NCBI RefSeq assembly: GCF_020622065.1
Contig: NZ_JAHRYQ010000001.1
Location: 1,674,001 to 1,738,000 of the forward strand
Direction: 5' to 3'
Source: Geothrix sp.
Lineage (GTDB): Bacteria > Acidobacteriota > Holophagae > Holophagales > Holophagaceae
Length of the DNA: 64,000 bases
The notes below the pieces were generated by a model. That model ran no database searches and was not told the DNA's origin. It saw only the letters and a list, made by a program, of their open reading frames with translations. Made by a program: the position numbers and the translations under genes. Below are positions 1-64,000 of this stretch, one piece after another. Within the stretch, counting starts at the first letter, position 1. Each line of letters begins with the position of its first letter.

Positions 1-315
1 GCCGGCCTCCAGGTTGGTGAGGATGGCGGCCAGGTCGCCCTTCTTCTCCAGCGCCGGAGCCTGGATCACCTTGCAGGAGGCGCCCATTTCGTTGGCCAGG
101 ACATGGGCCAGGGTGGTCTTCCCCAGGCCCGGAGGCCCGAACAGCAGCACATGATCGAGGACATCCCCGCGCTTCTTCGCGGCCTGCAGGGCGATCTCCA
201 ACCTGACTTTAACCTTAGCCTGGCCGATATATTCCTGAAGTCGCTGCGGCCGCAGCGAGTATTCAATGGGGTCCTCCTGGCCGGTGGAGGGATCGAGGTC
301 GGGGTGCCGGTGCAT
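1..315 (-). CDS. ruvB: RuvB Holliday-junction branch migration ATPase (N-terminal part, cut by window edge)
   Basis: Only the first 105 residues are present; the rest lies left of the window. RuvB is the hexameric AAA+ motor that drives RuvA-bound Holliday junctions during recombinational repair. The visible part has the family's short N-terminal lead ([11 protein letters not shown], residues 22-32) and a clear Walker A motif, GPPGLGKT (about residues 60-67), followed by [10 protein letters not shown], which is typical of RuvB. The ATG at 313-315 has a purine-rich stretch upstream (GAGGG). It is transcribed away from the FHA-kinase gene, so the 116-bp gap at 316-431 should hold promoters for both. 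Confidence 0.93.
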
Positions 316-431
316 GACCTCTATTCCCTCACGGGACTTCCACTTGTGTCCAGCCGATGGCCGGATAATCTTGGGTTCGCAGCCGAATTTCCCAATCGCC
401 CCTCCCCCCTGACCCCCGCCCGGGAGATGCC

Positions 432-1958
432 GTGGCCCAGCGCTACCAGCTCCTGATTCGAGACCGCCATGGGTTCGAGCGCACCGTGCCGCTCACCCGT
501 TCCGTCACCCTCGGACGCCAGAGCCTCTGCGATGTGGTGCTGTCCGACAACATGATCAGCCGGAACCACCTGCGCCTGGAGTTGAAGGACGACGCCTGGT
601 GGGCCGAAGACCTCCAGACCACCCACGGCAGCTTCTACAAGGACCAGCAGCTGGGGCGCGTGACCTGGGAGCCGGGAACGCCCCTGCGCCTGGCGGACGG
701 GGCCTACACCCTGACCCTGATGCGGACGGACCAGACCAGCTCCGAGCTCCACCTCCAGGCCATTCTCGAAACGGCCCAGCTCCTGGCCCAGGAGATCGAC
801 CTTGAGGATCTGCTGGAGCAGTCCCTGGATCGCCTGCTCTCCATTTCTGGCACGGATCGCGGCTTCCTCATGCTCCTGGAGAATGGCGAGCTGACCAGCC
901 GCGTGCAGCGCAATCTGGGCCAGGAGCTGGAGGGCCACATCCAGTTGTCCATGTCGAGCGTCCACAAGGTCTTCGAGACCGGCGACCCCGTCTGGATCCT
1001 GAATGTCGCCGAGGACCAGTTCCTGCTCAGCCAGCACTCGATCCAGCGGCTGGAGTTGAAGACCATCCTCTGCCTGCCGCTGGTGCTCCAGGGCAAGCGC
1101 ATCGGCGTGGTCTACCTCGACAGCCGCCGCCCCATCACAGAACCGCCGGACCGGGAGACCTTCGAGGCCATCGTCTCGCTCTGCGCCATCGCCATCGAAC
1201 GCACCCGGCTCTCCGAGGAGAACCTTCGGAGCCATGTGCTGGCGACCGTCGGGCAGGTGGCCAGCTCCATCGTCCACGACTTCAAGAATGGCCTGTTCGT
1301 GCTGCGCGGACATGCGGATCTTCTGGATCTCTCCACCGACGACACCAAGGTTCGCCACCATTGCCGGAAGATCCTGGAGTGCGTGGACCGCCTCACCCAC
1401 CTCAGCCAGGATGTGCTGGACTTCGCGAAAATCCGGGAGCCCAACCGGGAGACGGTGGACCTGTTGCCCTTCTTCGAGGGGATCGTCGAACCGATGATGT
1501 CGCGGGCTGCGGAGATGGGAGTTGCTCTTCGCGCAGAAGGCCCGCCCTGCCTGATCAAGCTCGATCCCAGCCGGTTCACCCGGGTCATGGAGAACCTCCT
1601 GGCCAATGCGCTGGATGCCACCACCGACATGACGGGTGAAGTGCTCGTGTCCTGGACCCAGGTCACCGGCGGCGTCCAGATCCGCGTGCGCGACCGGGGC
1701 AAGGGCATCCCCAAGCGCGTGATCAAGCGGATCTTCGAACCCTTCTTCAGCTATGGGAAGAAGAAGGGGACGGGGCTCGGCATGGCCACCGTGAAGAAAA
1801 TTGTCGAGGAACATGGCGGTACCCTGGAGTTCGTCAGCGAGGAAGGCATGGGTACCGAGGTCATCGTTCTGCTTCCCGACCACCCCATCACCGGTGCGAT
1901 CAAGGTCTCCGAACAGTCCACGGGTGAGCACCGCAACCTGGGCGCGGGGCCCGCATGA
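432..1958 (+). CDS. FHA-GAF sensor histidine kinase (orphan)
   Basis: Predicted soluble histidine kinase of 508 residues. An FHA phosphothreonine-binding domain fills about residues 1-95 (GR at 28-29, SRNH at 43-46), a GAF domain about 105-265, then a dimerisation/H-box with VHDFKN (phospho-acceptor His about 282) and a HATPase domain with N-box (Asn about 392), G1 box DRGKG (Asp about 421) and a GTGLG loop. No membrane segment is seen. The start is GTG, chosen because CGGGAG lies just upstream and the FHA fold begins at once. No response regulator is adjacent. Its stop overlaps the ispF start (ATGA), so the two genes are probably co-translated. An FHA input suggests a link to Ser/Thr phosphorylation; two PP2C phosphatases lie elsewhere in this window. 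Confidence 0.9.
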
Positions 1959-2446
1959 CCGGCTTCCGGATCGGCCAGGGCTTCGATGTCCACCGCTTCG
2001 CCGCCCCGGAAGAAGGGCGCCCCTTGATGCTCATGGGCTGCGAAGTCCCCCATGATCGCGGCCTCGCCGGGCACAGTGATGCGGATGTGATGATCCACGC
2101 CTTGATGGACGCCCTGCTCGGAGCGGCGGGCCTCGGCGACATCGGCCAGCACTTCCCCGATACCGATCCCACCTACCGGGGGGCGGATTCCGCCCTGCTG
2201 CTCCGACGCGTGATGGAGGATCTCTCCGAGCGCGGCTGGCGCGTCATGAACGCCGATGTGTGCCTCATCGGTGAACGCCCCAAGATCGGTCCCCACCGAG
2301 ATCGCATGCGCGAGCGCATTGCGCCGCTGCTCGGCCTCGCCGTCGAAGCCCTGAATGTGAAGGCCACCACGACGGAGAAGCTGGGCTTCACCGGCCGGGG
2401 CGAGGGCCTGGCCGCCCAGGCCGTGGTGCTGATCAAGCGGATCTGA
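1955..2446 (+). CDS. ispF: 2-C-methyl-D-erythritol 2,4-cyclodiphosphate synthase
   Basis: IspF closes CDP-ME 2-phosphate to MEcPP and releases CMP in the MEP isoprenoid pathway. The 163-residue length is standard. Metal ligands are visible as DVH (Asp11, His13) and His48 in [10 protein letters not shown]; the C-terminal signature [16 protein letters not shown] is intact. The ATG overlaps the stop of the histidine kinase gene by four bases. The pathway partner ispD lies far away in this window at 38699. The gene converges on cca with an 11-bp gap and no obvious terminator. Confidence 0.97.
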
Positions 2447-2457
2447 TTCCAGCGGCT

Positions 2458-3813
2458 TTAGAGGCCACCGGCGGAGAGCTTCTGTTTCGCCAGCTCCGCC
2501 AAAGCCTCGGGCGAGTTGAGGGCGGGCTCTTCAAGGACGGCCTCGAGCAGCTGCCGTTGAAGCTCTCCCAGCCAGGGGCCGCCCCCCCGACCCGCCAGGC
2601 GCATGAGGGCCGCGCCGTCCAGGGCAAGCGCCTTCACGGACAGGGGCGGCGCGGCCGCGGCCAGAGCGTCCAGGCGGCTCAAGATGGCCGCGTGGTCCCG
2701 TTCCCGGGCTGCCAGGTCCATCCCCTTGGCGCGTTGATCGGCCAGACGAAAGGCCGCCCAGCGCGCCAGGTCGAGGCCATCGTCCGACAGGCGCCGCAGG
2801 AAGCGCCGGCAGGCCGCATCGCTCCATTCCGCCAGGGGATGGGCGCCGTGATGCCGCACCAGGGCGAGCACATCCTTCTGCAGCGCCTGGGCGGCCTTCA
2901 GGCGCCCCAGGATCCGCGCCGCGACCTCCAGCGACTGGCGCTCGTGATCATGGAAGTGGACCTCGCCGTCCGGCCCGAGGGCGCGTGTGGCCGGCTTGCC
3001 GACATCGTGCAGCAGGGCCGCCCAACGCAGCCCGGAGCCCGCCGGCACCAGACGGGCCGTCTCCAGGGTGTGGGTCCACACATCGAAGCGGTGATGACGG
3101 TTCTGGCCGCACCCGAGCATGGGCCGGAGCTCGGGCAGCCAGAGGTCCAGCAGCCCCGTCCGGGCGAGGAGGTCCAGCCCTCGGTGGGGTTCCGCCCCGC
3201 AGAGCAACTTGGTGAGCTCCGTGCAGACCCGCTCCACGGATACCTTTCGGGCCACGGGGAGCCGTTCCGAAATGGCCTCGAGGGTGGCGATCTCCACTTC
3301 GAAGCCCAGCTGAGCCGCAAAGCGGCAGGCCCGCAGCGTGCGCAGCCCGTCCTCCGCGAACCGCTGCAGAGGCGCGCCCACGGCCCGGATGATCCGGGCC
3401 TCAAGATCCCGCTGGCCGCCGAAGGGATCGACCAGGTCGCCGCCCCCCACGGGGAGGGCCATGGCGTTGATGGTGAAATCGCGCCGGGAGAGATCCTCGT
3501 CCAAGGTGACGCCCAGCCGCACCGAATCGGGATGGCGCCCATCCAGATAATCACCGTCGCTGCGAAAAGTCGTGATCTCGACGGGCCGGTCCTCCAGCAG
3601 CACCGTCACCGTGCCGTGCTGAAGGCCGGTGGGGATGGCCCGGAGCCCCGCGGCCTGGGCCCGCGTCATCACGACCCGGGGCAGCAGCTTCGTCGCCAGA
3701 TCCCAGTCGGCATGAGCTCGCCCCAGCAGCTCATCCCGGACGGCACCCCCCACGACCACCAGCTCCGCCTCAGGCCCCAGGGCCGCCTTCAGGCGCAGCA
3801 GGGGCTCCCACAT
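2458..3813 (-). CDS. cca: CCA tRNA nucleotidyltransferase / poly(A) polymerase family, with HD domain
   Basis: Class II tRNA nucleotidyltransferase-type protein of 451 residues that would add or repair the 3' CCA of tRNA. The N-terminal palm has VVGGAVRDELLG and the catalytic DWD, followed by the RRDFTINAMA and ED-GLRTLRACRFA motifs. An HD domain follows (HHRFDVWTHTL, LLHDVGKP), as in bacterial CCA enzymes with phosphatase or phosphodiesterase activity. The ATG at 3811-3813 overlaps the upstream GNAT stop by one base (TGATG), so a much longer in-frame upstream extension is not used. Poly(A) polymerase is the main alternative. Confidence 0.9.
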   Translation of the reverse strand: MWEPLLRLKAALGPEAELVVVGGAVRDELLGRAHADWDLATKLLPRVVMTRAQAAGLRAIPTGLQHGTVTVLLEDRPVEITTFRSDGDYLDGRHPDSVRLGVTLDEDLSRRDFTINAMALPVGGGDLVDPFGGQRDLEARIIRAVGAPLQRFAEDGLRTLRACRFAAQLGFEVEIATLEAISERLPVARKVSVERVCTELTKLLCGAEPHRGLDLLARTGLLDLWLPELRPMLGCGQNRHHRFDVWTHTLETARLVPAGSGLRWAALLHDVGKPATRALGPDGEVHFHDHERQSLEVAARILGRLKAAQALQKDVLALVRHHGAHPLAEWSDAACRRFLRRLSDDGLDLARWAAFRLADQRAKGMDLAARERDHAAILSRLDALAAAAPPLSVKALALDGAALMRLAGRGGGPWLGELQRQLLEAVLEEPALNSPEALAELAKQKLSAGGL

Positions 3814-4295
3814 CAGCCGGCGCCTTCGGCCAGCCTGGCCAGGGCCTCGCCCTCCACCCGGCAGGTGAGCCAGGGCCGCATGACTTTGGCCCCATGGGCT
3901 TCGTAGAACTCGATGGCCGGCGTGTTCCAGTCCAGCACCTGCCAGACGAAGCGCGTCCAGCCCTCCTTCACCGCCAGGGCTGCGAGGTGCTGCAGCAGGG
4001 CCTTGCCGATGCCCTTGCCCCGGAAGGCCGGACGCACGAACAGATCCTCGAGGTAGATGCCAGGCTTCCCCTCCCAGGTGCTGAAGTTCAGGAACCAGAG
4101 GGCGAATCCGGCGGGCTCGCCTGCCCACTCGGCCATGGTCACCTTCACCAGGGGATGCTCCGAGAAGGCCCAGCGGTGGAGGTCGGCCTCCGTGGCCACC
4201 GCCGCCTCCGGTTCCCGCTCGTACTCCGCCAGTTCGCGGATGTACTGGAGGATCAGCGGGGCGTCAGCGGGAACGGCGGGACGGAGGGTCAGCAT
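3813..4295 (-). CDS. GNAT family N-acetyltransferase
   Basis: A 160-residue acetyltransferase fold. The acetyl-CoA loop is clear (PAFRGKGIGKALLQHLA, roughly residues 90-106), preceded by the LEDLFVRP strand and followed by the C-terminal W-NTPAIEFYEAHGA motif. This architecture resembles the diamine/spermidine N-acetyltransferase-like group, but the substrate cannot be read from sequence. It is the first gene of a two-gene minus-strand unit with cca and overlaps it by one base. Confidence 0.9.
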   Translation of the reverse strand: MLTLRPAVPADAPLILQYIRELAEYEREPEAAVATEADLHRWAFSEHPLVKVTMAEWAGEPAGFALWFLNFSTWEGKPGIYLEDLFVRPAFRGKGIGKALLQHLAALAVKEGWTRFVWQVLDWNTPAIEFYEAHGAKVMRPWLTCRVEGEALARLAEGAG

Positions 4296-4312
4296 GCGTT
4301 TATCCTACCCTC

Positions 4313-5251
4313 ATGGACCGCGACACCGCCCTGCGCCTTCATGAGGCCATGCTGCTCACCCGACTCACGGAGGAGCGCCTGGTGAAACTCTTCCGCCAGG
4401 GCCAGACCCTCGGGAGCGTCTACCGCAGCCTGGGACAGGAAGCCACGGCCTGCGCCACGGCCCTGGCCCTGGGTCCGGACGATGTCATCGCCCCGATGAT
4501 CCGCAACTTGGGCTCCATGTTCGTCCGCGGCGTGACGCCGGACGAGATCTTCCTGCAGTACCTGGGCCGCGCCACCAGCCCTTCGGGGGGCCGCGAGCAC
4601 AACAACCATTTCGGCTCGGTGGCCCGGGGGATCATCGCGCCCACCTCCATGCTCGGGGCCCTCATCCCCGTGATGGCCGGCGTCGCGCTGTCCTTCCGGC
4701 AGAAGGGCGAGCGGCGCGTGGCCATGACCTGGATCGGCGATGGAGGCAGCTCCACCGGCGCCTTCTACGAGGGGCTCAATTTCGCCGTGGTGCAGAAGCT
4801 TCCCCTGATCGTGGTGGGTGAAGCCAATGGCTACGCCTTTTCCACGCCTCCCGACCGCCAGATGGCCGGCGGCATGTCGCTGCGCGCCCAGGGCGCCTTC
4901 ACCCTCGCCGTGGACGGCAACGACGCCCCCGCGGTCTACGAAGCCGCCTTCCAGGCCCGGCAGCGCTGCCTGGCGGGCGACGGCCCGGTCTTCCTCGTCT
5001 GCGAGACCTTCCGCATGAAGGGGCACGCCGAGCACGACGATCAGCGCTATGTGGATCCACAGCTCCTGGCGGAGTGGGAAGCCAAGGACCCCCTGCCCCG
5101 CTTCGTGGCCTGGCTGAACCAGCGAGGTTGGGTTCCCGAGCCCGATCTCGCCACCCGGCTGGAAGCTAAGCTCCTGGCTGCCGCCGAAGCAGCCCTGGAG
5201 GCTCCCTGGCCGGATCCCAGTTCTTTGGAATCGGGCCTTTTTTCAGCCTGA
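4313..5251 (+). CDS. Thiamine pyrophosphate-dependent 2-oxoacid dehydrogenase E1, alpha subunit
   Basis: E1-alpha of a pyruvate/acetoin/branched-chain 2-oxoacid dehydrogenase, 312 residues. The TPP-binding motif is complete: GDG at about 142-144 and the closing Asn about 172 in GEANGYAF. The family's GGREHNNHFG loop and GHAEHDDQRY region are also present. No E1-beta or E2 gene is adjacent. An E2 gene starts at 62876 in this window, but a connection is only inference. Substrate is undetermined. The intervening gap to the GNAT gene is short, so the promoter lies in only 17 bp or overlaps the divergent gene. Confidence 0.88.
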   Translation: MDRDTALRLHEAMLLTRLTEERLVKLFRQGQTLGSVYRSLGQEATACATALALGPDDVIAPMIRNLGSMFVRGVTPDEIFLQYLGRATSPSGGREHNNHFGSVARGIIAPTSMLGALIPVMAGVALSFRQKGERRVAMTWIGDGGSSTGAFYEGLNFAVVQKLPLIVVGEANGYAFSTPPDRQMAGGMSLRAQGAFTLAVDGNDAPAVYEAAFQARQRCLAGDGPVFLVCETFRMKGHAEHDDQRYVDPQLLAEWEAKDPLPRFVAWLNQRGWVPEPDLATRLEAKLLAAAEAALEAPWPDPSSLESGLFSA

Positions 5252-5268
5252 AATCACCGTGCCCTGAT

Positions 5269-5296
5269 TCAACCGGGCGCGCGACTTACCCGATAA
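5269..5296 (+). promoter_or_regulatory. Sigma-28 (FliA)-like promoter of the chemoreceptor gene
   Basis: CCCGATAA at 5289-5296 matches seven of eight bases of the FliA -10 consensus GCCGATAA. A TCAA at 5269-5272 stands 16 bp upstream, close to the TAAA-N15 arrangement of sigma-28 promoters. It lies 20 bp before the chemoreceptor ATG. The assignment rests on consensus match and on gene function only. Confidence 0.5.
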
Positions 5297-5315
5297 AGAA
5301 GCATCGAGGTGGGTC

Positions 5316-6914
5316 ATGGGCATCGGGAAAATCACAGACAGCCTGAAAATGCGGGGGAAATTCAACCTTCTCCTCGGCATTCAGATTCTCGCCTTGGCCC
5401 TGGTGGGCGGTCTCGGGTGGTTCACCGTGGACGAGCTCCAGGCCGGCCAGCGGGATGTGGCCGTCCAGCTGGTGAAGACCGCCACCCTCTCCCGGGTCCT
5501 GAACGGCATGAACCTCTTCAGGACGCTCCACACCAGCATGATCGGCGGGGCCGCCGATGCCGACTACATCACGCTCCGCGAAGGAAAGCTGAAGGAATAT
5601 TCGGACACCCTTCAGAAGGACATGGCCACCCTTCAGACCCTCTCCTGGTCCGGTGATGAACGCGCGCTCCTCGATGAGGCGGTTCAGTCCTTCAAGAAAT
5701 ACGACGCGGCCTTCCCGGCCCTGCTGGCCCAGGCCCGCGCGGATCGGAACCCCAAGACCATTTCCAGTCTGCTGGAAGGGAATGTGGACATCATGCGGAC
5801 CTCCCGGGACCGGATCCTCAAGCTCCAGAAAGCTTCGGAAGTGGCCGCGGAAGCCGGCATCAAGGACGACGCCCGCCATTCCGCCCTCGGGAAAGCCTGG
5901 ATTCTGGGCGTCAGCGCCGCCGCCATCCTCCTCGGCGCCTTCATGAGCCGCACCATCGGATCCCAGGTGGGCCAGAAGGCCCAGACCATCGAGACGGTCA
6001 TGGACGGCCTTGCCAAGGGGGACCTCACCCAGCTTCCCCAGGTCGCGGGCAAGGATGAACTCGCCCAGGTGGCCACGGGACTCCGCCATGTCATCGAGGG
6101 CCTCCGCCACGACATCCAGGCCATCGCCCAGTCCGCCGAGGGGACGGCCTCCAGCGCGACGGAGCTGGCCGCCACCACCGAGCAGGTGAACCGCACCACC
6201 GAGGAGCTCCGGCGCAGCACGGAACAGGAGCGCCTGGCCATGGAGCGGTCCTCTGCCGCCTTGGAGCAAATGAACGCCAACATCCAGCAGGTCAAGCAGA
6301 GCACCCAGCGCGCCGAGGAGCTGGCCTCCCGGTCCCAGGAGGCGGGCCGCCTCGGCCTGACCTCGGTCCAGGAGACCGGCAAGGCCATGGAGGCCATCGA
6401 GGAGAGTTCCTCGAAGGTCAGCCGGATCACCACTGTCATCACCGACATCGCCCGCCAGACGAACCTGCTCTCCCTGAACGCAGCCATCGAAGCGGCCAAG
6501 GCCGGAACCATGGGCAAGGGCTTCGCCGTGGTGGCCGAGGAAGTGCGGAAGCTGGCCGAGCGCAGCGGCGCCGCCGCCAAGGAGATCACGGCCCTCATCC
6601 AAGAGAGCAGCGAGCGCGTCGGCCACGGCACTGCCTCCGTGAAGGAGGCTGCCCGGAGCCTGGAACGCATCGAAGGGAATGTGCGGGACAACGCAGGCCA
6701 GCTGAAGGAGATCGCCAGCGCCATGGATGAGCAGGGCCGGGCCAGCGAGGAGGTGGTGCAGGCCATGGGATCTGCCACCCAGATGGTGGAGCGCAATGCC
6801 TCCGCTGCCACCGAGCTGTCGGCCACGGTCCAGGAGACGGCCCGGACCACCGAGGAGCTGGCCAACCTCGCCCAGCAGCTGCAGACCCTCACCCACCGCT
6901 TCCGGCTTTCATGA
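5316..6914 (+). CDS. Methyl-accepting chemotaxis protein
   Basis: Transmembrane chemoreceptor of 532 residues. TM1 is about residues 18-36, a helical periplasmic sensor of about 150 residues follows (four-helix-bundle type by appearance), TM2 is about 193-210, then a short HAMP-like linker and a long coiled-coil signalling domain. The highly conserved CheA/CheW-binding hairpin is intact ([26 protein letters not shown]). The C-terminus ends in FRLS with no CheR-binding pentapeptide. GAGGTGGGT precedes the ATG. No other che genes are nearby. Confidence 0.95.
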
Positions 6915-6975
6915 CGACCGGTCCATCGACAATGCGGCTCTGGTCACATGGTCAGACCGGTAGACTGGTCCGACT

Positions 6976-8157
6976 ATGGGGGATACCGTGTTCGTTCTCG
7001 TTCTGAATGCCGGCTCGTCGAGTCTGAAATTCAACCTGTTCGACATGGGGAAGGAAGTCTCCATCGCCGAGGGCATGGCCGAGCGCATCGGCCTCAATGA
7101 CGCCATCCTCGCCTGCACCATCGACGGGGAGAAGCGGAAGGAGACCCTGGCTCTGCCGACCCACCGGGAGGCCCTGGAGGCCATCCTGGAGCGCCTCCAC
7201 ACCGGCGTCCTGCACGACACGCCCGTCCACGCCGTGGGCCATCGGGTGGTGCATGGCGGTCCCAAATACGGCGATTCCGTGCTGGTGACCGACGAGGTGC
7301 TGCGCGACATCGAGGCCTTCGCGATGTACGCCCCGCTCCACAACCCCGCGAACGCCCTGGGCATCCGGGTGGCCAAGGAGACCTTCCCCGATGTGCCCCA
7401 TGTGGCGGTCTTCGACACGGCCTTCCACCACAACATCCCGGACCATGCCCGCACTTACGGCATCCCCTACGAACTGAGCCAGAAGTACGGCATCCGCCGC
7501 TATGGTTTCCATGGCACCAGCCACGCCTTCGTGGCGGCCCGCACCGCCATCCTGCTCTGCCGCCCCCTCCGGGCCCTGAAGATCATCACCTGCCACATCG
7601 GCAACGGCACCAGCATTTGCGCCGTGGACCACGGCAAGAGCGTGGACACCAGCATGGGCATGACGCCGCTCCAGGGGGTCATCATGGGCACCCGCTGCGG
7701 CACCATCGATCCCAGCGTGGTGGAAATGCTCATGGAATACGAGCACTTGGACTACTCCGCCATCACCGACCTGCTGAACAAGAAATCGGGGCTCCTGGGC
7801 ATCTCCGGCGTGTCCTCCGACTTCCGCGAGATCGAATTGGCCGCCGAGAGTGGCAATGACCGCGCCCGCCTGGCCCGCGACCTCCTGACCTACAATGTGC
7901 GCCAGTTCATCGGATCCTACGCCACCGTCCTGGATGGCGTGGATGCCATCACCTTCACGGCCGGCATCGGCACCCACAGCACCTATGTCCGCGCCAAGGT
8001 CTGCAGCAAGCTCGGCTTCCTGGGCGTGAAGCTCGATCCCGAGGCCAACGAGCACGGCACCGGTGAACGGATCATCAGCACCCCGGATTCCCGCGTGGTC
8101 GTCACGGTGGTTCCCACCAACGAAGAGCTGATGATCGCGCGTGAGACCGTGCGATAG
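6976..8157 (+). CDS. ackA: Acetate kinase
   Basis: Converts acetyl phosphate and ADP to acetate and ATP, 393 residues. ASKHA-fold signatures are clear: NAGSSSLKF, GHRVVHGG, RYGFHGTSHAFV, GNGTS and the C-terminal PTNEEL (catalytic Glu). The usual GIGENS motif reads GIGTHS here. The ATG at 6976 lacks a good Shine-Dalgarno site, while a GTG at 6988 follows GGGGGA by 4 bp, so the true start may be four codons later. No pta lies next to it. A hairpin terminator follows at 8180. Confidence 0.95.
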   Translation: MGDTVFVLVLNAGSSSLKFNLFDMGKEVSIAEGMAERIGLNDAILACTIDGEKRKETLALPTHREALEAILERLHTGVLHDTPVHAVGHRVVHGGPKYGDSVLVTDEVLRDIEAFAMYAPLHNPANALGIRVAKETFPDVPHVAVFDTAFHHNIPDHARTYGIPYELSQKYGIRRYGFHGTSHAFVAARTAILLCRPLRALKIITCHIGNGTSICAVDHGKSVDTSMGMTPLQGVIMGTRCGTIDPSVVEMLMEYEHLDYSAITDLLNKKSGLLGISGVSSDFREIELAAESGNDRARLARDLLTYNVRQFIGSYATVLDGVDAITFTAGIGTHSTYVRAKVCSKLGFLGVKLDPEANEHGTGERIISTPDSRVVVTVVPTNEELMIARETVR

Positions 8158-8179
8158 CCCGTTTCTCGGCTCACGAAAA

Positions 8180-8201
8180 CGGCCCCCATCCGCGGGGGCC
8201 G
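8180..8201. terminator. Hairpin terminator between ackA and the repeat-protein gene
   Basis: Perfect 8-bp stem CGGCCCCC / GGGGGCCG with a six-base loop. AAAA precedes and CTTTC follows it. It lies between two convergent stop codons and probably serves both strands. Confidence 0.75.
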
Positions 8202-8222
8202 CTTTCATGAAGGACTGAAACG

Positions 8223-8675
8223 CTACTTGCCCTTGGCCTCCAGGGCCTCGCCCTTGCGCTGCACCCGCTCCCCCCGGCGCTCCTTGCGCTCGCCCTGCCG
8301 CTCATTCCGCTCGCCACGGACCTGCTGCCGCGCGCCCTTGGCTTCCTGGGCGGCACCCACGGCTTCACGGCGTTCGCCCTTGCGCTCGAGGGCCTCGCCG
8401 GCCTTCACCTTGCCCTGGGCTTCGAGGGCCTCGCCCTTCTTCTCCATGCGGGCACCCTGCCGTTCCTTGCGCTCGCCCCGACGCTCGTTCCGTTCACCGC
8501 GCCGCTCCTGACGCTCACCCTTGCGTTCCTGGACCTCGCCCCGGCGCTCGATGCGCTCGCCTTTCCGCTCCACCTGCTGGCCCGTCGGCGGGAGGGCGGG
8601 AGCCTGGGCCATGAGGGAGGCGCCGATGAGGCCGGCCGCCACGATGAGAGCCACGCGCTTCGAGGTGTTGGACAT
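8223..8675 (-). CDS. Secreted charged heptad-repeat protein
   Basis: A 150-residue protein of unknown function. It starts with a signal peptide (SKRVALIVAAGLIGASLMAQA) and continues as an almost pure seven-residue repeat of the type E-R-x-G-E-x-x (ERKGERI, ERRGEVQ, ERKGERQ, ERRGERN and so on), interrupted in the middle by an Ala/Val-rich variant stretch. The ATG at 8675 was chosen over an in-frame start 18 codons upstream because GGAG sits 6 bp before it and the signal peptide begins there. The mature part is highly hydrophilic, with Gly in each repeat, so it may be an extended helix, a hydrophilin-like protectant or a surface-binding protein. I recognise no family. Confidence 0.75.
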   Translation of the reverse strand: MSNTSKRVALIVAAGLIGASLMAQAPALPPTGQQVERKGERIERRGEVQERKGERQERRGERNERRGERKERQGARMEKKGEALEAQGKVKAGEALERKGERREAVGAAQEAKGARQQVRGERNERQGERKERRGERVQRKGEALEAKGK

Positions 8676-8986
8676 GGTGTGCTCCGATGCGGCCTGGCCG
8701 CGATGGGGAATCGTCCCGCGGTCCTTCATGCCGCCCTCATGCCATTTTATAAGTATTGGATTTAATTTAATTTAAATAAGGTTTAATGGCTATTTTGTGG
8801 ATCGTTGCCACATCGTGCGTGGCGAGACGCCACACAGGCTTTTCCCCGGAGGTCCCGACCGCTGACCGGCACCCTCCGACAGCCCGCCGAAGACCGCCTT
8901 GGGCACCCCCTAAACGGCCTCAGACTCTGAGCCGTAGGCATTCCATCATCCCGGCAGGTCCGGCGTCTTTCCCATCTGGGGGTTCC
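8676..8986. other. Divergent intergenic region with AT-rich core and inverted repeat
   Basis: This 311-bp gap separates the repeat-protein gene (minus) from the efflux operon (plus). A strikingly AT-rich tract lies at about 8743-8805 and is the likely promoter region for one or both directions. An imperfect inverted repeat, ACGG-C-CTCAG-ACT-CTGAG-CCGT, at 8914-8935 could be an operator for the efflux operon. An open frame continues into the adaptor gene from 8786 but its translation has no protein-like features. Confidence 0.5.
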
Positions 8987-10207
8987 ATGCAGAAGCGATG
9001 GGTCATCATCACCGTGGCCGGAGCCGCCCTGGCGGCCGGCATGTTCTTCACCCTCAAGGGCAGCGACGGCAAGGGCAAGAAGGCCGAGGCCAGCACCCCG
9101 TTCCGGTTGGGGAAGGTCCAGGCCGAGGATCTCCAGGTGAGCGTCCGCGAAGTCGGCATGGTGGATCCCCTCACCAAGGTGGATGTGAAATCCACTGTGT
9201 CGGGACGCATCGTGGGCCTGAAGGTCCGCGAGGGCGCCACCGTCAAAGCGGGCGAGGTGCTGGCGGAGGTCGAGCCGGATGTGAACCAGGCCCAGACCCT
9301 GTCCGATGTGCAGGGCAGCGTCTCCCAGGCCCGGGTGAGCTTCAAGAATGCGGAGCGCGATTTCGCCCAGCAGTCGGCCCTCTTCAAGGAAGGCCTCATC
9401 TCGGATCAGGTCTTCCGGTCCGCCCGCACCACGCGGGACCTCGCAGAGGAGACCTACAAGAGCGCCCAGACCCGCTATCAGATTGTGGAAGACCGGGGCA
9501 TCCCCATCAGCGGCAACGCCTCCACCCAGAAGGCCCGGGTCACGGCCCCCATGAACGGCGTGGTCATCAAGAAGGGGGTGGAACTGGGCGACACCATCAC
9601 CTCCGGCGTCAGCTCCTTCAATGCGGGAACCGTCGTGTTCACCGTGGCGGACCTGGGCTCGCTCATCGTGAAGGTGAACCTCAACGAGGTGGATATCGCC
9701 AAGGTGAAGGTGGGCCAGCCCGTCCGCATCACGCTGGACGCCTATCCCCAGCGGGCCTTCACCGGCAAGGTGCGCTTCGTGGCCCCGGCCGCGGATCTGG
9801 TGGAGAAGATCAAGGTCTTCAAGGTCGAGGTGGCCCTGGATGAGCTGACCGAGGCCTTCAAGACCGGCATGAGCGCCAATGTGGAGATCCTCGGCGAGAA
9901 GCGCGACAAGGCCGTGAGCGTGCCGCTCGAGGCCCTGCAGCGCCGCGACGGCCAGACCGTGGTCTACCGCCTGAAGGAGAACCTCTCGCCCCAGGATCTC
10001 GCCAAGGCCAAGGAGGGCCTCAGCGGCCGCGGCAAGTTCATCTGGCTCTCCGACCACTGGAAGGACTACTTCGAGGTGGTGCCCGTGAAGGCAGGCATCG
10101 CCACCCTCGAGCGCGTGGAGATCCTCTCGGGCCTCAAGGCCAACGACCAGGTGAGCCTCGAAGACCCCAGCAAGAAGAAGGTCGAGAAGGATGACGAGAA
10201 CAACTGA
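8987..10207 (+). CDS. Periplasmic adaptor (HlyD/MacA-like) of an efflux ABC transporter
   Basis: Membrane-fusion protein of 406 residues with one N-terminal membrane anchor (WVIITVAGAALAAGMFF). A lipoyl-like half motif (VSGRIVGLKVREGATVKAGEVLAEV), an alpha-helical hairpin (about 100-160), the second lipoyl half (ARVTAPMNGVVIKKGVELGDTI) and a beta-barrel follow in the usual order. The C-terminus is charged (KKKVEKDDENN). The ATG at 8987 is preceded by GGGGG. The gene is followed by the ATPase and two permeases, so the four genes form a MacAB-type export system. No outer-membrane TolC gene is seen here. The substrate is unknown. Confidence 0.9.
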   Translation: MQKRWVIITVAGAALAAGMFFTLKGSDGKGKKAEASTPFRLGKVQAEDLQVSVREVGMVDPLTKVDVKSTVSGRIVGLKVREGATVKAGEVLAEVEPDVNQAQTLSDVQGSVSQARVSFKNAERDFAQQSALFKEGLISDQVFRSARTTRDLAEETYKSAQTRYQIVEDRGIPISGNASTQKARVTAPMNGVVIKKGVELGDTITSGVSSFNAGTVVFTVADLGSLIVKVNLNEVDIAKVKVGQPVRITLDAYPQRAFTGKVRFVAPAADLVEKIKVFKVEVALDELTEAFKTGMSANVEILGEKRDKAVSVPLEALQRRDGQTVVYRLKENLSPQDLAKAKEGLSGRGKFIWLSDHWKDYFEVVPVKAGIATLERVEILSGLKANDQVSLEDPSKKKVEKDDENN

Positions 10208-10315
10208 TGCTCCGCGGGGGGGCCGCCTGCTCGCTTCGTTCGCGATGTCCCCCCGCACCCCCGCCCTTCGGCCGGCCTCCGCCTCCCTCGGGGCCCTGCT
10301 CCACTGAGGAATCGC

Positions 10316-11002
10316 ATGTCCACGATCATCCAGACAGAAGGCCTCACCAAGGTCTACGGCGCCAACGGCACGGCGGTGCACGCCCTGCGTGGCATCGACC
10401 TCACCGTGGAGAAGGGCGAGTTCGTGGCCCTCATCGGCCCCTCGGGCTCGGGCAAATCCACCCTCATGGCCATCCTGGGCTGCCTGGACCTGCCCACCGG
10501 GGGCAGCTATACCCTGGATGGCCGCCAGGTCCAGGGGCTCTCCGGCGGCGAGCTCGCCCGGATCCGCAACGAGAAGGTCGGCTTCGTTTTTCAGAGCTAC
10601 AACCTCCTGCCCAAGGCGAGCATCGCCCGCAATGTGGAACTCCCCATGCTCTACGCGGGGGTGGGCCGGAAGGAACGCCGGGAGCGGGCCCTGGTTCTGC
10701 TCGAGAAAGTGGGCATCGCGGATAAGGCCGACAAGCTGCCGGGCACCCTCTCCGGCGGACAGAAGCAGCGTGTGGCCGTGGCCCGCGCCCTGGCCAACGA
10801 ACCCGCCCTCCTGCTGGCGGATGAACCCACCGGCGCGCTGGATTCCAAGACTGGCGCAGAGGTCCTCGATCTCTTCCGGGAGCTTCATCAACAGGGGAAT
10901 ACACTGCTGCTCGTCACCCATGACCCCTCCATCGCCGCCCAGGCCGAACGCCGCGTGGAGATCCGGGACGGACTGATCGCCCAGGCTGAGGGAGCAGCCT
11001 AG
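10316..11002 (+). CDS. ABC transporter ATPase (MacB/LolD type)
   Basis: Nucleotide-binding subunit of 228 residues. Walker A GPSGSGKS (41-48), Q-loop FQSYNLLP, signature LSGGQKQR, Walker [10 protein letters not shown] and the switch His in VTHDPS are all intact. The [13 protein letters not shown] spacing is that of the MacB/LolD exporter group. A 108-bp gap separates it from the adaptor gene; it contains an 8-bp GC stem (10214-10221 with 10249-10256) that may modulate readthrough. It is directly followed by a permease gene with no gap. Confidence 0.95.
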
Positions 11003-12253
11003 ATGGCGGCCACCGGCGCTTTCCGCGAGCGGCTGCTCGGGGCCTGGGTCGAGATCCGGGAGAACCTCGGCCGCTCCATCCTGCAGGCCCTGGGCGTGCT
11101 GCTGGGCGTGGCCTCGGTGCTGGGTGGTTTCTCCATCTCCGACAGCCAGCGCAAGCGCGCCGACCAGATGTACATCAAGATGGGCGGCCTCGACAAACTG
11201 AATGTCCAACCCAAGGCGGCCGTGCGCGATGGGCGCCCCACGGCGATGCAGCAGGCCAACCTGGGCCTGCGCGACGCGGACGCCATCGGCGGCGAAGCCC
11301 TGAAAGCCGATGCCATCCAGGGCGTGAGTCGGCAGAAGAACGCCCGCTCGCGGGTGGTCTCGGCTTATGCGGACCAGGATCGGCAGATCAGCGGCATCGC
11401 CGGCGACTTCGTTCCGACCAATGGCTACGAAGTGGCCCAGGGGCGCGGCTTTTCCAATGCCGAGATGGAAGTGGGCGCCCCGGTCGTCATCCTCGGCACC
11501 GAGGCCGCCAGCATCTTCTTCCCCAAGGGCGATGCCCTGGGACAGACCCTGCGCATCGGGGACATTCCCGTCACCGTCATCGGCACCTTCCGGGAGCGTG
11601 TCTTCCGCTTCCGGGAAAATCAGCGCAACCAGTTCTGGTGGCGGAACCGCATCATCGCCGTCCCCGCCAACCTGGTGCAGCGCCGCATGAACGGAGACGC
11701 CTACCGCCGCGTGGACCGGGTCACCTTCCGCATCCCCGACCTCAATGTCATGGGCGCCTTCTCCAAGCAACTCTCCAACCTGGTGAAGGCCAACCACCGC
11801 CTCCAGGAGGACTTCCGGCTGGACGATGTGGCCGCCCGCATCCGCCGTCGCGACAGCCAGGAAAGCGTCTACGACATCATCTTCATGCTCTCGGGCGTGC
11901 TGGCCCTGATCGGCGGCGGCATCGTCAATGTGAACATCCAGATGGCCGGCCTCAAGGAGCGTGTGCGCGAAGTGGGCGTGAAGATGGCCATCGGGGCCTC
12001 GGGCCGCGAGATATTCAAAGGCTTCATGACCGAGGCCCTGCTGCTCACCGCCCTGGGCGGGCTGGCCGGCCTGGTGCTCGGCGTCGGCTTCTCCTGGATC
12101 ATCACCAAGAGCATCGGGATTCCGCTCTACATGACCCCGGCCAGCTTCCTCTGGGCCTATGGGCTGGCGGCCGTCTTCGGCTTCCTGTTCGCGCTCTACC
12201 CCGCCTGGAAGGCCTCGCGGCTGTCCCCCATGGAGGCCCTCCGTTATGAGTGA
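11003..12253 (+). CDS. ABC transporter permease, FtsX/MacB type (first)
   Basis: A 416-residue permease with one TM near residues 28-45, a large MacB-PCD-like periplasmic domain (about 50-290) and three C-terminal TMs, ending in the typical P-x-x-ASRLSPMEALRYE tail. It begins at the base after the ATPase stop. Together with the second permease it would form a heterodimeric membrane part with the ATPase and the adaptor at 8987. Unlike true MacB, the ATPase is a separate protein. Confidence 0.92.
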   Translation: MAATGAFRERLLGAWVEIRENLGRSILQALGVLLGVASVLGGFSISDSQRKRADQMYIKMGGLDKLNVQPKAAVRDGRPTAMQQANLGLRDADAIGGEALKADAIQGVSRQKNARSRVVSAYADQDRQISGIAGDFVPTNGYEVAQGRGFSNAEMEVGAPVVILGTEAASIFFPKGDALGQTLRIGDIPVTVIGTFRERVFRFRENQRNQFWWRNRIIAVPANLVQRRMNGDAYRRVDRVTFRIPDLNVMGAFSKQLSNLVKANHRLQEDFRLDDVAARIRRRDSQESVYDIIFMLSGVLALIGGGIVNVNIQMAGLKERVREVGVKMAIGASGREIFKGFMTEALLLTALGGLAGLVLGVGFSWIITKSIGIPLYMTPASFLWAYGLAAVFGFLFALYPAWKASRLSPMEALRYE

Positions 12254-13559
12254 CGAGACCTTCATCCTCCGTTCCCCCGGCCCTTCCCTGCTGGATGGCG
12301 AGGCGCCCGCTCCGGCGGCGCGCACCCGCGGCTTCAGCGCGGGCATGCTCTGGGAGGTGGTCCGCACGGGCCTGGTGGAACTCTGGGCCCACAAAGTCCG
12401 CAGCCTGCTCACCCTGACCCTGCTCATGCTCGGCGTCTTCGCCCTGGTGGTCATGACCTCCGTGCTGGACGGCATCATGGACAAGATCAGCACAGGTTTC
12501 GCCGGCATGAGCTGGGACGGGACCGTACGCATCACCCAGAAGACCCCCGAGACCGGAGAAGAGCGCAAGCGCTTCAACATGAGCCCCGGGCTGCGCTACG
12601 AGGATGTCCCCCGCCTCACGACCCCCCATCCCAAGGTGCTGGCCTTCCTGCCCCGGGCCCAGCGCACCTCGTCCGTGCGCATCACCGGAGACACGGAACG
12701 CATCTTCGTCACGGGTGTCTCCCCGGACTACGCCGCCTGGATGAACCGACCCATCGGCCTCGGCCGCGGCCTCACCGAGGACGACCAGCGCCGCCGGTCC
12801 ACCGTGGCCGTGGTGGGCGCCACGCTCGCATCCAAGCTCTTCGGTGGCGGAGATCCCGTGGGCCGCGACCTGGTGGTGGAGGGCGTCCCCTTCCGCATCG
12901 TGGGAGTGCAGGCGCCGGGCCAGATCTTCAACGAGGAGAACTACACCGACGCCAACGGCATCCTGATTCCCCTCGAGACCTACATGGACCGCATGGACCC
13001 GGCTCACAAGCTGGCCCAGGTCACCGTGAAGCTGCGCCGCACCGAGGACATGGGGGAGGTCTCCGCCATGCTGCTGGGCCGGGTCCGTCAGGCGCACCAC
13101 GGCATCGAGGACGCGGAGATCGTGGATCTGGACGCCGAGGCCGCCAAGGCCTACCAGAACTTCCTTGAGCAGATGCATGGCTGGCAGGTCGTGCTGCTCA
13201 GCCTGGCCGGGACCGTCCTCCTGGTGGGCGGCGTGGGAGTGCTGTCCGTGATGCTCATCAGCTTCAGCGACCGCCGCTTCGAGATCGGCCTCCGCAAGGC
13301 CCTGGGGGCCTCCGATCACGAGATCTTCATCCAGTTCCTCCTGGAGGCCGTGGTGCTGGCCGCCATCGGCGCCCTGCTCGGGACCCTCTCCGGCGGTCTG
13401 CTCTGCCAGGCGCTTTCCGCTAACTTCCCCTACGGCCTGGTGGTGAACCCCATCGGCCTGATCACCGCCTGGATCGTGGCCCTGGCGCTGGCCCTGGTAT
13501 TCGGCCTCTACCCCGCCTTCCGCGCCATGCGCCTCAGCCCCATGGAGGCGATGCGCTGA
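12246..13559 (+). CDS. ABC transporter permease, FtsX/MacB type (second)
   Basis: A 437-residue paralogue of the preceding permease with the same layout: N-terminal cytoplasmic arm, TM1 (SLLTLTLLMLGVFALVVMTSV), a periplasmic domain, three C-terminal TMs and the RLSPMEAMR tail. The ATG overlaps the upstream gene by eight bases, so translational coupling is likely. The N-terminal arm of about 45 residues before TM1 is longer than in the first permease. An in-frame upstream start exists but lies inside the first permease gene. Confidence 0.92.
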   Translation: MSDETFILRSPGPSLLDGEAPAPAARTRGFSAGMLWEVVRTGLVELWAHKVRSLLTLTLLMLGVFALVVMTSVLDGIMDKISTGFAGMSWDGTVRITQKTPETGEERKRFNMSPGLRYEDVPRLTTPHPKVLAFLPRAQRTSSVRITGDTERIFVTGVSPDYAAWMNRPIGLGRGLTEDDQRRRSTVAVVGATLASKLFGGGDPVGRDLVVEGVPFRIVGVQAPGQIFNEENYTDANGILIPLETYMDRMDPAHKLAQVTVKLRRTEDMGEVSAMLLGRVRQAHHGIEDAEIVDLDAEAAKAYQNFLEQMHGWQVVLLSLAGTVLLVGGVGVLSVMLISFSDRRFEIGLRKALGASDHEIFIQFLLEAVVLAAIGALLGTLSGGLLCQALSANFPYGLVVNPIGLITAWIVALALALVFGLYPAFRAMRLSPMEAMR

Positions 13560-13580
13560 AAGGGGCGTTAGGATCGCTTC

Positions 13581-14006
13581 ATGGCCGATCCCATCCAAGT
13601 CACCGCCTCTGTCCGCGTTCCCGGCGACGCGATCCGCTTCAAGGCGGTGCGTGCCGGTGGCGCCGGCGGGCAGAATGTGAACAAGGTGTCTTCCAAGGTC
13701 GAACTGCGCATCGACCTCGCCGCCATTGAGGGACTGCCCGAGGACGCGCTGCTCCGCCTCCGCACCTCGCAGCGCAACCGGATGGATGCGGAAGGCCTGT
13801 GGATCGTGATCAGTGATCGCACCCGCGATCAGTTGAAGAATCTCGAAGATGCCCGGGAGAAGGCCGCGGAAGCCATCCGGGCAGCCCTGGTGCGCCCCAT
13901 TCCGAGGCGCGCCACCCGTCCCACGAAGGCCTCGAAGGAACGGCGGCTGGACGCCAAGAAGCGGGCTTCGCACCTCAAACGGCACCGCAGCGGCCCGCTG
14001 GAGTAA
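13581..14006 (+). CDS. arfB: Alternative ribosome-rescue factor / peptidyl-tRNA hydrolase ArfB (YaeJ)
   Basis: Codon-independent release factor homologue of 141 residues that frees peptides from stalled ribosomes. The catalytic GGQ is intact in RAGGAGGQNVNKVSSKVELR, followed by the class-I release-factor domain. The C-terminal tail is very basic (ATRPTKASKERRLDAKKRASH), as needed for insertion into the mRNA channel. GGGG(C)G and TTAGGA lie near the start. It lies 21 bp after the permease operon. Confidence 0.93.
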   Translation: MADPIQVTASVRVPGDAIRFKAVRAGGAGGQNVNKVSSKVELRIDLAAIEGLPEDALLRLRTSQRNRMDAEGLWIVISDRTRDQLKNLEDAREKAAEAIRAALVRPIPRRATRPTKASKERRLDAKKRASHLKRHRSGPLE

Positions 14007-14031
14007 GCTGGGGCTTCCCTCCGGAGACCCC

Positions 14032-14463
14032 ATGTCCGCGCCCCAGACCTACGCGAATCACCGTCGCTTCGATCCCCTCATGCACTTCATCCTGATCCCG
14101 GTCTTCCTGGTCACGGTCGTCGCGACCATCCGGCATCTCTTCAAATTCCCGAGCCTCCATGCCACCTGGGTGGCCGTCCTGGCCATCGCGATCCTGCTGC
14201 TGGCCCTGCAGGTGCGCGGGTATGCGCTGAAGGTGCAGGATCGGCTGATCCGCCTGGAGGAGACCCTCAGGATGCAGCGCCTGCTCCCTCCGGGGCTGCA
14301 AACCCGCATCCAAGAGCTGACCGTCAAGCAGATGGTGGGCCTCCGCTTCGCCTCGGACGCGGAACTGGCTGATCGTGTCCAGGAAGTCCTCGACCAGAAC
14401 CTGAGCGGAGAAGCCGTCAAGAAGCGCATCCAGACCTGGCGGCCTGATTCGTTCCGGGTCTGA
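14032..14463 (+). CDS. Small membrane protein, DUF6526-like
   Basis: A 143-residue protein with an NHRRFDPLMHF start, two close transmembrane helices (about 20-36 and 45-65) and a cytoplasmic helical part with the conserved-looking RLEETLRMQRLLP segment. The features match what I remember of DUF6526 proteins, for which no function is known. The ATG at 14032 follows CCGGAGACCCC. An in-frame ORF extends far upstream but overlaps arfB and is not protein-like. Confidence 0.75.
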   Translation: MSAPQTYANHRRFDPLMHFILIPVFLVTVVATIRHLFKFPSLHATWVAVLAIAILLLALQVRGYALKVQDRLIRLEETLRMQRLLPPGLQTRIQELTVKQMVGLRFASDAELADRVQEVLDQNLSGEAVKKRIQTWRPDSFRV

Positions 14464-14475
14464 AGGCCCCTCCGC

Positions 14476-14661
14476 CTAGCTTTCGCGCAGCAGCTCCTCG
14501 CGGATGACTTCCGCAATCTGCTTCGCCGCCGTGGAGCCGGCCTCGTCACCCGAGAGCTGCTGGGCCTGCTGCACCCGCCGGGCAATGGAAATGCAGGCTT
14601 CGGCGGTCGATCGCTCGATCACTTTGGCGGGTGCCTTGGTACGCATGTTTCCGGGCGGCAT
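14476..14661 (-). CDS. Small hypothetical protein (61 aa)
   Basis: I do not recognise this protein. It has a strong Shine-Dalgarno site (GGAGGA, 3-4 bp before the ATG) and a helical, mixed-charge sequence with QQAQQLSGDEAGSTAAKQIAEVI. No membrane segment or cysteine pair is present. It is transcribed toward the DUF6526-like gene. Confidence 0.6.
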   Translation of the reverse strand: MPPGNMRTKAPAKVIERSTAEACISIARRVQQAQQLSGDEAGSTAAKQIAEVIREELLRES

Positions 14662-14770
14662 GGGTCCTCCGGAGCTGTGGGGGTGTTGGGGAGCAGGTTA
14701 GCAGATTCAAAGAATTCGTTTCACAGTACATTGCCGGAAATATCGCTTAGCCTCCTCACCCCGCTTGGAC

Positions 14771-15076
14771 ATGCCCATGGCCTTCGAATTCAAACCTGGT
14801 GACCGGGTCCGTCTCACCCGCGTGGGTGTGACCTTTTATGGCGGTGCTTGGCCGCACTTCATCCCGCAGGGCCAGGGCGGAGGAACCCCCGGCACCGTGC
14901 TGGCCGCCGAGGACCGCCCCCACAAGCCCGGTGCTGCCCCCAGGCCGTACTACATTCGCTGGGACAATGGCGTGGAGAACAGCTACCGGATCGAAGACAT
15001 CGAAGCCGCCGCGCCCTCCGCAGAACCAGAGGGCGAGTCTGCCGGCAATGTCGTGCCCTTCAGGCGCAAGCCCTGA
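14771..15076 (+). CDS. Small hypothetical protein with a KOW/SH3-like start
   Basis: About 101 residues, unknown function. The N-terminal part (FKPGDRVRLTRVGVTFYG) and YYIRWDNGVENSYRIEDIE look like a small beta-barrel of the SH3/KOW or DUF-type found in single-domain bacterial proteins. The C-terminus is a low-complexity tail. TTG 14765, ATG 14771 and ATG 14777 are all possible starts; none has a clear Shine-Dalgarno site. Confidence 0.6.
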   Translation: MPMAFEFKPGDRVRLTRVGVTFYGGAWPHFIPQGQGGGTPGTVLAAEDRPHKPGAAPRPYYIRWDNGVENSYRIEDIEAAAPSAEPEGESAGNVVPFRRKP

Positions 15077-15381
15077 GCCGTCTGTGATCGAAGGGCCTGC
15101 GCCTGGCAAGTCGGACAGTGCCCCCGGCAGGTCCAGGAACAGACAGGGCGGGGCGTCTGAGCCGCAGCATCCACAGGCATGTTCTTAAGATACGCCGAAC
15201 GCTGCGCCCTCATTGCCCTTTGCCTTCGCATCAGCCTGACGATCGAGCCGTCCAAGCACCCCACGCCAATCGAACGGCATCCGGCGCTGTCCGTCGAGGG
15301 TCCCGCTGCGGGGGTTTGAGAGGGAGCGCCTACCCACTCGGGCGGTCCCACTCGCAGATTCGAATCCCGAAGGGATTCATT
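15077..15381. other. Gap without a recognised gene, left of the island
   Basis: No supported gene is seen. An ORF on the minus strand (14983-15402) has no family features. A short inverted repeat, GAATCCC-TTC-GGGATTC on the minus strand, lies near 15361-15377. The stretch next to it looks superficially like a tRNA T-arm but does not fold as one. Confidence 0.4.
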
Positions 15382-15421
15382 CCAGTAAAAAGGCCCCCGC
15401 ACGCGGGGGCCTTTTTACTGG
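15382..15421. terminator. Long palindromic terminator, originally of tRNA-Thr
   Basis: A perfect 40-bp palindrome: CCAGTAAAAAGGCCCCCGC followed by its complement with T5 after the GC stem, in either direction. On the minus strand it begins with the CCA of the tRNA fragment at 15419. It is therefore most simply the native terminator of tRNA-Thr(CGU), now cut off from the intact tRNA gene by the 12.9-kb island. Confidence 0.8.
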
Positions 15422-15466
15422 AGCCAACTACAGGATTCGAACCTGCGACCTGCTGATTACGAATCA
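15419..15466. repeat. attL: 48-bp tRNA-Thr 3' fragment
   Basis: Identical to 28358-28405. On the minus strand it covers the anticodon loop, T-arm, acceptor strand and CCA of tRNA-Thr, then the sequence diverges at 15467. It is the displaced chromosomal 3' end left by integration, as expected for tyrosine recombinases that target tRNA genes. Confidence 0.93.
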
Positions 15467-15571
15467 ATGTGTCAGATATTTTGCCATTTTCGTTCACCTT
15501 CGATCATGTACTTTTATTTATCATAATAACAATACTTACAAACTGCAAGTTTCTACTCCTTGCACGATGAC

Positions 15572-15624
15572 TTACGCTCGCTTACATTCTACTTCGATCA
15601 ATTATGCTCGCTATATGCTCGCTT
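15572..15624. repeat. Repeated GCTCGCT motifs, candidate integrase arm-type sites (left)
   Basis: TACGCTCGCTTA at 15573-15584 and the tandem TATGCTCGCTA / TATGCTCGCTTG at 15603-15624 share the core TAYGCTCGCTW. The same motif recurs at the right end (28293-28312). Placement between att and int is typical for arm-type binding sites; this is inference from repetition and position. Confidence 0.5.
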
Positions 15625-15660
15625 GCGAGCCGAGCTGGGAACGATGAATGGGGGGGCGGG

Positions 15661-16959
15661 ATGGCAGGCAAGAAGGTAGAACCCGAGAAGGAAAAGCTCA
15701 CAACCGCCCGCGTCCAGCGGCTGAAAAAGCCTGGGTACTTCTGGGACAGTGAGTTACCGGGCTTCTGCGTCCGAGTGAACCCGGGCGGGTCCAAGGTCTA
15801 CCTGGCCCGCTACCGGAATGACATGGGCCAGCAGAAATGGGCCAAGGTAGGGAAGCACCCGGTAAACACGGCTGACGAGGCCCGGATCCAGGCCAAGAGC
15901 ATCCTTGGGGATTCGGCCAAGGGGTTGGACCCTGCGGAGACCAGGGACAAGAAGCGCGAGGCCGTCACCGTTCAGAAACTGGTGGACCAATTCACGGAAG
16001 AGCATGTGTCCACCAAGAAGCCCGCCACTGTGCGGAACTACACCAGCCAGCTAAAGAAATTTGTCCTGCCAGTTCTAGGCACGCGGGCCGTGGCGAACAT
16101 CACCACGGCGGATGTGTCAGCGGCCTTGAACAAGCTGCGGAAGACCAAAACCCAGTGGAACCGTGTTTACGCCCTACTCTCCAAGCTCTTCAACATGGCG
16201 GAGCGCTGGGGCCATCGGCCCCCAGGATCGAATCCCTGCCGTGGGCTGGACAAGTTCAAGGAGGAACCCCGGGATCGGTTCCTGACCGATGCGGAACTCA
16301 TGGCCGTGGGCGAGGCTCTGGACACAGAACAGGCCACAGCCGAGCAGAAACTCAAACTTCAGCGGCAGGGCAAGAAGGAAGCGGCCCGTGCCATCGATGC
16401 GGAGTACATCCAGGCCATTCTTGCCATCAAGTTCCTTCTCTTCTCTGGCAGGCGGAAGTCGGAGGCGTTGACTCTGAGGTGGAGCGCCGTGGACATGGAT
16501 GCCCGAACTATCAGGCTTGAGACCAAAACTGGCGGTCTGACGGTAGACATCAACGACCAAATGCTGGAGGTCCTCCAGGCGGCACTGGCGCACCGAATCC
16601 TAGGCAACCCCTATGTGTTCCCAGGCAGGCCTGAGAAACCCAAGCCCGGCGAGAAAAAGCCCGAGCCAAAGCCCTGGGTCAATCTGATGAAACCCTGGGA
16701 GCGGATCCTGGAGACCGCTGGGGTTTGGAAGAAGGGCGGCAACGACATCATCAAACCCACGATCCACGACATCCGCCGAACCTTTGGGACGGTGGGAGCC
16801 GGTGATGTGGAGTTGCCCCATGAAACGATTGGCAAGGTGCTAGGCCACAAGCAGACCAGCACAACCGCCATTTACGCCCGGCTCGCAGGCAAGAAGCGAG
16901 CGGAGGCCAGCGCAAAGATCGGCTCCGCGATGGCCAAGAAACTCAATAAGCAAGCCTGA
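15661..16959 (+). CDS. int: Tyrosine recombinase (integrase) of the island
   Basis: P4/phage-type integrase of 432 residues. A DUF4102-like N-terminal arm (LPGFCVRVNPGGSKVYLARYR), a core-binding SAM-like domain (about 100-190) and a C-terminal catalytic domain are seen. Catalytic residues: Arg265 in SGRRKSE, His369 and Arg372 in HDIRR, His396 in LGHKQ and the nucleophile Tyr405 in AIYAR. The ATG at 15661 begins after a G-rich stretch; an in-frame upstream start is possible. It lies about 195 bp from attL and is directed into the island. It should catalyse the integration into tRNA-Thr. Confidence 0.95.
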   Translation: MAGKKVEPEKEKLTTARVQRLKKPGYFWDSELPGFCVRVNPGGSKVYLARYRNDMGQQKWAKVGKHPVNTADEARIQAKSILGDSAKGLDPAETRDKKREAVTVQKLVDQFTEEHVSTKKPATVRNYTSQLKKFVLPVLGTRAVANITTADVSAALNKLRKTKTQWNRVYALLSKLFNMAERWGHRPPGSNPCRGLDKFKEEPRDRFLTDAELMAVGEALDTEQATAEQKLKLQRQGKKEAARAIDAEYIQAILAIKFLLFSGRRKSEALTLRWSAVDMDARTIRLETKTGGLTVDINDQMLEVLQAALAHRILGNPYVFPGRPEKPKPGEKKPEPKPWVNLMKPWERILETAGVWKKGGNDIIKPTIHDIRRTFGTVGAGDVELPHETIGKVLGHKQTSTTAIYARLAGKKRAEASAKIGSAMAKKLNKQA

Positions 16960-17027
16960 CCACCACAAACCCACTACCCCTCAGCATGGGGTTCATGCCA
17001 TCTATCACCCCTTTTCATGGAGACACC

Positions 17028-17222
17028 ATGACCACTAGCACCATCACCCCCTCCACCCTTGATCTGCGGGACGAACTCAACCGCGTGGCCTCGTCCGTTG
17101 ATGCCGTGGCCAACCTCCTCCTCGGTGCCATCGAGGACGGCAAGGAGCCATCACGCGAGGAGGTGAGCGATGCCATCACGCTCCTGGACCTGGTAGCACG
17201 GCAGGCACGGGCTGCCGCGTGA
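17028..17222 (+). CDS. Small hypothetical protein (64 aa) of the island
   Basis: Unrecognised acidic helical protein (LDLRDELNRVASSVDAVANLL). GGAGACACC precedes the ATG. Its stop overlaps the GTG start of the next gene (GTGA), so the pair is probably co-translated. Confidence 0.6.
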   Translation: MTTSTITPSTLDLRDELNRVASSVDAVANLLLGAIEDGKEPSREEVSDAITLLDLVARQARAAA

Positions 17223-17956
17223 CCACCACCAAGCCAACAGGTATCGAGCGGGCCGTGGATGCACTCATCGCGGCCCACAAGGTATATCTGGCATCTGGAG
17301 CCCCGCCAAATGCACGGCTTGGGTTCCGGCAACACAAGGGGTTCACGCGCCAGGATGCGGAACGGCAGGTTCGGGACATCGTTGAGCGGTTCCAGGAATC
17401 CGAGGAAGGCCACCAGAACGAGAAGATCAAATCCAGCCTCCGCGCTCTCCTGGAGGCCATCGACGGTTTGCCAGACGAGGCTATCCAAAGGATCGAGTGG
17501 ATCCGGCTGAGAGGGCCAGCAGCTACGGGTCACCACCTGGGCCCCATACCCCTTGCAGTTCCGCTTCTCCGGGGGGCCACTGATCGCGCACTCAAGGAAC
17601 GGTGGGACAAGGTGCGAAAGACTGGAACCCATGGCCCTCCTCAATGGGGGTTGAAAGAGAATCCGACTGCGATGGAGGTCATGTGTAGCAGCCTGTGGCT
17701 ACTTCACTACGATTGGGCCGGAGTGCCTACGCCACCCAGGAGCCATCCGGGCGGGGGCGGCCTGGTCCATGAAGCGGAGTATGGCCCCTGGGAAACGATG
17801 TTGCTCGGGTGCCTTGAGGCCATCGGACTCCCGGGGGCCATGGAGGGCGACATCCGGCGCAACATCTTGAGGGCCGTCCATCGAGAGCTTGCTCGGCCTG
17901 CCGGAGAGCGGGTTGTGAAGCGGAAGCCCGGCAGGAAGGCAAAGCCGCGACAATAA
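17219..17956 (+). CDS. Hypothetical island protein (245 aa)
   Basis: Unrecognised. The N-terminal 90 residues are helical and charged, the middle is rich in Gly/Pro and Trp, and the C-terminus is strongly basic (KRKPGRKAKPRQ), which suggests nucleic-acid contact. The GTG start overlaps the preceding stop. No catalytic motif is evident. Confidence 0.6.
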   Translation: MTTTKPTGIERAVDALIAAHKVYLASGAPPNARLGFRQHKGFTRQDAERQVRDIVERFQESEEGHQNEKIKSSLRALLEAIDGLPDEAIQRIEWIRLRGPAATGHHLGPIPLAVPLLRGATDRALKERWDKVRKTGTHGPPQWGLKENPTAMEVMCSSLWLLHYDWAGVPTPPRSHPGGGGLVHEAEYGPWETMLLGCLEAIGLPGAMEGDIRRNILRAVHRELARPAGERVVKRKPGRKAKPRQ

Positions 17957-18058
17957 GAGCCAATGCTGACGCAGATTTGGGCCATTGAATGACCCGTGCG
18001 AACGCACGAACTGCCATAGCAAACCTGCGTAGTTAGTGCCCGATCCAACACTGATGCT

Positions 18059-18096
18059 CCCTCTTGAGCGCGGTTAGCGCCGCTGACTCAAGGGGG
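18059..18096 (+). promoter_or_regulatory. Hairpin that covers the ribosome binding site of the AlpA-like gene
   Basis: Ten base pairs (18059-18068 with 18087-18096, one G-T pair) enclose a second 4-bp stem. The 3' arm contains GGGGG of the Shine-Dalgarno site GGGGGA (18092-18097), 5 bp before the ATG at 18103. Folding would hide the site, which suggests translational control. A Rho-independent terminator is less likely because no T-run follows. Confidence 0.5.
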
Positions 18097-18102
18097 ATTC
18101 TT

Positions 18103-18315
18103 ATGAACTACGAAGCACTGTTAACCCGACGCGAGGCCGCGTCCTTCCTTGCCATTAGCCCACGGACGCTGGAGCTTTGGGCCATCCGTGGAGGTGGCCC
18201 CGCCTTCGTTAAGGTTGGCCACCTCTGCCGGTACCGGATGGCAGACCTCCAAGCGTGGACCGAGGCCCGTACTCGTCAGCACACTCGGGACACCCCCTCT
18301 GGGGGGGTGGAGTGA
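18103..18315 (+). CDS. AlpA/excisionase-like helix-turn-helix protein
   Basis: A 70-residue winged HTH of the MerR-like family that includes AlpA and phage excisionases: LLTRREAASFLAISPRTLELWAIRGGGPAFVKVGHLCRYRMADLQAWTEAR. Such proteins either activate the integrase gene or act as recombination directionality factors. The ATG follows GGGGGATTCTT. Its stop overlaps the next start (TGATG). It heads the replication gene cluster of the island. Confidence 0.85.
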   Translation: MNYEALLTRREAASFLAISPRTLELWAIRGGGPAFVKVGHLCRYRMADLQAWTEARTRQHTRDTPSGGVE

Positions 18316-18494
18316 TGTGCGAACAGCAACGCGACACCTTCAGCTGCGGCCCAGCGATCCCCGTCCCTCAGTTCCGGGTTAGCACCCCGGATGGCGTGGT
18401 CTTACTCCTGCCATCTGAGCTGCGAATCGTCATGGATGAAGGTCGCGATTGGCTTGATGGCCTCGGCCAAGGGGGAACCCATGGGGAAAATTGA
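18315..18494 (+). CDS. Small hypothetical protein (59 aa)
   Basis: Unrecognised. It lies between the AlpA-like gene and the primase-like gene and overlaps both by start or stop codons, so it is supported mainly by operon architecture. It has no obvious motif apart from FRVSTPDGVVLLLPSEL. Confidence 0.55.
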   Translation: MCEQQRDTFSCGPAIPVPQFRVSTPDGVVLLLPSELRIVMDEGRDWLDGLGQGGTHGEN

Positions 18495-18786
18495 TTTCAA
18501 GCACATCGCGCGCGAGGCACTGGACCAGTCCCTACCCCTACTGATGGAGTTCCTGCCTGGTGGCCGCATCCAGGGCCAGGAGTACATCGTCAGAAACCCA
18601 ACCCGCAAGGACCGGAGGGCGGGGAGCTTCAGCATCAACCTCATGACGGGGCGTTGGTGCGAGTTCGCTACCGGGGAGCGGGGTGGAGACCTCATCTCCC
18701 TAGTGGCCTACATCAAAGTGCTTCCTCAAGGCGAGGCGGCCCGTGAACTGGCCCGCATGATGTGGGGTAAAAATGCAGCCCACTGA
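18481..18786 (+). CDS. Primase N-terminal-like protein (101 aa)
   Basis: The sequence pattern G-x-EYIVRNPTRKD-RAGSFSINLMTGRWCEFATGERGGDLISL is that of the DNA-entry or zinc-binding-like region of phage and plasmid primases, which usually precedes TOPRIM and helicase domains. Here it is a separate gene that overlaps the TOPRIM-helicase gene by 14 bp. GGGGGAACCC precedes the ATG. No cysteine cluster is present, so a zinc site is not supported. Confidence 0.7.
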   Translation: MGKIDFKHIAREALDQSLPLLMEFLPGGRIQGQEYIVRNPTRKDRRAGSFSINLMTGRWCEFATGERGGDLISLVAYIKVLPQGEAARELARMMWGKNAAH

Positions 18787-20830
18787 GCCCAGCCTCATCA
18801 TGCCCGCCCGCAAGGGTGCCCCATCCCTGCCGCTCTCATGGCCCCGCCTCGGGAAACCGTCCTCTGTGTCTGTCTACAGGAACGATGCGGGTTTCCCCCT
18901 TTTCGCTGTGCTGAGGTTCGACCCTCCAGGCGGGCACAAGATCATCCGCCCGGCCACTCTATGGCAGATCCCAGATGGAACGATGGCATGGCAGCTCAAG
19001 GCGGCCCCTGCCCCGCGTGCCATCTACAACCTGCACAAACTGGCCAAAAACTCGAAGGCCCCCGTCCTGGTTGTCGAGGGTGAGAAGGCCGCCGATGCCG
19101 CATCCAAGCATTTTCCCGATTGGGTCGTCACCACCAGTGGGAGCGCCACCAGCGCAACGGCCGCGAACTGGAGCCCGCTGGCGGGCCGTAGGGTGGCCAT
19201 CTGGCCCGATGCCGACGATCCGGGCCGCAAGTATGCAGAAGAGGTCCACCAGGCCCTCCAGGCCCTGGGAGTGGCCAGCGCGGGCATCGTGGCACTTCCC
19301 GATGGTCTGCCGGAGAAGTGGGACTTGGCAGACCTGGAGACCAGCCCGGTTCCTGATCTGGATGCAGAGGCGGCGCTCGCCCTTATCGAAGAGGCCGCCA
19401 GAGAGAGGTGCATGGCCAGGGAACACCCCACGCTCCCCCTACCCTCTGCCAATGGCGGAGGTGCTGGACCATGGATCGTGGGAGATGTTCGACGCATGCT
19501 GACCGAATCCCCTCCCCCGGTTCGGTGGCTGGTGGAGGGCCTCATCCCCGGTGGCGTGCCGGGTGTTCTGGCGGCGAGGGCCGGGGCCGGGAAGTCCATG
19601 ACTGCCCTGTCCATCGGCATGGGCCTCGCCTCCGGTCTGGGTGTGATGGGGCGGCCCGTGAGCATGGAGGAAGCCCGTGGCGTCCTCTTCGTGGGCCTTG
19701 AGGATGACGAGGCGGAGTTCCATAGGCGGTTAGCCCGGGGCCTTGAGCTCCTGAAAGAAGATCCGGAGTGGACACAGGGCCGTGAGGGTGGCTTGCTCCG
19801 GCGGTTGCGCCCTCTGTTCCCGAACCGCACCTCTGGTGAATCCCTCTACCTTGAGGACCAGTGGCGGAACCTGGCAGACATGGCCAGTGCGATCCCCGGC
19901 GGCTGCGGACTCATCATTCTGGACACCCTGGCGCGGATGGCCGATGGAGACGAAAACAAAGCCTCAGACATCCGCCCATTCAATGAGGCCGTCTCGGCTC
20001 TGGCCCAGGCGACCGGGGCCGCCGTGCTGTCCATTCACCATGTCGGCAAGGGGAACGACGCGCCTTCAGACAAGAAACTCTGGCAACGGCTCCACCCGGA
20101 GGCCTTGCGAGGATCCAGCGCGGTGGAGGCTGCGGCCAGGTTCATCATCCAAATGGCCGCCCTGTCGCCCTCAGAGGCCCAGGCCACGGGCCTGGAAGTG
20201 GACCGGGCACTTAGGGGCGGGTATGTTGCCCTGCACTTATCCAAGATGAGTGCCTCGGAGAAGGGCGACACCATCCTGCTTGAGCGCAGGCAGGCGGACG
20301 AACCCGGAGCGGGGTTCCTCGGCTTGCACCCTGATTCCGAACGGATCCTGACCTTGATCCAGGGGGCCTCCGCCGTCCTCAAACTGACCAAGCGGGACGA
20401 GGTATTGCTGGCCATCGCGGAAGCCGGGGGACTGGGGGGCCTGGACCCCAAGGTGGCGGCCCCGTTCATCTGGCCAGACTCAGGGAACCCCAGGGGACAG
20501 TGGGACAAATCCCTGCACGCCCTCCGCAAGGCCGGACTCTTGGGGGAGATTCGCCTCACAGACCTTGGCCTGGCCAAGGTGGAGACGCTGGGTTCTGGAT
20601 CTCCCTTCCCTTCCGGTTCCCTAGGGGGATGGAAGGGAAGGAAGATCACCCCCAACCCGGGCGAATCGTCTTCCGGGCGGAAGATCGAGGATGGCCACAT
20701 CGAGTCAGAAGGCCCGAAAGCATTGGATCTTCCGGGCGGAAGATGGGGGGCGGAAGAAGCGGAAGATCCGACCTCCTTGGTGGCCGGGGCGATCTTCCAC
20801 CCGGAAGATGCCCGAGAGGTCGCCTTGTGA
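18773..20830 (+). CDS. TOPRIM-RepA-type primase/helicase, replication protein of the island
   Basis: A 685-residue protein. A TOPRIM-like part (about 60-210) holds VLVVEGEKAADAA and WPDADDPG, the acidic metal-binding sites of primases. A RecA/RepA-like ATPase follows (about 235-480), with Walker A RAGAGKS, Walker B GLIILDTLARM and IHHVGKG. The C-terminal 150 residues are low in complexity and rich in Ser/Gly. Together with the preceding 101-residue protein it would form a replication initiator or helicase for the excised element. Palindromic repeats lie in its last 170 bp. Known hexameric RepA helicases are shorter; the fused TOPRIM part is typical of phage satellites and plasmids. Confidence 0.85.
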   Translation: MQPTEPSLIMPARKGAPSLPLSWPRLGKPSSVSVYRNDAGFPLFAVLRFDPPGGHKIIRPATLWQIPDGTMAWQLKAAPAPRAIYNLHKLAKNSKAPVLVVEGEKAADAASKHFPDWVVTTSGSATSATAANWSPLAGRRVAIWPDADDPGRKYAEEVHQALQALGVASAGIVALPDGLPEKWDLADLETSPVPDLDAEAALALIEEAARERCMAREHPTLPLPSANGGGAGPWIVGDVRRMLTESPPPVRWLVEGLIPGGVPGVLAARAGAGKSMTALSIGMGLASGLGVMGRPVSMEEARGVLFVGLEDDEAEFHRRLARGLELLKEDPEWTQGREGGLLRRLRPLFPNRTSGESLYLEDQWRNLADMASAIPGGCGLIILDTLARMADGDENKASDIRPFNEAVSALAQATGAAVLSIHHVGKGNDAPSDKKLWQRLHPEALRGSSAVEAAARFIIQMAALSPSEAQATGLEVDRALRGGYVALHLSKMSASEKGDTILLERRQADEPGAGFLGLHPDSERILTLIQGASAVLKLTKRDEVLLAIAEAGGLGGLDPKVAAPFIWPDSGNPRGQWDKSLHALRKAGLLGEIRLTDLGLAKVETLGSGSPFPSGSLGGWKGRKITPNPGESSSGRKIEDGHIESEGPKALDLPGGRWGAEEAEDPTSLVAGAIFHPEDAREVAL
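20669..20809. repeat. Three palindromes ATCTTCC-N4-GGAAGAT (iteron-like)
   Basis: Copies lie at 20669-20684 (TCTTCC-GGGC-GGAAGA, outermost bases changed), 20727-20744 (perfect, spacer GGGC) and 20792-20809 (perfect, spacer ACCC), with centres 59 and 65 bp apart. Half-sites GGAAGA and GGAAGATC lie at 20752 and 20761. They sit in the 3' end of the replication gene, which is a common place for replication origins or autoregulatory sites. Confidence 0.6.
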
Positions 20831-21216
20831 GCCGGGTCATGGCCTCCCAAGTCTTTCTCCTGGCCCGGGCGGATGTGAGGTGGAGGGGGGACGGCGAACG
20901 CATCTACGGGTCTCCAGCCGAGGCCCTGGACCCGTCTGGGTTGAACATGGCCCGCGACCTCAAATCCGAGCTGATCGCCCTGCTGGGCATAACGGAGGAG
21001 CAGAGGGGGACCATCCTGCGTCGGGACCCCAAGGTGGATCTGGAGGGCCTGGCCCGCTACCGCCAATGCCTGGAGATTTGGGAGGAATTTACCCGGCAGG
21101 AGCAGGCCATCCTCCAGGGGCGGGCCTTGGGCTTGGTGAATCTGAAGAACCTCGCAGTCATCCGAAGGTTCAGCGGCGGTTTGGTGGGAGCCTGTTGGCA
21201 GGAATACAGGGAATGA
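20827..21216 (+). CDS. Hypothetical island protein (129 aa)
   Basis: Unrecognised. It starts with GTG overlapping the preceding stop (GTGA), with GAGAGG 8 bp upstream; an ATG at 20839 is the alternative. The middle is helical (LKSELIALLGITEEQRGTIL), and no catalytic motif is visible. It is the last gene of the plus-strand replication operon. Confidence 0.6.
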   Translation: MSRVMASQVFLLARADVRWRGDGERIYGSPAEALDPSGLNMARDLKSELIALLGITEEQRGTILRRDPKVDLEGLARYRQCLEIWEEFTRQEQAILQGRALGLVNLKNLAVIRRFSGGLVGACWQEYRE

Positions 21217-21236
21217 CCCACTCTGCCGGGCAGTCG

Positions 21237-21512
21237 TCAGTCCTCCTTGGGGAGAGTAGTGGAACCCGACTGCGGCGACGGAGTGTTCTCCGCCTGTGCG
21301 AGCCTGGAACCCTTCTCCATCTCGGCCTGGAGCCAGGCTTCCATCCCGTCCTCGACTTCCTGCATCGGATTCGGCAGGTCGGCCCCACCCGAACTCGCGT
21401 CGGGCGCGGTCGTGGACTTCGCGCTGGATCGCTGGGTAGACGCGATCAACGGTCCTTCGAAGAACATCGGGTCGTTCGCCGGAACCGATCCTTTCCAGGT
21501 GATCTTGCCCAT
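21237..21512 (-). CDS. Small hypothetical protein (91 aa)
   Basis: Unrecognised. GGAG lies 9 bp before the ATG. The C-terminal half is acidic and polar, rich in Ser, Gly and Glu. It is convergent with the replication operon. Confidence 0.45.
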   Translation of the reverse strand: MGKITWKGSVPANDPMFFEGPLIASTQRSSAKSTTAPDASSGGADLPNPMQEVEDGMEAWLQAEMEKGSRLAQAENTPSPQSGSTTLPKED

Positions 21513-21552
21513 AGCTGTAATCTCCGTCCGATGTGAAACCTTTTGCCTCGTC

Positions 21553-21732
21553 CTACTTGGGTTGCCCGGTCTTCGGGTCCAGGTAGCACTCGGGGCGCAG
21601 CTTCCCCTCAGCGAACAGCTTGGCCATTCGCGCCTTCACCCGCTCGTTTGCCCGGTTGGATCGCTCCACGGCTGAGTTCTCACTGTCTCCAGTAGGCTTC
21701 GGCGGCATCTGGGTTTGCGGCGTTTTGGGCAT
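21553..21732 (-). CDS. Small hypothetical protein (59 aa)
   Basis: Starts at ATG 21732, picked because AAGGAGG lies 5 bp upstream; the longer frame is unlikely. The sequence has a Pro/Gln-rich N-terminus and the helix SNRANERVKARMAKLFAEGK. Unknown function. It precedes the 91-residue gene on the same strand by 40 bp. Confidence 0.55.
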   Translation of the reverse strand: MPKTPQTQMPPKPTGDSENSAVERSNRANERVKARMAKLFAEGKLRPECYLDPKTGQPK

Positions 21733-21979
21733 AGCGGCCTCCTTGGCTGGAATCAAATTCATTCCCGTCTCTTTGCTTTGCCGCGTGAATGGACAACGGA
21801 TGCTTACCCGTGGGTTGGGCATCCTCCCCTTCATCCCTAACTCTGCCCCGGCAGGGTAAAGGCTCATCTTCATTTTCCATTTTACTCTTATTTACTGTGC
21901 GGCACTACAGACTTCGCCCCGCCACCCAAGAGTCAAAGAGTGGCGTGCAGACTAACTTTCCAAGCCCTACCATACGGGC

Positions 21980-22519
21980 ATGAAGAAGTGCGTCTGGTGC
22001 TACGGCAGGCCCGTCATGGAGGAGGGGTTCCACCACTGCTACCCCTGCCTCCTGGAACTGTCCGAGCGCAACGCCCGATGGTTTGCCTGCGACACCGGGG
22101 GACGGTGCCTGGAGTGTCGGAAGCGGCCCCGTGTGGAGGGGAAGTCCAGGTGCAGGCGATGCCTCGGCATGAAGGCAGACAACATGGCCCGCAGGCGATC
22201 AGAACTGGCCCAGGAAGGCCGCTGCACCGAATGTGCAACCCACCTCACCCCCGAAGAATCCCGGCGCAATCACGGCCTAAAGCTGAAGGTCTGCGAGGCC
22301 TGCCGAGCGAAGAAGAAGGGTTGGCAGAGGGACGCGGCAGAGCGTCGGAGGCACGGCTGGGTTCCGATCCACCGGGCCTGGCATAGGCGGCCCAAGCATG
22401 GGCCAATGAGGGTCACCCATCGGGGGGCATGGGTGCCCGCAAGGGCCTTGATGCCATCCAAGGATGTGCGGGGGCGGGTTTATCTCACTCTGGCGAAGCA
22501 GCTCGGGGGCGATGTCTAA
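21980..22519 (+). CDS. Cysteine-rich zinc-ribbon-like protein
   Basis: A 179-residue, very basic protein with at least four CxxC pairs: CVWC, CYPC, CLEC, CRRC, CTEC and CEAC. It probably binds several zinc ions and nucleic acid. The C-terminal part is rich in Arg, Trp and His. I see no HNH nuclease motif. The position between the replication region and the R-M operon fits a regulator or accessory defence factor, but this is only inferred. Confidence 0.65.
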   Translation: MKKCVWCYGRPVMEEGFHHCYPCLLELSERNARWFACDTGGRCLECRKRPRVEGKSRCRRCLGMKADNMARRRSELAQEGRCTECATHLTPEESRRNHGLKLKVCEACRAKKKGWQRDAAERRRHGWVPIHRAWHRRPKHGPMRVTHRGAWVPARALMPSKDVRGRVYLTLAKQLGGDV

Positions 22520-22562
22520 GAGGCCCAGGTCCCACTACCGCTCGGGGTGACTCGAAAATGCC

Positions 22563-24875
22563 CTACCCCACCGACTCGTACAAGAATCGCTGGAATCCCG
22601 AAAACGCATCCCGGATCTCCTCCACGCTGCCCAGGTCAGCCACGGCATCTGAAATAGCGTCGTGATACTTCAGCCTGAGCAGGGGCGAGAGCTTCTCCTG
22701 GTCGAGTTCGTCCACGCCCTGCTTCACATACTGGGCCAGGACGAACTCCAGGAAGGCCCGCTGCTTGTCGGAGTAGCTGTCGTGGATGAGGACCTTGGCC
22801 TGGTCGGCACGGGCCTCACGGGTTCGGGGGCTCAGGGCGAAGGCGACATAGGCCAGCACATCGAACAGGTCGCTGTTCTCGGCCTCGATGATCCGCTGCA
22901 TCTCGGTCATGGTGTCCCGGCCATAGCCCTGGTCCGAAAGTCCAGTCAGGAGGGCCTTCCGGGTATCAGGCTTGCTCCAGATGGCCCTCAGTTCGGCCTC
23001 GTTCTTGAAGAAGGCTGGCAGGGCCCCGAACAGATTCTCCAGGAACTGCGCCGCCGACATGGGCCGCCCGTCCGCGCTCCAGAAGGTGGTGGACAGCATG
23101 TGCTGGATGGTCCGTTCCTTCCCATCCGCAAGCTTGATGCGGGTCTTTTGCTTCCGCTCAGGCTCCTCCCCCTCGGGCTTGGGATCGGGGGCAGCCCGTT
23201 CCACCTGCCGCGATGGGCCTTTCCCGTCTTCTGTTTCAAGCTCCTCCGGCTCCCCGTCCCACTCGGGATCGTTGAAGTGGTGGTGGGCCTGCACGAAGTC
23301 GTAGATGGTGAAGTAATCCTTGCCCTCGAAGAGCCGCGTGCCTCGCCCGATGATCTGCTTGAACTCGATCATGGAGTTCACAGGGCGCATGAGGACGATG
23401 TTGCGGACATTCCGCGCATCCACCCCGGTCGATAGCTTCTGGGAGGTGGTCAGGATGGTGGGGATGGTCTTTTCGTTGTCCTGGAAGTCGCGCAGGTACT
23501 GCTCGCCCAGGGCCCCATCGTTGGCCGTGACCCGGACGCAGTAGAGGGGGTTGGTGCTGCGGCTCACCTGGTTGATGAGATCGCGCACCGCCAGCGCGTG
23601 GGGTTGGCTGGCGCAGAACACCAAGGTCTTCTCATCCTGGTGGATCAGGTCCATGAAGAGCCGCACCCGATAGTCTTCGCGCTCCTTGATCTCGATGATC
23701 CGGTTGAAGTCCGACTCGGTGTAGCGCTTCCCTTCTTCGGCCACCCCTTCCAGCAGGATGTCGTCCGGCGTGTAGACATATTCGTCCAGCGTGGTGCTGA
23801 TCTGCTTCACTTTGAAGGGCGTGAGGAAGCCATCGTTGATGCCTTCCTTCAGCGAATAGGCGAACACCGGCTCCCCGAAGTAGGCGTAGGTGTCCACATT
23901 GTCCGTGCGCTTGGGTGTAGCCGTGAGGCCCAGCTTCACCGCCGGGGCGAAGTAGTCGAGGATGCTCCGCCAGGTACTCTCGTCCTTGGCCCCGCCCCTG
24001 TGGCATTCGTCGATCACGATGAAGTCGAAGAAGTCGGGCGGATACTCCCCGAAGTAGGGCGTGTCACCGGGGCCGCTCATGAAGGTCTGGAAGATGGTGA
24101 AGAAGATGCTGCCGTTCTTTGGGACCTTGCCCTTCTTGCGGATCTCATCGGGGGCGATGCGGACCAGCGCGTCCTCCGGGAAGGCCGAGAAGGCGTTGTA
24201 GGCTTGGTTCGCCAGGATGTTCCGGTCCGCCAGGAAGAGGATGCGGGGGCGCCGGGTGGGTTCCCCGCTAAGGCTCCACCGGCTCTGGAAGAGCTTCCAG
24301 GCGATCTGGAAGGCGATGAAGGTCTTGCCCGTGCCGGTGGCCAGGTTGAGCAGGAGGCGGTCCTTCCCGGCTGCGATGGCTTCCAGGGCCCGCTCGATCG
24401 CGATGTCCTGGTAGTAGCGGCCCGGGTGGGAGCCGCCCTTGTCCTCAAAGGGCACGGCGGCGAAGCGGTCCCGCCAGGCATTCGCTTCGGCATAGGTCCA
24501 GTCCCAGAGTTCATCAGGGCTGGGGAAGGCGGGCACATCCCCTTCCTGCCCCAGGGCCATGTCCATGCCGTAGATTGCCTGGCCGTTGGTGGCGTAGGTG
24601 AAGCGGACCGCCAGCTTGGCGGCGTAGCTCTTGGCCTGGCCCACGCCCTCGGTGTAGGGCTTGTCCCAGGCCTTGGCCTCCACCACGGCCAACTTGGTGT
24701 TGCGGTAGACCAGCACATAGTCCGCGATCTCAGCCTTGGCCCGCTGGCCGCCGCCCTGAAGCCGCCCCTGGGTGATCCCGTATTCCCGCAGGATGCGGCT
24801 GCCCTCGACCACGCCCCACCCCGCCGCCTTCAGCGCGGGGTCGATGTGCTCAGCTCGGGTTTCGGCTTCGTTCAC
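22563..24875 (-). CDS. hsdR: Type I restriction endonuclease subunit R
   Basis: Motor and nuclease subunit of 770 residues. The PD-(D/E)xK nuclease lies near the N-terminus (AEIADYVLVYRNTKLAVVEAKAW). The SF2 translocase has Walker A ATGTGKT, DECH box (IDECHRGG), LGLTATPKR and the motif VI region IIGRGTR. A linker rich in Glu and Pro precedes the C-terminal HsdM-binding helical domain. The GTG at 24875 starts 13 bp beyond the hsdS stop and is favoured over an upstream start inside hsdS because AGGG-CGAAG precedes it. It would cut unmethylated foreign DNA. Confidence 0.95.
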   Translation of the reverse strand: MNEAETRAEHIDPALKAAGWGVVEGSRILREYGITQGRLQGGGQRAKAEIADYVLVYRNTKLAVVEAKAWDKPYTEGVGQAKSYAAKLAVRFTYATNGQAIYGMDMALGQEGDVPAFPSPDELWDWTYAEANAWRDRFAAVPFEDKGGSHPGRYYQDIAIERALEAIAAGKDRLLLNLATGTGKTFIAFQIAWKLFQSRWSLSGEPTRRPRILFLADRNILANQAYNAFSAFPEDALVRIAPDEIRKKGKVPKNGSIFFTIFQTFMSGPGDTPYFGEYPPDFFDFIVIDECHRGGAKDESTWRSILDYFAPAVKLGLTATPKRTDNVDTYAYFGEPVFAYSLKEGINDGFLTPFKVKQISTTLDEYVYTPDDILLEGVAEEGKRYTESDFNRIIEIKEREDYRVRLFMDLIHQDEKTLVFCASQPHALAVRDLINQVSRSTNPLYCVRVTANDGALGEQYLRDFQDNEKTIPTILTTSQKLSTGVDARNVRNIVLMRPVNSMIEFKQIIGRGTRLFEGKDYFTIYDFVQAHHHFNDPEWDGEPEELETEDGKGPSRQVERAAPDPKPEGEEPERKQKTRIKLADGKERTIQHMLSTTFWSADGRPMSAAQFLENLFGALPAFFKNEAELRAIWSKPDTRKALLTGLSDQGYGRDTMTEMQRIIEAENSDLFDVLAYVAFALSPRTREARADQAKVLIHDSYSDKQRAFLEFVLAQYVKQGVDELDQEKLSPLLRLKYHDAISDAVADLGSVEEIRDAFSGFQRFLYESVG

Positions 24876-24888
24876 GGTCTTCGCCCTG

Positions 24889-26091
24889 TCACAGGTCGCC
24901 GTTGAAGGCGCGGTGAAGGAGGGACTGCTTAAGCTCATCCAGGGCTTCTAGCTTCTGAGAGTAGTTACTAGCCAGCTTATCGCATTCATCTTGTAATGCC
25001 TGGATGGCTTCCGCTATCTCCAATTGCGTCGCGACCTTTGTTGGGTAAGACACAATCACATCGCCAATTTTGGAGGGAGAAGTGTGTCGGACCTTTACCC
25101 CAGAGCCACTTGCGTGAACGGCCGCACGAAGTCCTTTGGTGTTGAAGACATGGAAGAAGAACTCGTTACACCAGGGAACACCTGGATTCCCATTAACAAG
25201 CCCCAATCGCTGGTTGTGTAAAAACCTATCAGACGCTGGAACCAGGATAGGGCTGCCCAGCAGGCCAGCGGCCTGTTCTGTCATCGCAATGAGAAGATCG
25301 CCTTTGGACAAGATGAAACCATCAGGGACCTCACCAATGTAATACTTCTGCTTCTCACCCCTATCTCGGTAGCCACCAGCCTCGATAAAATTGCCTGGAG
25401 TAAGCAAGACATACCTTCCCTCGGACCTGAAGTGCTCCCCTTGGAATGCGAATCCATGTTTGATGCTGCAAAGCTCCGAGAGCGGGGCTGAACGCCATCC
25501 TGATTTATTCCCGGACAGCTTGGACTCTCGTTCGCTCTCGAACACCTCATATGCGTTCTGAAGGTTCTTCTCGGCGTTGGCCTTGGCGGTGTCAATGCCC
25601 TCGAAAGCTATGTTTAGGATGGTGACGATACGCTGCTGCTCCGAGAATGGTGGGATAGGAAGCTGAAGTGCCTTGATGAATGGGACTTTCACCCCTTGTA
25701 CCGTGGCTCCGGTTCCCTCCCCAACAATCAGGTGCGCCACTCGCTTGAACCAGTAGTAGAGAAACCGGGTAGAAATTTTGGTCGGGTCATTCGGAATGAT
25801 TCCACGCAGGTCCTGATTTATCGCAGTGTCCTGCTTAATAATGCAGACCTTCCCCAGGCCAACCCTGGTTGCGATCACCACATTCCCGCTTGGGATTATG
25901 TTTGCGGCACTATTCCTAACGGCTTCCTCGGTGATGCTTCGTTCTGTTTCTGTGACGATGTCCGATCGCAGATCCCGCACTGTGGCCCATGGAATCTGCC
26001 CCTCGTAATATCTGGCGATTGAAATTGAGGGTGTCCCGCCTCCAACGACTTGGCAGACATCTCCCAAATTCTTCATAGGCCATGGGCTCAT
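24889..26091 (-). CDS. hsdS: Type I restriction-modification specificity subunit S
   Basis: Target recognition subunit, 400 residues, with two target-recognition domains. The first begins MKNLGDVCQVVGGGTPS; a conserved spacer (LPIPPFSEQQRIVTIL) and helix follow; the second starts with LSELCSIKHGFAFQGE, and the C-terminal helix contains EALDELKQSLLHRAF. The ATG overlaps the hsdM stop (ATGA); a second Met lies six codons in. The base composition is visibly more AT-rich than the flanking genes, as is common for horizontally exchanged specificity genes. The recognised DNA sequence cannot be read from protein. Confidence 0.95.
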   Translation of the reverse strand: MSPWPMKNLGDVCQVVGGGTPSISIARYYEGQIPWATVRDLRSDIVTETERSITEEAVRNSAANIIPSGNVVIATRVGLGKVCIIKQDTAINQDLRGIIPNDPTKISTRFLYYWFKRVAHLIVGEGTGATVQGVKVPFIKALQLPIPPFSEQQRIVTILNIAFEGIDTAKANAEKNLQNAYEVFESERESKLSGNKSGWRSAPLSELCSIKHGFAFQGEHFRSEGRYVLLTPGNFIEAGGYRDRGEKQKYYIGEVPDGFILSKGDLLIAMTEQAAGLLGSPILVPASDRFLHNQRLGLVNGNPGVPWCNEFFFHVFNTKGLRAAVHASGSGVKVRHTSPSKIGDVIVSYPTKVATQLEIAEAIQALQDECDKLASNYSQKLEALDELKQSLLHRAFNGDL

Positions 26092-27545
26092 GACAACAAA
26101 CCCCGGATGGTCGCCAGGACCTCGGCGCTCTCTGCATCTAGGGCCGCGATCTCATCGAGGATGTCCTCGGGACTCCGAAGGGTGACTTCCTCGCCACCAT
26201 TGGGGTTCTTCACCGATAGATCGAATGTGACCTGGTCGAGGGTGTTCATGGGCACGGACCAGGACTTGGGTGAGTCTGCGCGGGTCTTCTGCAAGGCCAG
26301 AAACTCAACCAGGTCTTCGTCGTTCAGGGGGTTGGTTTTCCCCATGTTCCGCCCCGGCCGAAGCTGGTAGTACCAGACCTTCTGGGTGGGCGCGCCCTTC
26401 TCGAAGAACAACACCACAGTCTTCACGCCCGCGCCCTGGAAGGTGCCGCCAGGGCAGTCTAGGATCGTATGGAGGTTGCACTCCTCCAGCAGCTTCTTCC
26501 GCAGGGACACGGAGGCGTTGTCCGTGTTGCTGAGGAAGGTGTTCTTAATGACGATGCCCGCCCGGCCCCCGGCCTTCAGGCTCTTGATGAAGTGCTGGAG
26601 GAACAGGTAGGCCGTCTCGCCCGTCCGGATGGGGAAGTTCTGCTGGACCTCCTGGCGCTCCTTCCCCCCGAAGGGCGGATTGGCCAGCACAATGTCGTAG
26701 CGGTCCTTCTCCTGGATGTCGGCAAGGTTCTCGGCCAGGGTGTTCGTGTGGATGATGTTTGGGGCCTCGATGCCGTGCAGGATCATGTTCATGATCCCGA
26801 TGACATAGGCCAGGCTCTTCTTCTCCTTGCCGTAGAAAGTGCGCTTCTGGAGGGTGGTCAGATCCGCCGTGGTGAGCCCATGCTTCTTCTTCAGGAATTC
26901 GAAGGACTCGCAGAGGAAGCCCGCGGACCCCAAAGCCGGATCGTAGATGCGCTCCCCGATCTTCGGCTGCACAACCTGGATGATGGCCCGGATTAGCGAC
27001 CGAGGCGTGTAGTACTCGCCACCGTTGCGCCCGGCATTGCCCATGTTTTTGATCTTCGCCTCGTAGAGGTGGGAGAGTTCGTGCTTCTCCTTCTGAGAGT
27101 GGAACCGCAGCTCATCCACCAGATCGATGACCTCGCGCAGGTTGTAGCCGCTATGAATGCGGTTCTTGATCTCACCGAAGATCTCTCCGATCTTGTATTC
27201 CGTGGTGTTCGGCCCGCTAGCCTTCTGCTTGAAGGCGTGCAGGTAGGGGAAGAGTTTCAGGTTCACGAAGTCGCGCAGGTCGTCGCCGGTCAGGGCGGCG
27301 TTGTGATCCAGCTTTCCGTCCTTGCCCTTCGGTGCCGCCCAAGTCCCCCAGCGGTAGGGCTTGTCGAGGATGAAGGCGTAGGACTTCCCCTCCAGGGCCG
27401 CTTCCGTGGCCTTGTCCTGCTCCAAGGCATCGAGATACTTCAGAAACAGCAGCCAAGAGGACTGCTCGGTGTAGTCCAACTCGCTGGTGCACCCCGCGTC
27501 CTTGCGCAGGATGTCGTCGATGTTCTTGAAGGTCTGCTCAAACAT
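26088..27545 (-). CDS. hsdM: Type I restriction-modification methyltransferase subunit M
   Basis: N6-adenine methyltransferase of 485 residues. The N-terminal HsdM domain (MFEQTFKNIDDILRKDAG) is followed by the SAM-binding motif I, DPALGSAGF, and the catalytic NPPF motif in VLANPPFGG. The second Gly of the usual DPA-GSGGF motif is Ala here. The ATG at 27545 is chosen over a longer frame because of family length and GGAG upstream. It is first in the operon hsdM-hsdS-hsdR. Confidence 0.95.
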   Translation of the reverse strand: MFEQTFKNIDDILRKDAGCTSELDYTEQSSWLLFLKYLDALEQDKATEAALEGKSYAFILDKPYRWGTWAAPKGKDGKLDHNAALTGDDLRDFVNLKLFPYLHAFKQKASGPNTTEYKIGEIFGEIKNRIHSGYNLREVIDLVDELRFHSQKEKHELSHLYEAKIKNMGNAGRNGGEYYTPRSLIRAIIQVVQPKIGERIYDPALGSAGFLCESFEFLKKKHGLTTADLTTLQKRTFYGKEKKSLAYVIGIMNMILHGIEAPNIIHTNTLAENLADIQEKDRYDIVLANPPFGGKERQEVQQNFPIRTGETAYLFLQHFIKSLKAGGRAGIVIKNTFLSNTDNASVSLRKKLLEECNLHTILDCPGGTFQGAGVKTVVLFFEKGAPTQKVWYYQLRPGRNMGKTNPLNDEDLVEFLALQKTRADSPKSWSVPMNTLDQVTFDLSVKNPNGGEEVTLRSPEDILDEIAALDAESAEVLATIRGLLS

Positions 27546-27979
27546 GGGGCGGGTCACTCCAGGGGCGGAAGCGAGATGTAGCAAGGCGCTGAGTGCATCC
27601 GGCGGTAAGAAGAAGCTACCAGGGGCGGAATTGATTGGGCGCTTGGTCAGGGTATCGATTGTTACTGGTTCCCTCGATCACATCGTGCCCATCCACCCTC
27701 CATGCACGCATGACCAGGGTGCTTCGTGATGGGCCGGTTCTCTGAACCCTCCTTGATCGACATGTTGAAAAATGCCGTGGAGGACGCGAGAGGCAAGAGC
27801 CCGGATTCTTTTCAGAGCCGCGATGAAAGAGGGCTGGATTGTTGACCCCACCCCCCGGGGGGCCTTGGACCCTGCCCCCGGGGGGTCGCAGGCGGGCGTT
27901 CCTGAGCCTCTTCTTGCCCCTGCCTAGCCATTCATGGTGGTTCGCTCTGTGAGCGTATAATTCCCCCGTTGGGGCTCTC
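27546..27979. other. Gap upstream of hsdM with direct repeats, GC palindromes and a -10 box
   Basis: The exact 12-mer CCAGGGGCGGAA occurs at 27559-27570 and 27619-27630, 60 bp apart, in front of hsdM. Two self-complementary tracts, CCCCCCGGGGGG (27851-27862) and CCCCCGGGGGG (27875-27885), could form hairpins. A perfect TATAAT lies at 27956-27961. A 38-codon ORF (27729-27845, plus) starts with MGRFSEPSLIDMLKNAVED but is not well supported. Confidence 0.45.
27956..27961 (+). promoter_or_regulatory. TATAAT -10 box of the small membrane-protein gene
   Basis: Perfect sigma-70 -10 hexamer, about 18 bp before the ATG at 27980. No good -35 hexamer is visible at the 17-bp spacing, so the promoter is only partly supported. 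Confidence 0.4.
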
Positions 27980-28183
27980 ATGATGGACACAGACCAGAGC
28001 ACGAACCGGGAAACATATCAGGGCATGAAACCCGATACGGGTTTTCCCTGGGCAATCTTCCTGGTCTTCGGGTTCCCAGTCTGTATCTTCGCCATCCAAC
28101 TTCTGTCGATGATTCTAGGTGGTCCCTTGGCTGCGGTGGCGGTCATCGCGAGCCTGGTCTATTTATGGCGGTCCACCCGCTAG
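27980..28183 (+). CDS. Small membrane protein (67 aa) at the right end of the island
   Basis: Unknown function. Hydrophilic N-terminal 23 residues precede two closely spaced hydrophobic segments (FPWAIFLVFGFPVCIFAIQL and ILGGPLAAVAVIASLVYLW). GGGG lies before the two consecutive ATGs; the second ATG (27983) is an alternative start. It faces away from hsdM. Confidence 0.6.
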   Translation: MMDTDQSTNRETYQGMKPDTGFPWAIFLVFGFPVCIFAIQLLSMILGGPLAAVAVIASLVYLWRSTR

Positions 28184-28292
28184 GCTCCGCCCCAATGGCC
28201 CCGCTTCTCAAGTGGTGGCGACCCTGCGGGGTCAGTGGCCATCAAGAATAAAGGTTCGAGACCGGCAAGGAACATTCGATTCTGGCCACCAG

Positions 28293-28312
28293 CGCTCGCT
28301 ATACGCTCGCTT
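28293..28312. repeat. Repeated GCTCGCT motifs, candidate arm-type sites (right)
   Basis: Tandem GCGCTCGCTA and TACGCTCGCTTT, the same core as at 15572-15624 near the left end, and about 45-65 bp from attR. The presence of the motif at both termini supports a role in integration or excision. Confidence 0.5.
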
Positions 28313-28321
28313 TCAGAACAA

Positions 28322-28343
28322 AGGCCACCAGCGACGGTGGCCT
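28322..28343 (-). terminator. Island-supplied terminator of tRNA-Thr
   Basis: Stem AGGCCACC / GGTGGCCT with a six-base loop; on the minus strand it is followed by TTTGTTCT. It lies 14 bp beyond the 3' end of the intact tRNA gene and is inside the island, so it replaces the native terminator left at 15382. Confidence 0.65.
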
Positions 28344-28357
28344 AAGTGTTGTATTGA

Positions 28358-28405
28358 TGGAGCCAACTACAGGATTCGAACCTGCGACCTGCTGATTACG
28401 AATCA
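28358..28405. repeat. attR: 48-bp copy inside the intact tRNA-Thr
   Basis: Exact match to 15419-15466. It covers the 3' 48 nt of the tRNA, so the incoming element restored a functional gene on insertion. Confidence 0.93.
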
Positions 28406-28433
28406 GCTGCTCTACCAGCTGAGCTAAGTTGGC
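28358..28433 (-). tRNA. tRNA-Thr (anticodon CGU)
   Basis: A 76-nt tRNA with encoded CCA. The acceptor stem GCCAACT / AGTTGGC, D-stem GCTC / GAGC, anticodon stem GCTGA / TCAGC with loop TTCGTAA, and T-arm GCAGG-TTCGAAT-CCTGT all pair. The anticodon CGT reads ACG codons. The gene is the integration site of the island; its 3' part is the att core. Confidence 0.97.
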
Positions 28434-28473
28434 GCTGGCCTCTCAGTTTGCCCTGGGAGGCCGTGGGAATCAA

Positions 28474-30633
28474 CTACTGGCCGAAGCCGGCGGGCAGCTT
28501 CATGCCCAGGTTCTTGACGAGGAAGGCCCACTGGTCGGCGCGTTCAGCGATCTGCTTGGCGGTGGGCTTGCCGGCGCCGTGGCCCGCGTTCGTCTCGATG
28601 CGGGTGAGCACAGGGGCCGGGCCAGCCTGATCGGCCTGCAGGGTGGCGATGAACTTGTGGCTGTGGGCAGGCACCACGCGGTCGTCATGGTCGCCGGTGG
28701 TCACCAGGGTGGGTGGGTATTTCACGCCGGGCTTCAAGTTGTGCAGCGGGGAATATTTGATGAGGTTGGCGAAGCCCTCGGGGGTGTCGCTGGACATGTA
28801 GTCGCTCTTCCACATCCACCCGATGGTGAAGGTGTGGTACCGCAGCATGTCCATGACGCCCACAGCGGGCAGGCAGGCGCCGAAGAGGTCCGGGCGCTGG
28901 GTCATGCAGGCGCCCACCAGCAGGCCGCCATTGGAGCCGCCGTGGATGGCGAGCTTGGGCGTGCTGGTGTATTTCTCCTTGATGAGCCACTCGCCCGCGG
29001 CGATGAAGTCGTCGAAGACATTCTGTTTCGTCTCCCGCCGGCCCGCTTCCCACCAGGTCTTCCCGTATTCGCTGCCGCCCCGCAGGCAGGCCACGGCATA
29101 GACGCCGCCCATCTCCATCCAGACTTGGGCCACGGGCGAGTAGTTGGGGGACTGGGCGATGTTGAAGCCGCCGTAGGCGTAGAGCAGCGTGGGGTTGGTG
29201 CCATCCGGCTTCAGCCCCTTCTTGTGGGCCAGGAACATCGGCACCTTCGTCCCGTCCTTGCTGGGGTAGAAGACCTCCTTGACCTCGAAGTCCGTGGGCT
29301 TGATGTCCACCTTGGGCTGGCGGAACACGGTGCTCGTCCCCGTCTTCAGGTCGTAGCGGTAGAGGGTGGGCGGCTGGTTGTACGAAGTGAAGGTGTAGAA
29401 GGTCTCGGTATCCTGGCGGCGGCCGTTGAAACCGCTGAGGTTGCCCAGGCCGCCGGCCTTGATCTCCTTGAGGAAGCGACCCTTCAGGTCATAGAGCTTC
29501 ACGATGTTGAGGGCATCGATCTTCCAGGTGACGGCGAAGGTGTTGCCGAAGAGATCCGCCGCCGCGAGGACATCCCGCCCCTTCCCTTCCGGAATGAGGT
29601 CCTTCCAGGCCTTCGGCTGCGGATCCTTGAGGTCCACGGCCACGATGCGGTGGCGCGGAGCGCCGGCATCGGTATGCACATAGAAGGTGTCGCCGTCGTT
29701 GCCCAGGATGGCGTAGGCGCCATCGTACTGGTTGAACAGGGGAACGACAGGACTGCCGGCCTTCCGGAGATCCTTCAGGAAGACGCGATTCTTCCGCTCG
29801 GTGCCCTGGCGCTGGGAGATCACCAGCCAGTGGCCATCGTCGGTCACGGCAGCGCCGAAACCCCAGTCGGGCTGATCGGGGCGCTCGTAAACCACCGCAT
29901 CCTTCTCGATGGGATCACCCAGCTTGTGGAAGAACAGCTTCTGATTCTTGTAGACGGCGGTGAGGGCCTTCCCCGCCTCCACCTTCGGGTAGTCGGTGTA
30001 GTAGAAGCCGCTGCCATCCTTCGCCCAGGCATTCACGCCCAGGCGCCCGGCCGGGAAGGCATCCGGCAGGTCTTCGCCCGTGGCCACCTTGCGCACCTTC
30101 CAGGTGCTCACATCAGAGCCGCCCTTGGACAGGCTGTAGGCCACGAAGGCGCCATCCTCGCTGAAGCGCATGCCCCCGAGGGACACGGTGCCGTCCTTGC
30201 TCAGGGCGTTGGGATCGAAGAACACCCGACCCTTCTCCTCGAGGCGTTCCGTAAGGTAGACGACGGCCTGGTTCTGGAGTCCCGAGTTGTAGGAATAGAT
30301 GTAGTACTTTCCGTGCTTGCTGGGTGCGCCGTACTTCTCGTAGTTCCAGAGGTGCGTCATCCGGGTTTCGATGGCCTTCCGCTCCGGAATCTGCGCGAGG
30401 TAGGCCTGGGTCACCTTGTTCTGGGCCTCCACCCAGGCGGCGGTCTCGGCGGAGTGATCATCCTCCAGCCAGCGGTAGGGATCGGCCACCTTGGTGCCAT
30501 GGTAGTCATCCACCACATCGCCCTTGCGGGTGGCGGGATAGGCCAGTGGCGCCTGAGACGGGGGCATCTGACCCACCAGGGCCGTGGCGGCGAGGGCCAG
30601 CAGCAGGCAGGTTCGGGGCAGGGATCGCGGCAT
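28474..30633 (-). CDS. Prolyl oligopeptidase family serine peptidase (first paralogue)
   Basis: S9A peptidase of 719 residues with an N-terminal signal peptide (TCLLLALAATALVGQM), so probably periplasmic. A seven-bladed propeller domain (YHGTKVADPYRWLEDD to about residue 440) precedes the alpha/beta hydrolase domain. Catalytic residues: Ser about 567 in GGSNGG, Asp in GDHDDRV and His in NAGHGAG. The ATG at 30633 follows AGGAGG by 7 bp. It would cleave proline-containing oligopeptides. It lies directly downstream of a close paralogue and is very similar over its whole length; a hairpin precedes its ribosome binding site. Confidence 0.95.
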   Translation of the reverse strand: MPRSLPRTCLLLALAATALVGQMPPSQAPLAYPATRKGDVVDDYHGTKVADPYRWLEDDHSAETAAWVEAQNKVTQAYLAQIPERKAIETRMTHLWNYEKYGAPSKHGKYYIYSYNSGLQNQAVVYLTERLEEKGRVFFDPNALSKDGTVSLGGMRFSEDGAFVAYSLSKGGSDVSTWKVRKVATGEDLPDAFPAGRLGVNAWAKDGSGFYYTDYPKVEAGKALTAVYKNQKLFFHKLGDPIEKDAVVYERPDQPDWGFGAAVTDDGHWLVISQRQGTERKNRVFLKDLRKAGSPVVPLFNQYDGAYAILGNDGDTFYVHTDAGAPRHRIVAVDLKDPQPKAWKDLIPEGKGRDVLAAADLFGNTFAVTWKIDALNIVKLYDLKGRFLKEIKAGGLGNLSGFNGRRQDTETFYTFTSYNQPPTLYRYDLKTGTSTVFRQPKVDIKPTDFEVKEVFYPSKDGTKVPMFLAHKKGLKPDGTNPTLLYAYGGFNIAQSPNYSPVAQVWMEMGGVYAVACLRGGSEYGKTWWEAGRRETKQNVFDDFIAAGEWLIKEKYTSTPKLAIHGGSNGGLLVGACMTQRPDLFGACLPAVGVMDMLRYHTFTIGWMWKSDYMSSDTPEGFANLIKYSPLHNLKPGVKYPPTLVTTGDHDDRVVPAHSHKFIATLQADQAGPAPVLTRIETNAGHGAGKPTAKQIAERADQWAFLVKNLGMKLPAGFGQ

Positions 30634-30644
30634 GGGAAGGCCTC

Positions 30645-30672
30645 CTGAAGGGCATGGGGGGATGCCCTTCAG
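30645..30672 (-). promoter_or_regulatory. Hairpin just before the ribosome binding site of the first peptidase gene
   Basis: A perfect 11-bp stem, CTGAAGGGCAT / ATGCCCTTCAG, encloses a loop of six C on the minus strand. The AGGAGG Shine-Dalgarno site overlaps the end of the 3' arm by its first two bases. It lies between the two paralogous genes, so it may regulate the downstream one or separate the messages. There is no T-run. Confidence 0.45.
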
Positions 30673-30704
30673 AATACCTCGTAACACAAGGTTGGAACAG
30701 CCCT

Positions 30705-32816
30705 TCAGGGCTTCATGCCCAGGTTCTTCACGAGGAAGGCATAGACATCGGCCCGCTCGGCGATGGCCTTGGCGGTGGGCTTGCCGGCCCCGTGGCCCGC
30801 ACTCGTCTCGATGCGGGTGAGGATGGGCGCCGGACCCGCCTGGGCCGCCTGGAGGGTGGCCGTGAACTTGTGGCTGTGGGCGGGCACCACCCGGTCATCG
30901 TGGTCGCCGGTGGTGACGAGGGTCGGCGGATACTTCACGCCCGGCTTGATGGTGTGCAGGGGCGAATATTTCATGAGGGTGTCGAAGCCCTCCTTCGTCT
31001 CGCTGCTGCCGTAGTCGCTCTTCCAGCCCCAGCCCAGGGTGAACTTGTGGAAGCGCAGCATGTCCATGACGCCGACCTCAGGCACGGCCGCGCCGAAGAG
31101 GTCGGGGCGCTGGGTCAGGCAGGCACCCACCAGCAGGCCGCCGTTGCTGCCGCCGTTGATGGCCAATTTCGGCGTGGAGGTGATCTTGTGGGCGATGAGC
31201 CACTCAGCGGCCGCGATGAAATCGTCGAAGACATTCTGCTTCTTGTCCTTCCTTCCGGCGTCGTACCACTCCAGGCCGTACTCGCCGCCGCCGCGCAGGT
31301 TGGGCATGGCAAAGACTCCGCCCATCTCCAGCCAGACCATCCGGGACACGGAGAACCCGGGCGTGAGCGAGATGTTGAATCCGCCATAGCCGTAGAGCAG
31401 CGTGGGGTTCTGGCCGTCGAGCTTGAGCCCCTTCTTGTGCACCAGGAACATGGGGATCTTCGTGCCGTCCTTGCTGGAGTAGAAGACCTGCTTCACCTCG
31501 AAGTCCGCGGGTTTGAAGGCCACCTTCGGCGTGCGGAAGACGGAGCTCTTTCCCGTCTTCAGATCCAGACGGTAGATGGTTCCGGGATAGGCGAAGCTGC
31601 CGAAGGTGTAGAAGGTCTCGGCATCTTCGCGGCGTCCGCCAAATCCGCCCGCCGTGCCCAGCGCCGGCAGGGCCAGGGTGCCTGTCTTCTTGCCCTTGAG
31701 GTCGTAGAACTCCACGGCGGAATGGGCATCCCGCATCCAGGTGGCGACGAAGCGGCCCCCCACCAGCGACACGGATTCCAGCACATCTTTGCCCTTGGCC
31801 TGGGGAATGATCTCGGCCCAGGCGGCCGGATCGGCGTGCCCCTTGCGGATGGCCACCAGGCGGTTGCGCGGCGCGCCCTGGTTGGTGGTCACGAAGAAGC
31901 GGTCGCCCTCGTTGTCCACCACGCCGTAGGACGCGTCCATGCGGTCCAGGAAGGGCTCCACGGGGCTGCCGGGCCGGGACAGATCCTTGAGGAACACGCT
32001 GGTTTCAGGGTTCGTGCCCTTGCTGCCGTAGATGACCAGCCAGCGGCCATCCTCCGTCACGGACCCACCCAGGTACCACTCAGGCTGGTCGGGGCGCTGG
32101 TAGATGAGGACATCCTCGCTCTGGGGCGTGCCCAGCTTGTGGAAGCAGAGCATGTGGTTGTTGTTGACGCCGGTGAGCGCCCCGCCCTCCTTGGGGGCCT
32201 CGTAGCGGCTGTAGAAGAAGCCGCTGCCATCCTTCAGCCAGGAGGCCCCGCTGGCCTTGGACCAGCGGATCTCATCGGCCAGATCCTGGCCCGTGGCCAC
32301 ATCGCGGACTTTCCAGGTCTGCCAGTCGGAGCCGGCGACGGAGATGGAGTACGCCATGAGTCGGCCATCCTCCGTGAAGCTCGCGCCGCTGAGGGCCACG
32401 GTGCCGTCCTTGCTCAGGGCGTTGGGATCGAGCAGCACCCGGCCCTTGGCCTTGGGATCCTCGGTGACGAACAGGACGGACTGGTTCTGGAGCCCGGTGT
32501 TGTAGGAGTAGAAATACCGCTTGCCGCGCTTGAAGGGCGCGCTGAACTTCTCGAAGTCCCAAAGGCGGGTGATGCGCTCCTGGATCTTCGCCCGCGCGGG
32601 GATCTGCTCCAGGTAGCCGAAGGTCACCTTGTTCTGAGCCTCCACCCAGGCCTTGGTTTCGGCGCTGTTGTCATCCTCAAGCCAGCGGTAGGGATCGGCC
32701 ACTTTCGTGCCGAAGAAATCCTCCACAACTTCGGCCTTTCGGGTGGCCGGATAGGTCAGGGGAGTCTGGGCGGACAGGGCGGTGGTGATGGCGAGGGCCA
32801 TGGGAAGAATCCTCAT
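30705..32816 (-). CDS. Prolyl oligopeptidase family serine peptidase (second paralogue)
   Basis: S9A peptidase of 703 residues with the same layout as its neighbour: short signal peptide (ILPMALAITTALSA), propeller and hydrolase domains, GGSNGG, GDHDDRV and SAGHGAG. It starts at ATG 32816, 8 bp after GGAGG; a longer frame reaches into the opposite-strand PhoH gene and is not used. Many blocks are identical to the first paralogue, such as the DPYRWLEDD region and the segment around the nucleophile, which points to tandem duplication. Confidence 0.95.
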   Translation of the reverse strand: MRILPMALAITTALSAQTPLTYPATRKAEVVEDFFGTKVADPYRWLEDDNSAETKAWVEAQNKVTFGYLEQIPARAKIQERITRLWDFEKFSAPFKRGKRYFYSYNTGLQNQSVLFVTEDPKAKGRVLLDPNALSKDGTVALSGASFTEDGRLMAYSISVAGSDWQTWKVRDVATGQDLADEIRWSKASGASWLKDGSGFFYSRYEAPKEGGALTGVNNNHMLCFHKLGTPQSEDVLIYQRPDQPEWYLGGSVTEDGRWLVIYGSKGTNPETSVFLKDLSRPGSPVEPFLDRMDASYGVVDNEGDRFFVTTNQGAPRNRLVAIRKGHADPAAWAEIIPQAKGKDVLESVSLVGGRFVATWMRDAHSAVEFYDLKGKKTGTLALPALGTAGGFGGRREDAETFYTFGSFAYPGTIYRLDLKTGKSSVFRTPKVAFKPADFEVKQVFYSSKDGTKIPMFLVHKKGLKLDGQNPTLLYGYGGFNISLTPGFSVSRMVWLEMGGVFAMPNLRGGGEYGLEWYDAGRKDKKQNVFDDFIAAAEWLIAHKITSTPKLAINGGSNGGLLVGACLTQRPDLFGAAVPEVGVMDMLRFHKFTLGWGWKSDYGSSETKEGFDTLMKYSPLHTIKPGVKYPPTLVTTGDHDDRVVPAHSHKFTATLQAAQAGPAPILTRIETSAGHGAGKPTAKAIAERADVYAFLVKNLGMKP

Positions 32817-32925
32817 GCGACGAGCCTCCGAGCGGGCAGCCATTTTCACACCAATCCGAATCCGAATCCCAGCCGTGCAAGCCCGGCCGCTTGGTGGTAG
32901 GGTGCGTGCAGCCCTGGAGGTCTCT

Positions 32926-34257
32926 TTGGTCCCGCCATCCAGCAAGAAAGTCTTCGTCCTGGATACGAATGTCCTCCTGCACGATCCGAACTCCATCCTC
33001 CATTTCCAAGAACACGATGTGGTGCTGCCCATCGTGGTGATCGAGGAAGTGGATCACTTCAAGAAGGATCAGACTGAAATCGGGCGGAACGCCCGTACGG
33101 TTTCGCGCATGCTGGACAAGCTTCGGGCCAGCGGGAGCCTCAGCCGGGGCGTGCCCCTGGAGGGTGGCGGCTCCCTCAAGGTGGATGTGGAGAACCATCC
33201 CCTGGACATCGGCATCCTGTCCGCGGACAAGCACAAAGCCGACAACCAGATCCTGGCCTGTGCCAAGCAGCTCCTCACCACCTGCAAAGAGAAGGTGGTC
33301 CTGGTCACCAAAGACACCAACCTCCGCATCAAGGCCGATGCCATCGGCATCCTGGCCGAGGACTACACCACCGACCGGGTGGAGATGGACGAACTCTACA
33401 CCGGCCACAAGTCCTGGGAAGTGGATCCCGCCAAGGTGGACCTGCTCTATGACGGCGGCCTCCAGCCCGACCCTGAGCTGCAACTCGAACCCAACCAGTT
33501 CCTAACCTTGGTGGACCAAACCAACCCCAGCCACACCGCCCTGGCCCGGTTCATGGCCGGCGAGGGGCTCCTGCGCCCCCTGAAGCGCATGGAGGCCTGG
33601 CCCTGGGGCATCAAGCCCAGGAACCGCGAACAGCAGTTCGCCATGGAGCTGCTCCTGGATCCCAATGTCCAGGTGGTCACCCTCCTGGGCAAGGCGGGCA
33701 CCGGTAAGACCCTGCTGGCCATTGCCGCGGGCCTCCAGCAGGTGGTGGATGACGAGTCCTACGACAAGATCCTCGTGAGCCGCCCGGTCATGCCCATGGG
33801 CCGCGACCTGGGTTACCTGCCCGGCGACATCAGTGAAAAGCTGCGGCCCTACATGCAGCCCATCTACGACAACCTCGAGTTCATCGTGGGCGCCAACACC
33901 GAGGCCCGGAAGCGCACCACCATGACGGCGGGCCAGCTGGAGGAGGCGGGCTACCTCAGCGTGGAGCCCCTCACCTACATCCGGGGTCGCAGCATCCCCA
34001 AGCAGTACCTGGTGGTGGACGAGGCCCAGAACCTCACGCCCCACGAGGTCAAGACCATCCTCACCCGGGCTGGCGAAGGCACCAAGGTCATCTTCACGGG
34101 CGATCCGCATCAGATCGACAACCCCTATGTGGACGCCAGCACCAACGGCCTGAGCTTCCTGGCGGAACACTTCAAGCACCTCGATGTTTCCGGCCATGTC
34201 ACCCTGATGAAGGGCGAGCGCAGCAAGCTGGCCGAGCTCGCGAGCAACCTGCTGTAG
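32926..34257 (+). CDS. PIN-PhoH fusion ATPase (PhoH2/YlaK type)
   Basis: A 443-residue protein. A PIN-type RNase domain covers about 1-140 (VFVLDTNVLLHDP, ADNQILACA, LVTKDTNLRIKA, with the conserved acidic residues). A PhoH P-loop ATPase follows (about 230-440), with Walker A GKAGTGKT, YLVVDEAQNLTP and TGDPHQID. PIN-PhoH proteins are reported as RNA helicase/RNase toxins or RNA-degrading factors. The TTG at 32926 was chosen because GGAGG lies 5 bp before it and the PIN fold starts at once. No cognate antitoxin gene is obvious upstream. Confidence 0.9.
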   Translation: MVPPSSKKVFVLDTNVLLHDPNSILHFQEHDVVLPIVVIEEVDHFKKDQTEIGRNARTVSRMLDKLRASGSLSRGVPLEGGGSLKVDVENHPLDIGILSADKHKADNQILACAKQLLTTCKEKVVLVTKDTNLRIKADAIGILAEDYTTDRVEMDELYTGHKSWEVDPAKVDLLYDGGLQPDPELQLEPNQFLTLVDQTNPSHTALARFMAGEGLLRPLKRMEAWPWGIKPRNREQQFAMELLLDPNVQVVTLLGKAGTGKTLLAIAAGLQQVVDDESYDKILVSRPVMPMGRDLGYLPGDISEKLRPYMQPIYDNLEFIVGANTEARKRTTMTAGQLEEAGYLSVEPLTYIRGRSIPKQYLVVDEAQNLTPHEVKTILTRAGEGTKVIFTGDPHQIDNPYVDASTNGLSFLAEHFKHLDVSGHVTLMKGERSKLAELASNLL

Positions 34258-34266
34258 GAGGCCGCC

Positions 34267-34818
34267 ATGGCTGACTCTTCCTGGGACAACGGCGGCCACG
34301 GCGTTCCGCTCAAGACCGGCCTGCCCCTCTGGGGCAAGATCGCCCTGGGCTGCGGCATCGCCTTCCTCGTCGCCCTGGTGACCTGCGTGGGCGGGGTGGC
34401 GTTCATCGCCAACAAGGTCAAGAAGGACCCCGAAGGCTTCAAGCAGAAGGCCATGAACCTCGTAGCCGACAAGGTGCGCCCGGACTGGGAGGACTTCCGC
34501 GCCGTGGTGGAGCAGCTGCGCACTCCCGAGGGCTGCCGCGCCCTCTACGCCGCCAACCCGGGACTGGCGAAGACCTGGGCGACGGAATCCGATTTCCTGC
34601 AGGCATCCTCCAAGTGGCAGAAGGATCTGGCCCCCGTCCCCGATCTGACCCCAGAGCTGATGGATCATCAGGGGCTCCGCATCAACCATGATTTCGGAGG
34701 CAAGGTGGAGGTGGGTTGGAGCCCGAAGTCGGGCCCCGCCGTCTATGTCACCTTTGAAGGAGCCCGGAAAGCCGGTGACACCGGTCCGCGGCGGGTCACG
34801 GGGCTCGATGTCCGCTGA
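34267..34818 (+). CDS. Hypothetical single-pass membrane protein
   Basis: Unrecognised 183-residue protein. A hydrophilic 20-residue start leads to one strong TM ([23 protein letters not shown]), then a soluble domain. It lies 9 bp after the PIN-PhoH gene and has GGAGG before its ATG, so it may be in the same operon. No domain can be assigned. Confidence 0.75.
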
Positions 34819-34844
34819 AGGCGGCCTTCGCGGATTTGGGGCAG

Positions 34845-34870
34845 GATCCGCGCCGATCCGCGCCGATCCG
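34845..34870. repeat. Three GATCCG units at 10-bp spacing
   Basis: GATCCG followed by CGCC is repeated with exact 10-bp period between the membrane-protein gene and tyrS. It could be a phased protein-binding site or just slippage-derived repetition. Confidence 0.35.
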
Positions 34871-34907
34871 CATTGAGCCCGCGGGCTTTTTCCGCCAAGA
34901 TTCAAGC

Positions 34908-36107
34908 ATGACCGCAGCTTCCGGATCCGTATCTGACGCCCTCGCCCTGCTCATGAAGGGCACTGTGACCTGCCACAAGGTGGAACAGCTGGAGGCGAAG
35001 CTGAAGGAAGGCAGGCCCCTGCGGATCAAGGCGGGCTTCGATCCCACCGCGCCGGATCTGCATCTCGGCCATGGCGTACTCATCCGCAAGATGGCCCAAT
35101 TCCAGAAGTTGGGCCACGAGGTCACCTTCCTCATCGGCGATTTCACCGGCCTCATCGGCGATCCCACCGGCAAGAAGGCCACGCGCCCGCCCCTGTCCCG
35201 AGAGGAAGTGCTGGCCAACGCCGAAACCTACAAGGCCCAGGTCTTCAAGATCCTGGATCCTGAGAAGACCAAGGTCCGCTTCAACAGCGAATGGCTGGAA
35301 CCGCTCCACGGCGAGCAGTGGATCCGCCTGGCCTCGCGCTTCACCGTGGCCCAGATGCTCGAGCGCAACGACTTCGCCAAGCGCATGGACGCCCGCGAGC
35401 CCATCTCCCTCCACGAACTGCTCTACCCCCTGACCCAGGCCTATGATTCCGTGGCCCTCCAGGCCGATGTGGAACTGGGCGGCAACGATCAGCTGTTCAA
35501 CCTCATGCAGGGCCGCATCCTCCAAGAGGCGTCGGGCCAGAAGCCCCAGGTGGTGCTCACCGTCCCCCTGCTGCTGGGCCTGGATGGCGTCGAGAAGATG
35601 TCCAAGTCCCTGGGCAACTACATCGGCTTCATGGAGGACGCCGACACCCAGTTCGGCAAGGCCATGAGTGCCAGCGACGCCCTCATGTGGGACTGGTACC
35701 TGCTCCTGACGGACAAGCTGCCCGCCGAGATCGAGGCCCTCAAGCAGGGCCACCCCATGGACGCCAAGAAAGCCCTGGCCCGGCAGATCGTGTCGGATTT
35801 CCATGGCGCCGCCGCCGGTCGCGAAGCCGAGGATCGGTGGGTCCGCCGCTTCTCCGAGCGCAGCCAGGAGGAAGCCCCCGAGGTCGCCGTGGCCCCCACG
35901 GACGGCGAGGTCCCCCTCAGCCGCCTGCTGGTGGACCGGGGCCTGGCCGCCAGCCGCAAGGAGGCCGAGCGCCTCCTCGGCCAGGGCGCCGTGAGCCTGG
36001 ATGGCCAGAAGGTCGGGGAGGCCACCCTGCGGCTGGCGCTGCAGTCCGGCCAGTCCCTGCTGGTGAAGGTGGGCAAACTCAAGCTCGAGCGATGGGTGGT
36101 CACATGA
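34908..36107 (+). CDS. tyrS: Tyrosyl-tRNA synthetase
   Basis: Class I aminoacyl-tRNA synthetase charging tRNA-Tyr, 399 residues. HLGH at 52-55 and KMSKS at 230-234 are both intact, [13 protein letters not shown] is typical of the TyrZ-like subgroup, and a C-terminal S4 RNA-binding domain ([21 protein letters not shown]) is present. The ATG at 34908 follows a poor Shine-Dalgarno sequence; an in-frame upstream start lies 24 codons earlier but adds no conserved sequence. Its stop overlaps the start of the DUF4388-like gene (ATGA). Confidence 0.96.
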
Positions 36108-37750
36108 GCCTTCCGGCCCTCAAGGATCTCTTCGCCCGGCACCGTGGCCGGGCCACGGGCCTGTGGCGCCTGGGCCAGGAGCCCCAGCGCACGGTATTCA
36201 TCGAATCGGGCGATGTGGTCTTCGCCGTCAGCACCCACCCCCTGGATCGCCTGACCCACCTGCTGGTCGAGCGGGGGAAGATCACCCAGGCCCAACTCGA
36301 CTACGCCATGGCCAACCTCAACCCGGCCATGTCCATCGGCAAGAACCTCATCGAGATGGGCTTCATCACCCAGCGCGACCTGCTGGATGTGGCCCGGGCC
36401 CAGGTGGAGCGGGTGGTCTGGGCCGGCATGGCCGAAGGTGCCGAAACCCCCACCTTTGAAGCCAAAGAGCTGGAGACCAACACCGTTCGACTGCCTTTCG
36501 ACACCCCGGCCATGCTGTTGGCGGGGGTGCTGAACCTGCGCGACCGGGAGCGCCTGCTCGAGGAGCTGGGTCCCCTGAACCAGGTGGTGGTGCTTGAGGG
36601 CCGGCGCCACCAGGAGCTCACCCTGCCCCCAGACCTGGTCCGCATCCCCGGCCTCCTGGACGGTAGCCGGACCCTCATGGAACTGAGCCGCGAATCCGGG
36701 GTGGAGCCCTTTCGGCTCGGCGCCTTCGTGCTGTTTCTACGGGAGATGGGATGGGCCCGGCTCCACGAGCTGCCCCCTCTTGACCGCCGGGCGCTGGAGA
36801 TGGCCCTGGACCCTCCCGAGGCGGCCATCACCCCCGCCCTGCCGGAATCCACCCCGACGCCCCCTTCGCTGTTCGCGGAAATCCACGCCAGCCAGCGGCC
36901 CACGACCAACCTGGAGCACCTGTCCGAAGCGCTGGACCAGCTGGGCCCCGAGGATGAGGTCGAGGATCCCTTCCCCCCCGACCCCGAGCCCGAACCCCGC
37001 CCGGTGCTTGCCGTCCCCATTCACCACGAGGCCGAAGGCAGCACGGAAAGCTCTGAGCCGCCGGAGCTTGAAGCAGCCTCTCCCTCCCGACGCCCCCTGG
37101 TGCTCCTTCTGCTTCTAGTGGCGGCCCTCGGGCTCTGGGGCGGTCTGCGCTGGTATAAGCAGAGGTCGGTCACTCGTGCGCTGGTCCCACCCAGCAGCCC
37201 CCTCAAGCCTGGGGCACCGGCCGAGAAGGCAAACCCACCCGCCCCAGACCCCGCCCCCAAAACCGAGGCCACCCCCCCGGCAGAGCCGCCGCCCCCAGCC
37301 GCCGAGGTCAAGGCCGGGACCAAGGCCGAGCCCAAGACCGAACCCAAGACTGCAACCAAGCCTGAACCGAAAGCCGATCCCAAGCCGACCGCGGTTCCTT
37401 CCAAGGTGGATCGTCTCCAGGCCATTCTGGACGGGAACTGGAAGCTGGCCCTCGCCCAGGGCGCCGGCCAGCGGAAGGCGATCCAGGGGAAATGGTCCCT
37501 CCGCCTGGAGATCGCCTGCCAGGGCAGCACCGTGCAACATGCGGCCAGCCTGCTGAAGGGTCTGGATCCGGACCTGTTCCTGGTGCCCATGGCCATGCGG
37601 GACGGACGCACCTGCTATCAGGTGTTCCTGGGGGCTTACGGCTCCGAGGCTGCCGCCAAGGACGCCGCGCGACGCTTGCCTGCCCCCTTCCTGGCCGAAG
37701 GCAACCGTCCCAAGCCCTTCCGAGTGGCCCAGATCCCCGATCGGCAGTAG
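36104..37750 (+). CDS. DUF4388/PATAN-like protein with a TM and SPOR domain
   Basis: A 548-residue protein. The N-terminus ([27 protein letters not shown]) resembles DUF4388/PATAN modules of myxobacterial and acidobacterial signalling proteins; a helical-repeat part follows. A single TM ([20 protein letters not shown], about residue 330) leads to a Pro/Ala/Lys-rich linker and a C-terminal SPOR-like domain ([21 protein letters not shown]). It probably spans the inner membrane and binds peptidoglycan outside. It is translationally coupled to tyrS. Confidence 0.75.
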
Positions 37751-37799
37751 TCATAAATCGTGCGACCGCTGTATATATACCAACTGTTATTTCAGATCC

Positions 37800-37828
37800 T
37801 TTACAAACGGCCTAGCGCCGACTATACT
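37800..37828 (+). promoter_or_regulatory. Sigma-70-type promoter upstream of rlpA
   Basis: TTTACA at 37800-37805 and TATACT at 37823-37828 stand 17 bp apart, five or six matches of six to each consensus hexamer. A GGGGG/CCCCC stem (near 37843-37866) follows in the leader. The promoter would drive rlpA and ispD with a leader of about 170 nt. Confidence 0.65.
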
Positions 37829-38007
37829 TTATATGTATATGAGGGGGTTCATTAATTCTGGCCCCCTGTTCTTTGTGGAGCCCGATGCTGTCGCCCTTCC
37901 CCCCCACCAACTGGAGCAAGGCCTGCGCGCTCTGGATCCACGAGATCCATGTCGCCTTCGATCCTCCAGTCCCAGTGGTGCCCGGAAAGGGTGGCCTCCT
38001 GAGGCTC

Positions 38008-38730
38008 ATGCGCTGGAGCACGCCCCGGGTGGCGGTCCTGGTGGCCCTGAGCTTCACCCTCCACTGCACCCGCCCGCCGGCCTACCTTCCTTCTCCGACG
38101 GCTGGCCCCCTGGGGGGCGGCTCGTCGGCCGATGGCCAGGCTTATGTGGAAGAAGGCGTGGCCAGCTGGTACGGCGGCGATGGAGACGGATTCGCTGGCA
38201 GGCCAACGGCCAGTGGAGAAATTTTCGACCCTGAACAGTACACCTGCGCCCACCGCACCCTGCCCCTGGGCAGCTTCGTGGAGGTGGAGAACCTCGACAA
38301 CCGCAAGCGGGCGGTGCTCCGGGTGAACGACCGTGGCCCCTTCGTCAAGGGCCGGGTGCTGGATCTGTCCAAGCGAGGTGCCCAGGACCTGGGTTTCGCG
38401 GGACAAGGCACCACCCGGGTCCGGATCCGGTCTGTGAACGCCATGGGTCTTCCCACGGCCCTCGATCCGGCCGTGGATCGCATCGATCCCTTCGTCGTGC
38501 AGGTTGCCGCCCTTTCGGATCCCAAGAACATCGACTCACTTACGCGCGAACTTGAAAACACCTTCGGGCCTGTCAGCCTCCAGGACACCGTCACCCGCGG
38601 CGGCCTGTCGGTGAAGCGTGTCCGGGTGGGAAGCTACACCAGCCGTCAGGAAGCCGAGCAGGCCGCCGAAGAAATCACCAAGCACCTGAAGGATCGCGGT
38701 GTCGAACCCTTCATCACCCGCCAGCACTGA
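38008..38730 (+). CDS. rlpA: RlpA-like septal ring lytic transglycosylase / DPBB-SPOR protein
   Basis: A 240-residue envelope protein. A hydrophobic N-terminus (VAVLVALSFTLHC) is followed by a double-psi beta-barrel (GVASWYGGD, AHRTLPLGSFVEVENL, VNDRGPFVKGRVLDLSKRGA), the RlpA catalytic fold that cleaves naked glycan strands, and a C-terminal SPOR domain (FVVQVAALSDPKNID). The Cys could be lipidated, but His at -1 is not a normal lipobox. The ATG at 38008 was chosen at the start of the signal sequence; longer frames exist. It overlaps ispD by 32 bp. Confidence 0.88.
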   Translation: MRWSTPRVAVLVALSFTLHCTRPPAYLPSPTAGPLGGGSSADGQAYVEEGVASWYGGDGDGFAGRPTASGEIFDPEQYTCAHRTLPLGSFVEVENLDNRKRAVLRVNDRGPFVKGRVLDLSKRGAQDLGFAGQGTTRVRIRSVNAMGLPTALDPAVDRIDPFVVQVAALSDPKNIDSLTRELENTFGPVSLQDTVTRGGLSVKRVRVGSYTSRQEAEQAAEEITKHLKDRGVEPFITRQH

Positions 38731-39403
38731 TCCCCCGCGTCCCTACCTGGTCATCCCGGCGGGAGGCCGGGGGCTTCGCATGGGCGGAGGCCTGCCCAAG
38801 CAGTTCCGCGATTGGGGCGGGCGGCCCCTGCTGCAAGCGACCGTCGAGGCCTTTCTGGCCCCAGGCATGCCCCATCTGGCCGGCATCGCCCTGGCGGTGC
38901 CCGAGTCCCACCTGGAAGAAGTCCGCGGCTGGTCCTTCAGTGCGCCCTGCTGGGTGGTGACCGGGGGCGGCACCCGGCAGGAGTCCGTGTGGGCGGCGCT
39001 GTCCGCCCTGCCCGAGGAACCCCTGGCCCCAGTGATGATCCACGATGCCGTGCGCCCCTTCCCCCCCTCGGCTCCCCTCTGGGAGGCCCTGGAGGCCCTG
39101 AACCGTTTTGATGGGGTGCTGCTCGGCGAGCCGTCCACGGACACCCTGAAGCGGGTGGATGCCCAGGGGCGCGTGCTGGGCACGGAGCCCCGGGAGGCCT
39201 TCTTCCGCGCCCAGACACCCCAGATCGCCCGGCTGGGCACCTGGCTCCGGGCCTTCCAGGCCGCAGATGAGGCCGGGTTCACCGCCACGGACGATGTGGC
39301 CCTCCTGGAGCGGCTGGGCCTTGCCGTGAAGCTGGTCACCAGCCCCGGCACCAACCTGAAGCTCACCACGCCCGAAGATTGGGACCGGACCCGCCCCCAC
39401 TGA
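38699..39403 (+). CDS. ispD: 2-C-methyl-D-erythritol 4-phosphate cytidylyltransferase
   Basis: IspD forms CDP-ME from MEP and CTP, 234 residues. The nucleotidyltransferase loop PAGGRGLRMGGGLPKQF, GGGTRQESV, IHDAVRPF and TDDVALLERLG are all present. The GTG at 38699 has AAGGA 7 bp upstream and overlaps rlpA by 32 bp; a first Met is far inside the conserved loop, so GTG is the likely start. Together with ispF at 1955 it shows the MEP pathway is used. Confidence 0.93.
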   Translation: MSNPSSPASTDPPRPYLVIPAGGRGLRMGGGLPKQFRDWGGRPLLQATVEAFLAPGMPHLAGIALAVPESHLEEVRGWSFSAPCWVVTGGGTRQESVWAALSALPEEPLAPVMIHDAVRPFPPSAPLWEALEALNRFDGVLLGEPSTDTLKRVDAQGRVLGTEPREAFFRAQTPQIARLGTWLRAFQAADEAGFTATDDVALLERLGLAVKLVTSPGTNLKLTTPEDWDRTRPH

Positions 39404-39527
39404 TCCCTGACCACGGTGTGTGGTGGATGAACCCACATCTTTCCCTTTCTTGCGGTCACCCTAATATTGAAATAAATAAAGTAATAAAACGGCACAAATC
39501 TGGCTTTCCAATCTGCGAGGACGAACC

Positions 39528-40436
39528 ATGCCCCGCAGCACCACTCCCCAGACCCTGAGCCGCGAGATCACCATCTCGGGCCATGGCCTGCATGGGAACC
39601 GCCCCTGTTCGGTGCGGCTGGTGCCGGTGGACGCCCCCACGGGCCTGGTGTTCATCCACACCCCCACGGGCACCGAGATTCCCGCCAAGGCCAGCCTGGC
39701 GGGCGACTTGGTGCTGTCCACCACCCTCTTGAAGGATGGCGTGCGCCTCCAGACCATCGAACACCTCCTGTCGGCCCTGTCCGGCCTGGAGGTCGAGCAC
39801 CTCCGCATTGAGGTCGATGCCGAGGAACTCCCCATTCTCGATGGCAGCGCCGCCCCCTGGGTGGACGCCATCCTGCAGGCCGGCACGAAGGGCCTCCAGG
39901 GCCGTCGCCGGTTCCTCAAGATCACCCAGCCCGTCGAAGTGCGGAACGGGGATCGCTGGATTCGAGCCCTGCCTTTTGATGGCCTCCGCCTGCGCTATGT
40001 CATCGATTTTCCCATCCCCTCCCTGGGGCGGCAGAGCCGCGAGCTCAGCCTCACCCCCGAGAAATACCGCCGCGAGCTGGGTGCCGCCCGCACCTTCTGC
40101 CTGGCCCAGGAGATCGACATGATGCGTTCCCGGGGCCTTGCGCTCGGGGGCAGCCTGGACAACGCTGTGGTCTTCGGCGCCGATGGGCCCCTGAACGACT
40201 CCCTGCGCTTCGAAGACGAAGCCGTGCGCCACAAGATGCTCGATCTGGTGGGCGACCTGGCCCTCCTCGGCGCGCCCCTGCTGGGCCTCGTGGAAGCCCA
40301 CGCCGCCGGCCACGCCCTGCATGTCGCCCTGGTCCAGGCCATCCTGGCAAGCCCCAACTGCTGGGAGTGGACCGAGAACGCCGAGCCCGCCAATGTGCAG
40401 TTCTTCTTCCATCCCCTCGTGGCCCAGCCCGCCTGA
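39528..40436 (+). CDS. lpxC: UDP-3-O-acyl-N-acetylglucosamine deacetylase
   Basis: Zinc amidase of the committed step of lipid A synthesis, 302 residues. Zinc ligands are His79 (TIEHLLSAL), His235 and Asp239 (HKMLDLVGD), with the general base His262 in HAAGHALH. It shows the organism is a diderm with lipid A. An AT-rich tract (39461-39490) upstream holds a possible weak promoter (TTGCGG-N22-TAATAA class, not well defined). It is followed by hisD after 68 bp without a terminator, so readthrough into the his operon is possible. Confidence 0.96.
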   Translation: MPRSTTPQTLSREITISGHGLHGNRPCSVRLVPVDAPTGLVFIHTPTGTEIPAKASLAGDLVLSTTLLKDGVRLQTIEHLLSALSGLEVEHLRIEVDAEELPILDGSAAPWVDAILQAGTKGLQGRRRFLKITQPVEVRNGDRWIRALPFDGLRLRYVIDFPIPSLGRQSRELSLTPEKYRRELGAARTFCLAQEIDMMRSRGLALGGSLDNAVVFGADGPLNDSLRFEDEAVRHKMLDLVGDLALLGAPLLGLVEAHAAGHALHVALVQAILASPNCWEWTENAEPANVQFFFHPLVAQPA

Positions 40437-40504
40437 GGGCCCAGCTAGGGATTGGGCGGCCCAGCGGGATTTCCAGTTGCCGTTCCCCATTCCGTGCTGC
40501 CAGG

Positions 40505-41884
40505 ATGGATCCTTCACCCAACGAGGTGCATAGGTGTTACTTCATCTCCATCAGTGACCTGACGAACCGGGCGGATGTGCCCGGGTGGGTGGCCGCACTG
40601 GCCCGAAGCGGAGAGATGGAAGAGGACACCCGGAAGGCCGTGGCGGCCATCCTGGGCGATGTGCGTCGGAACGGCCTGTCGGCCACAGTGGACTGGACCG
40701 CTCGCCTGGATGGCGTTCGGCTGGACCCTACGGCCCTCGGCATCCCGGCTTCGGCACTCGAGGCGGCCCGCACGGACCTGGACCGGAATCAGCCGGGCCT
40801 CATGGCCGCCTTGCGGGAGATGATCGCGAATGTGCGCCGTTTCGCGGAGGGCCAGCGCGACTGCTTGCGCGACCTGGAACTGCCCCTCCCCGGGGGGGGC
40901 ACCGTCGGCGAGCGCTGGTGCCCCCTGAAGACCGCGGGCGTCTACATCCCCGGCGGCCGGGCCTTCTACCCCTCCACCCTCGCCATGACGGTCATCCCCG
41001 CCCAAGTGGCCGGTGTGGCGCGCATCGTGGGCGTCACCCCTCCGAGGCCCGAGCCCACCCTGCCGGGTGCCTGGGGGATCGACCCGCTGGTGCTGGCCTG
41101 CGCGGCGGAACTGGGTCTGACGGAACTCTATCCCTTCGGCGGGGCCCAGGCCCTGGGCTGGCTGGCCTACGGTGAGCCCGCGGTGGATCTCGTCGCAGGC
41201 CCCGGAAACCGCTTCGTGGCCGAGGCCAAGCGGCAGCTGATCGGCACCTGCGGCATCGATGCCCTGGCGGGGCCCACGGAGCTGCTGGTGATCGCGGACG
41301 GCAGCGCGGACCCCGCCTGGGTGGCCGAGGACCTGCTGGCCCAGGCCGAGCACGATCCCGATGCCGCCGCCGTGCTGGTGAGCGCTGACCGGGCCCTGCT
41401 GCAGGCGGTGGCCGCGGAGCTTCAAGCGCGAGTGGCCGCCTCCCCCCGGCGGTCCGTCCTCGAACAGAGCCTGGGCACCCACGGACGCCTGGTCTGCGCG
41501 GAGCGCGAGCTGGCCATCGCCCTGGCCCAGGCCTGGGCCCCGGAGCACCTCGAGCTCTGCGTCTCCGACCCCGAAGCCTGGCTGCCCGCGCTCACCGCCG
41601 CAGGTGCCCTGTTCATCGGCAACGCCAGTGCCGAGGCCTTCGGCGACTACGGTGCAGGACCGAACCATGTGCTGCCCACCAACCGCAGCGCCCGCTACAC
41701 CAGCCCCCTGGGCGTGGCCACCTTCCTCAAGCGCCAGAGCCTGCTGCGCCTTGCTTCCTCCGATGCCGCGGCCATGGCCCCCTGGGTGGAACGGCTCGCG
41801 GAAGCCGAAGGCCTCGTGCACCACGGCCGCAGCGCGGCGCTCCGCGCGGCCGGCGCCGGCCTCCCCGCTCATCATCGCCCCTAG
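40505..41884 (+). CDS. hisD: Histidinol dehydrogenase
   Basis: NAD- and zinc-dependent enzyme that oxidises L-histidinol to L-histidine, 459 residues. Signatures are clear: GVYIPGGRAFYPSTLAM, GPGNRFVAEAKRQL, GPTELLVIAD, QAEHDPDAAAVLV and GDYGAGPNHVLPT. It is first in the his operon. ATG 40505 and GTG 40526 are alternative starts, neither with a strong Shine-Dalgarno site. No histidine-rich leader peptide is found upstream. In the pathway it uses the product of the phosphatase step, discussed at the next gene. Confidence 0.96.
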   Translation: MDPSPNEVHRCYFISISDLTNRADVPGWVAALARSGEMEEDTRKAVAAILGDVRRNGLSATVDWTARLDGVRLDPTALGIPASALEAARTDLDRNQPGLMAALREMIANVRRFAEGQRDCLRDLELPLPGGGTVGERWCPLKTAGVYIPGGRAFYPSTLAMTVIPAQVAGVARIVGVTPPRPEPTLPGAWGIDPLVLACAAELGLTELYPFGGAQALGWLAYGEPAVDLVAGPGNRFVAEAKRQLIGTCGIDALAGPTELLVIADGSADPAWVAEDLLAQAEHDPDAAAVLVSADRALLQAVAAELQARVAASPRRSVLEQSLGTHGRLVCAERELAIALAQAWAPEHLELCVSDPEAWLPALTAAGALFIGNASAEAFGDYGAGPNHVLPTNRSARYTSPLGVATFLKRQSLLRLASSDAAAMAPWVERLAEAEGLVHHGRSAALRAAGAGLPAHHRP

Positions 41885-41965
41885 GGAGCGCCTCTTCGCC
41901 GAGCGCTCCGCATCGCTTCTTCACCCGGAAGCCTGGTTTTCTCCTACCCTCATCCCGAGTTCCCC

Positions 41966-43750
41966 ATGTCCCTGCTCCGACCCGACCTGTCCGACCTGCC
42001 CGCCTACCGGCGGCCTCCCGAGCCCCCCACCGGCCTGCGCCTGCACATGAACGAGGCGGCCTCGGACTGGCCCGAGGCCGCGCGGGAGGCTCTGCTGACG
42101 CGGCTCAGGGACCTGCCCTTCCACCTCTATCCCGAGCGGCAGGACGAACTCACGGAGCGGCTGCGGAAACGCGTGGGCGCGCCAGAGAACGGCCTGCTGC
42201 TGGGGCCCTCCAGCGGCGCCCTGCTGGACCTGGTGGCCACGGCGGGCCTGAGCGCCGGCGATGCGGTGGCCATCCCCGATCCCGGCTTCAGCCTCTATCC
42301 CATGCTGGTGCGGCGAAACGGCGGTCAGGTGCGGGCCATCCCCCAGGGCACCAGCTTCTCCCTGGAGCCCTGGTTCAGCGCCCTCGACTGCCGCCAGATC
42401 TGGCTCACCCTGCCGAACAACCCCACCGGCGCCTGGATCTCCCCGGCAGCGCTGGAACCGCTGCTGGAAGCCGCCGCGGCCCGGCCCGAGCCGCCCCTGG
42501 TGGTGATCGACGAGGCCTACGCGGAGTTCGCCCCCGCCACGCACCGCCTGGCGGTGGACCGCTACCCGAACCTGGTGCTGCTCCGCACCTTCAGCAAGGC
42601 GCTGGCCTCCGCCGCTTGGCGCATCGGCTACCTGCTGGGCGATCCCGCCCTGGTCGCGAAGCTCGCCGCGCTGCAGCTGCCCTACTCCCTGACCGCCGCC
42701 AGCCTGGAGGCGCTGGATGTGGCCCTCGATTTCGCCGCCGAATTCGAGCCCGCCGTGCGCGCCCTGCCCGACCGCCGCGACCGCCTCTCCGCGGCGCTGC
42801 CGGCTCACCGGGCGGCCCCCAGCGCCGCCAACTTCCTGCACCTGTCCCCGGATCCCTCGCCCCTCCTGGAAGCCGCCGGGATGAAGGTGCGCCGCCTGCC
42901 CGGCACCGATGCGGCCCGCGTCACCCTCGGCACGGAGGCGGACACCCAGCGCGTCGCCTCGGCGCTCGGCGGCTCGCTGCCCGCCCCGGCCCCCCGGCCC
43001 CGCCGCCGCCTGCTGGTCCTGGACATCGACGGCGTCCTCATTGATGCCGACCGCAGCTTCCTGGAAGCGGTGGGCCGCGCCCTGGCCGACCTGCGCCCGT
43101 CCCTGGCCTGGTCCGAGGGGACCTACCGGGCCTTCAAGCGCCTGGGGGGCTTCAACAACGATTTCCGCCTCGCGGCGGGCGCCCTGGCTCTGGCCGAAGC
43201 CTTCGGAGACGGGGATCTTCAGGCCCTTGTCGAAGGCGCCGCCGGCCGGGGCTTCCCGCAGCTCGAAGCCCGCATCCAGGCGCTCGAACCCGCCGCCCAG
43301 GCCGCCGTCCAGAAACACTACGCCGACACCATCCAGCTGGAGCGGCCGCTGGCCTCGCTGGAGGACCTCCAGGCCACGGGCTGGGATCTGGCCGTACTGA
43401 CCGGGCGTCCGCCGGAGGAACTCGAGCTGGCCTGGCGCGTGCTCGGCTTCCAGCTGCCGGCGGTCTGCGATGCCGCCCCCCATCTCCGTAAGCCCGAGCC
43501 TGCCGGGCTCCTGCAGCTGGCCGATGCCTTCCGGGCCGAGGAGATCCTGTTCGTGGGCGACACCGTCGACGATGCCTCCTGCCTGCGGGCGGCCGTGGCG
43601 GCGCGCCCCGAACTCGCCTGGCGGTTTGCGGCCCTGGGGCCGGATCGCGCCCGCTTCGCCGCCCTCCAGGATGTGCAGTCCGCGAGCCTGCGCGACCTTC
43701 TGCCGATGCTGAATCAGGCCCCGTTTTCCAATTGCCAGGAGCTGCCATGA
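41966..43750 (+). CDS. hisC: HisC-HAD fusion: histidinol-phosphate aminotransferase with a probable histidinol-phosphatase
   Basis: A 594-residue fusion. Residues 1 to about 340 are a fold-type I aminotransferase: NNPTGAW, VIDEAYAEF, the PLP Lys211 in RTFSKALASAAWRIG and the C-terminal RVTLGTEAD. From about 345 a HAD-type phosphatase follows with all four motifs: D353xD355 in LVLDIDGVLID, Thr479 in LTGRP, Lys509 in RKPEP and GDTVDD (Asp532, 535, 536). The operon has no other histidinol-phosphatase: hisB is dehydratase-only. HisC makes histidinol phosphate and the HAD half can remove the phosphate, giving the HisD substrate. This function is inferred from context. Alternatives are a phosphoglycolate-type HAD or a PHP-family phosphatase elsewhere in the genome. 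It overlaps hisB (ATGA). Confidence 0.88.
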   Translation: MSLLRPDLSDLPAYRRPPEPPTGLRLHMNEAASDWPEAAREALLTRLRDLPFHLYPERQDELTERLRKRVGAPENGLLLGPSSGALLDLVATAGLSAGDAVAIPDPGFSLYPMLVRRNGGQVRAIPQGTSFSLEPWFSALDCRQIWLTLPNNPTGAWISPAALEPLLEAAAARPEPPLVVIDEAYAEFAPATHRLAVDRYPNLVLLRTFSKALASAAWRIGYLLGDPALVAKLAALQLPYSLTAASLEALDVALDFAAEFEPAVRALPDRRDRLSAALPAHRAAPSAANFLHLSPDPSPLLEAAGMKVRRLPGTDAARVTLGTEADTQRVASALGGSLPAPAPRPRRRLLVLDIDGVLIDADRSFLEAVGRALADLRPSLAWSEGTYRAFKRLGGFNNDFRLAAGALALAEAFGDGDLQALVEGAAGRGFPQLEARIQALEPAAQAAVQKHYADTIQLERPLASLEDLQATGWDLAVLTGRPPEELELAWRVLGFQLPAVCDAAPHLRKPEPAGLLQLADAFRAEEILFVGDTVDDASCLRAAVAARPELAWRFAALGPDRARFAALQDVQSASLRDLLPMLNQAPFSNCQELP

Positions 43751-44331
43751 GGACCGCCACCCTGCACCGCGCCACCGCCGAGACGGATGTGAAGGTCACC
43801 CTCCGCCTTGAGGGCGGGGAGGCCCGCATCCGCACCGGTCTCGGCTACTTCGACCACATGCTGCTGCAGCTGGCCAAGCACGGCGGCTTCGGCCTGGAGG
43901 TCGAGGCCCGGGGGGACCTGCCCGTGGACAGCCACCACCTGGTGGAGGATGTGGGCCTCTGCCTGGGTGACGCGCTGAAGGAGGCGCTCGGCGACCGCGC
44001 CGGCATCGTGCGCTTCGCCCATGCCTATGTGCCCCTGGATGAAGCGCTGGCCCGGGTGGTGGTGGATCTCTCGGGCCGTCCCTGGTGCGAATTCCACGCG
44101 GACCTGCCCCCCATCGTCCTCGGCGATGGGTTCCAGGTGGAGATGGTCCGCGAGTTCTTCATCGCCCTGGCCGTGCGCGGGGGGCTGGCCATCCACGCGG
44201 ACCTTCTGCGGGGCGTGAACACCCATCACAAGGTCGAGGCCCTCTTCAAGGCCCTGGCCCGCGCCTTGCGCCAGGCCACGAGGACCGAGGGCGGCGGTGT
44301 GCCTTCCACCAAGGGGACCCTGTCCGCATGA
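43747..44331 (+). CDS. hisB: Imidazoleglycerol-phosphate dehydratase
   Basis: Monofunctional IGPD, 194 residues, removing water from IGP to give imidazole acetol phosphate. The two metal-binding repeats (FDHMLLQLAKHGG, DSHHLVEDVG) and GVNTHHKVEALFKALA are intact, with PSTKG near the end. The N-terminal HAD phosphatase that E. coli HisB carries is absent. The ATG overlaps the preceding stop. Confidence 0.97.
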   Translation: MRTATLHRATAETDVKVTLRLEGGEARIRTGLGYFDHMLLQLAKHGGFGLEVEARGDLPVDSHHLVEDVGLCLGDALKEALGDRAGIVRFAHAYVPLDEALARVVVDLSGRPWCEFHADLPPIVLGDGFQVEMVREFFIALAVRGGLAIHADLLRGVNTHHKVEALFKALARALRQATRTEGGGVPSTKGTLSA

Positions 44332-44963
44332 GCACCATCACCCTCATCGACTACGACGCGGGGAACCTGGCCTCCCTCGAGGGCGCCCTCGAGCGCCTGA
44401 ACCTGCCCTTCGTGCGGGCGGCGTCGCCGGATCAGGCCGCCGAGGCGGGCCCCATCGTGCTCCCCGGCGTAGGGCACTTCGAAGCGGCCCAGAAATCCCT
44501 GCGCGAGCGCGGCTGGTGGCGCGTGCTGCCAGGGCTGGTGGCCGAAGGACGGCCCCTGCTGGGCATCTGCCTGGGCCTGCAGCTGCTGGCCGAGGGGAGC
44601 GAGGAGGCGCCCCGCGCCTCGGGCCTCGCTTTGATTCCCGGCATCGTGCGGCGGCTGGGCCCCGGCGTGAAGGTACCCCACATGGGCTGGAGCCAGGTGC
44701 GCCAGAACTACCCCCACCCGGGCCTGCCGGATCCGAAGGACACCTGGCTCTATTTCGTCCACAGCTATGCCCTGGAACCCAGCGTAGAGACGGTCTGCAT
44801 CGCGGACCACGGTCGGCCTTTCGCGGCCATCGAGGCCCGGGGCCATGTCATGGGCTTCCAGCCCCACCCCGAGAAATCCGGCGCCGCGGGGCTGATGCTC
44901 CTCCAGGCGGCCCTGGTCTGGATGGGCGCTGCCGCGCCCACACCGGAGGCGCCATGCAATTGA
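44328..44963 (+). CDS. hisH: Imidazole glycerol phosphate synthase, glutaminase subunit
   Basis: Class I glutamine amidotransferase, 211 residues, that supplies ammonia to HisF. The catalytic triad is Cys81 (GICLGLQLL) with His180 and Glu182 (QPHPEKSG); PGVGHFEA is also typical. The ATG overlaps the hisB stop. It works with hisF at 45667. Confidence 0.97.
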   Translation: MSTITLIDYDAGNLASLEGALERLNLPFVRAASPDQAAEAGPIVLPGVGHFEAAQKSLRERGWWRVLPGLVAEGRPLLGICLGLQLLAEGSEEAPRASGLALIPGIVRRLGPGVKVPHMGWSQVRQNYPHPGLPDPKDTWLYFVHSYALEPSVETVCIADHGRPFAAIEARGHVMGFQPHPEKSGAAGLMLLQAALVWMGAAAPTPEAPCN

Positions 44964-45667
44964 TCCCGAGCATGGACCTCTTGCAGGGCCGCCTGGTGCG
45001 GCTCCGTCACGGCGATCCACAACAGGCCACCTTCTACGACCTGACGCCGGAGGCCTGGGTGGTGCGGCTGATCGCTGCCGGGGCCCGGCGCATCCACCTG
45101 GTGGATCTGGACGGCGCTTTCGGGAAATCGCGCCAGGGAGCCTTCACCCGGTTCCCGGAGCGGTTCCCTGAAGTCCGCTTCCAGCTGGGCGGCGGTCTCC
45201 GGGACCGCCAGGCCATCGAGGAGGTTCTCGGCTTCGGATTCGACGCCGTGGTGGGCACCCTGGCCGTGGAGCAGCCCACGGCCCTCCGGGGGCTGCCCGG
45301 GGATCGCATCGTCGCGGCCCTCGACCTCAAGGGCGATCGCATCGTCACCCGCGGCTGGCAGTCTTCCAGCGCCTGCGCCTCCACCGATGTCTTCGAGGCC
45401 CTGCTCACCCTCGGGTTCGACCGTGCCCTGGTCACCGATGTGAGCCGCGACGGAACGCTGGAAGGCCCCGGCGTGGAAGCGGCAGCCTGGGTGGCGGGGG
45501 AGGGATTCCGGGTCCAGGCCTCCGGTGGAGTCAAGGATCTATCCGATCTCGCTCCCCTGACGGAAATCCCCGGTGTGGTGGGCGCCATCAGCGGCAAAGC
45601 CCTGATGGAAGGCTTCATCCCGCTGGACGCCCCGCTCACCCGGGCCGCGCTGGAAGGAGGCGCCTGA
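44954..45667 (+). CDS. hisA: ProFAR isomerase (phosphoribosylformimino-5-aminoimidazole carboxamide ribotide isomerase)
   Basis: TIM-barrel isomerase of 237 residues. The catalytic Asp8 (IPSMDLLQGRLVRL) and the second Asp in TDVSRDGTLEGPG are present, with the two phosphate loops (QLGGGLRD and ASGGVKDL). It is slightly shorter than average. It overlaps hisH by 10 bp and hisF by one (TGATG). Confidence 0.95.
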   Translation: MQLIPSMDLLQGRLVRLRHGDPQQATFYDLTPEAWVVRLIAAGARRIHLVDLDGAFGKSRQGAFTRFPERFPEVRFQLGGGLRDRQAIEEVLGFGFDAVVGTLAVEQPTALRGLPGDRIVAALDLKGDRIVTRGWQSSSACASTDVFEALLTLGFDRALVTDVSRDGTLEGPGVEAAAWVAGEGFRVQASGGVKDLSDLAPLTEIPGVVGAISGKALMEGFIPLDAPLTRAALEGGA

Positions 45668-46431
45668 TGCCTGCCAAGCGCATCATCCCCTGCCTGGATG
45701 TGAAGCAGGGCCGCGTCGTGAAGGGCGTCCAGTTCAAGGATCTCCGCGATCTGGGCCACCCGGTGGACCTGGCCCGCCGCTACGACGCCGAAGGTGCCGA
45801 CGAACTGGTCTTCCTCGACATCGCCGCTTCTCTGGAACAGCGCGGAACCCGCCAGGGGTGGGTGCGGGCAGTGGCCCACGAGCTGAGCATCCCGTTCACC
45901 GTGGGCGGGGGCGTCTCCAGCGTGGACGATGCCCGCGCCCTGCTGCGCGCAGGCGCGGACAAGGTGGCCATCAACACCGCCGCCGCCCTCCGCCCGGCCC
46001 TGGTCTCCGAACTGGCCGACGCCTTCGGGCGGCAATGCGTGGTCGCCGCCGTGGATGTGAAGCGCGATGAGGATCTCGGGTGGCGGGTGGTTCTGAAGGG
46101 CGGCACCGAGCCTACGGACCGGTCCGCCCTGGAGTGGCTGCAGGAGCTCAATGAGCTGGGGGCCGGCGAGATCCTGCTGACCTCCATGGATCGCGACGGC
46201 ACCGGTGATGGTTTTGATCTGCCACTGCTCGAGCAGGCCGCCGAACTGCCCATCCCGCTCATCGCCTCCGGCGGCGCGGGCCTCGAAATCCATTTCCTGG
46301 AGGCCCTGGAGCACGGCGCGGACGCCGTGCTGGCCGCCACGCTCTTCCACGAAGGCATCCTGCCCATCGCCAGGCTCAAGGCCTACCTCGCCCAGAACGA
46401 CATCTCCGTACGGATCTCCCATGACCTTTGA
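45667..46431 (+). CDS. hisF: Imidazole glycerol phosphate synthase, cyclase subunit
   Basis: TIM-barrel cyclase of 254 residues, forming IGP and AICAR with HisH-supplied ammonia. Catalytic Asp11 in IPCLDVKQGRVVKGV, the phosphate loops VGGGVSSVDDA and ASGGAG, and LLTSMDRDGTGDGFD are all conserved. Confidence 0.98.
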   Translation: MPAKRIIPCLDVKQGRVVKGVQFKDLRDLGHPVDLARRYDAEGADELVFLDIAASLEQRGTRQGWVRAVAHELSIPFTVGGGVSSVDDARALLRAGADKVAINTAAALRPALVSELADAFGRQCVVAAVDVKRDEDLGWRVVLKGGTEPTDRSALEWLQELNELGAGEILLTSMDRDGTGDGFDLPLLEQAAELPIPLIASGGAGLEIHFLEALEHGADAVLAATLFHEGILPIARLKAYLAQNDISVRISHDL

Positions 46432-47044
46432 TTCCCTCCGATTCGACGCCGACGGCCTCATCCCCGGCCTCGTGCAGAGCCGCACCGGCGAGCTCCGCAT
46501 GATGGCCTGGCTCAACCGCGAGGCCCTCCGGCTCACTCTCGACACCGGCTTCGTCACTTTCTGGAGCCGCTCCCGACAGGCGCTGTGGGTGAAGGGTGAA
46601 AGCAGCGGCAACCGGCTGAAACTCGTCCAGATCCGCCCCGACTGCGATGCGGACGCCCTGCTCATCGTGGCCGATCCCGAGGGGCCCAGCTGCCACCGGG
46701 GCACAGAGAGCTGCTTTGACGGGGAGCCCTGGCCCGCCACCCTGCCCTGGCTGGGCCGACTGGAGGCCCTGCTGAAATCCCGGAAGGCCTCGGCGGACCT
46801 CAATGGCAGCTACACCCAGAAGCTCTTCGCCCAGGGCGTGGACCGCATCGCCAAGAAAGTCGTGGAGGAGGCGGGCGAAGTGATCCTCGCCGCCAAGAAC
46901 GATGACCGGGAGGCCTTCCTCGGCGAGGCGGCGGATCTCCTGTTCCATCTGGAGCTCCTGCTCCTGGAGCGCGGCGCCAGCCTGCTCGAAGTCGTGGAAG
47001 TGCTCCACCACCGTCATGCGGACCGTTCCGGGGGGCCCGCCTGA
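46421..47044 (+). CDS. hisIE: Phosphoribosyl-AMP cyclohydrolase / phosphoribosyl-ATP pyrophosphohydrolase
   Basis: Bifunctional fusion of 207 residues. The HisI half (about 1-115) has MMAWLNREALRLTLDTG, FWSRSRQALWVKGESSGN and the zinc site CDADA plus SCHRGTESCF. The HisE half has the MazG-like KVVEEAGEVILAAKN, EAADLLFHLELLL segment. The ATG overlaps hisF by 11 bp. Confidence 0.97.
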   Translation: MTFDSLRFDADGLIPGLVQSRTGELRMMAWLNREALRLTLDTGFVTFWSRSRQALWVKGESSGNRLKLVQIRPDCDADALLIVADPEGPSCHRGTESCFDGEPWPATLPWLGRLEALLKSRKASADLNGSYTQKLFAQGVDRIAKKVVEEAGEVILAAKNDDREAFLGEAADLLFHLELLLLERGASLLEVVEVLHHRHADRSGGPA

Positions 47045-48012
47045 TGCCCGTCCGCACCCCCCACTTCCCCGACCTGCTCTTCGGCTCCGCCGCTCGCCTC
47101 CGCCGTTGGGAGGATGCCCTCATGGGCCTCCTCCAATCCCACGGCTATCGCGAACTCCATCCCTCGCTCGTGCTGCGGGAAGCCGTTCCAGAGGGCGCCC
47201 TGCGCTTCTTCGACGGCGATGACCTCGTGGCCCTGCGCTGGGACTTCACCGTGGCGCTGGCAGGCCTGCTGGCCCGGGGCTTCCCCGAGCCCCCGCCCCG
47301 AGTGGCCTACGCAGGCGCGGTCTTCCGCCGCCCGGTGCAGCCTTGGGAAGCCGTCGAGCGCTTCGAGGTGGGCTGCGAGCGCATCCAACCGGAGGGCGAA
47401 GCCTCGGCCGAGGCCGATGTGGAGCTGGCCCGCCTGCTCATGGCCATTCCCGGCTGTCTTGGCCTGAAGAGCGCCATCCTGCACCTGGGCAACGCGGCCC
47501 TGGTACGACGGCCCCTGGAGGCGGAGGGGCTGTTCGGGGCCCTCTCCGACGCCGTGGTGGCGGCCCTCTCGCGCCGCGCCCCCCACCGGGTGCGGGAGGC
47601 CCTGGATGGCCATCCTTCCGCCGCGCGGCTGGCCGCCCATGCCGAGGCCCTGCTGTCCGAGCTCGATGGCCCCGGCACCCTGGATGCCTTGGAATCGAGC
47701 CCCTATGCGGGTCTGCTGGAGGCCGAGCGGGAGCACATGGACCGAGCCCTCCAGGCCCTGCTGCCCATCCTCCCACCCAACCTCGAGCTGCGGGTGGACC
47801 TCGCCGATGTGGCGGGACTCGGCTTCTACACGGGCCCCACCCTGCGGCTCTGGGCCCCCGGCGCTCAGCAGGAACTGGCTGCGGGCGGGCGCTACGACCG
47901 CCTCTTCCCCGACCTGGGCCGCCCCTGGCAGGCCGCCGGATTCTGCGTGCGGCTCTCCCGCCTGCTCGACCTCGCCGACACCCGCCCTGACCTCTTCGAG
48001 GAGCCCCGATGA
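47044..48012 (+). CDS. hisZ: ATP phosphoribosyltransferase regulatory subunit
   Basis: HisRS-like paralogue of 322 residues that activates the short form of HisG and mediates histidine feedback. Class II synthetase-like motifs remain (LALRWDFTVALA, AYAGAVFR, RFEVGCE, GLGFYTGPTLRLWAPG, AAGGRYDRL) but the protein lacks the anticodon-binding domain. It overlaps hisIE by one base and hisG by four. Confidence 0.93.
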   Translation: MPVRTPHFPDLLFGSAARLRRWEDALMGLLQSHGYRELHPSLVLREAVPEGALRFFDGDDLVALRWDFTVALAGLLARGFPEPPPRVAYAGAVFRRPVQPWEAVERFEVGCERIQPEGEASAEADVELARLLMAIPGCLGLKSAILHLGNAALVRRPLEAEGLFGALSDAVVAALSRRAPHRVREALDGHPSAARLAAHAEALLSELDGPGTLDALESSPYAGLLEAEREHMDRALQALLPILPPNLELRVDLADVAGLGFYTGPTLRLWAPGAQQELAAGGRYDRLFPDLGRPWQAAGFCVRLSRLLDLADTRPDLFEEPR

Positions 48013-48650
48013 CGCTCCAGACGCTGCTCATCGCCTTCCCCAAGGGCCGCCTCGGCGACGAGCTGGTGCCGAAGCTCGCGGGCACCCCCTTGGCCCTGGA
48101 TGCCCAGGCCCTGAAATCCCGCGTGCTGCGCATCCCCACGGCCACGCCGGGCGTCGCCGCGCTGCTCCTCAAGGGCGCCGACCTGCCCCGCTATGTGGCG
48201 GCCGGCGTGGCATCCCTCGGCATCGTGGGCTCGGACACCCTGGACGAGCTGGACATGGATCTGCTCGAACTGGCGGATCTCGGCTTCGGCGCCTGCCGTC
48301 TGTCCCTCTGCGCCCAGGCGGGCATCACGCTGGACGCCCTGCGCGCCAAGCCTCACCTGCGCCTCGCCACCAAGTTCCCCAAGGCCACCGAGGCCTGGCT
48401 CACCCGGGAGGGCCTCACCGCCGAGCTGGTGCCCCTCAGCAGCAGCGCCGAACTGGCACCCCTGCTGGGCCTGGCGGATGCCATCGTGGACCTCGTGCAG
48501 ACCGGCGGCACCCTCAAGGCCCACGGCCTGGTGGAAACGGCCGTGCTGGGTCGGTCTTCCGCCCGCCTCGTGGCCGCCCGCGGGGCCTACCTCAGTGAAC
48601 CCGGGCGCATCCGGCCCCTGGCGGATCTGCTGATGGCGACCCTGCGCTGA
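48009..48650 (+). CDS. hisG: ATP phosphoribosyltransferase, short catalytic form
   Basis: First enzyme of histidine synthesis, 213 residues, without the C-terminal ACT-like regulatory domain, so it needs HisZ. FPKGRLGDEL, GSDTLDEL, TKFPKATEAWL and DAIVDLVQTGGTLKAHGL are diagnostic. It is the last gene of the operon, ending 2 bp from the convergent amidase gene without a terminator. Confidence 0.97.
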   Translation: MTLQTLLIAFPKGRLGDELVPKLAGTPLALDAQALKSRVLRIPTATPGVAALLLKGADLPRYVAAGVASLGIVGSDTLDELDMDLLELADLGFGACRLSLCAQAGITLDALRAKPHLRLATKFPKATEAWLTREGLTAELVPLSSSAELAPLLGLADAIVDLVQTGGTLKAHGLVETAVLGRSSARLVAARGAYLSEPGRIRPLADLLMATLR

Positions 48651-48652
48651 GC

Positions 48653-50323
48653 CTATTTCCGGTAGTACGCCCGAATCGCGTTAACGACCGCAGCCGCGTA
48701 GCGTTCGCGAAACTCGGGATCACGAAGGTTGGCCGCATCATCCTCGTTCGTGAGGTTGGCCACTTCGATCAAGGCCTTGGTGGCGCCCGTGCTGTAGCGG
48801 ATGACGGCGGGGACCCACTTTCCGCCGCCCCGGTAGATGACATTGCGGATGGGACGGTTGGCGTGGACGGGGATGCGGTCCCGGTGCAGCGCGTTCAAGA
48901 GGGCCTCGGAGAACTGCCGGCTGCGGGCCTCCCCCTGCAGTTTCTCCCGCCCGGTGAAGGCCACGCGGGAGGAGCGCCTCCCCTCGGCCACGCGGGCGGT
49001 CTTCGCGCCGCCGAGGGCGAAGGTCGTGGGCACCAGGGCCGCGCCGGGAACATAGATCATCGAGCCCCGGGCCGAGGGGTGGAGGCTGTCGGCGTGGAAG
49101 CTCAGAAACAGCGTCTTCTGGGCGTCGCCCTTGGTCCGGCGGAAGGCGGCGAAGAGGTCGTTGGCCAGCACCCATCGCAGGTGGACGCTCACGGCTGAAG
49201 GGCTCTCCCCATCCACCGCGAAGGGCGGGCTGGTGAGGATCTCCGCGGTGCGGCTAGGGGTCCGGATCAGCTCGCGGCTCTTGAGTCCAAGGCCGGGATA
49301 GAGAATGGTGCTGCTCACCTGGGCCTCGGTCTCCTGTTCCAGAAGACGGCGGACGCGCATGGCGATGTCGTAGACGAAATCGGACTCCCACAGGCCGTTG
49401 GCCCGGGCGCCGGGGTCCACACCCCCATGGCCGGCATCCAGCACGATCCGCACCCCCTTGAGCTTGGGACCGGCCTCTACGCGCACGGTGCGACGGACCT
49501 CGGCTCGGATCTCACGATCCTCCGCCAGCCCCGAGCTGCCTTCGGACTGAAACGGGTCGGCCAGGAAGGCGACGGGGATCTTGATGAGCTGACCGGGCTG
49601 GATGCCGCGCACATCGGCGATGCCGCTGCGCTTGGCGATGCGGTCCGCCAGTTCACTCACGCCCTTGGGATCCACCCGGTCGGTGTAGCGGATGACCACG
49701 CTCGAGTACAGCGCCTCGCCCTTGCGCATGCGGTAGGCCGCGTACTTGCCCTGCGCGTCCTCGCCGAACGCGAGCAGCCCGCGGTAGGCCGCCACCCGTG
49801 CCTCGTCGTCCAGGTCGTCCTCGGGCTGGGAGCGGTCGGGCCCCCGCCCGGTGCCGCCCAGATCCACCGACAGGAGGCTGCGCGGGATTCGCCAGGTGTC
49901 CCCATCCCGCAGCTTCTCCGGCAGGTCCGGATTCTCGGCCATGAGGCGGTCGTAATTCTGGCCATGGCCCGTGAACAGGGCCGCCAGGGTCCAGACCGAT
50001 TCCACTTCGGGGTGACGGATGATGTGGCGGACTTCACCCTGGCGCCACTGGTCCTCCGGGAACAGCGCGGCCAGAGCCCAGCGCTTCCCTTCGGGGCTCA
50101 GGCCTTCGAAAGGCACCCACCCGCCCGGATCCACGCCCTTGGCCAGAAAGGCCCTCGGCAGGGCCTTTCCTTCGACGCTCAGGCCCTTCTTGAACTGGAA
50201 GCGGAGGAGGATGGCCCGTCCCTCGGGCGTCCGCGCGTGGGCCAGGATGGGCGCGGGCTCCTGCGCCGCCGCGGCGAAGGCCACGGGCACCAGCAGAAGG
50301 CTCCGGCCGATCAGGCCTCCCAC
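48653..50323 (-). CDS. N-acetylmuramoyl-L-alanine amidase (Amidase_3) with LysM-like repeats
   Basis: Zinc peptidoglycan hydrolase of 556 residues. GTG 50323 opens a signal-like sequence (IGRSLLLVPVAFAAAAQ). Two LysM-like segments (about 125-165 and 225-285) precede the catalytic domain: LDAGHGGVDPGA, ESDFVYDIAMRV, LSFHADS and KALIEVANLTNEDDA carry the metal ligands and catalytic Glu. A 60-residue insert with R/S/G-rich sequence lies before the last motif. It probably splits daughter cells or remodels septal wall. It overlaps the RdgC-like C-terminal gene by 13 bp. Confidence 0.9.
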   Translation of the reverse strand: MGGLIGRSLLLVPVAFAAAAQEPAPILAHARTPEGRAILLRFQFKKGLSVEGKALPRAFLAKGVDPGGWVPFEGLSPEGKRWALAALFPEDQWRQGEVRHIIRHPEVESVWTLAALFTGHGQNYDRLMAENPDLPEKLRDGDTWRIPRSLLSVDLGGTGRGPDRSQPEDDLDDEARVAAYRGLLAFGEDAQGKYAAYRMRKGEALYSSVVIRYTDRVDPKGVSELADRIAKRSGIADVRGIQPGQLIKIPVAFLADPFQSEGSSGLAEDREIRAEVRRTVRVEAGPKLKGVRIVLDAGHGGVDPGARANGLWESDFVYDIAMRVRRLLEQETEAQVSSTILYPGLGLKSRELIRTPSRTAEILTSPPFAVDGESPSAVSVHLRWVLANDLFAAFRRTKGDAQKTLFLSFHADSLHPSARGSMIYVPGAALVPTTFALGGAKTARVAEGRRSSRVAFTGREKLQGEARSRQFSEALLNALHRDRIPVHANRPIRNVIYRGGGKWVPAVIRYSTGATKALIEVANLTNEDDAANLRDPEFRERYAAAVVNAIRAYYRK

Positions 50324-50859
50324 GGTGCTTCGCCCGCAGGCAGGGCTTCGCCGGATTTGCCGGCGCGCACCCAGGTCCGCAGTGATTCCTGGAGGCTCTG
50401 GGGGTCTTCGGCACGCGCGCGGAGGAACAGCTTCAGGCGGCGCTCCAGATGGCCCGCCCCCTCCTCCAGCAGGAAGAGCCGATCGTGGAGACGCTCGTGA
50501 GGCGCCTTTCCGGTGCTGGGGGGCAACTTGAGCGTGCCCATGTCCAGGGTGGCAGCGTTGAGGGTGAAGACCCACTCCAGGTCGCCCGAGAGCAGGCGCA
50601 GCTTCATCTTCGTCGGGCGCATGCCCCGGCTGAGGGCCTCGAAGGCCTCGCGGCTCTCGGCGGGGCTGCCCTTGCGAAGGGAGATCTCCTTCACCTCGCC
50701 CCGCTCCGAGGCCAGCTGGATGGCATCATCCACGAAGCAGCCGGAACCATCGCCGTCTTCGCCGCTGGCGCCGCCCTCGACGGAACTCCGCATCCACAAC
50801 CACAGCAGGAACTCCTCGCCGAGGAAACGCCCCTGTTCCATGAGTTCAAGAGGCTTCAT
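50311..50859 (-). CDS. RdgC-like protein, C-terminal part
   Basis: 182 residues with FLGEEFLLWLWMRSS, LRLLSGDLEWVFTLNAATLDMGTLKLPP and a helical tail; this matches the C-terminal half of longer RdgC-family proteins as I remember them. It begins one base after the stop of the RdgC N-terminal part and in a different frame (+1). The ATG overlaps TGAG. It could be translated on its own by coupling, or the two parts could be one protein made by frameshifting. A disrupted gene is also possible. Confidence 0.65.
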   Translation of the reverse strand: MKPLELMEQGRFLGEEFLLWLWMRSSVEGGASGEDGDGSGCFVDDAIQLASERGEVKEISLRKGSPAESREAFEALSRGMRPTKMKLRLLSGDLEWVFTLNAATLDMGTLKLPPSTGKAPHERLHDRLFLLEEGAGHLERRLKLFLRARAEDPQSLQESLRTWVRAGKSGEALPAGEAPWEA

Positions 50860-50860
50860 C

Positions 50861-51466
50861 TCAGGCTTCCTCGAGTTCGAGATCCAGCGGATCCAAGGCC
50901 ATCAGGGCTTCCACGGGCAGCTCAGGGCAGAGCCGCCCCGACAGCACCAGGGGCGCCAGGGGATGGATCTCGCAACCGAACGATTTGATGAAGAGGGTCG
51001 TCAACGCACCCTGGGCCTTGCTGGACGAGGCCGTCGTCCAGAGGATGCCGCCTTTCAGGTCCCAGGCCACTTCCACCACCTTGGGCGTGGGCAGGACCTT
51101 GCGCAGCAGTTCCTCCTTCACTTCATCCTGCAGGGATATGCGCGCTTCCTTGCCGATGAAGGCCAGGTCTTTCTCCTTCTGGAGGGTCTGGAGGCGAAGA
51201 TCCATATGGGCCTTCAGCAGCGTCGGGGGAACGCGGCGCGTATCGATGCGCAGGCCCAGGACGGCGAAGCGCTCCTGGCTGACCCAGTCGGGGTCCGGCG
51301 GCGTGATCAGCGGATTCCGCCAATCGCACCAGCCCATGCGCTCTTCGTCCACCCCATCCTGGAAAGGGCGGAACTGGTCCTGTTCGAGCCCGGCCTGCAG
51401 GTCCTTGGGATCCGGGACCGGCCCCAGAACCAGGAAGCGTTTGAGGGACACAGTCCCCTGGAGCAT
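50861..51466 (-). CDS. rdgC: RdgC-like recombination-associated protein, N-terminal part
   Basis: 201 residues that start with MLQGTVSLKRFLVLGP and contain ISLQDEVKEELLRKVLPTPKVVEVAWDLKGGILWTTASSSKAQGAL, in line with the central part of RdgC, a DNA-binding ring protein that modulates RecA. E. coli RdgC is about 300 residues in a single chain; here the C-terminal part is a separate frame. ATG 51466 is used; a TTG upstream overlaps the PP2C gene. It is 2 bp downstream of the PP2C stop. Confidence 0.75.
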   Translation of the reverse strand: MLQGTVSLKRFLVLGPVPDPKDLQAGLEQDQFRPFQDGVDEERMGWCDWRNPLITPPDPDWVSQERFAVLGLRIDTRRVPPTLLKAHMDLRLQTLQKEKDLAFIGKEARISLQDEVKEELLRKVLPTPKVVEVAWDLKGGILWTTASSSKAQGALTTLFIKSFGCEIHPLAPLVLSGRLCPELPVEALMALDPLDLELEEA

Positions 51467-51468
51467 GC

Positions 51469-52389
51469 TCACGAGGCACCCCCTCCGAAAAGCCCGCGTA
51501 GGCGGTCCCAAAATCCGCGACCTGCGGTCTGGGCCTGGGGATGCGCCAGATCGAGGGGTTCACCCGGCCCGGGAAGGGGCAGACCGGGATCATTGAGAAC
51601 GAGGACGACGCCCGTGACATTGTCCCGAGCGCCGTGCGCGATGGCCTCCTCCAGGAGCCGCTCGAGGCCGTGCCTAGGGCTGGGACTCTGGCCCAGCACC
51701 AGGCCAATGCGCTCATCGGTCACCTCGCCGTGAAGGCCGTCCGAGCAGCAGAGCAGGCGGTCACCCCGGCGAAGGACGAGGCGGGACAGGGCCACCCGGA
51801 GCGGCTGGGGTGAGCCCAGGGCCTGGGTGATCATGTTCCGCTGAGGGTGGGTCCTGGCCTGTTCGCGGGTGAGGGTGCCCTGGGCCACCAGGTCGTTCAC
51901 CAGCGTCTGGTCCTCAGTGATCTGGTGCAGCACGCCCTGCCGCAGCAGGTAGGCCCGGGAATCACCGATCTGCGCCATGTAGGCGCAGCCATTCCAGAGC
52001 ACGGCGGCGGTCAGCGTAGAACCCATGCCCCGGGCCGTGCGGTCATCGTCGGAGTAGCGCAGCACGGCATCGCTGGCCTTTTCCACGGCCGATTCCAGGG
52101 CCTTGAGCAGATCCGCCTCCCGGCCCTTGCCGGGCGCCAGGCGGCCCCAGTGCCCGAAGAGATGCAGCGCCACCGCGGCCAGCCCCTCGCGGCTCGCCAC
52201 CTCGCCAGCCGCCGCGCCGCCCATGCCGTCCGCCACGGCCACGAGCAACCCCGGTTCGCCCACCTTCAGGGGCTGGGCCGGGCCGTTGATGATGGGCTCC
52301 TCGCCGTCCAACGCGCTGAGGAGGTAGGCATCTTCGTTGTTCCTCCGGACCTTGCCCGGATGGGTGATGGCGGCGTAATCGATCAGCAT
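51469..52389 (-). CDS. PP2C-type serine/threonine phosphatase (first)
   Basis: A 306-residue PPM phosphatase. NNEDAYLL, VADGMGGAAAGEVAS, GSTLTAAV, GDSRAYLL, CSDGLHGEV and ARDNVTGVVLVL supply the metal-binding aspartates. A non-conserved Pro-rich tail ends in FWDRLRGLFGGG. It is first in a minus-strand operon with the RdgC parts and the amidase. It is a candidate antagonist of Ser/Thr kinases whose marks could be read by the FHA kinase at 432. Confidence 0.92.
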   Translation of the reverse strand: MLIDYAAITHPGKVRRNNEDAYLLSALDGEEPIINGPAQPLKVGEPGLLVAVADGMGGAAAGEVASREGLAAVALHLFGHWGRLAPGKGREADLLKALESAVEKASDAVLRYSDDDRTARGMGSTLTAAVLWNGCAYMAQIGDSRAYLLRQGVLHQITEDQTLVNDLVAQGTLTREQARTHPQRNMITQALGSPQPLRVALSRLVLRRGDRLLCCSDGLHGEVTDERIGLVLGQSPSPRHGLERLLEEAIAHGARDNVTGVVLVLNDPGLPLPGPGEPLDLAHPQAQTAGRGFWDRLRGLFGGGAS

Positions 52390-52477
52390 GAGGGGAAGAC
52401 GGCCCTGACGGGAGGCGGAGTGCGGTGAGGTACGGGAAGCCCTTTCCGTTCATCATAGCGGGTGGAGGGGGGAATCC

Positions 52478-53500
52478 ATGGACGAAGGACCTGCGGACGC
52501 GGATCTTCTGGACCTGCTCATCGTGGGGGCGGGGCCCGCGGGGATCGCCACCGCCGTGGAGGCCCGGCAGGCTGGCATCCAGCGCATCATGCTGCTGGAG
52601 AAGGGACCGAACCATAGCTTCTCCATCGAGAAGCTCTACACGCCCGGCAAGCGGGTGGACAAGGTCTACCTGGGCCAGGAGATCGATTGCGAAGGTGCCG
52701 TGTGCATCGTGGATGGCACCCGGGAGACCGTCCTGGAGACCCTGGACGGGTTCGTGCGGCAACACGGGCTGGAGGTGCAGAGCGACACCGAAGTCGCGAG
52801 CATCGCGCCCATGGAAGGGGGCGGATTCGAGGTGTTGGATGCCCGCAACACCCGATACCGGGCCCGGACGGTGGTCATTGCCATCGGCGTCTACGGGCGC
52901 CCCAACAGGCCCGACCACCCCATTCCGTCCAGCTTGAAAGGCCTGGTCCATTTCGACCTCACCGAGGAGATCCCTGCCGGGGAGAGCGTGCTGGTGGTGG
53001 GGGGTGGGAACACCGCCCTGGAGTATGTGGAATACCTCTATGGAGAGCGCCCGGTGACCCTGGCCTACCGGGGGGCCGAGTTCACCAAGGCCAATGGTGT
53101 GAACCAGCGGATTCTCCAGAACCTGGAGGCCGCAGGCCAGGCCGCGGTCTGGCGGAACGCCGGCATCGCCGCGCTGCGGGATGCCGGTGAGGCGCCCCGC
53201 ATCGAAGCCACCTTCAAGGACGGCAGGATCGCCCGGTTCCACCATGTCCTGTTCGCCTTGGGGGGTACCACGCCCGAGGGGTTCCTCCGGCAGGCGGGGG
53301 TGGAGCTGGATGGCAAGCACCCGCGGGTGGACCACCGCTTCCACTCCACCGTCCCCGGCCTCTATCTGGCCGGGGACTTGGTGGCTGGCGGCAAGGGCTC
53401 CATCGTGAAGGCCTTCAACACTGGCCGCGCCGTGGTGTGGGAGGGGCTCTGCCGGGACCACCTGGAATGCCGCATCCCGGGCACCGGGGAAAAACCTTGA
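52478..53500 (+). CDS. NAD(P)-binding flavoprotein, thioredoxin-reductase-like fold without CxxC
   Basis: A 340-residue two-dinucleotide-domain oxidoreductase. The FAD loop is LLIVGAGPAGIATAVEA, the NAD(P) loop is VLVVGGGNTALEYVEY and the C-terminal FAD motif is GLYLAGDLVAGG. The redox CxxC of thioredoxin reductase is absent, so it is more like YpdA/Bdr or ferredoxin-NADP reductase types. The partner is unknown. It is coupled to the next gene by a TTGA overlap. Confidence 0.85.
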   Translation: MDEGPADADLLDLLIVGAGPAGIATAVEARQAGIQRIMLLEKGPNHSFSIEKLYTPGKRVDKVYLGQEIDCEGAVCIVDGTRETVLETLDGFVRQHGLEVQSDTEVASIAPMEGGGFEVLDARNTRYRARTVVIAIGVYGRPNRPDHPIPSSLKGLVHFDLTEEIPAGESVLVVGGGNTALEYVEYLYGERPVTLAYRGAEFTKANGVNQRILQNLEAAGQAAVWRNAGIAALRDAGEAPRIEATFKDGRIARFHHVLFALGGTTPEGFLRQAGVELDGKHPRVDHRFHSTVPGLYLAGDLVAGGKGSIVKAFNTGRAVVWEGLCRDHLECRIPGTGEKP

Positions 53501-54366
53501 CGGGCCCCCTGGCCATTCTCGGCCCCGGCGTCCTCGGCCTTTCCACCGCCCAGTGGGCCGCCGAATGCGGTGTGGAGGTGCGTCTACTCGGCCGGGACTC
53601 GGACCATGCCCAGCGCGGCCTGCGCCAGGTGGAAGGCCGATGGGCCACCGCCACGAGGAAGGGTCTCCTGACCCCTGCCGAGGTCGACCAGGCCCGGGGC
53701 CGGATCCGAGCCGAGGCCTTCGGCCCCCGGGCCCTGGATGGGGCCTCCGCGCTGCTGGAGGCCCTTCCCGAGGCCATGGACGGTAAAGCTGTGGCTCTGG
53801 CCTCGGCAAGAACCTGGGGGCCTCCGGACCTATTGCTGCTCTCCGGCACCTCCGCCCTGCCCATCTCGGACCTTGCCGAGGCCGCTGGACTCCAGGGCCG
53901 GTTGTTGGGCTTCCATCTCTTCGTCCCAGTCTCCCGGATGGGCGTGGTGGAGATGGCGGTACCCGCCGGAATGCCGGAAGCGCTGGTCTTCCAGGCCCAG
54001 GCCCTCGGCCGTTCCCTCCGCAAGCGTGTGGTGATCGTGAAGGACCAACCCGGCTTCGCCGCCGCCCGCATGGCCTTGGTCCAGGGCCTGGAGGCCATGC
54101 GGCTCCTGGAGGCCGGCGTGGCCACGGCCCAGGATCTGGATGCCCTGATGACCCTCGGATATGGCCACCCGGTGGGGCCCCTCGAGCTTTCAGATCGCGT
54201 CGGCCTCGACCTGCGTCTCCGCATCACGGAGGGCCTGTTCCAGGCTTCCGGGGACCCGCGCTTCGCCCCACCGGAGCTTCTTCGGAAGAAGGTGGCCCAG
54301 GGCGAAACCGGACGCGCCGCCGGGCAGGGATTCTTCCCATGGGATGCGCAAGGGAGGCGCCTGTGA
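53497..54366 (+). CDS. 3-hydroxyacyl-CoA dehydrogenase-like protein
   Basis: A 289-residue NAD-binding protein of the 3-hydroxyacyl-CoA/3-hydroxybutyryl-CoA dehydrogenase family. LAILGPGVLGLSTAQWAAECGVEVRLLGRD is an altered Rossmann loop (GPG-LG for GAG-MG). The C-terminal domain has the NxPGF-like KDQPGFAAARM, DALMTLGYGHPVGPLELSDRVGLD. TSALPIS matches the family loop. The TTG at 53497 overlaps the flavoprotein stop and has GGGGA upstream. The changes around the Rossmann loop mean activity needs testing. Confidence 0.82.
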   Translation: MTGPLAILGPGVLGLSTAQWAAECGVEVRLLGRDSDHAQRGLRQVEGRWATATRKGLLTPAEVDQARGRIRAEAFGPRALDGASALLEALPEAMDGKAVALASARTWGPPDLLLLSGTSALPISDLAEAAGLQGRLLGFHLFVPVSRMGVVEMAVPAGMPEALVFQAQALGRSLRKRVVIVKDQPGFAAARMALVQGLEAMRLLEAGVATAQDLDALMTLGYGHPVGPLELSDRVGLDLRLRITEGLFQASGDPRFAPPELLRKKVAQGETGRAAGQGFFPWDAQGRRL

Positions 54367-54515
54367 ACACCCCCGTCCTCATCGCCTGCGGGCTGGTCAT
54401 CCTGTTCGTGATCTATGTCGCATATCGGATCGGCCAGGTCCTGCTGCGGGTCTTCGTGGGCCTGGCCGCGCTGGCTCTGGTAAGCTGGGGGCTCTGGAAC
54501 CTCTTCCATTCCTGA
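54363..54515 (+). CDS. Tiny membrane protein (50 aa)
   Basis: GTG start overlaps the stop of the dehydrogenase-like gene (GTGA). Two hydrophobic segments (VLIACGLVILFVIYVAY and LLRVFVGLAALALVSWGLW) fill nearly the entire protein. Unknown function; the tight coupling supports that it is translated. Confidence 0.6.
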   Translation: MNTPVLIACGLVILFVIYVAYRIGQVLLRVFVGLAALALVSWGLWNLFHS

Positions 54516-54539
54516 ATTCCCAGCCTTCGAGGAGCAAGC

Positions 54540-54740
54540 ATGGCCGCCATCTCCTGCACCCACTGCGGCGCCGATCTGACCGCCCCCCAGAGCGTGCGCA
54601 TTGCCGAGTACCATTTCGGTCGCCTGGAGAAGGTCGCCGAAGATCCCGGGTTCAAATACCACTTCGAGCAGGCGGACAACTACACCATCCTCTGCAATAG
54701 CTGCAAGCGCCTCGTCCGCACCCTCCCCATCGCCAAATAA
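54540..54740 (+). CDS. Small zinc-ribbon protein (66 aa)
   Basis: CTHCGADL and CNSCKRLV form a four-cysteine site for zinc. AGGAG lies 6 bp before the ATG. Function unknown; last gene of the short plus-strand operon, followed by a large palindrome. Confidence 0.7.
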   Translation: MAAISCTHCGADLTAPQSVRIAEYHFGRLEKVAEDPGFKYHFEQADNYTILCNSCKRLVRTLPIAK

Positions 54741-54753
54741 TTCCTTCTTCGTT

Positions 54754-54799
54754 CCACCTAAAGCAACGGCCCCAATTGGGGCCGTTGCTTTAGGTGGAG
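54754..54799. terminator. 46-bp perfect palindrome between convergent operons
   Basis: Perfect inverted repeat around the centre AATT, with the arm CCACCTAAAGCAACGGCCCC. It lies between the zinc-ribbon gene (plus) and pilQ (minus), so it is most likely a bidirectional terminator. A T-rich run (TTGCTTT) is within the arm. Confidence 0.75.
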
Positions 54800-54805
54800 A
54801 AGGAC

Positions 54806-56863
54806 CTATTGGCGGAGCACCCGCGGCGTGATGAAGATCAGCAGTTCGCTGTTCTTTTCGGCCTTGGTGTCTTTGCGGAAGAGGAATCCGAGGAGGGGGA
54901 TCTTGGACAGGAAGGGAACGCCTGCCTGGCCCTGCGTGGAGTTGGTGACATACACGCCGCCCAGCACCGCCGTGCCGCCATCCCGAACCAGCATCTGGGT
55001 TTCCAGGGCCTTGCGAAGGATGGTGGGAGTCCCTTGCACCGTGCGGCTGAAGTCGGCTTCCGCCTTCTCCAGCTTGATGTCCATGATGATGGTGCCCTCG
55101 TTGGTGATCTGGGGCGTGACATCCAGCTGCAGGTTCGCATCCACGAAGGCCACGGTGATCGCGCCGCCCTGGGCGCCACCCTGCTGGGTGGGATAGGGGA
55201 TCTTCTCGCCGCTGAGGATGGTGGCCTTCTTGTTGTTCTGGGTCACCACCTTCGGAGACGACACGATCTTCACGGTGCCGTTGGATTCCAGGGCCTGCAG
55301 CACCGCGTTGATGCTGAAGCGGTTGCTGAGGAAGGACAGCCAGATCTCGCCGGCGGGAGCCGCCAGGGAGGTTACGCCATCCTTGCCGGGGGCCCAGGCA
55401 ACGGCCGCCTGCTGACCCGATGCGGGCCGGTTGAAGCCCTGAACGCCGTTCCAGAAGGGAGACTGGGTGCCAACCCAGGGGGTGCCCGTCGAACCTGTTC
55501 CGCCGGTGATCGAGGCAGCACCACTGTTGGCCGTGGGCCACTTGACCCCGAATTCCCGCTGCCAGTCCTTGTTGGCCTCGACGACGCGGGCTTCGATCTG
55601 AACCTGCTGGATCTGCACATCGAGGGTCTGGAGGAGGTCGTCGATCAGGGAGATGTTGCGCGGCAAGTCGGTGATGATGAGCGTGTTGGTGCGGTCATCC
55701 AGAATGGCGGAGCCGCGCTTGGTGAGCATCTCCTTGAGGATCTTCTGGACCTCCCCGACCTTCGCGTAGGAAAGGGGACGGGTGATGGTCTGAAGCTCGC
55801 CGGACAGGGCCTTCGTCTCCTCGAGCTTCTTGCGCTCCTCCTCTTCCTTCTGGAGCTTGTCCATCTTGGCGACGCGCATCACCCCGTTCTGGATTTCCTT
55901 GCCGAGGCCCGCGTTCTTCAGGACCACATCCAGCACCTGATCCCAGGGAGTGTCCGTGAACTTGATCCCGAGATTGCCCTGCACATCGGGATCCATCACG
56001 AGGTTCAGCTTCCCGGTGTCCGCGAGGATCCGCAGGAAGTCGCGGATCTCGGTGTTCTGGAGGTCGATGGTGATCTTGGCCCCGGTGTAGCGGGTGGTGG
56101 TCTCACCCAGGGTCCGCCCGGTCCGGGACTGGGAGGGTGCCGCGGCATGCGGCTTTTCGGCCTCGGGCACCTGGACTGCCTCCGGGCTCGCCACCGGCAG
56201 GGCCGTCGAGGCCGCCAGCTGGGGGAGAATCTGGAAGCCGCCGCCAAAGGCAGGCAGGCTGGCCAAGGGCTTGACGGATGAGGAGGCGGAAGCCGAGGCG
56301 GCAGGTGCCATCACCGGAGAAACGGTGACCGGGGCGGAGGCGACGAGCGTCTCGGCAGGAACCGGCAGCAGCCGTGCGGGTGCCGCAGGAACGAAGGAGC
56401 CTTCGAGGCGGGCCTGCACGCGGCCCTCACCGGGGGTCAGCACCAGCTGGACACCATTGGGGCCGGAACCGACGACCACCTGGGTCCCAGGGGCGACTTC
56501 GAGCACCAGGCGCGTCACTGGCTTGGGCGAGGTCGCGAACTGGGCCAGGCGGGCCTTCTGGATCAGGGGATGGGACAGGAGGAGCAGGTCCTTTTTGGTG
56601 ACGGCAGAGCCGCGATCAACGCCAGGCAGATCCAGAACCACGCGGAGCGGATTGGAAAAGACCTGGACGCCCGGCTGAGCGGACATCCCGGGGATGCCGA
56701 GCGACACCTTGGCGCCCGGGCCGGCGGACTCGAGGATCGCCGAAACCAGGGTGGCCTTCGAGATCGAGGTTTCGGCGGCCGGCGAAGCAAGGAGGGATCC
56801 CGTGTGGATCCCCGCCAGGACCACGCCCCCTGCAACCAGCAAGGAACTCAGGCGAGCATTCAT
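54806..56863 (-). CDS. pilQ: Type IV pilus secretin PilQ
   Basis: Outer-membrane secretin of 685 residues through which type IV pili exit. Signal peptide (SLLVAGGVVLAGIHTGSLLA), an AMIN-like domain (about 50-145), a Pro/Ala/Ser-rich linker, an STN domain (TTTRYTGAKITIDLQNTEIRDFLRIL; not repeated twice), an N1/NolW domain (SYAKVGEVQKILKEM) and the secretin core (QIEARVVEANKDWQREFG to FITPRVLRQ) appear in order. It is the last gene of pilMNOPQ and overlaps pilP by 4 bp. Confidence 0.95.
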   Translation of the reverse strand: MNARLSSLLVAGGVVLAGIHTGSLLASPAAETSISKATLVSAILESAGPGAKVSLGIPGMSAQPGVQVFSNPLRVVLDLPGVDRGSAVTKKDLLLLSHPLIQKARLAQFATSPKPVTRLVLEVAPGTQVVVGSGPNGVQLVLTPGEGRVQARLEGSFVPAAPARLLPVPAETLVASAPVTVSPVMAPAASASASSSVKPLASLPAFGGGFQILPQLAASTALPVASPEAVQVPEAEKPHAAAPSQSRTGRTLGETTTRYTGAKITIDLQNTEIRDFLRILADTGKLNLVMDPDVQGNLGIKFTDTPWDQVLDVVLKNAGLGKEIQNGVMRVAKMDKLQKEEEERKKLEETKALSGELQTITRPLSYAKVGEVQKILKEMLTKRGSAILDDRTNTLIITDLPRNISLIDDLLQTLDVQIQQVQIEARVVEANKDWQREFGVKWPTANSGAASITGGTGSTGTPWVGTQSPFWNGVQGFNRPASGQQAAVAWAPGKDGVTSLAAPAGEIWLSFLSNRFSINAVLQALESNGTVKIVSSPKVVTQNNKKATILSGEKIPYPTQQGGAQGGAITVAFVDANLQLDVTPQITNEGTIIMDIKLEKAEADFSRTVQGTPTILRKALETQMLVRDGGTAVLGGVYVTNSTQGQAGVPFLSKIPLLGFLFRKDTKAEKNSELLIFITPRVLRQ

Positions 56864-57306
56864 CGTTTACCCTCCTCACGCTTGAACGTCTTCGTGATGG
56901 TGCGGAATACAGAACGGTTGGTGGTGTTCAATTCCCATTGGTGGAAAGTCACCGATTTATCGGAAATGCTGGTGATTTCCCCATCTTTGAATCGATGGCC
57001 CACGGGAAGCCATCGGACATTGCCGCGGCTGTCCGAAACGATGGCGAAATTCTTGCCATCTTTCCGGATCATCCCCTTGACCGCGATGTCTTCGATGACA
57101 TCGAGCGCGTCGACGGGCCGCTCGTCGCTGGGGGCGGAGAAGGGATCCCGGAGGATGGAGGGCTTGTAGGGGGTGATCTTGACGATCGCCACATCCTGGG
57201 GGACCGGCTCGGCACCCGGGGACTCAGCCTGCTTGGCGGCAGGACCGGCCTGGGCACTCAGGAGGGTGCCGGTGAGAAGGGGGAGGTACAGGAGTCTCTG
57301 GATCAT
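56860..57306 (-). CDS. pilP: Type IV pilus assembly protein PilP
   Basis: 148-residue periplasmic protein that bridges PilNO and PilQ. An N-terminal signal (LLYLPLLTGTLLSAQA) is followed by a Pro/Glu-rich part and the PilP fold with ILRDPFSAP, DVIEDIAVKGMI and NVRWLPVGHRFKDGEI. The signal sequence lacks a lipobox Cys, so it is not a lipoprotein as in Neisseria. Confidence 0.9.
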   Translation of the reverse strand: MIQRLLYLPLLTGTLLSAQAGPAAKQAESPGAEPVPQDVAIVKITPYKPSILRDPFSAPSDERPVDALDVIEDIAVKGMIRKDGKNFAIVSDSRGNVRWLPVGHRFKDGEITSISDKSVTFHQWELNTTNRSVFRTITKTFKREEGKR

Positions 57307-57315
57307 GGCTGTTCC

Positions 57316-57927
57316 TCAATCCTCCTTGGCGCCGCCCTTGGGAGCCGGAGCCGGGGTGGGCTTCTTGACGGGCTCGGCCGGGGGAGGTTCGGGGTTGTAG
57401 ACGAAGGCACTGATCGTGCACTTCACCGCGGCCGGATAGACGCTGCGGTTGTCGGTCTTGCGGGTGAACTCGATGTTGGAGATGTTGATGATCTTGTCGT
57501 ACCCCGAGATCAGCGAAGCGAACTGACCGAAGGAGTGGTACCCCACCCGGAATTCGAATTCCACTGGCTTCTCGGTGTAGTAGGTGTCCTTCCGTTCCGG
57601 CTTGAGGGCGAACGAGACCTGATCGATGCCGGCATCATCGGCAATCTTCTTGATGCGGTAGGGGATTTCACCGTAATCCGCTTCTGAAGGCATGATCTTG
57701 ATGAGCTCGTCGATGCGCTTGTCCTGCTTGGCCACTTCCTCGCGGAGCTTTTCGTAGTTGGCCTTCAGGAGCTTGCCCTTGTCCACCTCGGCCTGAAGGG
57801 TGTTTACATCGGCCCGGATGGTCTCCAGTTCGCCCCGTTTCCCACCGAGCAGGAAGTAGACCAGCCCGGCCAGAACGATGCCGGCCACCGCGCCCACGCC
57901 AATCTGTTTCTGAAGTTGGGGATTCAT
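57316..57927 (-). CDS. pilO: Type IV pilus assembly protein PilO
   Basis: 203-residue inner-membrane protein that pairs with PilN. One TM (VGAVAGIVLAGLVYFLLGG), a coiled coil (ELETIRADVNTLQAEV) and a ferredoxin-like periplasmic domain (EFEFRVGYHSFGQF, FTRKTDNRSVYPAAVKCTIS). Its C-terminus is a Pro/Lys-rich tail. It lies 8 bp downstream of pilN. Confidence 0.92.
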   Translation of the reverse strand: MNPQLQKQIGVGAVAGIVLAGLVYFLLGGKRGELETIRADVNTLQAEVDKGKLLKANYEKLREEVAKQDKRIDELIKIMPSEADYGEIPYRIKKIADDAGIDQVSFALKPERKDTYYTEKPVEFEFRVGYHSFGQFASLISGYDKIINISNIEFTRKTDNRSVYPAAVKCTISAFVYNPEPPPAEPVKKPTPAPAPKGGAKED

Positions 57928-57935
57928 GGCCTGCC

Positions 57936-58535
57936 TCAGACAGCGTTCTGGAGTTCGAAGGAGATCGTGAAGTCGAAGGAGCCGGTGCTCCCCCGTTTCG
58001 CGCCAGGGTAGTTGATCTTCTTGAACCAGCGGGTGCGGGACTGGAGGTTACCGTAGAAGGAGTTGATGGACTCGAAGTTCCTGCCCTCGCCCTCGATGGT
58101 GATGACGGCCCCCTTCTGGGAGACCTTCTTGAACCACACATCGTCCGGCAGGCTGCTCGCGAGCTCTTCGAGGAAATGCACCGGCAGCGACTGCTGGCGC
58201 TTGAGGGCGGTCATCACCTCTTCCTTTTTCTGGAGGGCGGCCTTCTTGTCCCGGAAGGTCTTTTCCAGGGCGATGTAGGGTTCATAGAGCTTCTTGTCGC
58301 GTTCTAGCTCGGCCTTGTGCTTCTCGGCCTTGGTGAACTCGCTGTTCAGCCAGATGTAGTAGATGCCACCGAAGGCCGCGAACAGAAGGCCGACCACCAC
58401 GCCCGCGATGGGAAGGCTGGAGCGGCTTCCGCCCTCGCCCGTATAGATCTGGACCGGCTCAGCCGCAGCCTTGTCCGCTCCCTTTTTGGCCCCGCCCTGA
58501 GCCAGCGCGTCACCCAGCAGGTTGATCTTGATCAT
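57936..58535 (-). CDS. pilN: Type IV pilus assembly protein PilN
   Basis: 199-residue inner-membrane protein. The N-terminal MIKINLLGDAL is the PilM-binding motif, then a spacer, one TM (LPIAGVVVGLLFAAFGGIYYIWL), a coiled coil and a periplasmic domain. It overlaps pilM by 4 bp. Confidence 0.94.
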   Translation of the reverse strand: MIKINLLGDALAQGGAKKGADKAAAEPVQIYTGEGGSRSSLPIAGVVVGLLFAAFGGIYYIWLNSEFTKAEKHKAELERDKKLYEPYIALEKTFRDKKAALQKKEEVMTALKRQQSLPVHFLEELASSLPDDVWFKKVSQKGAVITIEGEGRNFESINSFYGNLQSRTRWFKKINYPGAKRGSTGSFDFTISFELQNAV

Positions 58536-59626
58536 CGGTCCCCCACTTGGCGCAAGGCCAGCCCGACGACAACGGCAGCGCCGCCGCCGATCTCCCGGAC
58601 CGTGACGGGATCCTCGGTCCGGCCGTCGATTTCGATGAGCTGGAAGGGATTGAAGCGATCCACCGATACCCGGAGCCGATCGCTCAGCACATCCATCAAT
58701 CCGTGGATCATGGAGCCCCCGCCGCTGACCAGCACGCGGTCGAGACGGTCCACCTTGAAGCTGCTCTTGAAGAAGTCGAGCGTGCGGCTGAGCTCATCGG
58801 CGAAGGCATCGGACACCGCGTTGATCGAAGGCTGGATCTCCTCCGGCTCCCGCCCCTCGGAGGCCTGGTTCCGCTTCAGCCGCTCGGCCGCTTCACGGCT
58901 CACGCCCCAATCCTCCATGAGCTTTTCGGAGTAGCGGCCGCTGCCCCATGCCATGTCGCGCCAGAACACCGACTTCCCACCGACCATCATGGTGAGGTTG
59001 GTGAAGGTGGCGCCCATGTTGACCAGGGCGACAACCTCTTCCCGGCCCATGCCCGAAGTGTTGGCTTCGTAGGCGTTCTGGACCGCGAATACATCGACAT
59101 CCACCACCTTGGGGCTGCACCCGGCCTGGGCCACGCAGCTGACATAGGCTTCGAGCTTGTCCTTCCGGCAGGCCACCAGGACGACATCCATGTTGCCGTC
59201 CGCCGCCCGCTCCTCGATGAGGTAGTAGTCCAGCGCGTAGGAATCCAGCCCCTGGCCGGCGGGGAAGAAGCTCTCCGCCTCCCAGCGGACGGATTCAGCC
59301 AATTCGGCCTGGCTCATCAGGGGAAATGTCACTTTTTTGACCATCACCTGTTGGCCTGACACTGAGATGGCCACATCCTTGGCCTTGATTTTCTGTTCTG
59401 CCAGAACCTGACGGATAGCCGACGACACAGCGTTGCTATCCATGATGTCGCCATCCACGATGGCGTCGGCCGGGAGGGGCACCTGCCCGAGCTTCTGCAG
59501 GCGGTAACGGATATTGCTGCCCTTCCCGATCTGCTGAAGTTCGCAGACTTTCACCGAGCTGGAGCCAATATCCAAGCCGACCAGACTTTTGGTTTTGCTT
59601 CCGAAAAGACCCACCGGACGCCTCAC
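58532..59626 (-). CDS. pilM: Type IV pilus assembly protein PilM
   Basis: Actin-like ATPase of the cytoplasmic pilus platform, 364 residues as an open frame. LVGLDIGSSSVKVCEL and VLVSGGGSMIHGL are the phosphate and adenosine loops. The frame opens with GTG 59626, but GTG 59614 gives MGLFGSKTKSLVGLDIG, the usual PilM start, and has GAGG 6 bp upstream; 59614 is likely the true start (360 residues). It is the first gene of pilMNOPQ. Confidence 0.94.
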   Translation of the reverse strand: MRRPVGLFGSKTKSLVGLDIGSSSVKVCELQQIGKGSNIRYRLQKLGQVPLPADAIVDGDIMDSNAVSSAIRQVLAEQKIKAKDVAISVSGQQVMVKKVTFPLMSQAELAESVRWEAESFFPAGQGLDSYALDYYLIEERAADGNMDVVLVACRKDKLEAYVSCVAQAGCSPKVVDVDVFAVQNAYEANTSGMGREEVVALVNMGATFTNLTMMVGGKSVFWRDMAWGSGRYSEKLMEDWGVSREAAERLKRNQASEGREPEEIQPSINAVSDAFADELSRTLDFFKSSFKVDRLDRVLVSGGGSMIHGLMDVLSDRLRVSVDRFNPFQLIEIDGRTEDPVTVREIGGGAAVVVGLALRQVGDR

Positions 59627-59693
59627 TTGGAGAATTTAGGTAGTTGGAAGGGTACCGCCGGAATGGATTAGGTCAAGGTTAACTGCGCTTGCA

Positions 59694-60461
<768 letters not shown>

Positions 60462-60463
60462 GA

Positions 60464-61192
60464 TCAACCCTTTCCCGTCAGTCGGCCCCAGAGGTCCTTT
60501 AGCTGATCCATGAGACTCGGCGCAGCCGCAGCAGCCTTGCCTTTCGGGCCCTGCCCGGCTCCCGCCTTGGCGCCCTGCCCGCCCTTGGGGGCGGACTGCC
60601 GCAGCTTGGGGTGGTTGGGCGAGATCTCCCGGGCCTTCTGGAGGTGCCGCTGGGCCCGCGCCGTCATTCCAAGCGTCTGGAAGTGTCCCGCCAGCCGGAT
60701 GTGGCTCTCCACATCAAGGGGGGCGAGGCGGACAGCCGCCTCGAGGGCCTTCACCACGGCCCGGAGGTCGCTGCCTTCCCGTTCGAGGATGGCGGCGAGC
60801 AGCGCGTGGTACTGGGGTTTCTTTTCGTCCAGCCGGATGGCGTAGTGGATGAGGGCCCGGGCCTGATCCACCCGTCCCTCGTCCAGGGCCGCCTTGGCCA
60901 TGGCCGCCCAGTCCTCGGGCGTCCGCTCCTGCGCGGATTCGGGCTCCCGCTCCTTCTCCTTGGCCGGTGCCGCCGCGGCCCGCGGCATCTGCTGCAGGGC
61001 CGTCAGCCGCTTGCCTGGATCCTTCAGGATGCTGAAGGCCTCGGCCAGTTCACGAAACTTCGCCTCCGCCTCGGCCTTCTCGGCCCCGGTGAACCGGTCG
61101 GGATGCCACCGTTTGGCGAGCCGGTGATACGCCGTCTTGATGTCCTCGGGTGAGGCATCCGGCGGGATTTCCAGCACATCGAATGGATTCAT
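60464..61192 (-). CDS. DnaJ-domain protein with a TPR-like region
   Basis: A 242-residue J-protein. The J domain covers about 1-65 with HPD at 30-32, followed by an Ala/Glu/Lys-rich linker, TPR-like helices (ARALIHYAIRLDEKKPQYHALLAAILE) and a Gly/Lys-rich C-terminus. No DnaJ zinc fingers are present. It may recruit DnaK to a specific client. It begins the unit with the PP2C gene. Confidence 0.85.
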   Translation of the reverse strand: MNPFDVLEIPPDASPEDIKTAYHRLAKRWHPDRFTGAEKAEAEAKFRELAEAFSILKDPGKRLTALQQMPRAAAAPAKEKEREPESAQERTPEDWAAMAKAALDEGRVDQARALIHYAIRLDEKKPQYHALLAAILEREGSDLRAVVKALEAAVRLAPLDVESHIRLAGHFQTLGMTARAQRHLQKAREISPNHPKLRQSAPKGGQGAKAGAGQGPKGKAAAAAPSLMDQLKDLWGRLTGKG

Positions 61193-61405
61193 GGGATTCC
61201 GCGGTACCTATCGGGTCGGTGCAGCGCATGCGAGTGGAAGAACAGGGCTTGAGCAGAGGATGGTAGCCTATTTCCGATCCGAATGCAGGTCCAGAGCTAT
61301 CGTGCTCGCTGGATTCCTCCGGGGAGATGCTGTCTCCACCCCGGTGGCCGAGACTGGAAGAGACCCCCTCGTGATGGCAAAGTAGAAGGTTCCAGAGGAG
61401 CGGGC

Positions 61406-62866
61406 ATGGGGTTGGGCACGGCGATGGACTGGCGCGAGGGCCTGGATGCCGGCGACCTGTCCTCCGAGGCCCTGGTCCGCGCCGCCTTCGACCGGATCCG
61501 GGCCCTGGACGGGAACCTCCACGCCCTGCTCGCCCTGGATGAGCCCCGAAGCCTGGCCCTGGCGCGCGCGGCCGATGCCCGCCTGGGCGCCGGAGATCGA
61601 ACCCCTGTCCTCGGGCTGCCCATCGTGCTCAAAGACAACCTCCACTGGTCGGGCCTGCCGATGACCTGCGGCTCCCGCGTGCTGGACGGCTATGTGGCGC
61701 CCTACGACGCCACGGTGGTGCGCCGGTTGCTCGAGGCCGGCGCGGTTCCCATCGCCAAGGCCAACCTCGACGAATTCGCCATGGGTTCCAGCGGCGAGTA
61801 CAGCGCCTTTGGCCCCACCCGCAACCCCTGGGACCCCTCGCGGGTGCCCGGCGGCAGCAGCAGTGGATCCGTGGTGTCCGTGGCCGCCGGCTACGCCCCC
61901 CTGGCCCTGGGCAGCGATACCGGCGGCTCCGTCCGCCTGCCCGCCAGCTTCTGCAATGTGACGGCGCTCCGGCCCACCTACGGCGTCCTCAGCCGCTACG
62001 GGCTCACGGCCATGGCCTCGAGCCTGGATCAGGTGGGCCCCATCGCCGCCACCGCCGAGGATCTGGCCCTGGCCTTCCAGGTCATGGCCGGCATCGATCC
62101 CCAGGACAGCACCTCGGTGGACCTGCCGGGGGCTGAGCGGCTGGCTCCACTCCAGGCCGCCGACCTCAAGGGCCTTCGCATCGGCCTTCCGAAGGAATAT
62201 TTCGCCGAGGGGCTGGAGCCCGCAGTCCAGGCCGCCCTCAATGAAGCTCTCCAGGAATTCGAGCGCCTCGGCGCACGGCTGGTGGAGGTGAGCCTGCCCC
62301 ACACCCGCTGCGCCATCGACACCTACTACCTGCTCTGCACCAGCGAGGTGTCCAGCAACCTCAGCCGCTTCGATGGCGTGCGATTCGGGCTCCGCGTCCG
62401 CCCCGCCGAGGGCGGATTGCCGGAGATGATCGCCGAGACCCGGGACCAGGGCCTGGGATCGGAGGTCAAGCGCCGCATCCTGCTCGGGACCTTCTGCCTG
62501 TCCAAGGGCTACTACGACGCCTTCTACCTGAAGGCCCTGAAGGCCCGCACGCTCATCACCGGAGATTTCCGCACCGCCTTCGCCGAGGCCGATATCCTGG
62601 CCTCCCCCGTCAGCCCCGGCACGGCCTTTCCGTTCGGCGCCAAGACGGAGGATCCCTTGGCCATGTATCTCGCCGATGCCTTCACTGTTCCCGCCTCCCT
62701 GGCCGGGCTTCCCTGCCTTTCCATGCCCGCGGGCTTCACCGGCGGCCTCCCCGTCGGCATCCAACTCATCGGACCTGCCTTGTCGGATGTCCGTCTCCTC
62801 GAGACGGCCCACGCCTTCCAGTCCGCCACCCGCCACCACCTCGAAACCCCGACCCTGTCCGCATAG
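61406..62866 (+). CDS. gatA: Aspartyl/glutamyl-tRNA amidotransferase subunit A
   Basis: Amidase-signature subunit of 486 residues that hydrolyses Gln to feed the transamidation of Asp-tRNA(Asn) or Glu-tRNA(Gln). The Ser-cisSer-Lys triad is Lys76 (VLKDNL), Ser151 (PGGSSSGS) and Ser175 (SDTGGSVRLPA), with spacing equal to that of known GatA. GAGGAG lies 6 bp before ATG 61406. gatB and gatC are not adjacent. Confidence 0.93.
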   Translation: MGLGTAMDWREGLDAGDLSSEALVRAAFDRIRALDGNLHALLALDEPRSLALARAADARLGAGDRTPVLGLPIVLKDNLHWSGLPMTCGSRVLDGYVAPYDATVVRRLLEAGAVPIAKANLDEFAMGSSGEYSAFGPTRNPWDPSRVPGGSSSGSVVSVAAGYAPLALGSDTGGSVRLPASFCNVTALRPTYGVLSRYGLTAMASSLDQVGPIAATAEDLALAFQVMAGIDPQDSTSVDLPGAERLAPLQAADLKGLRIGLPKEYFAEGLEPAVQAALNEALQEFERLGARLVEVSLPHTRCAIDTYYLLCTSEVSSNLSRFDGVRFGLRVRPAEGGLPEMIAETRDQGLGSEVKRRILLGTFCLSKGYYDAFYLKALKARTLITGDFRTAFAEADILASPVSPGTAFPFGAKTEDPLAMYLADAFTVPASLAGLPCLSMPAGFTGGLPVGIQLIGPALSDVRLLETAHAFQSATRHHLETPTLSA

Positions 62867-62875
62867 GAGCGAACC

Positions 62876-64000
62876 ATGGCCTTTGATGTCGTCATGCCCC
62901 AGATGGGCGAGAGCATTGCGGAAGCCACCGTATTGAAGTGGCACAAGAAGGCCGGTGATGTGATCGCCAAGGACGAGACGCTCTACGAGATCAGCACCGA
63001 CAAGGTGGACGCGGAGATCCCCGCCCCCGCCGCCGGCACCCTGCTGGAGATCCTCGTGGAAGTCAACGCCACGGTTCCCGTGGGCACTGTGGTGGCCCGC
63101 ATCGGCGCCGCCTCTGAGAAGCCCGCGGGCGCCGCCGCTCCAACTGCTTCCGCGCCCGTGGCTGCCCCGGTTTCTGCCGCCGCCACGGCGCCCCTGGCCG
63201 ACGAAGATGACAACAGCCTCGAGGGCCGCCTCCGGACCAAGAGCAGCCCCCTCGTCCGCGAAATGGCCAAGCAGCATGGCGTGGATCTCGCCCGGATCCA
63301 GGGCACGGGCCAAGCCGGGCGCGTCACCAAGGAGGACATGGAAGCGCATCTGGCCAAGGGGCCCACAGCGGTCTCCCCGGCCCCCTCCTCACCCGCGACC
63401 ATCGCGCCGGTCCTGCCCGCGGTTCACGATCCTTCCGCGCCCACGCTGGGCATCAGCCCCGCCCTCTCGGTGGCCCCCGCCCCCGCCATGCCGGCCTTCG
63501 CCGCGGGTGAGCGGGTGAAGGTCGAGCCCATGAGCCGCATGCGCAAGATCATCGCCGACAACATGGTGGCCAGCCGCCGCACCTCGGCCCACGCCTACAC
63601 GATCTTCGAGATCGACATGACCCATGTGGCCCAGCTGCGCAACAAGCACAAGAAGGCCTTCGAGGCCCAGTTCGGCACGAAGCTCAGCTTCATGCCGTTC
63701 GTGATGATGGCGGCCTGCAAAGCGCTGCGCGCCTATCCCATCGCCAACGCCTCCGTGGACGGCGACAACATCGTCTACAAGCAGGACATCAACCTCGGCA
63801 TCGCCGTGAGCCTGGACTGGGGCCTCATCGTCCCCGTGGTGAAGAACGCCGACATGATGAACCTGGGCGGCCTGGCCCGCAGCCTCAACGATCTGGCCGA
63901 GCGCGCCCGCACCAAGCAGCTCAAGCCCGATGAGATCAGCGGCGGCACCTTCACCATCACCAATCCGGGCGTCTACGGCGACACCTTCGGCCTGCCCATC
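62876..64000 (+). CDS. 2-oxoacid dehydrogenase E2 (dihydrolipoyl acyltransferase), N-terminal part
   Basis: The first 375 residues; the rest lies beyond the window. Lipoyl domain with the lipoylated Lys43 in EISTDKVDAEI, an Ala/Pro-rich hinge, a peripheral-subunit-binding domain (SPLVREMAKQHGVDLARIQGTG) and the start of the catalytic domain (RVKVEPMSRMRKIIADNMV). AGGAGCG lies before the ATG. It is probably a branched-chain or 2-oxoglutarate/pyruvate-type E2; the substrate cannot be settled from this part. A 9-bp gap after gatA makes one message likely. Confidence 0.93.
   Translation, partial: MAFDVVMPQMGESIAEATVLKWHKKAGDVIAKDETLYEISTDKVDAEIPAPAAGTLLEILVEVNATVPVGTVVARIGAASEKPAGAAAPTASAPVAAPVSAAATAPLADEDDNSLEGRLRTKSSPLVREMAKQHGVDLARIQGTGQAGRVTKEDMEAHLAKGPTAVSPAPSSPATIAPVLPAVHDPSAPTLGISPALSVAPAPAMPAFAAGERVKVEPMSRMRKIIADNMVASRRTSAHAYTIFEIDMTHVAQLRNKHKKAFEAQFGTKLSFMPFVMMAACKALRAYPIANASVDGDNIVYKQDINLGIAVSLDWGLIVPVVKNADMMNLGGLARSLNDLAERARTKQLKPDEISGGTFTITNPGVYGDTFGLPI

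Follow-up and report, generated by a model that had tools for sequence, protein, structure and literature searches.

A repeat cluster at the 3′ end of a RecA-fold helicase gene as a probable replication origin of an integrative element in Geothrix sp.

The helicase gene of an integrative element in Geothrix sp. ends in a cluster of palindromic repeats. What do these repeats do, and why do they lie inside a coding sequence? We addressed this question in a genome stretch of 64,000 nucleotides, hereafter the window (Table 1). The element measures 12.9 kb, encodes an integrase and is tRNA-borne, being bounded by direct repeats of which one lies in the 3′ end of tRNA-Thr. The initial annotation had spoken of an island, and the 48-bp direct repeat at tRNA-Thr bears this out. 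The small HTH_17 protein is presumably AlpA/Xis-like. A type I restriction-modification system (HsdR, HsdS, HsdM; 22563-27584, - strand) is carried as cargo, and two further genes of the element (17219-17956 and 21980-22519) had no match in Pfam, NCBIfam or PHROGs. The gene following the helicase likewise had no family in these three collections, and a candidate assignment as TubC-docking-like protein was dropped for that reason. No replication-initiator family was matched among eight element proteins scanned with Pfam, nor by the gene after the helicase in NCBIfam and PHROGs.

Table 1. Positions of element genes, attachment-like repeats and repeat features within the window.
Feature	Position	Strand	Remarks
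attL-like direct repeat	15419..15466	.	48 nt, 100% identical to 28358-28405; copies 12,939 bp apart
Tyrosine integrase	15604..16959	+	Pfam Phage_integrase 4.3e-15, Arm-DNA-bind_3 1.1e-13
Small HTH_17 protein	18064..18315	+	Pfam HTH_17 7.6e-9
Probable primase N-terminal part	18391..18786	+	Own ORF overlapping helicase; NCBIfam PRK07078 2.1e-4, DnaG 0.088, both far below cut-off
Primase/helicase: DUF6371/Toprim-like, RecA-fold (AAA_25, RSF1010 RepA-like), C-terminal winged-helix	18773..20830	+	Pfam, Foldseek
C-terminal winged-helix, coding segment	20285..20602	+	AlphaFold2 domain model, structural match 5x80_C
Inverted repeat, arms 20598-20614 and 20631-20647	20598..20647	.	17-nt arms, one mismatch (94% complementary), 16-nt spacer
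Core CCCTAGGG	20619..20626	.	TA step at exact centre of inverted repeat; CC-TA-GG class common to loci
Palindrome 1, GTCTTCCGGGCGGAAGAT	20668..20685	.	One mismatch; codon phase 2
Palindrome 2	20727..20744	.	Exact; codon phase 1
Palindrome 3	20792..20809	.	Exact; codon phase 0
Direct half-sites CGGAAGAA (20751-20758) and CGGAAGAT (20760-20767)	20751..20767	+	Sequence reading
Gene after helicase	20827..21216	+	GTGA overlap with helicase stop; no family match
attR-like copy, inside tRNA-Thr 3′ end	28358..28405	.	tRNA-Thr = 28358-28433, - strand

The helicase protein matched AAA_25 (7.2e-37), DUF6371 (2.1e-8) and, below cut-off, Toprim (0.0055) in Pfam. Foldseek placed its model beside T7 gp4 (6n9x_C, 4.7e-17) and RSF1010 RepA (1g8y_A, 8.4e-15; TM 0.86 by target length). 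The probable primase N-terminal part had matches in 5 of 17 other loci, within the helicase ORF in three of these, and is continuous in frame with the helicase ORF in L016, L141 (= L018) and L135 (= L022). The two overlapping ORFs of the window (18391-18786 and 18773-20830) may reflect a natural split or a frameshift. The C-terminal winged-helix, modelled alone by AlphaFold2, had pLDDT of about 90 or more for residues 41-100 of 106. It superimposed on MarR-type 5x80_C with Z 9.8 and 1.8 Å over 68 residues, in a comparison where Z 7-8 is commonplace, and its model gave nothing in Foldseek at E 0.001 or better. The assignment is based on this second structural comparison (Z up to 9.8), the model and the sequence pattern. 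In the AlphaFold2 model of the helicase, the confident C-terminal domain extends to about residue 606, and pLDDT is under 50 over residues 608-685. The tail encoded by the repeats is thus predicted to be disordered, and the repeats begin at the end of the folded protein: the repeat segment starts where the winged-helix coding sequence ends.

The initial annotation had reported three palindromes and two half-sites near the end of the gene. We confirmed their coordinates; the palindrome centres are 59 and 65 bp apart, and all five sites lie within the final 163 bp of ORF 18773-20830. The palindromes encode the peptides SSSGRKI, DLPGGRW and IFHPEDA, which are mutually unrelated. Because three palindromes occupy three codon phases and yield unrelated peptides, the repeated unit is DNA, not peptide; the annotation had suggested that selection here may act on DNA more than on protein, since the encoded C-terminus is of low complexity. 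That reading overlooked the inverted repeat with its CCCTAGGG core, whose arms hold tandem GGAAG units, and the winged-helix, which is likely to recognise the repeats.

Sequence rich in GGAAG/CTTCC is simple, and the tail is predicted to be disordered. Both would be expected if the cluster had arisen by chance or as low-complexity sequence while the protein tail drifted, or if it were a REP-like repeat dispersed over the genome. The counts argue otherwise. Repeated 7-mers in the 300 bp past the winged-helix scored 104, against a mean of 22.9 (sd 7.5, maximum 74) in 300 dinucleotide shuffles. The palindrome with up to three mismatches had 10 matches in the window, against a shuffle mean of 2.36 and a largest value of 8 (100 shuffles). 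With up to two mismatches it occurred at 21 places on the forward strand of the 3.35-Mb genome: 2 exact, both at the helicase end; 2 with one mismatch, one at the helicase end and one elsewhere; and 17 with two mismatches, all elsewhere. A dispersed REP-like repeat was ruled out by these numbers, since the genome has no other exact copy and just a single other site with one mismatch. Only 1 of 2549 windows of the 64-kb stretch, near 8226, exceeded the repeat score of the helicase end. The region concerned (8201-8520) is the sole one to do so, and holds two stretches (8265-8319 and 8453-8520) of imperfect 21-bp tandem units. Since the cluster is far above the shuffles, is paralleled in relatives by clusters of different sequence at the corresponding position, and has counterparts in the viral groups described below, chance is the least probable of the explanations considered here.

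Taken as single-stranded nucleic acid, the inverted repeat at 20598-20647 had a folding energy of -17.7 kcal/mol (z -4.1), which none of 200 shuffles equalled. Such strong folding could also belong to an RNA-level element, a terminator or attenuator hairpin that ends the operon. A search for intrinsic terminators (GC-rich hairpin, then T run) found no match on the + strand in 18300-22500; two terminator-like matches lie on the - strand, against a shuffle mean of 2.6. Rfam identified tRNA as the sole family in 15300-28500. The terminator and RNA-family readings were ruled out by these two scans. The inverted repeat, moreover, lies inside coding sequence in the window, L016, L018, L019 and L021, and we give any RNA-level role a very slight probability.

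A comparison of homologues had been set beforehand as the test that could refute an origin at this site. The helicase protein, used as query, was matched in 18 of 150 relatives; at the family level 11 of 77 genomes had a match, and at the phylum level 6 of 396, with the window's own genome counted each time. One relative came from a scan of genome contigs, and a viral-contig scan with the window helicase protein alone found nothing. We compared 16 loci (window included), and later 18 by adding two viral contigs. The helicase is the only window gene matched in all 17 other loci; the missing genes say little, because several loci are short. The top 7-mer-repeat window of the locus overlapped the 300 bp past the winged-helix in 13 of 16 loci and missed it in L023, L025 and L051. 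Repeats in both orientations were found at the equivalent place in most of the 18 loci. Their unit is GGAAGAT in the window, GGAAGG in L016, L018 and L020, GGAACA in L019, GGATGG in L021, GGTTGTC in L026, GGTAGGC in L053, GGTAACG in L051, L145 and L146, and GTGTGAC in L022 and L052. The cluster is within the coding sequence in the window, L016, L018, L019 and L021, and past the stop in, for example, L020, L022 and L024. Across related loci the cluster stays put and the helicase stop shifts; the layout recurs among relatives, and the repeat sequence changes between lineages. The comparison thus found the repeat architecture kept at the same place, but the exact palindrome not conserved.

The inverted repeat and its core also recur. 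Inverted repeats beat shuffles (p ≤ 0.02) in 15 of 18 loci, the exceptions being L020, L022 and L146; Fisher's combined value is 7.7e-16 if the loci are independent, which they are only in part. A core of the form CC-N0-2-TA-N0-2-GG was present in 15 of 18 loci and absent from L018, L021 and L025 (expected 0.244 per region, p 2.4e-7). Because the loci are partly related, p values combined over the 18 are too optimistic. In 10 of the 15 core-bearing loci the TA step of the core lay no more than 2.5 bp from the centre of the inverted repeat, and in 5 of these exactly on it; in the remaining 5 loci it was off-centre. Past the helicase of L139 (= L036, G003:C11), a perfect 26-bp inverted repeat with a 5-nt loop lies beside a second CCCCCCTTTAGGGGGG dyad.

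Perfect palindromes fit dimeric regulators, the segment sits between two overlapping genes, and an HTH_17 protein is encoded nearby. The palindromes might accordingly serve as an operator or copy-control site, at which Rep or another DNA-binding protein regulates the helicase or later genes, or handcuffs, with replication starting elsewhere. However, a scan for the sigma-70 consensus found no promoter-like site in 18300-22500. An ORF related to the following gene was found in only 2 of 17 other loci, whereas the cluster accompanies the helicase, and regulation does not predict the shared CC-TA-GG core. We consider this explanation unlikely.

Viral contigs provided a larger sample. The best 80 of 246 matches in one viral-contig search, together with 65 from a second, gave 131 further helicase loci, which formed 72 clusters at 70% identity; they were sampled by a peptide-pattern search, not at random. 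Recurrence of 7-mers reached its locus maximum at the helicase stop in 35 of the 72 clusters, against 5 of 374 control stops (p 1.4e-26), the controls being taken from the same loci at the ends of other ORFs 150 aa or longer. The helicase stop was within the top 3% in 62.5% of the clusters, against 3.5% of control stops. About half of the 72 clusters had no repeat cluster at the helicase stop by the strict criterion. The dense repeats in the other half suggest that the marking of a replication start at this place may be widespread.

In the 72 viral clusters the core occurred 1.89 times per kb close to the stop, against 0.95 times elsewhere. For three control patterns, with order or TA/AT changed, the densities were 0.98 and 1.10, 2.25 and 2.05, and 2.22 and 2.17 per kb near the stop and elsewhere, respectively. 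The core was present in 40 of 72 stop regions and the controls in 25, 38 and 44, with base rates that differ among the controls. We also compared k-mers without bias in 90 loci (the 72 viral clusters plus the 18 related loci, which were not clustered). CCCCTA/TAGGGG was the top 6-mer (36 against 9.0 expected, p 2.5e-13) and CCTAAAGG/CCTTTAGG the top 8-mer (14 against 0.44 expected, p 6.5e-13). The remaining leading k-mers were mostly similar C-run/G-run words, plus some iteron words.

Among eight named records chosen from tblastn matches, the cluster was the top window of both the stretch and the whole genome in two. Rhizobium phage RHph_Y3_1 has GGGAACG repeats and a CCCTTCTAAAGAAGGGG hairpin that falls outside the strict core pattern; phage ct3Oc712 has TGGGACA repeats and CCTATAGGG. 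No cluster was found at the helicase stop in the other six: Microbacterium phages Nebulous and Neferthena, Burkholderia phage Mica, Serratia phage Serbin, Wolbachia phage WO and IncQ2 plasmid pRAS3.2. In pRAS3.2, which has a separate RepC, 257 of 461 windows outscored the repA stop. The primase part is Toprim-like in the window and RHph_Y3_1 and Prim-Pol in ct3Oc712, and no fused primase was matched in L145; the layout was constant. Cumulative GC skew showed no turn at the cluster in either phage (minimum near 6.2 kb and cluster near 12.9 kb in RHph_Y3_1; minimum near 28-30 kb and cluster near 14.3 kb in ct3Oc712), in a test confounded by gene direction. In the window, GC was 0.55-0.75 in every 40-bp window of 20500-20900, and an AT-rich stretch was therefore absent. 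This absence and the GC-skew result argue against a textbook theta origin.

Which part of the protein would read the repeats? In the closest group, shared GGAAG tracked winged-helix identity more than ATPase identity. The window and L020, with GGAAG in common, have 65% identity in the ATPase and 64% in the winged-helix; for the window and L019 (GGAACA) the values are 71% and 51%. Against such a match, L145 and L051 have GGTAACG in common despite 30% winged-helix identity. We tested covariation in 59 loci (45 viral clusters with rank under 0.03 and 14 of the 18 related loci; L016, L023, L025 and L027 were left out). Repeat similarity had a partial rank correlation of 0.069 with C-terminal similarity when the ATPase was controlled for (p 0.005), and of 0.010 with ATPase similarity when the C-terminus was controlled for (p 0.34). 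The distance from Walker A to the stop showed a weak difference, with a median of 312 aa in helicases with a cluster (rank under 0.03, n 29) and 287 aa in those of rank 0.1 or more (n 15; p 0.005). This comparison used 48 of 72 viral clusters, those with a recognisable Walker motif (24 were dropped), and left out 4 of intermediate rank. The identities and correlations above are suggestive, though not strong, evidence that the repeats are recognised by the helicase's own C-terminal winged-helix. Three viral contigs (L089, L162 and L204) have similar iterons, of GCGGAGAC or GCGGAAGC type, and helicases that score as only distantly similar, a case of possible convergence or origin exchange.

Winged-helix centromere binders were among the structural matches (pNOB8 AspA 4rs8_A, Z 8.9; 5k5q_A, Z 8.6). 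Iterated sites are typical of partition, packaging and recombination loci, and the cluster could be a centromere-like or other such site of the element. Yet the AspA matches were no better than many MarR-type repressors, and no structural, packaging, partition or terminase-like family was found by Pfam among the eight element proteins scanned. The cluster, besides, accompanies the helicase in both phages and islands. A site of this kind is in our judgement highly unlikely.

Segment 20598-20809 is probably the replication origin of the excised element. The initial annotation had left open an origin or an autoregulation site, and the origin is now the best supported reading, on grounds of the integrative element, the RepA/T7-gp4-type helicase, the predicted disordered tail and the clusters of relatives. 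We favour it because the palindromes fill three codon phases in sequence that encodes a disordered tail past a confident winged-helix, and because the repeat maximum, inverted repeat and core recur at the helicase end of relatives. Further reasons are that stops in the viral clusters are repeat maxima far above control stops, with k-mer enrichment; that iteron similarity follows the C-terminal domain and not the ATPase, a small effect; and that there are precedents in SaPI, SCCmec Cch2, the PICI pri-rep-ori and the pRN1 stem-loop. Against it, the cluster is missing from six of the eight named relatives examined and, by the strict criterion, from about half of the viral groups, the match between winged-helix and repeat is weak and has exceptions, and the core is missing or off-centre in some loci.

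A possible course of initiation is as follows. The C-terminal winged-helix of the helicase would bind GGAAGAT-type iterons, and the inverted copies round the core would place two helicase rings in opposite directions. The CCCTAGGG core would then open or extrude as a hairpin, and the primase part would prime there before a host polymerase takes over. Tail residues 608-685 would then be incidental, encoded by an origin that had spread into the gene end.

The segment may bear on how the RepA-/T7-gp4-like helicases of these elements and phages deliver their ring to an origin without a separate initiator. We tentatively propose, with somewhat less than even confidence and from sequence comparison, that RecA-fold (RepA/T7-gp4/Twinkle-type) helicases of phages and islands have widespread, so far undescribed self-addressed origins. 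Such origins would consist of lineage-specific iterons, situated within the 3′ end of the helicase's own gene or just past it and read by the fused winged-helix, around a shared CC-TA-GG dyad core for opening and priming, whatever the primase type. The titles, opening parts of abstracts and passages that we surveyed in the open-licence literature contained no earlier description of such origins. If the proposal is true, a scan for repeats at the helicase stop together with the CC-TA-GG dyad would predict the origins of many uncharacterised phages and islands. Bacteria for which genetic tools are scarce, e.g. Holophagaceae, would gain minimal replicons, and the match between winged-helix and iteron would become accessible to study as a protein-DNA code in evolution. 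There may also be a connection to the phage-derived, Twinkle-like origin that drives run-off replication in Bartonella.

The Bartonella amplification peak has been mapped next to a phage-derived Twinkle/T7-gp4-like helicase, alongside DNA that is mostly non-coding and variable in size; no iterons are mentioned for it in the parts of that report consulted (PMC2697382). RSF1010/IncQ plasmids resemble the element in having a homologous RepA-type hexameric helicase (1g8y_A, with the TM value given above). Their oriV combines iterons with inverted repeats, according to passages of a published account (PMC4234260). The IncQ iteron binder, RepC, is a separate protein, whereas the winged-helix of the element is fused to the helicase. 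P4 alpha and pRN1 ORF904 have primase, helicase and winged-helix in one protein, as does the element. P4 alpha has repeats and a helicase of another kind. Passages on pRN1 describe an essential stem-loop of ~100 nt downstream of the gene, conserved in structure and not in sequence (PMC4234260). The helicase of ORF904 belongs to SF3, and the pRN1 origin is described as lacking iteron structure; the element has a RecA-fold helicase, iterons and an inverted repeat.

The closest parallels are in islands of Staphylococcus and E. coli. Origin iterons of SaPI and SCCmec Cch2 lie directly 3′ of the initiator helicase gene and are bound by its C-terminal domain, as passages of the report state (PMC7581432). 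For Cch2, the isolated C-terminal domain binds AAGTG iterons downstream of its own gene, and the site is the preferred priming start (PMC7581432, same passages). Both the helicase family and the primase of Cch2 differ from those of the element. A PICI pri-rep-ori segment drove plasmid replication in the functional test excerpted from PMC6092414. SaPIs and PICIs, as portrayed in these passages, are like the element in being islands with an integrase and a small HTH protein, and in having an origin or short iterons immediately 3′ of, or in, the helicase gene end. The element may therefore act in a manner like the SaPI/PICI Rep-ori, with another helicase class and without the AT-rich stretch. SaPI Rep has a DUF927 or D5/Primase_Cterm domain (PMC7581432, in part), neither of which was found in the Pfam scan of the element's RecA-fold (RSF1010 RepA/T7 gp4) helicase. 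The SaPI/PICI origins are described in the same excerpts with an AT-rich region between two iteron sets, and the element has a GC-rich CC-TA-GG dyad core. Because helicase class and core differ, the element is set apart from the SaPI/PICI Rep-ori despite the similar place and logic.
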